DNA of 64,000 nt from Beroe forskalii (lineage: Eukaryota; Ctenophora; Nuda; Beroida; Beroidae): positions 310,001 through 374,000 of the forward strand of contig WFMF01000086.1 of the NCBI GenBank assembly GCA_011033025.1, written 5' to 3'. Every line of letters begins with the position of its first letter. The stretch's first letter is position 1. The notes under the pieces are model-generated. The model worked only from the letters and a program-made list of their open reading frames with translations, did no database searches and had not been told where the DNA came from. The translations under genes were made by a program, and so were the position numbers. Below are positions 1 to 64,000 of this stretch, piece by piece.

Positions 1-6723
<6,723 letters not shown>

Positions 6724-8367
6724 CTTGCCTGATCGCCAATCAATCCGTACTTTTACATCCTCAAATTTGCAAAATATTGTTAAGAAAACTTAGAAAAGAA
6801 AATTTTGGCGATAAAATATTAAGAAAATTACGTCCTTTTGACATAATACATGTGCAATTTACTTGTGCGTCAAATTACTTTCATAATTTATCGAACAAAT
6901 GATTTATTCGTATACAAATAAATTAATGGATCATTTGAGTATGATCAATTTATATATCTACGAATCTTGTATAGTATGTTTATTGTTCGTATCTAAATTT
7001 CAATATACTTTTTACATCCCTGCGAAACAAAAATCAAATTTATTTTTAGGATGAAATAAAACCGCCTACTCTAATAAACGAACTTGACATAATTTATTAT
7101 AAGTTGGTATAATTTGAAGATTATAAAACGGGTATTATTCAATAGAGATTGCCAGTGCAGAGATCATAACCTATCCAAACTCAAATATTAATAATAAATT
7201 TCACAGACTTAAAATGATATAATCGTAATTATAGTACAAATTATTTTCGCGTCAAAGTGTACAAAACCATTTAAAATTTGTCAAATTTAAAATCAGCTCT
7301 TAATAAAAGTTCAAACAATTCGAAAAACAATATTCAGCGCACTAAACGAATATTTCTAGGCTGAAAATTCGGTAACCATTTTCAACATAAAATATCACGC
7401 CATCACGGCAGTTTAAAATGCCATAAAAATATCATGTTTACAAGACCTAATCGGGAACAGCAAATAACAAAGTTAATAAAAAAAATTCTAATTCAAAACA
7501 TTAAAGCGCTTCTAACCTATATAATCCAATGTATAAAATGTTCATGATTCATAACAGCCTTCATCAATATTGAATGCGGTGCAGTGATACTTCAAACACT
7601 TGCGTAAGATAAATACTTACGTTTATTATATCTTACGTAATCTAAATTCATGTCAATAACAAAAACAAGTACCTGGCACCCATGTATACCACCTAGGCCT
7701 TTCAATATACGTCAAATATACCATACTTTTTATAAATTACATTTACTATTAAGAGTGTTCCCGTCATAATTGCAACTAAAAATAGCTGTGCAGTTATGGA
7801 CAAGTGAGCCTGTTCAGTGTTCATTAAAGATAAAAGCGAATAATGAGTAGAAACATTACATTACACCAACCCATTCTATACAGTTCTAAAATTGAAACAA
7901 TTTTACTCAAATAAAAACATCATGAATATTAAAACACGGTAAAATAAAATAGAAATTAGTAAGTTCATTATATAAGTCTTAAATAGATTTAAACTAATTT
8001 AAATGCAGAGTTATATGCAAGAAGAGGCTCTAGTTGTGTCGTTGCAATCATTTCTTTGTCAATATTTTCAAATTTAACTTGCAGAATTCCAACTTAATCA
8101 ACAACTCGTAACTTTATGAGGGTCAGGGTCAGTTGAAAACATATCCGTATTACATACAGCGCTCATGCTTGTCAGCAAATTTACCAAGTTTCCTCGTGCA
8201 ACACACTGGTGTTTATGTGAAGCTCAGAGTTTTTCTTGGAGACAGCAGTCAGATACAGCTTCAGTCCACCATACCCTTTTGAGACAATCAGATCGAATAA
8301 TTTCTTGAATTGGGGATCTGAAATAGAAGGAAGGATAACCATACAAACAGCGATAAAAGTGTCTGCT
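6724..8367. other. AT-rich intergenic region upstream of the KDM2-like gene
   Basis: No convincing coding exon is seen. The stretch next to 6723 should contain the KDM2-like promoter and 5' UTR, but I see no clear TATA box or CpG island. Confidence 0.4.
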
Positions 8368-8369
8368 TA

Positions 8370-8890
8370 CCTTAGTACCAGAAATATAGGCGACAAGAAA
8401 TTAAGGCGATTTTGGAAAAATCGTCTTAATTTCTTGTCGCCTTAATATCTTGTCGTCTAAATATCTAGTCGTCTTAATTTTTAAAAGACTTTTTTTCTCA
8501 GTTATTTTTTCCTCCCCAATCGACTTTTTTAATTTAGCAACATAATTAATAACTTAATAGCCAGTTATCAGTGCAACTTCTGGTATCATTGCACTGTGGC
8601 ACGATGTTAAGATGCCGTATTGACTCTAGAATGTTGATTGACTCGTTTGAAAAGCTAAGGATAATATGATGTACTGTATTTTGAAGGCCCACTCAACAAC
8701 ATTTTTTGCATTTTCGTTCAATTTATACTCTTATATTCATATCATAGCCATTTTATTTTTTAGATGGAAAATCGTTTATTTTCGGAAAAACTTCAATTTG
8801 AATTTCAGGAAAATCGCCTTTTAATATCTTGCCGCTTTGATATCTTATCTTGTTTTTAATTATTAGTCGCCTATATTTCTGGTACTAAGG
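8370..8890. mobile_element. MITE with TA target duplication (Tc1/mariner type)
   Basis: The ends are inverted repeats: CCTTAGTACCAGAAATATAG at the left and its complement at the right, both continuing to GGCGAC. They are flanked by TA (8368-8369 and 8891-8892), the target preferred by Tc1/mariner elements. The left arm also contains an internal palindrome around 8393-8445 (GGCGACAAGAAATTAAG and its complement). No transposase is encoded in the 521 bp. Confidence 0.75.
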
Positions 8891-9176
8891 TATATTCTAA
8901 AAAACATGAAGGATGTGCTTGAAGAACGTTACATTTTCCTAAACTAGTGTCTATATCAAATACATCAAATGTCAGTAATTTAATTTGAATTTGAATTTGA
9001 ATAAATGTTAACAGCACAATGACAATGAATATATTTTCTCGAGTTTATATGAATGAAATTGAAATTTCAAATTATTGACCTATCATTTGAAGTGAAATCT
9101 AGTGAGGTGTAATGACATATTATATCAAAATCAACCTGTTGGATACATTGTAATTTTATAAAAATTCTATTCAAAT

Positions 9177-10533
9177 TCAACCTGTTGGAAGTAGCCACAC
9201 TTTGTATGTACGAGATTTATCAGTAACTATCATAGGCTTGTCAGGTCTCGGGCCTTGTGCCCCAAACACAGCCTGCGAAGTGATGATCATTATTTTACTA
9301 CAAAACACAGAAATTTCAATATGCAAGACAAAAAAAATTGAATGTAAATGGTCTGAAAATAGCACTGATCAGGCCAGTGATATCATAATTAATGAAGATT
9401 AACAGAAAACCAAAGTTTTGAAAACTAACCTGTATTTTCACTATCATAGCTCTATCATGAGAAAATTCCCAACTCTCATGGCCTGCTACGTTAGAATCCT
9501 CAATCTCATCAGGTGAGTGTATTATAGGATTGAAAACTAGTATGCAGTCATTTTGCTTATTTTCTTTCTGTTTTGTTTTGCAGACATCTTTGTGAGATTG
9601 CCAATCTGTTTTTTGGCACTCTGCACTGCAATAACTGACAGTGAGACAACCAGAGCACTTCTTCAAAGTTGGTGATTCAAGTCTACATGAGGAACAGACT
9701 ACATTTTCTAGTGACTCTCCTTCTGCTCCCTCAGAATCAAGCTTGCTTTTCTCTGCAATCTTTTTATTACTGCTTGCAAATATTTCTTTTACTTTTGGAT
9801 TCATCATTGCATATGCATAGCATGAAACGCCATGGCTATCAGTATGCTTCGGATTACAACCATTCATAACTAAGAATTCAATAAAATCATACTTAGCAGT
9901 AATACATGGTTCAAAAAGAGGTGTGGCACCAAATCTGTTAATGGCATTAACATCTGCACCATTTTCTAAAAGAATTTTGGCTATCTCAAGTGTGCAAGAA
10001 TTTCCAAACTGGGACACACAGTAATGGAGTGGTGTCATCCCTGCTGTATCTTTGGCATTCACACGAGCACCACTCTTAATCAAAAACATGGCAATAAAAA
10101 TATGATTTTCAGTGGGCTTGATCCTTGCACCAAGCACTACATGGAAAATTCCACTAAATCTCATCATGGATTCCCTTCTTTCTAGAAGCTCTGTCATGTC
10201 TATATGAGATTTAGTTGCATTCAAGAATTGTTTTACTTTCTCAAATTCACCCAGAAAACAGGCATTAGACCAGCCTGATAGATTTGACTCTCTGTTGAAA
10301 GAATAGTCCATTCCACGGGATGCTTGTGCTTGCAAGGTCATTGCTTCAACACCATACAGCTGAGTTTGGTCACCATCTCCAAATTGATCATGAATTTCAT
10401 CAGAAGCCACACAAGGGTTACTGGACTTAGATGACAGCTCATCATTACAATCACCACTGGAGACTTCTTTGTCAGCTTTAACTTCTTTCTTCCATTTTTT
10501 ACCAGACTTTTTCTTGTGCTTCTTGTTGACCAT
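9177..10533 (-). CDS. ankyrin-repeat and MYND zinc-finger protein
   Basis: Exon 1 runs from ATG at 10533 to 9430 (368 codons) and exon 2 from 9272. The junction is CAG/GTTAGT to TTCGCAG/GCT, phase 0, giving MIVKIQ joined to AVFGAQGPR. The last codons either reach a TGA at 9177-9179 or are cut at a possible donor at 9181 leading to a further exon. The N-terminus is a Lys-rich head (NKKHKKKSGKKWKK). Residues about 120-260 hold ankyrin repeats (GMTPLHYCVSQFGN, GADVNAINRFGATPL). Residues about 285-325 form a MYND finger: CSSC, CSGC, YCSAEC, HKDVC. Ankyrin-MYND proteins are protein-interaction adaptors; no enzymatic SET part is present. I cannot assign a vertebrate orthologue. Confidence 0.8.
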
Positions 10534-10811
10534 AGTAATTAAAGCCTTGCTAAAAGAAAATAGATGTTTGATGAGACCCAAGGAAACCTGGTGGGGCTAG
10601 GGATAGGTATTTTTCAGAGCAGATGGCTGGTAATAGTAAATGGCTGGTAATAAGCATGCCAATTCAAAATATCTGCCCACAAGATCCATTATCATGCTGG
10701 ATATTTAGCAGATTCAGTATATTTCAAGGTTAGATATGAAAGCACAGTTTGGCAGAGCAACCACATTTTTCACGAATTCTTCGGCAAATAGATTACACAA
10801 TACACATTGCA

Positions 10812-11006
10812 CTAGACAAGTGTGAGAAGTGATTTTGGAATACTTCTCTATAAAAGTGTAACCTTGAAAATAGATTATCACCTGTGCAGATTTCTGTACT
10901 TATATCACATATACTGGGCTTGGGAGATTCAGGAAATTTCTTTGAGTCATTCAAGGTTTAACTTTTATAGAGAAGTGTTCCAAAATCACTTTTAACACTA
11001 GTCTAG
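10812..11006. mobile_element. short foldback/MITE element
   Basis: Arms of about 55 bp (10812-10867 and 10950-11006) are imperfect inverted repeats; both contain AGTGATTTTGGAA and ACTTCTCTATAAAAGT. The outer ends are CTAGAC and GTCTAG. No coding capacity and no clear target duplication. Confidence 0.6.
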
Positions 11007-11733
11007 GCTCAAAAAAACTGGATATGCTAAAATTGTCTTTTCAAAAGGTAAGGCCTTGAATGAAATTCATTGATTAACTTCAAATACACTCCAAATTGCA
11101 AGCCAATGACTGAATGAATACAATAATATCAATTATTTCACTTTTAAAGAATTATTGAATTGAATTGAATTGAACAATTTTGAAGAAATATCAACAAAAA
11201 TACTCAAACCAATCTCAATAACAGTTGTATCACTAATTAGGTACCCTAAGGTCGAGGAACCTGCATTAATTGCTTTCACTTTAAACATTTAGTGCAAATA
11301 ATAAGTTAAAGCCTCTTGAAAATCTAGATTTAGCAGATCATATCATCATTCTTAAAGCCCTAAGATGCCAGTTTAGGAATTGATTTAGTTTTGGTTGAAG
11401 AGGCAATGACACAAAAAGTTTTATTCAGGAATCTGACATCTTCGAACTTTTATTCACCTAAGTTGAATGTGCTGTAAAAATATGTATTATAATTGAATTG
11501 GATTGAGAATTCCTCAAATTTGATTGTAACAATTAGTGTTGTTAAGTTTAAAAAAGTGCAGGAATTGTTTAGTTCTCTACAGAATCTTATCTTCACATGC
11601 ATGTTTAAATGAGGATCAATGGATCATTCACTTGTTGTTTTAAAGTTTTAAAATGGCAGCTAATTCTAAAATTATTTCATTTTCATTGGCAAGTGAAAAC
11701 TTTAAAATTTTGAAGCTTTTGCATACACTTTCC

Positions 11734-12345
11734 TAAATAAAGCCCGCATAGGTGTGTATGCGCCGCGCGCTTCTATACGAGAACAAGTGCAAGGGTTATA
11801 CATGTTGAGCAAGCATGCCCTTACCTAAGCCCACATAGGTGTGTGTACGCGCGTTGAGACTTGAGCGCCGCGCGCAAACATCTATGCAGGGAAACATGGG
11901 ATAGAGAAAATAGGGAGCAAAAAGTGCATTGGGGAAGGGACAAATGGGATATTTGAGACAGATGCGACAAAGAAAATGGGACTCAGCTCAAATAGAAACT
12001 TGTCTGACGTCGTCAGCTACCCATTATTTCAGGGGGTCAGGCAACGCCTGACAAATAGAAACATGGACATTTTTGTCAGGCGTTGCGTGACCCCCTCGGA
12101 TCGCGAGTCGCGCGCGCAAAATTTAAAATAATGGGTCCGGATCCGGGTCTGACGACGTTAGACAAGGACATTTGGGTTGCTAAACACTTGTATCCTGTTT
12201 GCGTTGCGCGCGCGCGGGCTTCCTTTCCTAAGCCCGCATAGGTGTGCGTAAGCGCGCCGCGCAACGCAGACAGGGATATACGTGTTTAGCAAGGGCTTCC
12301 TCATGGAAGCGCACGGCGCGTACATACACCTATGCGGGCTTAGGA
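11734..12345. repeat. dispersed GC-rich motif in both orientations
   Basis: A motif close to AAGCCCGCATAGGTGTGTG, usually preceded by CCT and followed by a CG-rich tail (GCGCGCCGCGC), occurs at about 11740, 11826 and 12231 on the plus strand. It occurs inverted at about 12320-12345. Between the copies lies the 12000-12166 foldback. GC content is far above that of the neighbourhood. Confidence 0.55.
12000..12166. mobile_element. 167-bp foldback element
   Basis: The ends match CTTGTCTRACGTCGTCAG in inverted orientation. The next blocks, ACCCATTATTT and GGGGGTCAGGCAACGCCTGA, have complements in the right half, with a CG-rich insertion at about 12096-12118. The single strand would fold almost end to end. 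Confidence 0.65.
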
Positions 12346-12649
12346 AACATTTGGGATATTTTGAAAGAAAACTTTGTTTAATATGTTTGTGTTGCAAGTA
12401 TGAATTTGTTTTTAATTTGTACCAATTGTCACAATAACCACTCTCAAACCAAAAGATTAAATCGGGACAGGGGTGTGTCATGTCAAACTCCTGTACAGCT
12501 TCTTCTTGAGCAGCCTAATCATGAATGACTCAGTCACTTGTTGTCATTAACAGCCTGCGAGCCATGCAATATTATGCTACATAACAAAAAGCTGTGCATA
12601 CAGAAATTTTACATGCCACTGGGACAGTTTTTATAATTAATTTATTTAA

Positions 12650-12893
12650 AAATTCAGATATATTGAGTGTATGGGATTCATGTCAGCATGTGTTTAAATG
12701 TAACTTAGAAACTTTTAAGTCCACATGTATAAGAAATGGTATTCATTCTGTAGGATATTATTGGAATGTTTCTTATGAAGTTTTATCAAGAATTGATACT
12801 CCAACATACCTTGTAAATAGATCAAAGCAAGTTGAGTACTTAAGGGAGCATCCTTTTTTAGCTAAGAAGAAATACTTCAATTTAAGATATTGA
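12650..12893 (+). CDS. unrecognised coding-like exon (C-terminal?)
   Basis: An open frame ends at TGA 12891-12893 and is preceded by a possible splice acceptor (AAAAATTCAG, about 12655). The roughly 78-residue tail is Tyr/aromatic rich (GYYWNVSYEVLSRID, PTYLVNRSKQVEYL, HPFLAKKKYF) and has a protein-like composition unusual for such AT-rich DNA. I do not recognise the family and find no partner exon. It could be a last exon or a chance frame. Confidence 0.3.
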
Positions 12894-12899
12894 TCAATT

Positions 12900-15410
12900 T
12901 GGGGAATTCAGGATACGTTTCTTCTATTTTGCAGGTTTTTATTCTATCAGGTTGTTCTTTTCATTCATACTATAATTTACGTATAATTTATACAGATAAA
13001 ATTTAAGTTCGCCATTAAATTATTATGTTTATCAGTAAATGTTAATTTATTAAATTGTATTATGTATTTTTCAATGTTAATGTCTATATAATATGGGCTG
13101 GAAGATCCAGCATAATGTTTATTGAATCATGGGCACTGTTTTGTGAAATGAGTGTTGATGTCAAATCAATTTTTTTTTAATCTTTATCTTTATCTTTGTG
13201 TATGGGACTCTGTGTCATTATCATTGATTAGAATGGGAAAGCTGTGTGTATGGGCACTGTGTCTATGTGTTTGGGATTCGTGTTAGGATGCACATGCAGA
13301 TTAGGAAAAGTAGTTCTGTTACTATGGTAACATGTGAAGTGTGTGAATTTCATTTGTTGCACTGTTTACTTTGTTACACAACTCACCTGAACCTTTTATT
13401 CCAAATTGATGATTAAAAATAAATCTATTTTCCTAAAAAATTCCTTTCCTTCCTTTCTTTGGTTCTGATTCGATTTTTTTGATGCAGTAAAAGGGTTTTC
13501 ATAAATTTCAATTGCAATGGTTGAAATTTGGGAACGAGGTGCTAGGAAGCAGCGCTGAGTGGGCCATGTATTAGCAGGCCCAATTAATTATAATTCAGAT
13601 GTGTTTTCATATAAACACATAATCACCCCCGGAACGCGAGGTACCGCAGCTGCTAGTACTTTGTGCGCAGTTTTGGGAAACGCAGCAATTTTGCAACGAT
13701 ATTGCCCCATTTCATGGACTAAACCAGATAGAGTGATCTGAAGATGGCCAATTGATAGAGCAGCACAGGAGTTCAGTGGTGTAAAGATCATTGGAATAGG
13801 CTTATGTCAGAGTTATGATCAATAACACCGCAGCAGAAAACAAGGTTTTCTCCAGTAGCGCCCACGCTCAGCGATTCACTGTGAAGCCTTCAGGAACATG
13901 ATATCAAAATCTATGATCAACCTACACTGCAGAATTTTATCCTCTATCGATTCCTGAAGGTCCCAAGTCTCTATCTTCAAAATGTGGGATTTCTATAAAG
14001 AAAAACCCGAGAGGGTGTAAAAAGGACATTACTGTCTACTTAAAAGAGGTACCGCAGCACTGTTACGTGACAACCAATGCCAGCGTGTGCTGTGTGTGGT
14101 GGATGCGAGAGAGCAGACAAATTTGTCCCCTGTTCGCTTCTGTGTGTTTGCTCTCAAAGCGTGTGTTTGGCTTGTTACCGCTTTCAATTAGGCAATGAAT
14201 GGAGGTTTATTTGAGAAAGTTCTATAATGAGATGGGTGTTGACCCCTGTTGGTCACGTGCGACCTATTGGCCTGGCATAAAAGAGGAACCAGACACCAAT
14301 CAATCCACCGACATCTCAACTGTCCAACCTTTCATGAAATCAATTTGTGACTGCTTGGCAACTGGTGGTGGCTTCAGATGGGCTTATGGGGTAATGGGGT
14401 ATAATGGAGTCTACTCTCTGGTGCGGTGGTTGTTGGGAATTACTAGGATAGTAGGATAGTGAAAGGTCCTTCGTCAACCTGAGGAAGATTCAAAGATAAT
14501 CATGCTAAGGGGGCTATGCTTCTGCAGTTCACTTGGTGTCCTCTAGGACACCTATACTAATCAAGAGAGTGGACGATGGTGGACGAAATACCCGTCAGAT
14601 GAAACTCTGTTTGAAGTTTAGCAAGATGTTTAATGAAAAGTGATAGCTGATTGAATTAATAATGATGAAGAGAGAAATATAATAAATGGCAGTATGCGTG
14701 TGAGGACAAGAAATGTGAAGCAGCATGACTGGAGAAATAGAATCAGAAGGAGCAGTATTCGGAGAGCAGTTTGAGGGATGACGAACAGAGGCGGATCCCT
14801 GACTGGTGTGGAAACATGCTCGTACAAACTCTTGTGACGTACAGTCGGATAGCTCGGTGAACACAGACTGTGGACGTCTGTGTTGGATTGATTATTTTGA
14901 ATCTTTATTGGGGATTATGATTTAGTCGATAAACTTTTAGGGCTTCTTATGTTAATATTGAAGTTTTAATTTATTTTGGGTGAACACTTAGAATATTGAT
15001 TTAGGACTTGAATTATAACCCTACTGTGGTCTTAATTTCATCTGTTTTGGAAGGGTAGTGTAGGCAGTGGCCCATTACTCTATTTTATTTAACGTGCTGT
15101 AGCTGTAGGAAGAGTAAGGCTAAAAAGTAACACAGCACCGTTCTTAGATTTGTGAATGTTATTATTATGACTAGCGTTAGATTCTTGGCCGTTAGTTTAA
15201 CGTAGGATTTTAGTCTGTGCTATGAGGTGAAAGGCTTTGTCAGGATTTCCCTATTGTCATGAACCAGCCACTTGAAGATTTACTATGATGATTGTTTCCC
15301 TTGGTCTATTCTCAATGTGAAGTGGTAACCCTGATGTCCCTTCTCCTTCACCCTTACCTCTGATCCTGACCCCCTACCCCTGTACCAACACGGCTGGACT
15401 GCGTGTTGCG
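12900..15410. other. region without recognised genes
   Basis: Mostly AT-rich intergenic or intronic DNA. A pyrimidine-rich CCTT tract lies near 13440. A plus frame at 14199-14459 (86 codons) resembles no family I know. Nothing here can be assigned. Confidence 0.3.
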
Positions 15411-15638
15411 TACACTAAGCGGTTACATGTCGAAGTGGTGACCGTATACCGCAACTTACATGGTCGAGGCGACAGCCGAGACTGTGTAAGTTGGATAATG
15501 GACGAGGCGTGCCGAGTTCATTATCGAAGGTATACGGTCACAGCTGAGATCATGGAACTGGATTATACCCCGACCGGAAACAGCTGGGACCTACTATTCT
15601 CTGACCAAACAACAGTATTTCTTCCCACTCGGGTCTGA
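15411..15638 (+). repeat. 228-bp structured segment, copy 1
   Basis: Nearly identical to 19951-20133 plus 24064-24108: one internal difference (A/C at about 15534) and one near the left edge. It contains nested perfect inverted repeats. The outer stem is GTGACCGTATACC (15438-15450) with 15529-15541. Inner stem A is CAACTTACA (15452-15460) with 15485-15493. Inner stem B is GATAATGGAC (15494-15503) with 15516-15525 (one G-T). Together they describe a compact three-way junction with linkers G, none, and GAA. The segment also stays open in one frame to TGA at 15636-15638. Function unknown. Confidence 0.7.
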
Positions 15639-15847
15639 TACTTCGGCTGGTCCGTCATAACTGTTCCGAAGCACGAGCAGATTTCCCTGAAAGAGATTTC
15701 AGTAGTCATTGGCTTATTTGAGAAGTTCAGGGAACAAATTTAGCTGCCATTGCCTTACCTGAGACAGTTCTTTTTACACCCGTCATGAAATCCGAAAAAC
15801 ATACATACATGGAATTTCGCGCGCTGGGCGCGCGCGTTTGTAATACG

Positions 15848-18800
15848 GTCACTGCTGAGTTCATGAATCCCCAAAATTGCCAACAAATTGCCAACATGTT
15901 ACAAAAACGTGACAAGGCAAAATAACGAGTTTCTTGGTACTTTAACTAGTTTGAATCAGATCATATGATAGTATAACGTTATTAGACACTGTCAGAGCCG
16001 TTTCAGAGTCGGTGATGACTCAGTGATGACATGATGACATCATGATGTCTCGAAAATTATTTTTTTCAAAAACTTCAAAATTTGTTCGAAATTGCTTGAA
16101 AACCGTTTAGTTAGTCACAATATGTTACAAAAACATGATTTTGAGTGAAAATTTTCGATCTCGTCGGGAAAAATCGCGATATTGACATAGCCTGAAAATA
16201 CGGCAAAAAAACCAAAAAAACGGTCATCACAGACGAAAAATCAACATTTTTGTTCAACTGGCGATTGATATCTTCTAGTTACCATTCAACTGACGTGCCT
16301 GCAAAATTTGGTGCTTCTAGCTACTCCAAAAGTCGAGATATGACACTTGTCACCATTTTCATGACCTCAGAGTATCCCCAAAATTGCCAACATTTGTAAC
16401 AAAATGTGACAAAATTGAAATCCGTGTTTCTGGCCCATTTCTGGTGTTCTGATGGGTTTAAATGATCAAATACGGTAGTAGGAGGTCATTAGACACTGTC
16501 AGAGCCGTTTCAGAGTCGGTGATGACTCAGTGATGACATGATGACATCATGATGTCTCGAAAATTATTTTTTCAAAAACTTCAAAATTTGTTCGAAATTG
16601 CTTGAAAACCGTTTAGTTAGTCACAATATGTTACAAAAACATGATTTTGAGTGAAAATTTTCGATCTCGTCGGTAAAAATCGCGATATTGACCATAGCCT
16701 GAAAATACGGCAAAAAACCAAAAATCGGTCATCACAGACGAAAAATCAACATTTTTGTTCAACTGGCGATTGATATCTTCTAGTTACCATTCAACTGACG
16801 TGCCTGCAAAATTTGGTGCTTCTAGCTACTCCAAAAGTCGAGATATGACACTTGTCACCATTTTCATGACCTCAGAGTATCCCCAAAATTGCCAACATTT
16901 GTAACAAAATGTGACAAAATTGAAATCCGTGTTTCTGGCCCATTTCTGGTGTTCTGATGGGTTTAGATGATCAAATACGGTAGTAGGAGGTCATTAGACA
17001 CTGTCAGAGCCGTTTCAGAGTCGGTGATGACTCAGTGATGACATGATGACATCATGATGTCTCGAAAAATTTTTTTCAAAAACTTCAAAATTTGTTCGAA
17101 ATTGCTTGAAAACCGTTTAGTTAGTCACAATATGTTACAAAAACATGATTTTGAGTCAAAATTTTCGATCTCGTCGGGAAAAATCGCGATATTGACATAG
17201 CCTGAAAATACGGCAAAAAATCGGTCATCACAGACGAAAAATCAACATTTTTGTTCAACTGGCGATTGATATCTTCTAGTTACCATTCAACTGACGTGCC
17301 TGCAAAATTTGGTGCTTCTAGCTACTCCAAAAGTCGAGATATGACACTTGTCACCATTTTCATGACCTCAGAGTATCCCCAAAATTGCCAACATTTGTAA
17401 CAAAATGTGACAAAATTGAAATCCGTGTTTCTGGCCCATTTCTGGTGTTCTGATGGGTTTAGATGATCAAATACGGTAGTAGGAGGTCATTAGACACTGT
17501 CAGAGCCGTTTCAGAGTCGGTGATGACTCAGTGATGACATGATGACATCATGATGTCTCGAAAAAATTTTTTCAAAACTTCAAAATTTGTTCGAAATTGC
17601 TTGAAAACCGTTTAGTTAGTCACAATATGTTACAAAAACATGATTTTGAGTGAAAATTTTCGATCTCGTCGGGAAAAATCGCGATATTGACATAGCCTGA
17701 AAATACGGCAAAAACCAAAAAATCGGTCATCACAGACGAAAAATCAACATTTTTGTTCAACTGGCGATTGATATCTTCTAGTTACCATTCAACTGACGTG
17801 CCTGCAAAATTTGGTGCTTCTAGCTACTCCAAAAGTCGAGATATGACACTTGTCACCATTTTCATGACCTCAGAGTATCCCCAAAATTGCCAACATTTGT
17901 AACAAAATGTGACAAAATTGAAATCCGTGTTTCTGGCCCATTTCTGGTGTTCTGATGGGTTTAGATGATCAAATACGGTAGTAGGAGGTCATTAGACACT
18001 GTCAGAGCCGTTTCAGAGTCGGTGATGACTCAGTGATGACATGATGACATCATGATGTCTCGAAAAATTTTTTTTCAAAAACTTCAAAATTTGTTCGAAA
18101 TTGCTTGAAAACCGTTTAGTTAGTCACAATATGTTACAAAAACATGATTTTGAGTGAAAATTTTCGATCTCGTCGGGAAAAATCATGTTTTTGTAACATA
18201 TTGTGACTAACTAAACGGTTTTCAAGCAATTTCGAACAAATTTTGAAGTTGTTGAAAAATCTTTTTTTTGAGACATCATGATGTCATCATGTCATCACTG
18301 AGTCATCACCGACTCTGAAACAGCTCTGAAAGTGTCTAATGACCTACTACTACCGTATTTGATCATCTAAACCCATCAGAACACCAGAAATGGGCCAGAA
18401 ACACGGATTTCAATTTTGTCACATTTTGTTACAAATGTTGGCAATTTTGGGGATACTCTGAATGACAAGTTCATTTTTTCGAAAAAATGGTGAAATTGTG
18501 ACATGAAATAACGATGTCATAAAAATGTTGAAAATTTTTCTGTCAAAATGACCAGGTTTTTTTGAATGGTCGAATGGTTTGAAGATATCAATCGCCAGTT
18601 GAAAAAAAAACATTGATTTTTCGTCTCCAAATGACCGAAAATTTTAATGGTACTTTTATGTTGCATCTAAACCCATGCGGATTTCAATTTTGCGGACATT
18701 TTGTTACAAATGTTGGCAATTTTCGATGCTAAGTTAATGAAAATTTTCAGGAATATTACGACATCATGATGTTTTGGAAAATTTTTCTAGAATCGCCATT

Positions 18801-19656
18801 TTGAACAAAAATGGCGAATGACCGAATTTTGGTTTTTGCCGTATTTTCCAAAATCATCAAATCATGTTTTGTAACATATTGTGACTAACTAAACGGTTTT
18901 CAAGCAATTTCGAACAAATTTTGAAGTTTTTGAAAAAAAATTTCGAGACATCATGATGTCATCATGTCATCACTGAGTCATCACCGACTCTGAAACGGCT
19001 CTGACAGTCTAATGACCTCCTACTATTTGATACCGTATTTGATCATCTAAACCCATCAGAACACCAGAAATGGGCCAGAAACACGGATTTCAATTTTGTC
19101 ACATTTTGTTACAAATGTTGGCAATTTTGGGGATACTCTGAGTTCATGAAAATGGTGACAAGTGTCATATCTCGACTTTTGGAGTAGCTAGAAGCACCAA
19201 ATTTTGCAGGCACGTCAGTTGAATGGTAACTAGAAGATATCAATCGCCAGTTGAACAAAAATGTTGATTTTTCGTCTGTGATGACCGAATTTTTGGTTTT
19301 TTGCCGTATTTTCAGGCTATGTCAATTTGGCGATTTTTCCCGACGAGACGGAAAATTTTCACTCAAAATCATGTTTTTGTAACATACTGTGACTAACTTA
19401 ACGGTTTTCAAGCAATTTCGAACAAATTTTGAAGTTTTTGAAAAAAAAATTTCGAGACATCATGATGTCATCATGTCATCACTGAGTCATCACCGACTCT
19501 GAAACGGCTCTGACAGTGTCTAATGACCTCCTACTACCGTATTTGATCATCTAAACCCATCAGAACACCAGAAATGGGCCAGAAACACGGATTTCAATTT
19601 TGTCACATTTTGTTACAAATGTTGGCAATTTTGGGGATTCATCTACTGTCACTGCT
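15848..19656. mobile_element. foldback-like element with about 500-bp subrepeats and a 9-bp target duplication
   Basis: The body (15857-19647) has four and a half direct tandem units in the left arm; the marker ATTAGACACTGTCAGAGCC starts at 15981, 16488, 16993, 17489 and 17991. At about 18187 the sequence turns into the reverse complement of the same unit, which runs to 19647 with a divergent centre. The outer ends match in inverted orientation: ATGAATCCCCAAAATTGCC after AGT at the left, its complement before ACT at the right. The 9-bp word GTCACTGCT stands directly outside both ends (15848-15856 and 19648-19656). Long inverted arms built of tandem subrepeats with 9-bp duplications are the hallmark of foldback elements. 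No transposase is present. Confidence 0.7.
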
Positions 19657-19950
19657 ATTCAAATTACTTTCTTTGATTTAAAGCCAATTTAGGAAGACCC
19701 TTTTGAAACAAAAATTGCCAAATTGTGACAAAAATGCCAAGAAAGTGATGGGAAGTTATTGAAAAGTAATGAGATAGCGATTGAGGGGTTTTGTTTGTGT
19801 GCTATTTGCTTAGCACCTTTGAAACCTGAATTTAAAAACGTAAAAAACGATGCAACTATTCATTCATATTAAAAACTCAGAAAGTGAACCGGGAAGAAAG
19901 TGTTGAGTACCCGTCACGAATACTATATAAACTGTTGAAAATTTAAAGTG

Positions 19951-20133
19951 TATACTAAGCGGTTACATGTCGAAGTGGTGACCGTATACCGCAACTTACA
20001 TGGTCGAGGCGACAGCCGAGACTGTGTAAGTTGGATAATGGACGAGGCGTGCCGAGTTCATTATCGAAGGTATCCGGTCACAGCTGAGATCATGGAACTG
20101 GATTATACCCCGACCGGAAACAGCTGGGACCTA
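19951..20133 (+). repeat. 228-bp structured segment, copy 2, left piece
   Basis: It matches 15411-15593 base for base apart from about two changes, then is interrupted by a LINE at 20134. The remainder of the copy resumes at 24064. The internal change breaks one pair of the 13-bp outer stem. Confidence 0.75.
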
Positions 20134-23100
20134 ATCTAGATGAATGCAACAAAAATCTTTTTAATATAAAAGACTTCCAATCTACATACCAATCTAAAAT
20201 GAGTGGTAAACATAAGGGAAGTGGTCTCGCAATTTATGTTAGGAATCACTTCTCTTTAGTGAATTAAGCATTTACAATCAGTGCTCTCCCTAACCTTGAA
20301 TCACTATTTATATCAATAAACAACACTTGTGACCAAAAACCCTATTACAATAGGGCGTACTGTATAGACCCCAAGTGGGAATGAACAAATTTTCATATCT
20401 GAACTGAATGTACTACTCCAGAAACTACCTCTTAATAATGTATACATTTGTGGAGACTTCAATATAGATCTACTAAAAAATTCGAAGTCTAAATTCGAAG
20501 ACATTCTATATAGTAATGGTTTTGCACCACTTATCTCAATAGCCACACATCACAAACCTGGATGCATACCATCATGTATTGATAATATAATAACAAACTC
20601 TACTGACTCTGTTACCACTTCTGGTATTTGTGATATTATATCAGGTCACCATTGTCCTGTTTTCTGTACAACATTAATTGAATTGAATTCATGTAGCGAT
20701 AAGTCTAGTAGTTTACCAAAGTATGATTTTAATGAAAGTAATATGATAAAATTTGAAAAATGAATTCACAAAGATTCTTACAGAGCAAAAAATTACTTTG
20801 TAGGTGCTATTTTTGATGAAAAAATTTTGATGAGTTACTCAATAACATCAGCAAACTTTGTTGAAAGTTGTTTTTTATTATGGATGAAAAGCTCTTGAAA
20901 AGTAAATGTAACAGAATCACCAACCCATGGATCACCTCTGGAATCATTGCATCTATAGCCAAGAAGGACTACCTCTACAACCTTTGGAGGCAGTCCATGA
21001 AAAAAAACTTAAATCTAAGGAAGGTGACCCAATACTTTATGATAAATATAAGGAATACAGGAAGGCACTTAAAAATACAATTAGTTCTGCTAAGAAGATG
21101 CATAAACAGAAGAAATTTGACAAGGCTAATGGAAATAGTGAGAGACTTGGAAAATTATAAATGAAAATACGGGAAACAGAAAGGCAAATAAGGCCATCCT
21201 TTATCATAGATGGCCATGTAATTGAAGAGAAAGAAAGGCGAGCCATAGCTAATGGATTCAACAAATATTTTACATCTATAGCTTCTAAACTTAATGAATG
21301 TGACGATGGTTTGCCCATAGAACCTATTCTAACTTCAAGGAATACCTCAAGGGGTTCTGTAGAGGCAAGTATATTTCTAGAACCATGCACTGCAGATGAA
21401 ATTAATGAAATTATTGTTGAATTTTCAGCCAACAAAGCCAGTGATATACCAGTCAAAGCTCTAAAATCTATTTCAAGCATTACCTCCCCCATATTAGAAA
21501 ACTTCTTTTTAATGTATTTATGTCTGTAGGGGTTTTTCCAAAATCTTAAAAACAGGGATAGTCAGTCCAGTCTATAAAAGAAGACCCTCAAAAATTTGAT
21601 AATTATAGACCTATCTCTACACTTCCAATCTTTTAGTAAGATATTTGAGAAAATTCTGTATAGGCGTATTTATAGCTTTCTCATCACTAAAAAATATACT
21701 ATATGAAAAACAATTTGGGTTTCACAAGGATCACTCAACTTCACATGCAATAAACTACTCTGTAAAGTATATAACTGATGAAATTGAACAAAAGAAACAT
21801 GTTATAGGTATATTCCTTGACTTAAGCAAAGCATTTGACACAATATGCCACAAAAACTTGTTCATAAACTTAATCACTATGGAATCCGTGGAAATTGTCT
21901 TAAATTAATAACTAGCTATCTATCAACTCGTCAACAAATCACCAAATTTGATGGGGTCCAATCTGAAGCAGACCCCATTCTTTTTGGTGTTCCTCAAGGA
22001 TCTGTAACTTGGTCCACTATTATTTCTAATCTATATAAATGACATTATCCACTCAGATGAAGGCAAATTCGTTATATTTGCAGATGACACAAATGTATTC
22101 ATTACAGCTGATAACCAAAAAGGAAGCTTATAAGCTGGCTAATAAGGTCCTTAAATCAATTGACATACATGAAAGCTAATCAACTCCATATCAACCTTAG
22201 TAAATGTGCTTATATGTACTTTAGACCCAATTTTAATCATAATGAGCGCCTGTCCTGTGCTCGATGTCTATATACAACCATGACCTAACCCTATCTTTAC
22301 ACAATCAGAAGATCAAAAAGTTGATAAAATACGATTTCTAGGTGTTATTATTGATGATAAACTGAATTGGGATAGTCAAATAGAACATCTTGAAAATAAA
22401 TCCTATCTACTATTGTACTTGTAAAGCGTGTAAAGAAATTCATCCCTCCTCACACTTCTCCAAAATTTACCAATCACTATTCTTACCACACCTTACCTAT
22501 GGATTATCTTGCTGGGGAGGTGTTTACCAGTCCAAGCTTCAAAAACTGTTTAATCTCCAGAAGCGCTGTATACGTATCCTATTTGGTGAAACTTATTCAT
22601 TTGACCATCCTGAGTATTATGCTTCCTGTGCTAGAACTAAAACATATGTAGAACACACGTCCCTTTAAAACCTATGATCTTGAACATACTAAAACCATTA
22701 TTTAATAAGCATGGGTTACTCACCCTTCAGAATATCTATATACCTTAAGGACCTTGATGGAGATTCTAAAAGCATTGAAGTACCAGTCTCCATCTCCAAT
22801 CTATGACAACCTTAAACTCTGCCCCAGAACTAATAACTTTAAACTCCTTATTCCAAAGCATAACCTTGATATATCTAAGAATAACTTTTTTGTACATCCT
22901 GTTAATAGTTGGAATTTATACATCACAAAAACTTTTTAGACCCCCTGATCTGACGGATTTAGCAGAACCCAATAACCTTATGATTATCGTCCCTGGTTCC
23001 AAAAAGAATTCAGACCTTACAATACCAATTGAAACATTTAAAAATCGCTTAGAACATATACTCTTAGAAAAACAAAAGTCTGGAATAGATAGTATTTGGA

Positions 23101-24063
23101 GTAGGGAAAATATTTCATGATTAACAGAACTGTTGTGTTTTAAACTTTATGAACTTTTCCCCTTTTTATGAATTTAATGAAATAAACGAAATTTTCTTAA
23201 CACAGCAGCCTTTTGGCCTGGTATGATTTTGATAAATTAAAATCAAGCTAACTGAAATTTTTAGTGTATGCATCTCCTTCATCTGTTAAAATTACCCCTG
23301 CCCCGAATTTTACCCCTTCCTTGCTCTGTCCCTTACTTTGGTACCCACTTATGCCTCTATGCCTCATTAAGATATAAATATCAAGCAAAAAACCTTTACT
23401 AATTTCCTTGTTCATCTCCATGAATTTTTCCTTGCTTAATTTTATTCATCCATGATCCCACCCACTGTCCCAGGGATGTGATTAAGCTGACAAGGCGAGA
23501 GCATCCTTTAGCTGCAGTGAAGTGTGTCAACCAAAAGTTGAAACTATCAAAATAATATACTGATTTGAGACTGCCTGAATAATTGGATTAATTAAGCCAT
23601 CAGGGCATCTCTTGCATGCTGAATAAGTATTATAGACACCTAGGCCTAGACTAGAATTATTCGATTAAGAAGTCAAGATCTGAGATCACTAATCCTACCT
23701 CAAGCCTGAAAACACCTACTCTTAATCTTTTTATTGTTGTAATTCTCCCACAAAACCATCCCCAGATTAATACCAGATTAATCTTAACCCTGCCTTTACT
23801 TAGCAAATCAACAACTTGATTATTCAGTTAATCTGCAAGGCTGAGTCCTTTCAGTACTATTTCTCTCTATCTGTGCTCATCTATATAAAATCCATATTAA
23901 TAAGAGATCTTAAAATTTGTTCAAAAAAGGGTGCCATAGACAATTATGTTCGAGATTTTACAGTGATATGATTATACTCGATTTATTTATTGATGTATTT
24001 TTAAATAAAGAAATTCTGTTAGCTACAAATGATAACTAATTGTTTTACTAACTAATTGTTTTA
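20134..24063 (+). mobile_element. decayed, 5'-truncated jockey/CR1-like LINE
   Basis: The borders are fixed by the split 228-bp segment. The element starts inside the endonuclease part of ORF2 and ends with a short repeated tail (ACTAATTGTTTT twice, about 24030-24062), as LINEs of this group do. A target duplication, if any, is only TA. The stretch from 23121 to the end (about 940 bp) has no coding frame and would be the 3' UTR. Confidence 0.8.
20140..23120 (+). pseudogene. LINE ORF2 remnant (endonuclease and reverse transcriptase)
   Basis: Pieces in several frames line up in ORF2 order: GSGLAIYVRNHFSL and YICGDFNIDLL (endonuclease, 20220-20470), IDNIITNSTD (about 20580), ANKASDIPVKAL (about 21430), FLDLSKAFDTICHKNL (about 21810), YGIRGNCLKLITSYLSTRQQ (about 21875), GVPQGSV (about 21990), FADDTNVFITADNQK (about 22075) and LPHLTYGLSCWGG (about 22485). 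There are many frame breaks. It belongs to the same family as the fragment at 31590-32600, which shares the NxFITA..K...AYxxANKxL pattern. Confidence 0.8.
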
Positions 24064-24108
24064 CTATTCTCTGACCAAACAACAGTATTTCTTCCCACTC
24101 GGGTCTGA
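24064..24108 (+). repeat. 228-bp structured segment, copy 2, right piece
   Basis: It matches 15594-15638 (CTATTCTCTGACC to GGGTCTGA). The two pieces of copy 2 are separated by exactly one LINE insertion. Confidence 0.75.
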
Positions 24109-24180
24109 AGACCCTCGTCGGGATTCAATGCTTAAGTAGATTTTTGAGTGCTCCTTTATAAAATCAAATTTCATTTAAAG

Positions 24181-25165
24181 TCATGCGATGCCATCGTCTC
24201 TTAGTTTGACGTTATCCGATGACATGTTCTTGTAGGGTTTGATGGTGCTCAGGTCGCAACACTCGGCTACGACCAGGGTATTGAACATCAGTTTGCAACA
24301 ATTGATGACGGAATGAAGAACAGTCATGCTCTCCAGAGGGGCATTGGTTGCTCGCAAAGTTCATCCTCTTAGCGCCGCTGCAACCAATCAACCGCTAGCG
24401 TAAAAAGCCGAAAATATACGTACTCCAACTTTTTCGCCTCCGTTCACCAACGTCATACATCAAATAATGAATTACCAAAAACTTCCTTCTGTCACTCCCC
24501 AATATAATAGTTCTCAAGAGTCCAGTCACACCTGTAACAATGTGCCGCAGACTGCCCACTGATAAGACCTCTCAATTTGCCATCAATCATACATTCTTAA
24601 TATTAAATGAAACGTTCGCTTGATAGTCAGTGATATCAACCACCGTATTTGGTTGCTCTTTCGTGGTACCTCTCGAAAAGAGCTTTACACAGTTCGTAAG
24701 TTTCGTCCTGAAGTACCATACACAAAGGCTTAACAGAGAAATTTGAGTTCGATATGGGATTTCAAACACTGTTTTATGTATTGCTTCAGTCTTGTCGACA
24801 ATCTTCACTACAGCAAATCCCATGGTAACCATCTTATTCCACTTCTCCTTTTATTTCAATCTGATTACCTGCCCCGTCAAGTCCATCCTTGAGAGTTAAA
24901 CTCAATCACCTTCATAGAAGGTCTGAGGATTCCAACTTCATGGAATTGCTTGACTGTAACCCTAAGATAGTCCATAGCAATCTGGTACGAAGACACCCTA
25001 GGAAGCTAGTTTTTCCTTGATGATTTCATACATGTCTGGTACTACTTTAACTACACGCTTCATTTTTTCCCTGTCGTAAAATTCTTCTTGGAGGGATTAC
25101 TGACCCCACACTTCTCTTGAGGAAGTTCTGAGGAATCTCAGTTCTCTTCATTTCAGAGTCCGTAT
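24181..25165 (-). pseudogene. RAG1-like transposase remnant (ProtoRAG/RAG1L type)
   Basis: Minus-strand pieces in shifting frames line up in the order of the RAG1 core. They are: a helical region (REKMKRVVKVVPDMYEIIK, about 25085-25030; ASRVSSYQIAMDYLRV-like, about 25000); GLDGAGNQ (about 24880), matching the site of the first catalytic Asp (RAG1 has CDGMGD); VFE, then PISNSNFSVKPLCMVLQDE (24770-24700), against FEEPKPNSELCCKPLCLML in RAG1; MIDGKLRGLISGQSAAHCYRCD (24590-24530; key residues IDGK and the CxxC), against the RAG1 CTLCD knuckle; and PLESMTVLHSVIN (about 24340), against the region around the second catalytic Asp, which appears replaced here. A stop lies at 24181. The breaks I could follow are single-base shifts. 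RAG1L proteins are DDE transposases with RSS-like ends; no RAG2-like frame or element ends were found. A Transib relative is the alternative; the KPLC motif favours RAG1L. Confidence 0.6.
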
Positions 25166-25940
25166 CTAGAACAAATGGATGCATTAAATGATTGATGAAT
25201 TGATTAAATGATGGATGAGCAATGAATAAAACGATTGAATTAATTCATGATGCTGGCTTCATGAGACATATAGAAGCTGGTCTGACCAAGTGAATAGACA
25301 TTAAATACTTGTTTTACCAGAGCTTTTTGAACCCTCCAATTGGTGGACCTGGAGGAATTTCGTCTTTGATCTGTCAGTACTTTGGTATTCTTAGGTTCAT
25401 TTCCAATTATAGCCGATGCTGTTACACGTCAAGTATCGATAAATAGCTGCAAATGCTGCTTTTAAAGTTTGGACGAAAACTGTCATGAATTGAGTCTACC
25501 CAGAACGGACTCAAAATAATAATAATATTGATTATGAGATAATCATGGTATTGGTATTATAAAGTTAGTTTCAGTTGCTGCAGTGCAGTATTTTCTGTTA
25601 AAAAGGTCAGACTTTCTCCCAACGAACTAAGCCATCTATGAATAGAACTGCTTAATAAGACTGAAGAATTTTAAAGAGAAAGAAATCTAACATAACAAAA
25701 ACAGATTAATCAAATCGAGGAAGTCATTATCTCTGTTTCTTTTTTCAACTGAAATATATTTTTTTCAATATATAAGCCATCAAAAGCATTAACTCATTAA
25801 AGCAACAGCGAAAATCTACCAGGAATTATAGATAGTAAATTTAATGTTTAAAAGACTTGAAAAGGCCTTTTTATGTTTCTATTTATCTTCCAGTAAACAT
25901 ATGTTGTTAGTGAAATCCTTGCAGCTGTAAGTTACCATCG

Positions 25941-27848
25941 TCACAATTTTAGTATAGTGTTGATGATGCCAGTAACAAACGCTATCAGATACGCTATGAA
26001 AGTAAGATATGTGTTTTTCCTGTTTGTTTTGTATATTTTTGGAATTGTTTTTGTTTTTCTGTTAATATTGGAAATTAAATCTTTCTCTCGCACCATGATG
26101 TAGGTAATAGGTGTACTTAATAACACAAGCACAAAGAGTAACAGGGATTCAGGGGTGGAAAAGGCACCTGAATATATGTCACAACTCACAATGATTGAAT
26201 AATATTGTATTTTACATCCATTGCAATGATAAAGATCATGATTCATGTTAACTTAGAATAAACATTCGTGGACATGAGTAGAATGTGTAAATGTACATCA
26301 CAGGAATATAACAGAAAAATACCAATGCTTAGTAATTCAGTTTTCACACCCACAAATGTATCTTAATAGCAATTTATGGCAATTTAATAGAGTTGAGACA
26401 ATACACCACAACAACAACCATGATTAAAACTGTGATGATGACCCATGTTAAAGTAAGCAAAATAGTATATTACTTTGAAAGTTACATTTGTCACTCCCTT
26501 TCAAGTTTGCTCAAAAAGAAGAGCAAACCTGACACCCTTATGCCAAGATTCAAATGGCTCAAACATTATGTAGAAGTGAGTTTGAAGATAGAACACGCAG
26601 TACACCACTGTTGCTTACAATATTATTATCTGCCTCAACCAAGGTGTTTAAAGTCAAGCTCAGCTGACTGAAGATATGAAATGCCAAACCAGTTCAGAGA
26701 ATGAGGGTTCTAACACAAGTGTAAGAAACAGTTGAAGACAATCTTCCCGACCGATCTCCTCTGAAGATGGCTACTGTTGTTGTAAGCAACAAAGTGATTC
26801 TTACCACATTTTTAGAATCCTGCCAAACAGACACTGTTTATTAGATGGGGGAAAACAGGGGCAATTTTGATAAACACGATTCTCGCTGTAAAGGGGTAGT
26901 AAAAGCACACACATGACCTGGTCAAAGGGAGATGACAATAAAGGTATTTCCATGTTGTATCAGTTTTGCCGGATATATTGTCAGCTCATACCACTATGCA
27001 CTGTTGATGAAAATTTATCAGAAAAACAAAACATTGTTGAATGATGAATCTATATATTATGACTATAGGTAGGTACAGTCTGCAATATACCGTTTAGATT
27101 CTACAGTGATAATTATAGCGTGCAATCATTTTTCAACTAAATATGTGTGTAATACTAATCATACGATTGGTCAATATTACCTTTTCTTGCATATCACTGT
27201 TTGAAATTTATAGTTCAATACAATTGCAAACATTGAAGAAAAACAAAATTTTTAAATTATCAACTGAAATTCCGACAGTTAAAACCCAATTTAACACTCT
27301 ATACTTATATTATATTTCACACATATTGTATTGGCGCGGCAACCTGTTGTGCCCACGTGACGTCATCATGCTGAGTTCTATAAACCGCAATAATTCGGCC
27401 TAATTGAGATAGAGGCATGGGGATTTCACCATTGTATAACATGCAACGTGAGAAGTGATAAAATCATAACCATTTTAATTTTCTTAAAAGTCAATTCTAT
27501 AGTGAACTACCCCTTTAAAAAAAACGGTTTCAGATACATCTTCATCTGTATCTGCAAATAATGATGAATTTAGGTATTAATTAACACAACATTGAATGAG
27601 ATTTATATTCCATTATTTCAATACAATGACAGCTTATTATTTTCTGTTACCAATTTTATGAAAGAGCATCTCAGTTGTGCTGAGGCTAGCTACCAAAGGG
27701 AGTGATAAAACTCTAATCAAAGTATCTTGGACATTTCAATGAATATGTTATGCAAGCATTAGGTAGATGATACCTGTAGTTGTGGTGCCTTGGATTCATC
27801 AGAATACTCAGGTCTGATTCCAATAAAATCTGAGTCTGTGCTGCTCAT
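25941..27848 (-). CDS. small membrane protein gene, first and last exons only
   Basis: A start exon at 27848-27774 encodes 25 residues (MSSTDSDFIGIRPEYSDESK, then APQLQ) and ends at CAG/GTATCA in phase 0. A last exon at 26167-25941 follows a TATATTCAG acceptor and encodes two hydrophobic segments around a basic loop: LLLFVLVLLSTPITYIMV, REKDLISNINRKTK and YLTFIAYLIAFVTGIINTIL. Linking them into one gene is inference; the middle exon or exons were not found. The last exon faintly recalls the C-terminus of CD225/dispanin proteins (basic loop, second membrane helix), but this is weak. The two exons could also belong to different genes. Confidence 0.35.
26889..27518. mobile_element. probable MITE
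   Basis: The ends are short inverted repeats: TAAAGGGGTAGT at the left, ACTACCCCTTTAA at the right. They enclose about 630 bp of AT-rich non-coding DNA with one CG-rich patch at 27330-27370. The target duplication is unclear. Confidence 0.45.
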
Positions 27849-27934
27849 GATCTATTAAATTTAGAATCATAGTCAGTGGGTTGCAGGATGAAGAGTGTAC
27901 TTATAGGTAATATGTATAATTTATAAGATCAAGG

Positions 27935-29140
27935 AGGCTCTCTCTCAGGATCATAGAGTCTTCCCCTAGATCAAAGACAATCTCCCAGATTAAGGTGACC
28001 TCCCAACATCAGGGACACTATCTCAGCATCAAGGAGACTCCTCTCAGGATCATGGGACTTCTTCCTTTGGGATCAGAGAGACTTTCTCAGGATCAGGAGA
28101 CTCTTCAGGATCATAAGGGGGTTTTCCCCTAGGATCAAGTTTAGGATCAAAGAGACTCTCTCAGGTTTGGGGGGGCTCTCCCCGGGCCCAAAGGGCTCTC
28201 CCGGGAAAAAACTTTCCCAGGATAAAGGGCCCCCCAGGATCAAGGTGACTCCCCAAACCAAGGGAAAATTCTCAGCATAAAGGGGGCTCTCAGGACCCGG
28301 AGGTTTTTTTCCCGGATCGGGGGAGACTCCCCCGGACCCTAAGTCTTCCCTGGCCCAAGGGGCTTTCTAAGTCTTCCCCCTAGGATAAAGGGGACTCTCT
28401 GGGGGTTAGGGGGGGTTTTTCTGGGATAAAAGGGGGTTTTCCCCGGGGGGCCCGGGGGAGACTCTCTCAGGATCAGGGGGGAACTCTCTCAGGTTTCAAA
28501 AAGGACTCTCCCCGGGAAAAAAGAGATTTTCTCCCCAGGATTTTAAGGGGGGCTACCCCAAGGATAAAAGGGCAATCTCCCAGGATTGGGGGGCTCCCCC
28601 AACATCGGGGGAGACTATCTCCCCCCAACATAAAAGGAGATTTCCCCAGGATCATATATTCCTTCCCTTGGGATCGGGGAGCCCTCTCCCCCAGGATCAG
28701 GAGACTCTCCCCAGTATCAAAAATCTGGGTTTCTTTTCCGGGAAAAAAGGAATGTCCCAGTTTAAAGGATACCTTGGCCTCCTTTTTGGGGGAATAGGGG
28801 GGCCCGATCTCAGCATCAAGCCACCCGGGGGTTTCTCTTGGGACCCATAGGCCCTTTAGCATCAGGGGACACTCCCCAGGATAAAGGGAGATTTTCTCGG
28901 GTAAAGGGGAGACTCTTTTTAAAAAAGATAAAAGGAAATTTCAGGATCAGGAAAATTTTTGCAAGATCTAGGATGTTTGCCCAAAAAAAGGTTCCCTGGG
29001 GTTTTAATTAACTGTTTTAAGGTGTGGCCTCCTCTTTCAGGAAATAGGGGGGGCGATCTCCCTAAAGGAGACTCTTTTTGACCCGGGGTTTTTTGGCACC
29101 CCAGGGAAAACTCTCAGGATCAAGGAGACTCTTCTTGGAT
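27935..29140. repeat. degenerate minisatellite (about 30-bp unit, CAGGATCAAGGAGACTCTCT-like)
   Basis: Dozens of variants of CAGGATCA..GAGACTCTC follow each other. From about 28140 the copies carry inflated runs of G, C, A and T that look like consensus errors rather than biology. The open frames across it are by-products of the repeat. Confidence 0.75.
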
Positions 29141-29169
29141 GAATAATTCATTAATTCCACCCCAGGAAC

Positions 29170-29192
29170 AAAATAAAATAAAATAAAATAAA
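29170..29192 (+). repeat. AAAAT microsatellite
   Basis: Four tandem copies of AAAAT directly after the minisatellite. Confidence 0.8.
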
Positions 29193-29956
29193 GTATTTTG
29201 ATTAACACATCAACAATGTTTTCATAAATCAACCGCCTTCAAACTTCCACTATTAACTGGATCTTCCAGCCTCTAATGAGATAATTAAAATTAAAAAATA
29301 TACCTAGGTAACAAAACCTGCAATACTTATGAAAAGGAATGATAACCAGATATTATTAATTATCAAACTTAAAAATATGCTGATTAAAAAACATGAAATT
29401 TGAATGCTTTAATAATTTAAATAAATTTTAAAAAAACATGTGAATATAATAAGTTGGGAATTTAAGTACATTAAAGAGAAGTAATTGATCGCTGAGTCTG
29501 ATTACAAAAGAAATAGCTTCCCATACACATGGAGATAAGTCATAAAAATGGCAACACATAATGAAGTTGAAAAGAATGAAAAAATATTAATACCGTAAGT
29601 TGAAGGAGACACCTCTTCTCTTAGAAAAAAAAGGGCTTTTTTCTTAAGAAAAAAAATCTACTTTTCTTTTGTTTTCTCTAAGTAATTCACAGTTTCTATC
29701 TTGGAGAATTTAAAAACGTCTGGGAAAAATTTTTCCCGTAGTAGTAGATACTATTAGCCCCCCCCAAAACAATCATTTTTAAAAAAACTCTAATCTACAT
29801 TTTTAAAATTTATCCACTGAACAATCTTTCACTAAAAAATTTGGGAGTTTTTTTCCATAATTCTCTAAAAAACGTTCAGTAATAAACCCCTTTTGCAGCC
29901 TCTGAATACTTTTTGGAATACTGTTCTTAATCTTAAGACTTGAGATCAGGTTTTGC

Positions 29957-30304
29957 CTAAATTTTTTTCTGAAATTTAATATGATTCAACCCATTAATAT
30001 TCTTAAAAACTTTTAAAAAAATTTCAATAAGGTCACCACTTTTAAAGTCCCTTTTAGCCAATTTTGTGAGCTGCAGGCATCTCAAAATTTTCTCCAAAAG
30101 GGATGGGAAATTGGTCCCCTCAATCATACCCCCTAAAAACGCCTTTGGACACTTTAAACTAAGGGGTTGGGGACCAAATTTTCCCTGCCCCTGGAGATGG
30201 ATTCCCCAGCTGAACTCCATTCTAGAAAATTTTGGCCTTATCAAAACTTTTATATACAGACCTAGGATCCCAAAAAAAAGCATCTTGTCAGAATGTTTTC
30301 CCAA
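29957..30304 (-). pseudogene. LINE ORF2 C-terminal fragment
   Basis: A 115-codon minus frame ends with LTKLAKRDFKSGDLIEIF and KVFKNINGLNHIKF. This resembles the region after the reverse transcriptase in many invertebrate LINEs (R.RGDLIE.FKI.NGI). The surrounding consensus is homopolymer-rich and unreliable. Confidence 0.5.
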
Positions 30305-30482
30305 ATTTTACCAAACCTTTATAATCCAAAAAAATAAAATTTAAAAAAAGATTTCATTGTCTGTTTCACCAATTTGCAATGTTGTTTTCCCGACAGATAA
30401 CAGGCTTTTAAAATTTGAAAAAAAAAATGTTTTTTTTCCCAAAAAAAATTTTAAAAATAAAACATAAAATTTCCAAAATTTT

Positions 30483-30582
30483 NNNNNNNNNNNNNNNNNN
30501 NNNNNNNNNNNNNNNNNNNNNNNNNNNNNNNNNNNNNNNNNNNNNNNNNNNNNNNNNNNNNNNNNNNNNNNNNNNNNNNNNN
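30483..30582. other. assembly gap (100 N)
   Basis: Exactly 100 N, the conventional size for a gap of unknown length. The left flank (about 29640-30482) is rich in suspicious homopolymers. Frames reported across it have no meaning. Confidence 0.99.
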
Positions 30583-31589
30583 TGTTTTTCCAAACTGTTA
30601 GTGCTGAGTATATTCGATAAAACATAACTAAAAACGTATTATCATGCAAATATGCTAATCGAGGGCGCAATCTCAGACTTAATAATGTATAATTAAATAG
30701 CATATACACTGCAATTTAAAATCGTTAGATGTGAGGTAGCCCACGGGTGGAAACAAGCACCAGCACTTCCATCCTTCATCCCTGCCTGATAACACGTCTC
30801 TACTTAATTATCATCACAATTAAATTATCAATTCAGAATAAAACAAATGTTCAGAATAAAACAAATGTTTATTTTGCATCTCATTCTTCATTCCTAATTA
30901 ATAAATATATTCTAAACAAATAATCCCACACAGACTTGAGTTATAGATATCATTAAATGAGGTAAATTAGATCCGAATAGAGGCCAGAGTTTTAATGTGA
31001 GAAGATTTATTTTCCTAGGTTCAGTTCTAACCTTTGTGGAGGCCTACTACCTTGTGTCCTAGGTAGGCTCTGGATTGATGGCGAAATGGGGGTCACAAGG
31101 CTTTGGGCTTACTGCTTCCCTAATGAACCATCAGAGCTGAGATATAACCTTTTAGTCAGATATATTTTCAGAGTGGTTAAAGTATAAGGAACTGAACCTA
31201 GTAATTGACCACTTTTCAAGTATAAAAGATTGTCAATAGCAAATTCAATACAATTAATTAAAAATATAAATAAACTTATAAAGTTATTATTATTAAATCA
31301 TATTATCTCATTCATTATTGAATAAATGGGTTTTAAACTTAGAATGTAGTTTTGGTAATACGAAATTGTAATGAAATGCACTACTAAGTATGTAGTGGTT
31401 GATTTATCTAAGAATTTATAGAATAGTACATATAACAAAAGGCAGCCATAACCAATATCGTCATAAGTTGTCGTTGCTCAGAACTTCAGTGTGGTTGTTG
31501 TCAAGGAACTGAGGCTGTCAAGCCTCATTCCAGGGGGGACATTGATTCAGACCTTATAAATGCCATAGTCTAGCTATTCAGAACATTTT

Positions 31590-32600
31590 TCCCACTCTAA
31601 TGGATCACCTTCCGACTGAAGCTGAATTTTTAGGATCTGCTCTTTTGAGTTTTGATTTAATTGACAGCTCTTTAGAATTTAGGTCATGAACTTTAATAAT
31701 ATCTTCTAACAACATTCCAGATGAGAGGCTTGCATAATAAATAAATTCATTTGAGGGGGCAGGAGTTACCAGTAAAGTTGATTTGTTAGCTCGCTGTGAG
31801 AACTTGAGGAGTTCAAAAATACTTATTGGGGTTCTGAATTTGAGAATTTAAATATATCATTAGCACAGTGATAAACATACAAGTTTCTGACATTATTGAC
31901 TTAGAATTAAATAAGGGTTTCGTGTGTTCACGTTTATAGAACTCAGCACTTAGTTCTTGTTGATCAAATTCACGAGTTCTTGCACAAGTTTTGAACTTAT
32001 CTGCAAGCTTCTTTATCTCCAAACAAAATTCTCATGCACTTTTTTTGCATTTTGAATAAAGCATCAATTTTGTAATTTTTTTCGCCGCCCCATACAGTTA
32101 TACCATAGGCAAGGTGACTTTCAAAGAGAGTGTAGTATATATCTTTATGAAGTTCAGCCGGAATGTTGTCTTTATTGAGTTTATGATTCCTGCACTACAA
32201 GAAAGCTTTTTAGATAGCTTAGTTATGGGAGCATTCCAATTGAGATTTTCATCAATTATTACCAAGAAATTTTGTTTCTGTTGCTCGTTCACAGCAATGT
32301 CCTGTATTTTCACTGTAAATTTAAGACTATCCTCCTCAGTTCCCATTGGTTTGAAGTCAATGAAGCAGCACTTGGACATATTAATATGCAGTCTATTCAA
32401 TAACATAAGTACTTAATGACTGTAGTATTTTGTTAGCCTGTTGATATGCAGTTTCCTTGTTCCTTGCAGTAATAAAAAATATTAGTGTCAGTCAGCAAAT
32501 AATATAAACTCTGAATTATCATCTACTTTTGAGATATCATTGATGTATCAAAATAACAGTGGTCCAGTAGCAGCTTCCCTGTGGGACTCCAAATATGACT
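31590..32600 (-). pseudogene. jockey/CR1-like LINE ORF2 fragment
   Basis: Minus-strand pieces in order: GVPQGSLxGP-like at about 32590, YIxDISKVDDNSEFILFAD at about 32530, NIFITARNKETAYQQANKIL at about 32460, LHINMSKCCFIDFKP and FLVIIDENLNWN (32400-32240), YGxxxWGG at about 32090, and a C-terminal tail to about 31590. Frames are broken. Same family as the LINE at 20134-24063, opposite orientation. Confidence 0.7.
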
Positions 32601-33356
32601 GGGAGGTTATTGGATGTATCTCAAGAATGCTCACATATTGCTTTCTGTCGGATAAGTAACTTTCGATTAGCCTTTGTGGCACTCCACGTATGCCATAAGT
32701 TTCTAAGTTTAGTGTATAAAATTGTGTGTTTGGTCAGTTTGATTATTCTATGCACTATTAAAACTCATATATTTCGGAGTTATAACATTTTGAAATACAG
32801 AACATGGGATTAATTAGCCTCAAGAATTTAACATACGATATGAGCAATATTATTTGATTGGATGTGAAATTAAATTTTCTTTTTCTTGAAATTTTCTTTT
32901 TCTTGAGTATTGGATCAGGATGCATGCCACTCTCATTAATTTCATTAATGTGCAATGTTAAAGGACACAAATAAACCAGATCCATCCAATGGTCCTCTAC
33001 TTCTCTTCACTAAGTGTTTTGCTTAATTTCTTGATTCTTGGAGTACAAACAAAGACTAAAGAGCAAGTTTCAGTTTCATTCAGGCAGGTGGTCGCTGCAC
33101 CTGACGGTGCTATACCCTGGTACCCGGGGGTGACTGCTGAGTGCTGGGGGCCTACCTCATAAAAAGCTCTCACAATTTAAACACCCCGAAAGCTGAGGTA
33201 GGTATTGGACGGAAGATGCCTGCACACCACTCATCTTGGTGTGACTTAGATCCTGCTGCTCTCATTGCATTACCTAAAGGGATCATGTTGGTGTTCAAGT
33301 ACAGAGTTGGAGAAAAGTCTTGCAGATTGATGTCTTGAAGAAAGATTTCTTTTTAA

Positions 33357-33794
33357 GGGATCGTTCACATATTACATAATCAATTTTTGGCCATTTTCAA
33401 CCTCCCTCCCTCCCCCTCGTAATCAAAGCCCAACCCCCTCTCTCATGAGGAGAATATTACGTAATCATAGCTTAACCCCCCCCCCCCACCTTTTTGAGTA
33501 GAAAATGAATGAAATGGACAGTTTAAATACTTTAAAATTGATTATGTTTCAACTTTGGAAAAATTTATGAAAATATTGAGGTAAGTTTTAAAAAATGGTG
33601 TTCTTGAGTTGGTTTTCTGAAAATTTTGCTAAAAATACCAAGAATTTGTGGCAAAAAATGTCAAAAATTGTGTCAAAAATTGTAAATTTTGACTATGTAA
33701 TCAACCACCAAACCCCCCTCCTCATAAACAAATGTAATCATTTGAAACCCCCCGGCTCCCCCCCTAGGTGATTACGTAATATGTGAACAATCCC
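33357..33794. mobile_element. PIF/Harbinger-like MITE with TAA target duplication
   Basis: The inverted ends GGGATCGTTCACATATTAC and GTAATATGTGAACAATCCC are about 26 bp long and are flanked by TAA on both sides (33354-33356 and 33795-33797). A 3-bp TWA duplication is typical of PIF/Harbinger. The interior is C- and A-rich without coding. A partial relative starts at 59471. Confidence 0.75.
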
Positions 33795-34306
33795 TAATTC
33801 AAAAAGAAAATTATTCAGTAGAAGAATTAATTGATCAATTAATAATTAATTGCAGCATGTATAATTCAGCAGTTTCACATAAATCCAGGATACCAAATCT
33901 TGGTTTCTGAATCTGCCAATATAATATTAGTTCTGGGTCTGACCATTCCAATATAATATAGAGCTGGGATAGTTATGTGAATGTGGTTGTTTTATTCTGA
34001 ACATTTGTTTTATTCTGTTTGAAAGTGTTAGATATATTCATTCATGAAGTGAAAAATTACTTTAATCTACTCACTGAGTTTAATGCTAAGTCAATATTTT
34101 ATGTTAAATGATTACAATAAATATCAATTGTCATAATGTGATTGATTTTCCTGATTCAACATTTCAAAAATAATGTTCTTTAGCAATGCTGGCCGAGGAC
34201 AGATGCTATTGTTTTGCTTCTGTCACCAGCAAAGTCCATATTACTAACCATAAGCAATGTTATGAATAATTATTATTAATCAATTGTAACTGTTAACTTT
34301 TTGCAG

Positions 34307-34923
34307 ATACCAATATGACAAAACAGTTAGAAAAACAGATGTTTAACCTTAAGTTTGCTGCCAAGCAACTGGAGAGAAATGCTAAGAAGTGTCAAAAGGA
34401 AGAGAAGGCAGAAAAGTATAAGTTGAAATGTGCAATTGAAAAAGGAAATATGGAAGGTGCAAGAATTCATGCTGAAAATGCAATTCGACAAAAAAGTCAG
34501 TATGCAAATTTCCTCAGAATGGCTTCACGAGTTGATGGTGTTTGTAGCAGGGTTCAAACTGCTATTGCAATGCAACAAGTAACTGGAAACATGGGAAGTG
34601 TGGTTAAAGGCCTTGACTCAGCTATGAAATCAATGAATTTAGAAAAGATGCAGCAATTGATGGACAAATTTGAAAAGCAGTTTGAAGATATGGATGTCCA
34701 AAGTCAAGCTATGGATCAGACTATGAGTAACACAGTAACATTATCTGTTCCAGAGGATTCTGTTGATTCTCTCATGCAGGAAGTTGCAGATGAGCATGGC
34801 TTGGAAGTTGGGGTGGAACTTGGTGGGCATTCCATACCAAATTCCTCTGTGGGAACAACATCACATGCTAATGCTGAACAGGATGAGTTGTCTCAAAGAC
34901 TTGCAAGACTTCGACAACAGTAA
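34307..34923 (+). CDS. CHMP1: CHMP1 (charged multivesicular body protein 1), ESCRT-III subunit
   Basis: The frame from ATG 34315 encodes 202 residues, the usual CHMP1 length. It begins MFNLKFAAKQLERNAKKC after a short head, followed by EEKAEKYKLK, GNMEGARIHAENAIRQK, NLEKMQQLMDKFEKQFEDM and the C-terminal MIT-interacting motif DELSQRLARLRQQ, all as in CHMP1A/B. CHMP1 polymerises on endosomal and midbody membranes and recruits VPS4 and spastin through the C-terminal motif. The frame starts eight bases after a splice acceptor (TTTTTGCAG, ending 34306), so an upstream exon holds the 5' UTR or the first codons. AATAAA signals lie at 35046-35051 and about 35195. Single coding exon, intact. Confidence 0.93.
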
Positions 34924-35045
34924 ATATTGAACTCTCCTATGATTTTTATGAAGACATAGAATTGAACTCAGCTGCAAATGTACTATACATATACGTTGAA
35001 ACCAACACCGACATATAACAGAAGATGAAGGGTTCATTATTTTAG

Positions 35046-35051
35046 AATAAA
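35046..35051 (+). terminator. poly(A) signal of CHMP1
   Basis: AATAAA 123 bp after the CHMP1 stop; a second one follows near 35195. Confidence 0.6.
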
Positions 35052-35209
35052 TCTTAATAAACCTCATACTACCTTGTACTAGTATGCTTTATTGCTACTT
35101 GGTGTATCAATATTATTGTATAAGTACTCTTTCTCTTATCAGTTGCCAAGTCAATTTGATGAAAAGCTGATTATATGCATATTCTTTCTTAGTTAATAAA
35201 ATGATTTGT

Positions 35210-37200
35210 AATCAGAACTGAAAGGGACTTGTGTGATTAGATTCTCATATATTGATCAACCAATGGCCAGGAAGGTATAATGAGCTACCCTATTTTCTAG
35301 GCCGTGTTATGGAGGAAGTTGGACTATCCAAAGTAAGCATCTTTTTTGAGTTAAAAAGCAGATACATTTTGTTTGTAATTCAGATGTAGATGCCTTTCCA
35401 TAAAGCAGATGTCTGCTCTAAGATTATAGAGAGGACATTTATATTTGTCTACCTGTCCTCTTTGTATGTGGATTGGTATAAAAGTAGTGTCATTTGGCGC
35501 CCATACACAGTATTCAGTATGTCTCTACAACAGAAACACAGAGGCAGTCTCTGAGGATTCCTCTAGATAGTTCCTGATTGAAAGGAATGCCCTGACGCAT
35601 TTGTCTCTAGCTCCTATACAATGCCTATGAAACTGGCTTTATTGTACCCAATCATTTGGAAGTGCTGCTCCTGTGAGAAGTGTAAAGGTATTCAAACATA
35701 CACTGACCTGGCAGGAAGCCAACTCTCCTTCCTTACCTTGATCTCTTACCTTGTAAGCACACTAGAGCTAGGTTATCATCTATTGTAATCAGAGGTCACA
35801 TATTTACTTTAGAAGCAGGCGTCTGCTTTAGTGCTTTATGCGTATGTCCTTTTTGAGCAAACACATTATATGTCTGTTTCTGGACTCAGTAGTTTCTCTA
35901 CACTGCCATCTTTGAATCTTAATAATCTTCTATGGATTTTTCATACTTCTCATGTGTCAGTATTTTTCTTGATTTTAGTGTTTAAACTTTAAACACTACT
36001 TTATTCAATCAAATGTGTGATTATGAACTTGGTACTTTGGTATGAAAATTTATAAAATTTTAGAAATCAATTCAATATCTTGTTATTAAAACTTATTTTT
36101 TCACTGCTCAAGAGCTGTTTAGTGTTTATCAATAACCAACAATTTAAATACTTTTTTGTTCTTCAGTTGATAGGATCTATATTTTTCAAAGACTGATATC
36201 TTGGCAATGTATATAAAATTAAATTTCAATAACAAATATTTTTGTCTACTGTCTTGAATACCTGATTAAAATTCATTTCTTGTGCTTATTCAATTTAATT
36301 TTTCATATGAAGCTAAAATAAAAACATTACAATGCTTAATATAGTAATTAGTTTTTTTTTTTATTATTAGAGATGATTAAGAAAGATTTCAACTAGTTGT
36401 TGCTCTGATTCTGTGCAATGCTGTCATACCACTATTAACTAATTGATCTTTTTTACTAGTTATCACTCAACTCAATAAAATTGATTTTGAGGCCTTGATT
36501 GAATCAGTGCTATTGAACTGTAAATTTGTATTGTGGGGTCTGGAATAATTTTCAGTGAATGTTACATGGTATCCCTGAGCACTGTTAGCAAAGCAACATC
36601 AGAGTTCAGCACTATCTGCTGCAAGTGGCACTCCCTCCTCTCCTACCCTTTCCTTGACTTTGTTCATGGATGATCCTCAACAGTTTGTATGATTGCTTAT
36701 TTTCAACGTTGGTCCTTGGGAGCTAATTAAATAATTTAGAAATTAGGCTGAGAGCACGAGGGCAGAATGAAAAAGAATTTTTTCTAAAAGACTGCAGCTT
36801 ATATACACAAACCTTATGTGTCCCACATCGTATCCTGATTAGCACCTGATTGCTTGATGGCTGATTCAGGGGCATCTAGCTAGATTTTTAAAAAGGAGGC
36901 GGTGAGTTACATTCACAACCTGTTGAATGATTTATTTTGCTTGAATCAAAGCTTTCATCTCAACAAAATTAACAAAATTTTCATATTGTCTTTCCAAAAA
37001 GGGGAGGCAGCCGCCTGTGTCACCTCCCCCTGGCTACACCCCTGGGCTGATTGCCCCTAGATCTGCTTAGGTCCATCTTAAGTCCACCATAGGTCTGCCT
37101 TAGGTCCGTCTTAGATTCACCTTAGGTCTGCCAAAGTTGATTCAGTATTCCTCCAGACTGCCAAAGTGTCATCTTACTATATATAATGCGTGTTGTTAAT
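35210..37200. other. intergenic, nothing recognised
   Basis: AT-rich sequence with ordinary low-complexity runs. I see no coding exon, RNA gene or clear repeat until the TATATA tract at about 37200. Confidence 0.4.
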
Positions 37201-37214
37201 GTATATATATATAT

Positions 37215-37860
37215 GGATAGCCAAAAACAATTGAAAATTGTTTGGGTTACGCAGCCACTCCAGTACCTAAAATTATACGATTAAAACTATTGATATGAGT
37301 TTAAATCGCAGCCTGTCCGTGGCGGTGTGCTTTGGTTACTAAGAAATAAGCAGAACTTAACATTCATCAACTCACTGCCGTTTGAATCTCCTTCAGTTAA
37401 CTAATTAAGCGTGAGTGGACGCGTAAAGAAAGTACCTATAATTTCTAGCATTCTTTGAAGGGTGTTTTCACGTGAAAAGTGCTTGAACGCATGCTGAAAT
37501 TAATTCTACGTTCATCCCTATTTGATGATTGAAATCGTCATCTTTTAGCGACTTTGAGGGCGATTGCAATGTAAAAAACGAGTCCACTACTTTAATAATG
37601 CCGTTAGGAAACACGTCACACTTATTATGGTTGGAGTGACAACATCGCGATTGTGAATATATTCGACAAGAATGAAGTAGAACGGGTGTACTGTGTAATA
37701 AGCTCACATCATATGCGTGACCAAGATATTTCTTGGTAACCAAAGCACACTGCCACGGACAGGCTGCGATTTAAACTCATATCAATAGTTTTAATCGTAT
37801 AATTTTAGGTACTGGAGTGGCTGCGTAACCCAAACAATTTTCAATTGTTTTTGGCTATCC
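37215..37860. mobile_element. MITE with 125-bp near-perfect terminal inverted repeats
   Basis: Arms 37215-37339 and 37736-37860 are reverse complements with about one mismatch. The ends are GGATAGCC and GGCTATCC. ATAT flanks both sides, but on the left it lies inside a TA microsatellite, so the duplication is ambiguous. The 396-bp centre has no recognisable coding. High arm identity suggests recent activity or gene conversion between arms. Confidence 0.8.
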
Positions 37861-37950
37861 ATATCACTCTTTTTTGGCATAAAACTTACGACAATCAGTT
37901 CAAGTTGTGATAATTGCTACTGCCAAGAACTTTCATGCTCTAAACGTGAG

Positions 37951-38600
37951 AATTACGTCACTATCATTCTTACTTTTTCAGTTATAGGCGATAATTACTT
38001 TAATTGGCCAATTAACGAATTAAGCGGCGGGCAACTGGTACTTAGATTAAACGAATAAATCGTAATTTCGACGTAAGTTACTGATGCCGTAGAAATTAAG
38101 TCGCTATCATTCTTACTTTTTCACTTATAGGCGATAATTACTTTAATTGGCCAATTAACTAATTAAGCGGCGGGCAACTGGTACTTAGATTAAAAGAATA
38201 AATCGTAATTTTGACGTAAGTTACTGATGCCGTAGAAATTAAGTCGCTATCATTCTTACTTTTTCAGTTATAGGCGATAATTACTTTAATTGGCCAATTA
38301 ACTAATTAAGCGGCGGGCAACTGGTACTTAAATAAGACGTACAAATCGTAATTTTGGCTTTAGTTAGTGATGTCGTTGGAATTAAGTCGCTATCATTCTT
38401 ACTTTTTGAGTTATAGGCGATAATTACCTTAATTGGTCAATTAACTAATTAAGCGGCAGGCAACTGGTACTTAAATTAGACGTACAAATTGTAATTTTGA
38501 TTTAAATTAATGATGCCGTTAGAATTGAGACGCTAACATTTTAACTTTTGGAGTTATGCGCGATAATCACTTTAATTGGCCAATTAACCAATTAAGGAAT
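37951..38600 (+). repeat. tandem array, exact 143-bp period, five copies
   Basis: The mark AATTAAGTCGCTATCATTCT (AATTACGTCA in copy 1) starts at 37951, 38094, 38237, 38380 and 38523, always 143 bp apart. Each unit contains TTGGCCAATTAACTAATTAA, a near-palindrome, and GGCGGGCAACTGGTACTTA. The last copy is the most diverged. Confidence 0.9.
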
Positions 38601-38951
38601 CGTCAATTTAAAATATTATATGGCCTAATGCACGCACATCATTCTAAAGTTTCATATGCCGTTTAGATTGTGATTCTATCTTTTATGGTTCTCGAGAACA
38701 CTCAAACACAATTTTTATCATCGAGTCGGGTCGGGTCGTCGTAGTCCATGTTCTAATTTTTGATAAAATAGCGTTTTTTTGATAATTTATTGTGAGAAAA
38801 CGACGCGGTCGATTTTCATGAAATTTACAGGGTTTATTCATGTTATGGACTACGCCTGTACAAATTTTCATGACCATCAGATTGAATTAACATGTTAAAA
38901 CGCGACTCGAAAATCGCGATTTTCGCGATTTACTGTATTTTTTATATAATA

Positions 38952-39232
38952 GGCGCTGGCAAACGTATTTTTCAATACTTGAAAAACGGTTCCGCTACCA
39001 CTTTTAGCACTTCATGCTGGTACTACTGGCTTGTTAGGAGTGTCTGACCAGCAGTCTCGGCCCTTCGGGCCGGGACTGCTAACCTATTAGCTGCCCTCGG
39101 CCCTTCGGGCCGAGGGCATCTGCCCTTCGGGCAGATGCTCTCGGGCTGCATCCCCGGCCCTTCGGGCCGGGGATGCTGACTCTCGGATGCCCTCGGGTTT
39201 TTTTTCCGTGGCTGCGGGCGCTTGCCAGCGCC
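38952..39232. repeat. cluster of four GC-rich hairpins with CCC-TTC-GGG cores, inside an 11-bp inverted repeat
   Basis: Hairpins: 39051-39079 (13-bp stem with one T-G), 39093-39117 (11 bp), 39116-39138 (10 bp) and 39148-39176 (13 bp). The stems differ outside the shared CCC-TTC-GGG core, yet each is self-complementary. A further stem GGGCGCT/AGCGCCC lies at 39216-39233. GGCGCTGGCAA at 38952-38962 is the exact complement of 39222-39232, so the whole cluster can be enclosed. The surroundings are AT-rich. Confidence 0.8.
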
Positions 39233-39340
39233 CTGATTTATTTATATGTGGCGATTCATTTTCAAGTTAGCATCGAAATTATCTTTTAATCGTGTTGTAA
39301 GAAAGTTATAATAAATCAGAAAAATAAAGAATTTTTTTGA

Positions 39341-39790
39341 GGTCACCCTGAGGGGAGTGGGGGGCCACGCCCTTTTTTCGCAAAAATTAAACTTTCGAAT
39401 TTTTTCAAAATTCCTTCGCCATTGAGTTGCTTATCATGAATAAAAATTTTGAGAATTTTGTCCGAATTATTGGGTCACTCTGAGGAGCGTGGGAGGCCAC
39501 GCCCTTTTTTTCGCAAAAATTAATCTTTCGAATTTTTTCAAAATTTCTTCGCCATCAGGTTGCTTATGATGAATAAAAGTTTTGAGAATTTTGTCCGAAC
39601 TATTGGGTCACCCTAAGGGGCGTGGGAGGCCACGCCCTTTTTTCGCAAAAAAAATAGATTTTCGAATTTTTTCAAAATTCCTTCGCTATGGAGTTGCTTA
39701 TGATGAGTAAAGGTTTTGAGAATATTGTCGGCAATATTGGGTTACCGTTGGGGGCGTGGGAAGCTTTTTTTCGCAGAAAGTTTCGAATTT
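39341..39790 (+). repeat. tandem array, about 132-bp unit, three and a half copies
   Basis: Unit starts (GGTCACCCTGAGGGG-like) are at 39341, 39473, 39606 and 39739. Each unit has GGCCACGCCC, TTTTTTCGCAAAAA and TTCGAATTTTTTCAAAATT. The last copy is truncated. Confidence 0.85.
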
Positions 39791-39891
39791 CCCCTTCAAA
39801 CTCGCACGGTCAAATCACTGTCAAAGGGACATGTGGCCGTTAGCTCATGCGGCGGCCATCATTCGCCGTCCGTAGGAGGGGAACCGACTAG

Positions 39892-40202
39892 TGATTATAA
39901 TGAAAATGATGCTTTATGATATTCGTGTTTCAAAATTTATTTGTTGACTGTAGAAATAAATTTTCATAATGATTTATTAATTTACTGATCTAAATCACGA
40001 TAATTATACATCTTTTTACCATAAGATAACTTTGCCCAACACTGAAGGATGGCACCATGGCTTTGTTACCGAAAAGAAATCTAAGTTGTTGATTGAGTCA
40101 ATTGGAACATCATCAATACATCAGAAATATAGTACTTCATGTGAAGATGAACTCAACAATGTTAACTCTAGAAAAGATGGATGAAAATTTAAGCACCCCT
40201 CG
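39892..40202 (+). repeat. duplicated 5' region of the kinase-KEN gene, orphan copy
   Basis: It matches 42382-42692 at a constant offset of 2490 bp with few substitutions. The matched part includes upstream DNA and the first coding segment of the kinase (MNSTMLTLEKMDENLSTPR). At 40203 the match stops and a reversed LINE ORF1 fragment begins. The copy therefore has a kinase promoter region without a kinase. Confidence 0.85.
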
Positions 40203-40964
40203 TTTCCCCATTCTGCAGACGTCGATTCGTGGTTTCTCCCCCAACGCATCAAACAGCTCGCCGACCTTAGCACTCGTGTCCTCATTTGCCTCGTCATTCA
40301 GACCGAAAATCATGACATTCTTGCTGCAATCTTCAGTCTTAACAACGTCCTGGACGACTTTCTTCAGCATCGACTGGCTCAATGGCTTCTGTGAGCCTCC
40401 TGTACCACTCTGGACAACTGCACTGAAGGATTTAATCTTTTCTTTCACGGTCTCTCACACTGATGACTGTACAACAGTCTTGACTGAGTCCAACTTCTCC
40501 TGCTTACACTCCAGCAGCTCTGACTGGAGCGAGATGATCTTCTTCTGAGCCTCCAGAAGCTCTGCAGTCACACCACGGGGTGCGTACGAGCTGTCCACAA
40601 CACTACACGTCAGGTCATTCAGCATACAGGGTGTATCAAGCAATAACTCGGACAATCTGTCTTTCTTCAGCTTGCCAATCTTGAAGGGGCTGAGTTCCCC
40701 CGTCCTCTCCACACCGAGCTCCTGCAGTGTCTCTTGGATGTGAATCACACTGCTCTTCTTCAGTTCCTCAAATTCCTCAGGGTCCGACTGTGATGTACTT
40801 GTACGCATTTCAATGCTACACAAGGTTGCACGATGTGCAGCAGTTACAAATCTTAACTGATAAGCGTTGCGATAAGAGAGCAAGAAAATAGCAACGTATA
40901 TGAAAGTGATAATACTGTACTGAGAACGCTCAATATCCAAAAAATATACAAGGGATGCCCGCAA
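40203..40964 (-). pseudogene. LINE ORF1 fragment
   Basis: Read on the minus strand from about 40811 (MRTSTSQSD): a Glu/Lys/Leu-rich coiled coil (AEL-LEAQKKIISLQSELLE), a frame shift near 40450, then KNVMIFGLNDEANED and RIDVCRMGKRG, an RRM-like pattern of LINE ORF1 proteins. It ends abruptly at the junction with the duplicated kinase 5' region. Loss of the 3' side is not how LINEs truncate on insertion, so recombination is likely. Confidence 0.6.
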
Positions 40965-41879
40965 GGAGGTATACTTTCGCCATTACAGTGGAACTTAACC
41001 CTTAACACCCTACTTAAGCTTGAATACGCAGTAAGTAAGACTACCACATCGTTACCACTCTATATGCAATCACGCAGTTTGTTAGAGTATACTTTGTTTG
41101 CACTATTTCGGATATCCTTTTAGGGTGGTATCAAAAACAACAAAGTCGACATTTAAAAAAAAGATACATAAGCGTATATTCTCTGCTTTTTGGGCCACTT
41201 CAATGTTCTGTTGAGGGTATCTCATAAGTTCGGTTGACTACCATATCATCGTCTAACACATGGGCAATGAGAAGGCTATGATTGACTTTTTATTGATGAG
41301 TACACTGCTTTAATAAATTTGTTTAAGATCTCACATCACACCCCTGACTCTATAATAGAACTTTAGGATGACAGCAGAATTAGGACCAGACGGTCATTTT
41401 CTAAAGATTCATTTTAAGATCTCAGGAAACTCTGATCTCCCCATCCTGCCATGATGTCTTCATGATGACCGTCATGATGCCATTATGGCCTCCTTATGGG
41501 GTTATATCTTTTTGTTCTTACCAACCTACAGGGCAGGCATTACAATCTCTGGAGTAGAAAGCACTGTTGCAGTCTTCTACCTAGTTGTGTACATTGTTTC
41601 CAGAGTATCGCCACAATACTTGCTCAATGATCTCTTATCTCCGACGATAAATAACTTTCACTGCCAAAAGTAACCAATCATATATACTCACTTACACAGA
41701 TACTAGATAATATGCAGCTAGCGGAACCAGTAACCACCGATAACGGCTCACCAATACTATCACAAACATCAAAAAAAATCATGAATCAAATTATCTCCCG
41801 AAAACTGCTATAATCCCACTATTATAACAAGGAATACAAAACATTCAATAAACAGTATCACAGATAGTTCCTGCACGAC

Positions 41880-42135
41880 CTAACCTGGTGATTTAGCACC
41901 CAGAGTTAGAGGGACAGGCTTTTTCAGCCACACTTACCAAGGGATCAAGGTAGTCAATCTTCGGAGGCGCCCCCGCTCAATTGGTACCCGTCAGGGTATC
42001 ATCACCTGGTGCCCGGTAAGGGGCTTGAGTGCAGCCAGGTGGGTTCCAGTCGAGCTCTCCGTGCTGGAGAGCTGCCATCACCGCAAGGGGAGGGGTGGTC
42101 AGTGAATATTGCCGGAAAAAAAAAAAAAAAAAAAA
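41880..42135 (+). mobile_element. possible SINE or other retroposed sequence with an A tail
   Basis: A GC-rich stretch (about 41960-42115; CCGTCAGGGTATCATCACC, GGTGGGTTCCAGTCGAGC, which loosely recalls a tRNA B box) ends in a run of about 18 A at 42117-42135. No target duplication was found. Confidence 0.35.
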
Positions 42136-42636
42136 GTGCATCCTATTTCACACCCTATGGTGAATAGAATTAGTCAGACAAAGTTTTGCATTTGTGGGCC
42201 TTTTACCTACTTATTTAACACATAGCAAAAGCCATCTACCTATAGGTTTATTTTACACATTGAACAAAAAAGAATGTCTATACATTTTTGTTACATACAT
42301 TTGAATTATGTATTTAAACATTTCCTTTATGTGATCTTAATAAGTGGATCTTTTCTGAAAGATTTAGTAATAACCATTTCATGATTATAATGAAAATGAT
42401 GCTTTATGATATTCGTGTTTCAAAATTTATTTGTTGACTGTAGAAATAAATTTTCATAATGATTTATTAATTTACTGATCTAAATCACGATAATTATACA
42501 TCTTTTTACCATAAGATAACTTTGCCCAACACTGAAGGATGGCACCATGGCTTTGTTACGAAAATGAAATCTAAGTTGTAAATTTAGTCAATTGGAACAT
42601 CATCAATACATCAGAAATATAGCACTTCATTTGAAA

Positions 42637-44166
42637 ATGAACTCAACAATGATAACCCTAAAAAAGATGGATGCAAATGTAAGTACCCCTCGTGGTAAAA
42701 CGGGAAAATTGGAAATGTTTGGTTCAACTGGTCTTGGCTTTGGTAGCATGGGAACCTGTGTTTATAAAGGGCTGTTTGAAAAGTCTACTGAAGTTGCTAT
42801 AAAGACTATTCCCAGGCATGTTTTCAAAGGTCTTAATGGGAGCTTAGTTGAAGCGAATGAGATTGGAGAAGTGAAAATACTGAAAAAGTTTAATCATCCA
42901 AATTTGGTGAAATATTTCATTTTTGAATATGATGATTTGTACATTTATATTGCACTTGAATTATGCCAAGGAACATTAGTTGACTTTGTTGAAAACAACA
43001 CTGATCATGCAAATTATGATGGCAAAAAATTTATACTTCACGGAATTATGCAAGGGCTTGATGAGTTACACAATCTCAACATAGTTCATGGTGATCTGAA
43101 ACCTCAAAATATCCTTCTTAAAGGTATACCTAAGACACAAGATGGTATGCTGCAAAAAGCTGTGATTTCTGATTTTGGACTCAGTCTTGAAATTGAGCCA
43201 GGAAAACGTAGCAGAACTGTCACTGATGGTAAAATTGGCACTCAAGGATGGCGAGCTAAAGAGCTTGTTGTAGCTATTGAACATGCTGAAAATTCATCAA
43301 AGAAGTCAAATACAGAATCTGATATGGAAGATTTTGATGAAGTTGGTAAGGTGAAATGTGCTAAGGCTACTGATATTTTTGCTGTTGGTTGTGTTATGCA
43401 ATATGTTATGAGTGATGGGACAAGAAACATCCACCCTTTTGGAGAGGATGCTTTCAGAGACAGAAATATCAAAGACGAGTGTCGATGGTCGTACCTATCA
43501 ATTAAAAGATATAAAGTACTTGATGAAATTTTAGCAGACATGCTAATTCAGCTCTGTGTAACTGCAAATCGTGAACTTCGTCCAGATACCAAGGAAATTA
43601 ACAAGCATCCTTTTTTCTGGGATTCAGTAGCTAGATACAGATTTATAGAACAGATTTCGAATGATGTTCATTTTATTGACAAAAGTTTCAAGAAAAAATT
43701 GGAGGAGAAATGGACTGAGTATCATCCAAATCCAATCTTTCTCAAGCCTAAGTGGTTCATGGGCATTATCAAAAAAGAAAAAAAATATTATTTTGATAAC
43801 AAATCTTTGATCAGCTTTGTTAAGCTAATCCGTAACACAAAGCAACATTATCCAGAGAAAAGAGAAGCATGTCCTGAATTTGTTAAGCAACTTAATGATG
43901 GTACTGAGGATGACATAGTCCGATATTTCTTGAATAATATTGTACATGTTCTTCCTGTTCTTTATGCTTGTTTCTACAAGTGCCCAGAAAACAGAAAAAA
44001 TGGATACCAAAGCTATTTTGAGTGGCAGGGATTACATGATGACAGATATAATGCTTCATGTGAGCTACTTGACAAAATATTTATACCTCAATCAAAACGA
44101 GGTAATTCCATTGGAGGAGAAAAACGACTTCGTACCAGAACTACCAGTGGCAACCACAAAGATTGA
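42637..44166 (+). CDS. kinase-KEN protein 1 (IRE1/RNase L-like kinase and RNase module), intronless
   Basis: The frame encodes 509 residues from ATG 42637; the frame is open from about 42568 but has no earlier ATG. The kinase fold spans residues about 30-322: Gly loop GSTGLGFGSMG, ATP Lys in VAIKTI (residue 56), catalytic loop VHGDLKPQN (HGD instead of HRD, 151-153), DFG at 179-181, GTQGW and DIFAVGC. The KEN RNase domain follows (323-465): KHPFFW, FVKLIRNTKQHY and YFLNNIVHVLPVLY. The RN-x3-H pattern (399-404) of IRE1/RNase L nuclease sites is kept. The position of the catalytic Tyr reads Phe, with Tyr one residue before. There is no signal peptide, membrane helix, lumenal domain or ankyrin repeat, so a soluble protein is expected. 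AT-rich codon use. AATAAA at 44275. Confidence 0.88.
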   Translation: MNSTMITLKKMDANVSTPRGKTGKLEMFGSTGLGFGSMGTCVYKGLFEKSTEVAIKTIPRHVFKGLNGSLVEANEIGEVKILKKFNHPNLVKYFIFEYDDLYIYIALELCQGTLVDFVENNTDHANYDGKKFILHGIMQGLDELHNLNIVHGDLKPQNILLKGIPKTQDGMLQKAVISDFGLSLEIEPGKRSRTVTDGKIGTQGWRAKELVVAIEHAENSSKKSNTESDMEDFDEVGKVKCAKATDIFAVGCVMQYVMSDGTRNIHPFGEDAFRDRNIKDECRWSYLSIKRYKVLDEILADMLIQLCVTANRELRPDTKEINKHPFFWDSVARYRFIEQISNDVHFIDKSFKKKLEEKWTEYHPNPIFLKPKWFMGIIKKEKKYYFDNKSLISFVKLIRNTKQHYPEKREACPEFVKQLNDGTEDDIVRYFLNNIVHVLPVLYACFYKCPENRKNGYQSYFEWQGLHDDRYNASCELLDKIFIPQSKRGNSIGGEKRLRTRTTSGNHKD

Positions 44167-44274
44167 CGTGCTAATGTGGAATAGATTCATTCTGTAGAAG
44201 CATTCAATACCATCTTTAACATTAAATTGCTGTAACATTGAGTTTGTTACTTGTGTGATTGATTTTTATCTAAG

Positions 44275-44280
44275 AATAAA
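44275..44280 (+). terminator. poly(A) signal of kinase-KEN gene 1
   Basis: AATAAA 109 bp after the stop codon. Confidence 0.55.
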
Positions 44281-45369
44281 ATCTTTCAATTCAATTATTA
44301 GTGAACTACATTAACAACATTGCATTAAATGGCATGCTTGATAACTTCACAGTTTTGGAGAAGACAAGCTTGGAATTTGGAGTATTGAGATCAAATTTAT
44401 TGTTTTGGGTGCTGATAATCAGTATCTTTCAAGGCATAAAAATGACTAGATAAGTAAAAATCATGTATGTTATTATTGACTTATTGAGAAATTATTCTTT
44501 TGTTGCTTTAAATCGTTCAATCTTTCAGATTCTAATAGTAAACTTGAAGTTGAGAATTTTTAATTCTATGTTATACTCTCCACAATATAATGCTGTATGA
44601 ACAGTATAGTCCTTATAAGGGCTCTTATTGATTGTGAGTTGTGATTGATTATGGATTATGGTCTGGACGGTTATAAACAATTTGATATATATTGCATGTA
44701 CAGATATACGTTTTTAATATATTAATTTCTTTTTTATGTTCATATTCAGTTGAAATTTAACTTTTTTCATGTAGTAGCTTGACCAATAAAGACATCACTT
44801 ATAGAATTAAGACGAAAATTACTATCACAATTCTTATTGTTCGAAACTTCAAAACTACTTATTTCGGCTTATTTAGCTGATTGATGAAATTGATTATGAC
44901 AATATTTCCGATGTAACTCAGTAAAAGAAATAGTTCAGTAAAAGAAATAGGTGAAACAGAAATAGGTGAAAAAGAACTAAAGGATATCGATTTATACAGA
45001 TTTTTTTTATACCAGAATAATCATTTTATCAAAAGACTGTGTTTTATTTCACTCACATCCCTGTAGTTCTGTCTGTAAATCTATAGGTAGATTCTAGGGC
45101 ACTTACCTACAGGAAATTTCAATATCATGGTTAATCAGTAGATACTTTCAAAAGTATCAGAAAGTATCAGTATAAAGATCTATTCTCTTTGGTACTTAGG
45201 TACTAGTAGTAGTTGAGATTTGAAAATAGACATACTTTTTGAAAACTTAGTAGTCAATCTAAATAAATCTCACCGTTCATCATAGTTTTAAAGCTTTAAA
45301 TCCTCCCAATCCTTACAAATTTGAGGAAGGTATCGAATCATTATCTCTGTGCTGAAGCAAGGCGCCAAG

Positions 45370-48300
45370 ATGCTGCTTAAGTGCCAGAGGGAACCCTTCC
45401 TACAGCAGTTAACATCGACTGTTGTTGCTTGTAATGAGGTATATGGATGGCCTTATTTTATGATGTTCATACATGATCAAGCAGCGATTTTCATATTTTT
45501 ATTGTAGCTTATTGAATAATGATATCCAATGTAAGTTTTCACGGATTGTACTTTTTACTGCTGATTCGTGATAAACTTACAAAGAAGTAACAGTCATCTC
45601 ATTTCCAGGTTAAGAAAGGAAAGAAGAAGCATTTCGAAGTGGTACTTGAGGACACAGTGCTTTTTGCTGAAGGAGGAGGGCAACCTTGCGACCATGGACA
45701 GATTCGCGTCATTGGTACTGAGCAGGATATGTGAGTTTAATAGCTTTATGATTTACGGTGACATTAGCACTCTTCCTAGAGTAGCCTTAATGCTCCATCT
45801 CACGAAATTAAGACTCTTACTCGATAGGTCATTGATGACTTCACACAGTCATGACGTAATGTGACGTCACGATTTCGTTTGCTAACGTTTGCTATCCATT
45901 GAACTGCAGTATATCACTGTATTTGGGTTTTATACGGCAGATACGTAATGTAGCATCACTTAAGTGATCGGTAAGGGTTCAAAGTGTACCTTTCACATCC
46001 TCCTCAACCTTCATTTGCAGAGTTTGCTACTTGCCAGCCTTACTGGCCCTAAATTTAGGAAAGAGTTGGACTTTCGTGAACCAAGTGAACCATGGTTCAA
46101 AAATGACAAAAAGTCGATTTTGAGGATGTTCCCACCAACAGATTTTCCTGAAATTTTGCAGGGATGTTCATTTCATCATTGTCTTTCAGAAACCATAAGA
46201 AAATTGGGGGTCCATGTGCTAATTTTCGAGATATAAGTCAGATATACCGACGAAAATGGTTCGGAAATACTGATTGAAAAATGGCAAAAAGTCCATTTGA
46301 GGTGTTCCCACCAACAGATTTTCCTGAAATTTTGCAGGGATGTTCCATTTCATCATTTTATTTCAGAAACCATAAAGAAAATTGGGGGTCTATGCTAATT
46401 TCGAGATATAAGGTCAAACGCAAGGAAATACCGACGAAAATGGTTCAAAAATGGCAAAAAGTCGATTTTGAGGGTGTTTCCACAACAGATTTTCCTGAAA
46501 TTTTGCAGGATGTTCATTTCATCATTGTCTTTCAGAAACCATAAAGAAAATTGGGGGTCTATGTGCTAATTTTTCGAGATATAAGGTCAAACGCAAGGAA
46601 ATACCGACGAAAATGGTTCAAAATGGCAAAAAGTCGATTTTGAGGATGTTCCCACCAACAGATTTTCCTGAAATCTTGCAGGGATGTTCATTTCATCATT
46701 GTCTTTCAGAAACCATAAAGAAAAAGGGTTTGTGCTTTGAGGGTCTATGACGAAATTTTCAAGATATAGGTCAAAAAAATACCGACGAAAATGGTTTGGC
46801 AAAAAGTCGATTTTGAGGATGTTCCCACCAACAGATTTTGAAATTTTGCAGGGATGTTCATTTCATCATTGTCTTTCAGAAACCATAAAGAAAAATTAAG
46901 GGGTCTATGTGCTAATTTTTCGAGATATATGGTCAAACGCAAAAAATACCGACGAAAATGGTTCAAAAAATGGCAAAAAGTCAATTTTGAGGTGTTCCCC
47001 ACCAACAGATTTTCCTGAAATTTTGTAGGGATGTTCATTTCATCATTTTATTTCAGAAACCATAAAGAAAATTGGGGGTCTATGTGCTAATTTTCGAGAT
47101 ATAAGGTCAAACGCAAGGAAATACCGACGAAAATGGTTCAAAAATGGCAAAAAGTCGATTTTGAGGGTGTTCCCACCAACAGATTTTTCTGAAACAGATG
47201 TTTTTCATCTTGTCTTGCAAGGAAATACAGACGAAAATGGTTCAAAATTGTCTTTCGATTTAAAGGAAAATTGGTCTATTTCCTGAAATTTTGTAGGATG
47301 TCAAACGCAAAAATCAGAAGAAAATGGTTAAAAAAATGGCAAAAGTCGATTTTGAGGATGTTCGACCAACAGATTTTCCTGAAATTTTGCAGGGATGTTT
47401 CAGACGAAAATGGTTCAAAAATAAAAAAGTCCGAGATTTCAAATGTAAAGAAATACCGACCAAAATGGTTCAAAAATGGCAAAAAGTCCATTTTGAGGAT
47501 GTTCCGCCAACAGATTTTCCTGAAATTTTTGCAGGGATGTTCATTTCATAAAGAAACCATAGAAACGAAAATGGTTCATTTTGCTAAAGGGGATATAAGG
47601 TCAAACGCAAGGAAGTTCCCACGAAAATGGTTCACGAAATGTTAAATGGCAAATATAGGTGGTTGCCAAATATACAAAAAGAATCGAAATTACACGAATA
47701 TGGGATGTTCATTTCATACAAAAATGGTTCATCAAATAAAGAAAATGGGGTCTATGTGCTAATTTTCAGTATAAGGTCAAAGGCAAGGAAATTACACACG
47801 AATATGCACGAAACTTATAATATAGGTAATGGTTCAAAATATACAGTCTTTCATCATAGCTTACCTACTAATATACAAAAATATACTCCGATCGATATCA
47901 CCCAAGGTCAATTGATACTGAGAAACTCAGGAGAAAGGCTACCATGAGACGGCTGAAGTTGTTCCCATAAAAGTTTGGGTTAGCCACACGAGCATACGTT
48001 TCCCACTCTGGTCATGTCACTCACTTGACTAAACCAATTAGGGGAAAGATTATCACTCAATATTGGCCATCTTGAGGATAAACTATCACGCTAACAGGAT
48101 AAGGTAATAGCCCTTAGGGTAATGAGGTAAGAAAACGCAGCTAGACAACTTCATTACCAAGAGTTTGACAGCCCTATCAACTATCATGACCCTCCAAGAT
48201 AATTATATACAAGGTGCCACATACATATTATACAAGATATACAATATACCAATCAATATACACTGAATTTTATAACTTTAATGCAGTGGAAGTACAATAT

Positions 48301-51300
48301 TTGAGTATTTCTGCTAGTTTGCGGCTTAAAAGAAGAAAAAAGTTTGGTCAAGTTGCAGGAAATATCACAAAAATGGTTCAAATATTACACAAAATTCGAT
48401 TTTGAGCTTGTATATTATTGCATGTGACCTTATATCTTAGCACATAGACCCCAATTTTCTTTTTATGGTTTCTGAAAGACAATGATGCAATGAACATCCC
48501 TGCAAAATATCAGGAAAATCTGTTGGTGGGAACACCCTCAAAATGGACTTTTTGCCATTTTTGAACCATTTTCGTCGGTATTTCCTTGCGTTTTGACCTT
48601 ATCTCGAAATTAGCAACATAGACCCCCAATTTTCTTTATGGTTTCTGAAAGACAATGATGTAAATTTGAACATCCCTGCAAAATATCAGGAAAATCTGTT
48701 GGTGGGCTACCCTCAAAATGGACTTTTTTTTGCCATTTTTGAACCCATTTTCGTCGGTACTTCCTTTGCGTTTGACCTATATCTCGAAAATTAGCACATA
48801 GACCCCAATTTCTTTTATGGTTTCTGAAAGACAGTGATGAAATGAACATCCTTGCAAAATTTCAGGAAAATCTGTTGGTGGGAACACCCTCAAAATCGAC
48901 TTTTTGCCCTTTTGAACCATTTTCATCGTATTTCCTTGCGTTTTGACCTTTATATCTCGAAAAATTAGCACATAGACCCCCAATTTTCTTTATGGTTTCT
49001 GAAAGACAATGATGAAATGAACATCCCTGCAAAATTTCAAGAAAATCTGTTGGTGGGAACATCCTCAAAAATCGACTTTTTGCCATTTTTGAACCATTTT
49101 CGTCAGTATTTCCTTGTTTTTGTCCTTATATCTCGAAAATAAGCACATAGACCCCCAATTTTTTTATGGTTTCTGAAAGACAATGATGAAATGAACATCC
49201 CTGCAAAATTTCAAGAAAATCTGTTGGTGGGAACATCCTCAAAATCGACTTTTGCCATTTTTGAACCATTTTCGTCGGTATTTCCTTGCGTTTGACCTTA
49301 TATCTCGAAAATAAGCACATAGACTTCAATTTTTTTTTATGGTTTCTGAAAAGACAATGATGAAATGAACATCCCTGCAAAATTTCAAGAAGAAAATCTG
49401 TTGGTGGGAACACCCTCAAAAATCGACTTTTTGCCTTTTTGAACCATTTTCATCATTATTTCCTTTGTGTTTGACCTTATATCTCGAAAATTAGCACATA
49501 GCCCCCAATTTTCTTTATGGTTTCTGAAAGACAATGATGAAATGAACATCCTGCAAAATTTCAGAAAAAATCGTTGGTGGGAACACCCTCAAAATCGATT
49601 CTTTGCCATTTTTTGAACCATTTTCGTCGGTTATTTCCTTGCGTTTGGTTTGACCTTATATCTCGAAAATTAGCACATAGACCCTCAATTTTCTTTATGG
49701 TTTCTGAAAGACAATGATGAAATGAACATCCCCTGCAAATTTCAGGAAAATCTGTTGGTGGGAACACCCTCAAAATCGACTTTTGCCATTTTTGAACCAT
49801 TTTCGTCGGTATTTCTGGTGTTTGACCTTATATCTCGAAAAATTAGCACATAGACCCCAATTTTCTTAATGGTTTCTGAAAGACAGTGGATGAAAATGAA
49901 CATCCCTGCAAAATTTCAGGAAAATCTGTTGGTGGGAACACCCTCAAAATCGACTTTTTGCCCTTTTTGAACCATTTTCATCGGTATTTCCTTGCGTTTG
50001 ACCTTATATCTCGAAAATGAGCACATAGACCCCCAATTTTCTTTATGGTTTCTGAAAGACAATGATGAAATGAACATCCCAGCAAAATTTCAAGAAAATC
50101 TGTTGGTGGGGAACATCCTCAAAATCGACTTTTTGCCATTTTTTGAACCATTTTCGTCGGTATTTCCTTGCGTTTGACCTTATATCTCGAAAATAAGCAC
50201 ATAGACCCCCAATTTTCTTTATGGTTTCTGAAAGACAATGATGAAATGAACATCCCTGCAAAATTTCAAGAAAATCTGTTGGTGGGAACATCCTCAAAAT
50301 CGACTTTTTGCCATTTTTGAACCATTTTCGTCGGTATTTCCTTGCGTTTGACCTTATATCTCGAAAATTAGCACATAGACCCCCAATTTTTTCTTTATGG
50401 TTTCTGAAAGACAATGATGAAATGAACATCCCTGCAAAATTTCAGGAAAATCTGTTGGTGGAACACCCTCAAAATCGACTTTTTGCCATTTTTTGAACCA
50501 TTTTCGTCGGTATTTCCTTGCGTTTGGTTTGACCTTATATCTCGAAAATAAGCACATAGACCCCCAATTTTCTTTTATGTTTTCTGAAAGACAATGATGA
50601 AATTAACATCCCTGCAAAATTTCAGGAAAATCTGTTGGTGGGAACACCCTCAAAATCGACTTTTGCCATTTTTGAACCATTTCGTCGGTATTTCCTTGCG
50701 TTTGACCTTATATCTCGAAAATTAGCACATAGACCCCCCAATTTTCTTTATGGTTTCTGAAAGACAATGATGAAAATGAACATCCCTGCAAAATTTCAGG
50801 AAAATCTGTTGGTGGGAACACCCTCAAAATCGACTTTTTGCCATTTTTTGAACCATTTTCGTCGGTATTTCCTTGCGTTTGACCTTATATCTCGAAAATT
50901 AGCACATAGACCCCCAATTTTCTTTATGGTTTCTGGAAAGACAGTGATGAAATGAACATCCCTGCAAAATTTCAGGAAAATCTGTTGGTGGGGAACACCC
51001 TCAAAATCGCCTTTTTGCCCTTTTTGAACCATTTTCGTCGGTATTTCCTTGCGTTTGACCTTATATCTCGAAAATGAGCATATAGACCCCCAATTTTCTT
51101 TTTTATGGTTTCTGAAAGACAATGATGAAATGAACATCCCTGCAAAATTTCAAGAAAATCTTGTTGGTGGGAACATCCTCAAAATCGACTTTTTGCCATT
51201 TTGAACCATTTTCGTCGGTATTTCCTTTGCGTTTGCGTTTGACCTTATATCTCGAAAATAAGCACATAGACCCCCAATTTTCTTTATGGTTTCTGAAAGA

Positions 51301-54300
51301 CAATGATGAAATGAACATCCCTGCAAATTTCAAGAAAATCTGTTGGTGGGAACATCCCTCAAAATCGACTTTTTGCCATTTTTGAACCATTTTCGTCGGT
51401 ATTTTTGCGTTTGACCTATATCTGAAAATAAGCACACATAGACCCCAATTTTCTTTTATGGTTTCTGAAAGACAATGATGAAATGAACATCCCTGCAAAA
51501 TTTCAGGAAAATCTGTTATGGGAACATCCTCAAAATCGACTTTTTGCCATTTTTGAACCATTTTCGTCGGTATTTCCTTGCGTTTGACCTTATATCTCAA
51601 AAATAAGCACATAGACCCCCAATTTTCTTTATGTTTTCTGAAAGACAATGATGAAATGAACATCCCTGCAAAATTTCAGGAAAATCTGTTGGTGGGAACA
51701 CCCCTCAAAATCGACTTTTTGAATTTTTGAACCATTTTCGTCGGTATTTGACCTGATTTGACCTTATAATTACGAAATATGGAATACAGACTTTCAGTAT
51801 TATTTTCTTTTATGGTTTCATTAGTTATAATCAGAAATGAACATCTTTGCAAAATTTCAAGAAAAAATTGGTGGGGAACATTTCCAAAATCACTTAAAGC
51901 CATTTCCGAACCATTTTCGTGGTTCACTTTTGCGTTTGACCTACTGTTCGAAATTTAAATTTGCATAGACCCGTAATTTCTTTTATGTTTTCTGAAAACA
52001 ATTGAAATGAACAAATTGCAAAATTTTAGAAAATCTGTGGTGGGAACATCCTCAAAATCGACTTTTTTGCCTTTTTGGAACTATTTCGTCGGTATTTCCC
52101 TTGCGTTTGACACTGTATAACCGTTCGAAAATAAGCACATAGACCAGTGATGACAATTTTCTTCATGATGTATGAAAAAATTTGATGAAAATGAAATTTG
52201 TTCGAAAATTCTCAGGAAAATCTGTTTGTTGGGAACACCCCTCAAAATCGACTTTTTGCCATTTTTGAACCTATTTTCGTCGGTATTTCCCTTTGCGTTT
52301 GACCTATATCTCGGAAAATAAGCACATAGACCCCAATTTTCTTAATGGTTTCTGAAAGACAATGATCCTGCAAAATGAACATCCCTGCAAAATTTCAGGC
52401 CTTTTGCCCTTTTGTTGGTGGTATTTTTGTGCCTCAAAATCGAAAATGAATTTATTGCCCCCAATGAACCATTTGACCTGAGAGTACCCCCAAAATTAAC
52501 ATTTGTAAAAAAATATGCCAAAATTGAAACCGTGTTTTTTTCCCATTTCTGGGTTTTTATGGGTTTAGATGATCAAGACGGGGAGGTCATTGGGGGTTAA
52601 AATTTTAAAAAAGGGGTTTAAAAAAAAAATTTTTTTTTTTAAAAAAAAATTTTTTTAAAAAAAAAAATTTAAAAGGAAAATTTTGGAAAAAAAAATTTTT
52701 TTCGATTTTCAAGGCATCCCCCAAAAAAAAAACCCAAAATCCCCCCAAAAAATTTTTTTAAACCCCTTTTTTTCCCCCCCCAAAAAAAATTTTTTTTTAA
52801 AAAATTTTTAAAAAAAAGGGGGGGGAAATTGTTCCCCTTTAAAATTAAATTTTTTTTTTAAAAAAAATTAAAAGGGGTTTTAAAGGGGGGGGGGGGAAAA
52901 AATTTGGGGGAAAAATTTTTTCCCCCCTTTTTTTTGGGGGGGTTTTTTTTTAAATTTTTTTTTTTTTTTTCCCCCCAAATTTTGAAACCGCTTAGTTAGT
53001 CACAATATGTTACAAAACTTGATTTTTGAGTGAAAATTTCGACTTGCCGGGAAAATCGCGATATTGACATAGCCTGAGGTCACGGCAAAAACCAAAAATC
53101 GGTCATCACAGACGAAAAATCCAGATTTTTGTTCAACTGGCGATTGACATCTTCTAGTTACCATTCAACTGACGTGCCTGCGAAATTTGGTGCTTCTAGC
53201 TACTCCAGAAGTCGAGATATGACACTTGTCACCATTTTCATGACCTCAGAGTATCCCCAAATTAAGCCAATAACATTTGTAATCAGCGACAAAAATTGAA
53301 ACTGTGTTTGGCCCATTTCTGGTGTTCTGATGGGTTTAGATGATCAAGTACGGTAGTAGGAGGTCATTAGACACTGTCAGAGCCGTTTCAGAGTCGGTGA
53401 TGACTCAGTGATGACATCATGACATCATGATGTCTCGAAAAAAAATTTTTTCAAAAACTTCAAAATTTGTTCGAAATTGCTTGAAAACCGTTTAGTTAGT
53501 CACAATATGTTACAAAAACATGATTTTGAGTGAAAATTTTCGATCTCGTCGGGAAAAATCGCGATATTGACATAGCCTGAAAATACGGCAAAAAACCAAA
53601 AAATCGGTCATCACAGACGAAAAATCAACATTTTTGTTCAACTAGCGATTGATATCTTCTAGTTACCATTCAACTGACGTGCCTGCAAAATTTGGTGCTT
53701 CTAGCTACTCCAAAAGTCGAGATATGACACTTGTCACCATTTTCATGACCTCAGAGTATCCCCAAAATTGCCAACATTTGTAACAAAATATGACAAAATT
53801 GAAATCCGTGTTTCTGGCCCATTTCTGGTGTTCTGATGGGTTTAGATGATCAAGTACGGTAGTAGGAGGTCATTGGGCACTGTCAGAGCCGTTTCAGAGT
53901 GGGTGATGACTCAGTGATGACATCATGACATCATGATGTCTCGAAAAAATTGTTTTTCAAAAACTTCGAAATTTGTTCGAAAGTGCTTGAAAACCGTTTA
54001 GTTAGTCACAATTTTTTCGTGACATCATGATGCCATCATGTCATCACTGAGTCATCACCGACTCTGAAACGGCTCTGACAGTGTCTAATGACCTCCTACT
54101 ACCGTACTTGATCATCTAAACCCATCAGAACACCAGAAATAGGCCAGAAACACGGATTTCAATTTTGTCACATTTGTTACAAATGTTGGCAATTTGGGGA
54201 TACTCTGTGGTCATGAAAATGGTGACAAGTGTCATATCTCGACTTTTGGAGTAGCTAGAAGCACCAAATTTTGCAGGCACGTCAGTTGAATGGTAACTAG

Positions 54301-57300
54301 AAGATATCAATCGCCAGTTGAACAAAAATGTTGATTTTTCGTCTGTGATGACCGATTTTTTGGTTTTTTGCCGTATTTTCAGGCTATGTCAATATTGCGA
54401 TTTTTCCCGACGAGATCGAAAATTTTCACTCAAAATCATGTTTTTGTAACATATTGTGACTAACTAAACGGTTTTCAAGCAATTTCGAACAAATTTTGAA
54501 GTTTTTGAAAAAAAATTTTTTCGAGACATCATGATGTCATGATGTCATCACTGAGTCATCACCGACTCTGAAACGGCTCTGACAGTGTCTAATGACCTCC
54601 TACTACCGTACTTGATCATCTAAACCCATCAGAACACCAGAAATGGGCCAGAAACACGGATTTCAATTTTGTCACATTTTGTTACAAATGTTGGCAATTC
54701 CGGGGATTCATCTACTGTATGCGTAACGCGCAGCGACATTTCATTTTACAAAGGTCCCAGGTCACGTGACCAATCAAAAGCCGCGGCGCGCGGCGCGTGC
54801 GGCGAATAGCCCCGACCTCCTAAATTTAGCCCCTTCATATCCTTTTCTCAAAAAAGAATTAAGGAACATGATGATTTATCAAATTAATAATACTGTCATT
54901 TGCACGTAACTGGCTGGCTACCGACCGTGGTTCGTAGTGATAAACCTGAAATGTTCCGTCTAAAATACTCAGACTGCTGGCAGGAACGTATTGGTACTTG
55001 GTAGCATTGAGAAAGGTCAAAATCGCAAGTTTCGTAATAAATCATTACTTTGCGGGAGCAATCATACTCCCTAAGCTTTATCTCTCGATTTTAATGGCTG
55101 CTGTGAAGGACGTACAGCGTAAGGACGGTGTGGCAGTGCACACAGCAGACAAGAGACTAGAGGTGGGAAGTAAGGTTGATGTGGTCGTGGATTGGAAGAG
55201 ACGTTACGACCACATGCAACAACACACCGGTACGTAATGAACCTGCTAAGTGAATATTGGGTTTCAATCTGGAAATAGTTTCAATTTGATTTACATTGAA
55301 CTCTTCAATTGCTTATAATTTCAGGACAGCATTTGTTGAGTGCCATTGCCGAACAAGCGCCTTATCACTACAATACCGTGTCATGGAACTTAGGTCAGCA
55401 GACTTACATTTTGACACTTTCAACACAGAAATTTGATAAAATCCTTCGAATTCTATTTTGATTAGAGATTACTGTTGCATGATTGGTGATATCTAAGGCG
55501 TAATATTGCCACTGCAGTGACGTGTCATTATTTGTCAGGAGCTACGGTATCGCACGTGGAACTGAACACTCCCAAAATAACTGAGGATGTGAAAATGGAG
55601 ATCGAACGGAAGGTTAATAGGTTAGGGTGATCCATTTCACTTTACTTGACTTTTAAATATACAGTGTGTAGTTATGCAATATTAGCGATATTGTGGCAAA
55701 TTGCATCATCACTTATCGGGCATTTCCTCAAGATGAGTAAACGAAGTTTGCTTTATGTGAGTGAAGGAGTGAGGTCCCGTGTATTATCACTGATTCACGA
55801 GTTGAATTGATTGATCTGCATGTGTACAATTAATAAATTTTCAAGTCCTGGGATTCATGAATTTTTTCTGCTCTAATTGCAGCTACAATGTCAAATTTCC
55901 TTCCACAGGTATATTTCGCGACATTTCACAGCTCATAAATTCTAAATCGCTTTAATTTTGCGGGGGTGAGTCAATGACAGCCATTTGTTACGAAAAAAAC
56001 CACATACCTAAATCATTACGAATGTCAAAAGTTTTCTCACTTCGATTTGGAAACGTTTGGAAATATTAAACTTAAATTCTGCAATTTTCTTCGAATTAAC
56101 AGACTTGAAAGAAGTATCACTTTGCCTGAAGAAGTCATGATCAGTAAACATTGCGTATGTGTAATATTATCATATATTCACATATTTGTTTTATTTGTAT
56201 CAACTGACTCCATACAGTCGCAACAGTCAGCTGTTCGTGTGTCTTGACAGTCAAAACCTCCCCGCATCTGATCACTCACTGTACGTACAACAAAATCTGA
56301 GCTTTTTATTTCTTACTGTGTCTCCTACTGCTCTGAGTGTTAGACTCGCTAGCAACTTCCAGTTTACTGTCATGGAGATTGTGGGTTCTGCCCGGAAACT
56401 ACGGTTTGATCGTAAAGACATCCTGGGGGAGGGAAGTAAAGGGACGTGTGTTTACAAGGGAGCCTTCGAAAACAACATCCCCGTGGCTATCAAGAGGATG
56501 GTGTACACCATTACCACGGACTGGAATGAAGTGATGAAGGAAGTGAAGACTCTCCAGAAGATGGATCATCCCAATGTCATCAGATACCGTCTCTTTGACA
56601 AGGACAGGGACTTCGTCTACATTGCCCTGGACTTGTGCGACATGTCGCTCATAGACTTCCTCAAGAAGTCAGTGGTGGATACCCGGTACAGCAGTGGGAG
56701 TGATGAGCGGATAAAGTTCAAGATATCCATCCTCAAGGATATCCTCAACGGCCTGGGATATCTCCACAAGATGGGGGTTATCCACCGGGATCTGAAGCCA
56801 CAGAACGTGCTGGTGAAGCACAGTGTGGCTGCTGAGTTCAGAGTGGTGGCTGTGATCTCCGACTTTGGGCTGAGTCTGGAGATCCCGGAGGGCAAAGTCA
56901 CGTGACAGCCACAGAGGGCGGCTCCAAGGGGTGGACAGCGCGGGAAATGCTGGACAACCACCCTGCTAACCGGTACAGCAAGGGCAGAAAGAAGTTCAAG
57001 AAGAGCATGGACGTCTTCTCCTTCGGTTGCATTGCTCAGATGGTCCTCCACTCCGCATCCGACCCCACCAATAGGTGGGCACACCCCTTTGGGGACGAGA
57101 AGACTAGAGAGAGGAACATCTACCTAGGCAACAGGGTCGCATACCTCACCCGACCCAATGTGGCTATGAACTGCCATGACGTTCTGGCAGATCTTCTGAT
57201 TGGAATGTGCGTTGGCATGGAGCCAAAGGAGCGTCCAACCACTGAGGATATCCTGAACTTCCCTCTCTTCTGGAATTTTGCCTATGGCATCCACTTCTTG

Positions 57301-60300
57301 GAGAAAATATTCAATGATTTCAAGGACAAATTTGAAACGGAAGACATCGTCAAGACCCTCGAACAGAACTGGAACAAGTATTCCCCCGAGCCGTTCTCTC
57401 AGAAGATCCCTGAGGCGTGGGGCTACCACGTCTTCTGTCGAAAGGAAGCGAAGCAAGGCAAGCCGAGTGAGAAGTACCTCTTTAACAGCCTGCTGAGGAA
57501 TGTGCGCAACATCAGACAGCACTGTATTGAGGCTGCGGGGCGGTACACGCAGCCTCACAAACCACCGGGTTCAAAGGAGGAGACGAAGTTGGAGGAAGTG
57601 CTGGGGAACATGTCAGACGAGGACATTGGGAAGTACTTCCTGTCTCGCATTCCCCTTCTCCTGCCTGTCACATACCTCACGTTCTTTGAGCATGCCCGAC
57701 AGAAGGGTGTCCTTCAGGAGTACTTTAAGAACACAGGGGGTTGTGTGTTTGGGGTGGAGGCTGCTTGGAGCACATTGGACAGGCTGACTGGCAAGAAACC
57801 TGTGAGGAGCAGGTCACAGTCAAGGTCTACCTAGGGAGCAAAGGATCTTGGTTTAAGGGCCTTGCTCGACCAACGAGCCAAAAGTCTACGTAGAATCAGA
57901 GTGGACTGATACGGATCGATGATTACAGAGCATGCAGATCAGAAAGCCTAGAGAACCTGCTCCGAAATCCAGACGAGGAGCGAACTGCTTTTTATTGAAT
58001 GAAATTCTCGAGTATTCGATTTGTTATTAAACTTGAAATTTAAAAGTACCTGATCGATGTAAATGGTGGAATATTGGATGAATAATGACTATTGACTATG
58101 TGTTTAAATATTACAGATGATTTATGTTGTTGACTATAATTGTGTGACAGTTACTTTGATTTATTACTGGTTCTCAATTTCATATTTTCTACTTTTTCTG
58201 AAGAAAAAGATTGCTTCAATTCTAATAAGCATCACCACTTCACCAAAATCTCACATGTCAAAGGCACTGCCAACAAATTCCGCAGTTTGTGTTTCCATCA
58301 CACTGTAATTTCTCAGTTTGATCCAAGCTGCAGTGCCAGTCGTCACCAAAGTGTTCTGCAGTAAGGATGACGAAGGGCTCTCCTCGGCGCACACCCGGGG
58401 ACTCCCGGCTGATCACTCAGGCCCTGTGAGAGGTATTTTCAAAATTTTAGAAATATTTCTAAAATGTTTGGTCGAAATTATCATCTTATTATGTCTGGAT
58501 TATGTCAATGCGGACAGATTGAGATAGGGTTAAAAGGACTTCCCAGAACTCACTGCATTACGATTATGTTGAATTGTCTGTCGTACTGAAATTATCATCT
58601 TATTATGTCTGGATTATGTCAATGCGGACAGATTGAGATAGGGTTAAAAGGACTTCCCAGAACTCACTGCATTACGATTAAAATAAAAGAAGCACGACTT
58701 GTTAAAAATAAAACAAGTCGAGCGTGCATTCCATATTAAACTGATTTGTTACTTAACGGTTTATAAGATTCACTTGGAGCTGGTTTGGTAGTTGGCTTTG
58801 TTCCCAAACAAAGTTTTCAGTTTAGCGATTAAGGTACAATTAATTAATTGAAAATATTTGAACTCGACATTTCGAAAGAACAATAAAACTTTTTATCTCG
58901 AAAATTGCTGTTTAGTCAAGTCTGTTTGATATTCAAAAAAATGATGAATGTAAGCCGTAAAAGTTGGTAAAAGCAGTGAAGGGTCATGAGAATCAAATTG
59001 TTGGACACGCTCCAAATAATCGTATTAATTTTGCAAAGCTTGTTTATAATATTCAATTTATTTGGTTATAAACCTCTCTCAACTAACTGCCACATTATAA
59101 CATCTAATTCTCAATTACAAAAGTACTCTGAACTGATACTCCTGAAAGTCTAGGAACACGCTTCTATCATCTTCGTATCAGGCCCTGTGAGAGTGGTTGA
59201 GATCGAGGGTGTGGATCAGAACATGTGTTGTGGCACTCACTTGACCTGTCTGTCTCAGGTAACGCTGCGTTTTATAGTCAATAATCAATACTTCAATAGC
59301 TGAGCTTTAGAGCTTACTGCTTCAAATCTTCATTCTTTAATTGTGCAGAATTTCTCGTTTATAGCGGCCAAAGTTCCACGAATGATAAACCAGAATCCCA
59401 GCACGAGTTTAAAACACTATGATGATCTGTGGTAAACTAAATTACCCAGGATCTTTCAATTATTGAGGTAGGGATCGTTCACATACAACGTAATCAATTT
59501 CTGCCCGATTTCAGCTGCCTTCCCTGACCCGACCCCCCCGTTATAATCAAGTTTATAGTAGTTGCATTTAAACACCGGATCTATGGCCCTGGCAAGGGTA
59601 CGCCTTTTCCAGCTGCCATCTCCGGCTGACCCGACCCTCCTCCGTTATCCATATCTTCTCCGGCAGAGCGCTAATCTCTCTAAGGATATAATCTCCTCCT
59701 GCGGCTAGTTTTCCCTAATCTCCCCCCGGCTGGCATTCCACCTAACCGGACCGGAACTTTGGAAGCATCATTAACATGTTCTGTTCAATAAACACCGGAT
59801 CTATGGCCCTGACAAGGGTACGCCTTTTCCAGCTGCCATCTCCGGCTGACCCGACCCTCCTCCGTTATCCATATCTTCTCCAGCAGCTAGTGAACTGCTA
59901 ATCTCCCCTACCCGCAGATCCAGATGATCAAGCTGCTGCACACGGAGTCTAAGCGAGGACACACCCTTCTCTACTTCGTGTGTGGAGACAGGGTGTTGTC
60001 TACATTACAGACAGCACTGAACATACAGCACCAACTCAACGCTCTCCTCTCATGCCCGCCTGATGCCTTCCCGCCAATGGTCAGTTGCGTGTACCAAACT
60101 GAAGCTGCTCTTGTTAGAAAGCATTCACTTTGATTTAATCTCTCCAAATCTTTCTTACTACTTTTTATTTTCAGGGAAGTCTGGCATTAAATTATGTTAT
60201 TTGATGTGATTTCTATTTCACTCTCTTTGAAAGTTTCCAGGGCATATCGTTATTAAATTTTACTGATGACAAAGTTCCATCTTGCTTACAAATGGTAAAC

Positions 60301-60946
60301 CACATAACAATGCTCACGTTAGCTAACAGGCTTCCCTTGTTTTTTCGAATTTTGAATGTTTTGCAAACAAAAACCACAGCCCACATCCCCTCAGGTCGAT
60401 AAGTTGAGTAAGGAATGTCGAACATTCCGCAAAACAGCAGAGAAGTTATCCGAAGAGTTGGCTGTAATCCACGCTGCGTCGCTGAGGGACTCGCGTGACG
60501 CTGTGTTGAGCATGCACAGAGGAGCGAGTGATAACGAGTACAGCTTGACATTGCAGAGGGAGTTGAGGGAAGTGTGTGAGAAGAGGGTGTTGCTGCTGAC
60601 GATGGGAGAACAGGTGATGAGGGGGGGGTGATTTGCTTTCAACTATTTATTTAGATCTTTATTTAAAAAACAAATATTCTGCAATTAGAGTAAATTATTA
60701 ATGCCACCATTCTGGTACATTTCACTCGTTTTCACTCAGGTAATCTTACCACCCCGTACTTCACAGAACAACGCACAGTTCGTATTGCGTGGACCGGTGG
60801 ACATTGTCGACCAGTTAGGAAAGGGCGTGGCTCAGAAGTTGGGCGGAAAGGGTGGAGGAAAGGATGGGAAATTCCAGGGGAAATTCAGTGACCTGAGGAA
60901 AATAGATGAGACACTACAGTTTTTGATGGAAAACTTTAAGTTGTGA
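45370..60946 (+). CDS. AARSD1: AARSD1, alanyl-tRNA editing protein
   Basis: Exons: 45370-45438, 45609-45730, about 55109-55229, 55325-55393, 55539-55620, 58317-58432, 59182-59258, 59918-60079, 60395-60613 and 60740-60946; about 414 codons against 412 in human. The protein is a free-standing homologue of the AlaRS editing domain that removes Ser or Gly from tRNA-Ala in the cytosol. It starts MLLKCQREPF and has FAEGGGQPCDHG. The zinc/editing site residues are present: HMQQH (exon 3), GQHLLSA (exon 4) and CCGTH (exon 7). The C-terminus has GGKGGGKDGKFQGK as in AlaRS C-domains. Splice phases agree from exon 3 on. Exon 2 ends in phase 2 but exon 3 opens in phase 0, so a small exon is missed, a base is missing, or the border is wrong. 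Intron 2 (9.4 kb) carries satellites; intron 5 contains a nested kinase gene. Confidence 0.9.
46080..47640 (+). repeat. about 175-bp satellite array, left arm
   Basis: About nine units, each with AAAATGGCAAAAAGTCGATT, CCACCAACAGATTTTCCTGA, TTTTGCAGGGATGTTCATTT, GAAACCATAAAGAAAATTGG and CGAGATATAAGGTCAAACGC. Units shorten and degrade after 47200. Confidence 0.9.
47641..48419. other. spacer between the inverted satellite arms
   Basis: About 780 bp. The left edge still has satellite scraps. The centre (47860-48400) is unique AT-rich sequence without a recognisable gene. Confidence 0.6.
48420..52400 (-). repeat. about 178-bp satellite array, right arm (inverted relative to the left arm)
   Basis: About 22 units that are the reverse complement of the 46.1-47.6 kb units (for example GACAATGATGAAATGAACAT, CTGTTGGTGGGAACA). 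Small indels between units look like long-read consensus noise. Open frames up to 186 codons across them arise from the repeat itself. Confidence 0.9.
52590..52985. other. homopolymer-scrambled consensus
   Basis: Nearly only runs of A, T, G and C. It lies at the junction between the 178-bp array and the 500-bp foldback unit, so it is best read as an assembly or polishing artefact hiding a real junction. Confidence 0.85.
52986..54716. mobile_element. second foldback-like element with the same about 500-bp unit
   Basis: Direct units run from 52986 to about 54011, followed by the inverted unit to 54716. The right end (GGGGATTCATCTACT) is identical to that of the 15.8-19.6 kb element. The left end is lost in the scrambled stretch, so a target duplication (expected GTATGCGTA, 54717-54725) cannot be checked. 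The last inverted unit ends about 390 bp before AARSD1 exon 3. Confidence 0.75.
56372..57834 (+). CDS. kinase-KEN protein 2 (IRE1/RNase L-like), intronless, one frame break
   Basis: ATG 56372 opens 177 codons with Gly loop GEGSKGTCVYKG (19-30), Lys in VAIKR (41), complete HRDLKPQN (138-145) and DFG (164-166). The frame meets TGA at 56903. The next frame, from 56902, continues without a gap in homology (GGSKGW, DVFSFGC, WAHPFGDEKTRERNI, FPLFW) into a KEN domain with LLRNVRNIRQHC and YFLSRIPLLLPVTYL, stop 57834. One missing base near 56900 explains the break; total about 486 residues. RN-x3-H is kept. It lies in AARSD1 intron 5 on the same strand. It is GC-rich, unlike kinase 1. ATTAAA at about 58026 may serve for poly(A). 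Whether the break is real or a consensus error is open. Confidence 0.82.
58427..59197 (+). repeat. AARSD1 intron 6 bounded by a 16-bp direct repeat
   Basis: TCAGGCCCTGTGAGAG stands at the exon 6 end just before the donor GTATTT and again at the acceptor side, where CAG/GCCCTGTGAGAG starts exon 7. Use of the first AG would duplicate four residues (GPVR) in the protein. Confidence 0.75.
58474..58680 (+). repeat. 93-bp direct duplication inside AARSD1 intron 6
   Basis: 58474-58566 and 58588-58680 appear identical (GAAATTATCATCTTATTATG to CTGCATTACGATTA), separated by 21 bp. An imperfect hairpin (GCACGACTTGTT with AACAAGTCGAGCGTGC) follows at about 58692-58727. Confidence 0.85.
59471..59560 (+). 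mobile_element. partial Harbinger-like MITE end
   Basis: GGGATCGTTCACATACAACG then TAATCAATTT matches the left end of the 33357-33794 element. The right end is not seen before the next repeat begins. Confidence 0.5.
59569..59885 (+). repeat. about 100-bp direct duplication in AARSD1 intron 7
   Basis: AAACACCGGATCTATGGCCC to CATATCTTCTCC occurs at about 59569-59665 and again at about 59790-59882 with two or so changes. Its pyrimidine-rich end lies just before the exon 8 acceptor. Confidence 0.8.
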
Positions 60947-61517
60947 TGTTTATTTATTGTAAATTCTAGTTTCATTTATTTGTACAGCTGATTTATTGTA
61001 TTTGTATAGCAGTTATCGCTACCAATTGATGAGTTATTTTCATTTTATTCGCCATTTTAGGTACCTGGCTGTGTATATTTATCGACTTGAAGTACTTGGC
61101 ACAATTTTACGGTTGTTTTTTGTCCGCGTTCTAGATTTATTTCATATTTTCTATATCACATTACCGAAATCATTGAGGAATTGTATTGCGACCTAACTGC
61201 ACAGTTCTCAAGAACCAATAATTCATTGCGTCACTCGTAAATTTGATTTTGCGACGGGTGACCACTAATATTAATAATATAACCTATTTTACGGCTTCCC
61301 GTATGTAAGTAAAATGTAAACCCGGTAATTAGGTTTCGTCACGCGAATCTCGTTGCATAGTTTCAAACAGGGACGTTTGCCTATTTTCATACTTTTTACT
61401 TTACTTTAGTTCATTATAAGGGATGTGCGGGATGTGTAGGGACTAAGATAGTTTCTGTTTAGAGCTGAATCCTCGTCTCCATTCTATTCTAACCTCCCAT
61501 GCTTATTTGAGCTCAGC

Positions 61518-63655
61518 ATGTTGAAGTCTCTGCCTCGGGTCCTCCTCTGCTCCACTACTCGCAGTGTGGGTGCCGCCACCTCCTCAAGGTGTTTTGGCGC
61601 AGCAGCTGTGGACCCTGCCCCTTCGAGCGCCCAGCAGGCGATATTCGACCGGGAGGCGCTGTACGGAGCCCACAACTACCATCCTCTACCGGTGGCGCTT
61701 GCTAAGGGGCAAGGAGTCAAGGTAATGCCACCATCTGTCGTCCTAGGATACCAGCCCCAAATGCCAAAATGATGCCTTCTTTGGTATTGTTGTTGATTTG
61801 CCTGCAAATTTGCCTGCAGATTCAAAGTAGAAACACGGGGTAAAGTGTCGCCTCGCCCACCCGCTTTTTTAAAATTTTTTTATTATACTCGACAATTCCA
61901 CTTCCAGCGCTTTTGTCTACTTCTTTAATTTCTTCAGGTCTGGGATACCGATGGGAACCAGTACTTCGACTTCTTGGCAGGTTACTCAGCACTCAACCAG
62001 GGACATTGCCACCCTCGAATACTGGAGACACTGCACCGACAGAGCCAGGTCTTATGAGGAGACAGGAGGAAAGGGGATGTGTAAGGAGGGAGGGGGTCTG
62101 TAAGGTTGAAGGTATGGGGGTTTGGAGAGTTTAAGGTTTGTATAAGGACTAAGGGGGTTTGTAGGGGTCGACGGTACGTAAGGGGTCCTGACACCCATTC
62201 CTCAGGTCTTGACGCTTACCTCCCGTGCCTTCTACAACAACGTGCTGGGGGAGTATGAGGAGTACATGACAAATCTGTTTGGTTTTGACAAGCTGCTGCC
62301 AATGAACACGGGGGTGGAGGCTGCTGAGACTGCAGTGAAGCTCGCTAGGAAGTGGGGTTACAAGGTGAAGGGGATACCTGATAATCAGGCCAGAGTGCTC
62401 TTCGCTGAGGACAACTTCTGGTAGGTGTGAGAAGGAGTGCTGTAGTCTCCTGATAGTGATATTGCTCAATTAAATTCATATGCTGTTAATGTTAATTTCT
62501 ATATGCTGTTAATAACCTATCAATCTTCCACTTGATTATTCTCATTTTTCGAAATCAGCTGCATGAAAGTCACGGATCACTCGTAACCATTCTACATTTC
62601 AGGGGTCGCTCCATCGCCGCCTGCTCCTCTTCCTCCGACCCCTCCTGCTACCAGGGGTTCGGTCCCTTCACCCCGGGATTTGACCTGATCCCTTTCAACA
62701 ATCTGGCAGTGTTGGAGGAACGCCTCAAGGATCCCAACGTGTGCGCCTTCATGGTGGAGCCAATTCAGGGGGAGGCGGGGGTGAATCTGCCTGATGACGG
62801 GTTAGTGCTCGTGTGAGGCGGACACCTCAATATGCTTGAGGTGGATCGTGCAAATGTTTTAATAGTTGAGCACTTGCTAAGTGAATTTATAAGTTTATAA
62901 GTCGTCCATTATCAAGAAGAAAGTAAAACACTTTGCCCAATTTCCCAGAATCCCTCTTCAACCCTTCCTAACTTCCCTGCTCTGCGCAGCTCACCCCTTG
63001 TCCTCTCCTAATCCCTCCTAATGTCCCCTCCTCTACCCCCTCCTATTACTCTGACCTCCCCAGGTATTTGCGCGGAGTGCGGGCGCTGTGTGACCAGTAC
63101 AACGTCCTCTGGATCGCTGACGAGGTGCAGTCCGGGCTGGGTCGCACCGGACGTCGCTCCGCGTGCGAGTGGGAGGGGGTGAAGCCGGACATTCTAACGC
63201 TGGGCAAGGCTCTGGGAGGGGGCGTGTTCCCAGTGTCCGCTGCCCTCACACGGGACGAAGTGATGCTCTGCATTCAGCCTGGGGAGCATGGTAGTACGTT
63301 TGGAGGGAACCCGCTAGGATGTCAGGTCGCCATGACAGCCATGGACGTGTTGGAGTCAGAGGGTCTCTATGACAACGCCATTCAGATGGGAGATATATTG
63401 ATGAAGGAGTTGAAGCAGTTACCTAGTGAGGTGGTGGAGTTGGTGCGAGGTCGGGGCTTGTTTTGCGGAGTTGTAATCCGGGAAACGGAGCAGTTCAACG
63501 CGTGGGCAGTGTGCATGAAGCTGCGGGACGCCGGACTACTCGCCAAACCCACCCACGGACACATCGTACGCTTTACGCCTCCTATTGTTATTAACAAGCA
63601 GGAGATGGAGCAGGCCACCGAGATCATCTGTAACACAATCTCCAGCTTCATGTAA
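61518..63655 (+). CDS. OAT: ornithine aminotransferase, mitochondrial
   Basis: Five exons: 61518-61721, 61938-62048, 62206-62420, 62603-62800 and 63064-63655. All junctions are GT..AG with matching phases (0,0,2,2), and the total is 439 codons, the length of human OAT. The enzyme is a PLP-dependent class III aminotransferase of the mitochondrial matrix that interconverts ornithine and glutamate semialdehyde. The first 30 or so residues ([20 protein letters not shown]) form an Arg/Ser-rich presequence. Then come [67 protein letters not shown] and the PLP Lys in LGKALGGG (about residue 291). [14 protein letters not shown] and GLLAKPTHG complete the signature. No break is seen. AATAAA at 63966. 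Confidence 0.95.
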
Positions 63656-63689
63656 TCTGCAACACCATCTCCAGCTTCATGTAATCTGC
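63632..63689 (+). repeat. 29-bp tandem duplication across the OAT stop codon
   Basis: AACACMATCTCCAGCTTCAT then GTAATCTGC occurs twice (63632-63660, 63661-63689). The first copy holds the last codons and the stop; the second lies in the 3' UTR. Confidence 0.85.
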
Positions 63690-63965
63690 GCAACTCGGAA
63701 TTCCGGAATGATTCTTATTTCTTGAACTCGCGACACGTCCTGTGTTTAGACAAACTATTTTTTGAAAGACCCTTCCCGTGAAATCAGGAAGGAGATATTA
63801 GGGTCCTTTAGGAACATAGCCACTACTAAGTCTAAATAGGCTGTTTAATCAATTAATGTTCTTTACAGCACTAATTGTAGGTTTGTTGGGTTTTCTCTCT
63901 ATTGTCAGACATAGTGCTGTTTTATAAAGACATCAATTATTCATGATATGATGCACAATAGTTTT

Positions 63966-63971
63966 AATAAA
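63966..63971 (+). terminator. poly(A) signal of OAT
   Basis: AATAAA about 310 bp after the stop codon. Confidence 0.55.
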
Positions 63972-64000
63972 ATGCGTCGAGTTGATATTTTCTCAATTGG

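Follow-up and report, generated by a model that had tools for sequence, protein, structure and literature searches.

A 64,000-nucleotide stretch of the ctenophore Beroe forskalii, hereafter the window, carries on its minus strand a broken copy of a RAG1/Transib-superfamily gene. We consider it probable that this copy is a dead, 3′-truncated DDE recombinase gene, derived from a Subgroup-I-like Transib-type ancestor and spread as a passenger. Its core pieces occupy positions 24181–25100 in three alternating frames. The KPLC block, the CxxC zinc pair, and two of the three catalytic motifs (the first and second Asp) survive in them, with frames disrupted; the truncation has removed the C-terminal domain and with it the zinc histidines and the catalytic Glu.

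A broken recombinase gene copy in the window

The window was compared, as six-frame pieces with stops read as X, with C614, an intron-containing paralog from the same genome that is not a near copy. Four matches were obtained (E 9.5e-29, 2.6e-7, 3e-7, and 4.7e-5), which between them cover each of the minus-strand frames; the same comparison with three control windows, shuffled in two-base blocks, yielded zero matches. The peptide pieces that an earlier note on this DNA had quoted in RAG1 order from different minus-strand frames are all present in that order (Table 1). The membership of the RAG1 superfamily proposed there is borne out by the C614 match and by profile matches to RAG1, RAG1L, and the solved structure 6pqn. 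The invertebrate host is a ctenophore, in keeping with its mitochondrial traits: contig C1134 (13,339 bp) bears a COX1 gene that is read with code table 4, with AGR as Arg in conserved motifs, ARAGORN (bacterial setting) predicted no tRNA in its first 2.8 kb, and the single ATP6 match (three candidates scored) is on the 422-kb contig C176. Ctenophores share the absence of tRNAs and of ATP6/ATP8 from the mitochondrial genome (PMC6991124). Pfam RAG1 showed no match for the window pieces. The chain 6pqn is labeled a DNA-mediated transposase by the search tool, and we take it to be HzTransib, a Transib transposase.

Alignments to 6pqn and vertebrate RAG1 place the first Asp in DGAGN and the second in (I/L)DGK, just before CxxC. 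The second catalytic position had previously been sought near VLHSVIN, a placement that these alignments overturn, and a reading of the window copy as devoid of the second Asp was rejected on the same grounds. We also rejected a processed retrocopy, because the upstream exon has a GTAAGT donor at a boundary matching that of C614; the main exon of the window copy lacks introns that are present in C614.

Table 1 Features of the gene copy, its repeat unit, and the insertions within it
Feature	Window positions	Strand	Remarks
Far 3′ tail	15410–15856		Repeat copy 1 (228-bp repeat) at 15410–15638
Second insertion into tail	15857–19643		Bounded by a 13-bp near-repeat, 12/13 identical
Continuation of 3′ tail	19644–20133		First 184 bp of repeat copy 2 (228-bp repeat) at 19950–20133
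LINE-type insertion splitting the element, broken ORF (endonuclease- and RT-like pieces)	20134–24061	+	
Stop codon and 3′ tail common to truncated copies	24062–24183	−	Last 47 bp of repeat copy 2 (228-bp repeat) at 24062–24108
Stop codon of window copy	24181–24183	−	
VLHSVINCC...LRDDGIA block	24184–24360	−	Truncation point of the subfamily; C300 continues in frame beyond DDGI
Second catalytic Asp (IDGK) and CxxC zinc pair (CYRCD)	24495–24596	−	From structure/profile alignments
KPLCMVLQDE block	24639–24761	−	Aligned with RAG1 KPLCLMLADE
First catalytic Asp, DGLDGAGNQ	24837–24905	−	
Main exon, N-terminal part (KMKRVVKVVPDMYEII..., MDYLRVTVKQFHEVGILRPSMKVIEF)	24880–25096	−	
Upstream intron/exon region	25107–25830	−	Versus L037: ~91% of paired bases agree, ~69% of columns counting gaps
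Upstream exon, decayed remnant (ALDVLASAINLIDPKYQEY in other copies)	25322–25432	−	Edges approximate
5′ part of repeat unit	27514–28137	−	93.6–95.7% identity to other copies; runs into ‘GATCCTGAGAGAGTCTCC’ minisatellite
Match to 5′ end region of other copies (77–86%)	30257–30468	−	Directly before 100-N assembly gap 30483–30582; weak assignment

The copy lies in a split repeat unit

Judged by the other copies in the genome, window positions 15410–15856, 19644–20133, 24062–25830, and 27514–28137 are pieces of one unit. The span of 24181–25165 given in the earlier note thus holds for the core pieces but not for its end at 25165, since DNA homology covers 24062–25830 and the unit resumes at 27514–28137. 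Within the LINE-type insertion at 20134–24061, the RT-like piece was matched at E 1.3e-7 and the endonuclease-like piece at E 0.0027, which is under the cut-off; two further pieces had no match.

The tail holds two copies of a hairpin-rich 228-bp repeat, the second of which is split by the LINE into 19950–20133 and 24062–24108. The gene had been described as directly following this second copy, which is accurate for the adjoining 47 bp, but not for the remainder that the insertion has split off. A genome search for the repeat gave 1017 first-look candidates, of which 40 were scored, and 40 of the 41 matches listed were 97–100% identical. Rfam gave no match at gathering score anywhere in the window, the 228-bp segment included. 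As a separate high-copy repeat of its own, the segment was rejected as the end of a RAG1-like transposon.

The window contains several other features. A LINE endonuclease/reverse-transcriptase frame of 914 aa without a stop lies at 3148–5892, and genes combining a protein kinase with a Ribonuclease 2-5A domain (Pfam), as in IRE1/RNase L, lie at 42571–44166 and 56165–57834. Between 46000 and 52000, many short repeated ORFs with one motif (e.g. KMVQKWQKVDFEDVPTNRFS..ILQGCSFHHCLSETIK) form a tandem-like array.

Most aligned copies have a truncation in common

The 216-Mb assembly was searched with the joined pieces of the window; 42 candidates were scored, and 39 matches at E ≤ 1 were grouped into ~16 places: ten in C469, two in C447, and one each in C835, C300, C614, and the window. 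All but one of the ten C469 copies cluster within ~280 kb (C469:682000-969999), in both orientations. Two of them do not differ at all across 842 bp of tail and 3′ end. Compared with one C469 copy, the other copies mostly show 96–100% DNA identity, dropping locally to 91% in L041 and L043; the window copy shows 84% over 1.9 kb, and C300 shows 96% over one 413-bp stretch and 73–84% over most of the remainder.

An open frame of 297 codons in L001 (C469) ends in ...LRDDGIA and a stop, as in the window. Twelve of the 13 solved-structure matches of this frame at E ≤ 10 were RAG1 (best E 0.0074), 6pqn not being among them, and Pfam RAG1 matched it at E 0.0069, under the cut-off; intact truncated ORFs scored 15.0 and 13.6 bits against Pfam RAG1, for which the cut-off is 25 bits. 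The same stop and non-coding tail recur in 10 of 11 aligned 3′ ends, that of the window included. The alignment comprised 11 of the 16 places, leaving out C469:18 kb, C469:686 kb, C447:26 kb, C835 (end missing in the fetched copy), and C614 (too divergent). The window copy and its sisters, with this stop and tail in common, thus stem from a copy already without the last third of the enzyme.

The clade of the window copy has the N-terminal half at ~16 places; the C-terminal domain, which bears the zinc histidines and the catalytic Glu, was found at two of them only, C300 and C614. A genome search with the 214 C-terminal residues of C300 returned 13 matches, three in C300, four in C614, and two weak ones each in C247, C202, and C166; this C-terminal third was the one query on which the copy count of the sister clade is based. 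As a genome-wide probe, Pfam RAG1 gave zero matches, its control being likewise silent, and no related loci were confirmed among 600 and 104 pattern stretches from viral contigs and prokaryote genome contigs, respectively.

The intact ancestor was probably a Transib-type transposase that nicked DNA, made hairpins, and joined ends at inverted repeats, and it would belong to the Transib side nearest to RAG1L, ‘Subgroup I’-like. The truncated version, in turn, would have spread as a passenger within a larger repeat and via other machinery, because an enzyme lacking the third catalytic residue is not expected to work by itself.

Decay and possible assembly error

The earlier note had called the copy decayed or badly sequenced. 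Decay is confirmed by the broken frames and the truncation, and bad sequencing is possible, given the counts of small indels and substitutions. Over 869 aligned coding bases, the window copy differs from L037 by 20 substitutions (10/5/5 by codon position) and 18 indels, 16 of which break the frame. Twelve regions were compared with L037, counting the better copy where a region holds two and excluding C300 and C614. Many indels (6–18) occur in the window, L041, L044, L043, and L042, and few (0–3) in L033, L034, L035, L036, L038, L039, and L040, which have 3–12 substitutions; the substitution counts of indel-rich and indel-poor regions overlap. Indels that do not scale with substitutions are odd for age alone, so local assembly error is a possible contributor.

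The frame breaks might then be mainly assembly errors and the real copy a recent truncated ORF like its sisters, a plausible account that we nevertheless lean against. The ratios of indels to substitutions in the window (18/20), L041 (17/23), L044 (10/10), L043 (7/5), and L042 (6/10) favor it when set against those in the low-indel regions L034 (1/12), L033 (1/9), and L038 (0/10), as does the identity of 24121–24320 to L037 (200/200), and multi-mapping repeats resist polishing. On the other hand, positions 25107–25850 align to L037 with 624 matches, 64 mismatches, and 212 gap columns in 900, the element bears later insertions, and the 914-aa LINE and 531-aa kinase ORFs of the window are unbroken. 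The long upstream gaps and the later insertions therefore indicate that the window copy is old in part.

Fuller, intron-rich relatives

C614 keeps D, D, and E in a gene of ten or more exons, whose GT-AG borders were identified by eye. C300 continues in frame through IGHNNTGG..GN.AK.FF to FNITIHQVLFHSW, with two zinc-type histidines, and beyond an intron placed by eye to GLGAWSEDALE, the catalytic Glu motif, and a stop, but its first half is decayed. Identity between L032 (C300) and L037 is mosaic, with 97.8% over 412 bp of the D2 exon and 77% over the D1 half, a pattern that suggests gene conversion or recombination among copies.

Two further multi-exon RAG1/Transib-like genes were found in C202 (G000:C202:53800-60000; L059, L056) and C247 (G000:C247:2145800-2152000; L055, L058). 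Both contain LDGK, CTLC, H-x4-H across an exon joint, and SEE; the first Asp (MDGASSHQ) is seen in C202, and C247 is cut at that point by the fetched edge. D-D-E and CxxC/H-x4-H are thus present in order and complete in C614 and C202, and in C247 except for the first Asp; C300 and C166 are partial relatives. Across 273 codons, the C202 and C247 proteins are 72% identical, and their coding sequences differ at 57/36/152 first/second/third codon positions. The NG86 method yielded a dN of 0.18 with dS saturated and without a value. These figures come from seven gap-free stretches chosen by hand, and the choice of conserved stretches favors a purifying-selection signal. Both genes are apparently under purifying selection, although a long-lived transposon lineage would look alike.

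Such genes invite the view that a domesticated, intron-rich family of host genes, rather than a transposon, gave rise to the window copy as a pseudogene. The exon number and retained catalytic triad of C614, the codon-position pattern and dN of the C202/C247 pair, and the few loci with a C-terminal domain all point that way, but we regard it as somewhat unlikely. The truncated subfamily is multicopy and recent, as the pair identical over 842 bp attests, and hence mobile-element-like, and introns are also present in the RAG1L genes of transposons, known or presumed (PMC4411706, PMC8355894). It is likewise doubtful, and put forward here tentatively, that C202, C247, and C614, with the partial C300 and C166, might be domesticated, RAG2-free RAG1-type recombinases under host selection, of which the window copy would be a recently amplified truncated by-product.

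Element ends and RAG2

Weak tests for transposon ends, made on the window and on copies such as L041 and L038, found no inverted repeats, CAC ends, or 5-bp target duplications. The inverted-repeat comparison of one pair, the 5′ side of L041 and the 3′ side of L038, gave matches of 9–10 bp only. A scan for RSS-type sequences gave one match versus 1.05 expected, distant from the copy at 63063–63090. The 5′ end that three copies have in common beyond the minisatellite is AT-rich, not CAC. Pfam RAG2 had no match in the genome, but its control was equally silent; 3–20 kb were fetched around the fuller genes. The neighboring RAG2L, RSS-like ends, and 5-bp duplications that the earlier note had proposed to look for did not turn up in these tests.

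Placement between Transib and RAG1L

Over the whole core, the family is nearer to 6pqn than to RAG1 or RAG1L. The C614 core matched 6pqn at E 2.6e-7 and vertebrate RAG1 at E 0.1, and the preference persisted in profile A2, built from C614 and L001 (6pqn 1.3e-9, RAG1 3.6e-4), and in A3, to which C300 was added (6pqn 2.2e-14, RAG1 4.9e-5, RAG1L 1e-4). Profile A4, with five rows from C614, C469, and C300 of the window clade and C202 and C247 of the sister clade, matched 6pqn at 6.9e-19, the best vertebrate RAG1 at 3.2e-6, and lancelet RAG1L at 3.9e-6, over profile positions 22–390 of 390. At E ≤ 1, 17 of its 20 solved-structure matches were 6pqn, RAG1, or RAG1L, and the other three stood at E 0.43 or worse. 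For the C-half of C300 alone, 6pqn was the sole match below E 0.9. C202 alone matched 6pqn at 2.1e-8 and RAG1L at 0.19, with unrelated chains between them from 0.011 upward. Pfam RAG1 showed no match for the C614 core, the C300 half, or C202.

The N-terminal half alone favors RAG1. Profile A1, restricted to it, had RAG1 as its best match (1.2e-4) and lancelet RAG1L 6b40 at 0.0055, all 14 matches at E ≤ 10 being RAG1 or RAG1L. The best match over the core in profiles with the C-terminal domain, the Transib transposase 6pqn, is absent from the N-half searches. The earlier note had named the copy RAG1L/ProtoRAG, to be abandoned if Transib gave the best hits and the KPLC and CxxC columns went unsupported. 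The outcome is divided: 6pqn is the best whole-core solved-structure match and RAG1L identity is not established, yet both columns are supported and the N-half matches RAG1 and RAG1L alone.

Between CxxC and LH lie 70 residues in the family and 65 in C202, where an exon joint intervenes, against 29 in 6pqn and 63 in RAG1. By length alone, the family thus has the RAG2-binding alpha11–alpha12 insert of the zinc domain, a trait of RAG1L and Subgroup I Transibs. This RAG2-binding stretch is kept in RAG1L and Subgroup I and lost in Subgroup II, Subgroup I being the nearer of the two to RAG1L (PMC9435367). The same study lists six Transib-like proteins in ctenophores, whose subgroup its text does not state (PMC9435367). 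A CTT1 motif is expected of Subgroup I Transibs and invertebrate RAG1L. Strict and loose patterns of the CTT1 tail Cx2Cx3GHx4C were absent from the six frames of L046, L031, L045, L037, L033, L034, and L032, and the C300 gene seems to end without it. RAGL pairs are described in molluscs, a nemertean, and cnidarians (PMC7204232), and the main text of a paper on the M. leidyi immune repertoire mentions neither RAG1 nor Transib (PMC11797021).

Like Transib (6pqn), the fuller relatives have the core order DGA-N, PL block, (I/L)DGK, CxxC, LH, G-N-A-K-F, H-x4-H, and SE, and with Subgroup I they have the long zinc-domain insert in common, in a phylum that has Transib-like proteins (PMC9435367). Unlike Transib, full-length copies have many introns, inverted repeats and CTT1 were not found, and the window copy lacks the C-terminal third. 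The family has the KPLC block, the CxxC zinc pair, and the insert length in common with RAG1L (ProtoRAG, lancelet, 6b40) and vertebrate RAG1. An NBD-like exon in C300 (PKPVKHEFSSLAPRSKRKRM) presumably resembles RAG1 as well.

A true RAG1L remnant would be a RAGL transposon that belonged with RAG1 rather than Transib and has lost its RAG2L partner and inverted repeats; it would account for the KPLC block, the long zinc-domain insert, the A1 matches, and the GAW-SE motif of C300, which resembles RAG1 GAWASEGNE. We judge it improbable, as 6pqn scores far higher once the C-terminal domain is included and is the only match of the C300 C-half below E 0.9, no CTT1 motif or RAG2L neighbor was found (the Pfam RAG2 control being silent), and the whole-core profile score of RAG1L and RAG1 is lower. 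The placement is based on profile scores, one spacing, and the identification of 6pqn as a Transib. Together with the subgroup traits of PMC9435367, the 6pqn-favoring profiles and the long zinc insert put the family firmly in the RAG1/Transib superfamily, and point to Subgroup-I-like Transibs as its best placement. The window copy is a correctly spotted fossil that was somewhat over-named as RAG1L.

Implications for the RAG1/Transib superfamily

Ctenophores are regarded as the sister lineage of all other animals. A common ancestry is accepted for RAG1 and Transib-type transposases, and whether Transib or RAGL came first is still argued (PMC7204232, PMC9435367). With Transib-like C-terminal and RAG1-like N-terminal features, the ctenophore family would provide a deep animal outgroup for testing this order. 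The intron-rich genes, some of which appear to be under selection and have no evident RAG2 partner, raise the question of host use of RAG1-type enzymes in other lines. The window copy itself is a truncated, inactive marker, whose interest comes from the ctenophore lineage and from the fuller relatives elsewhere in the genome.
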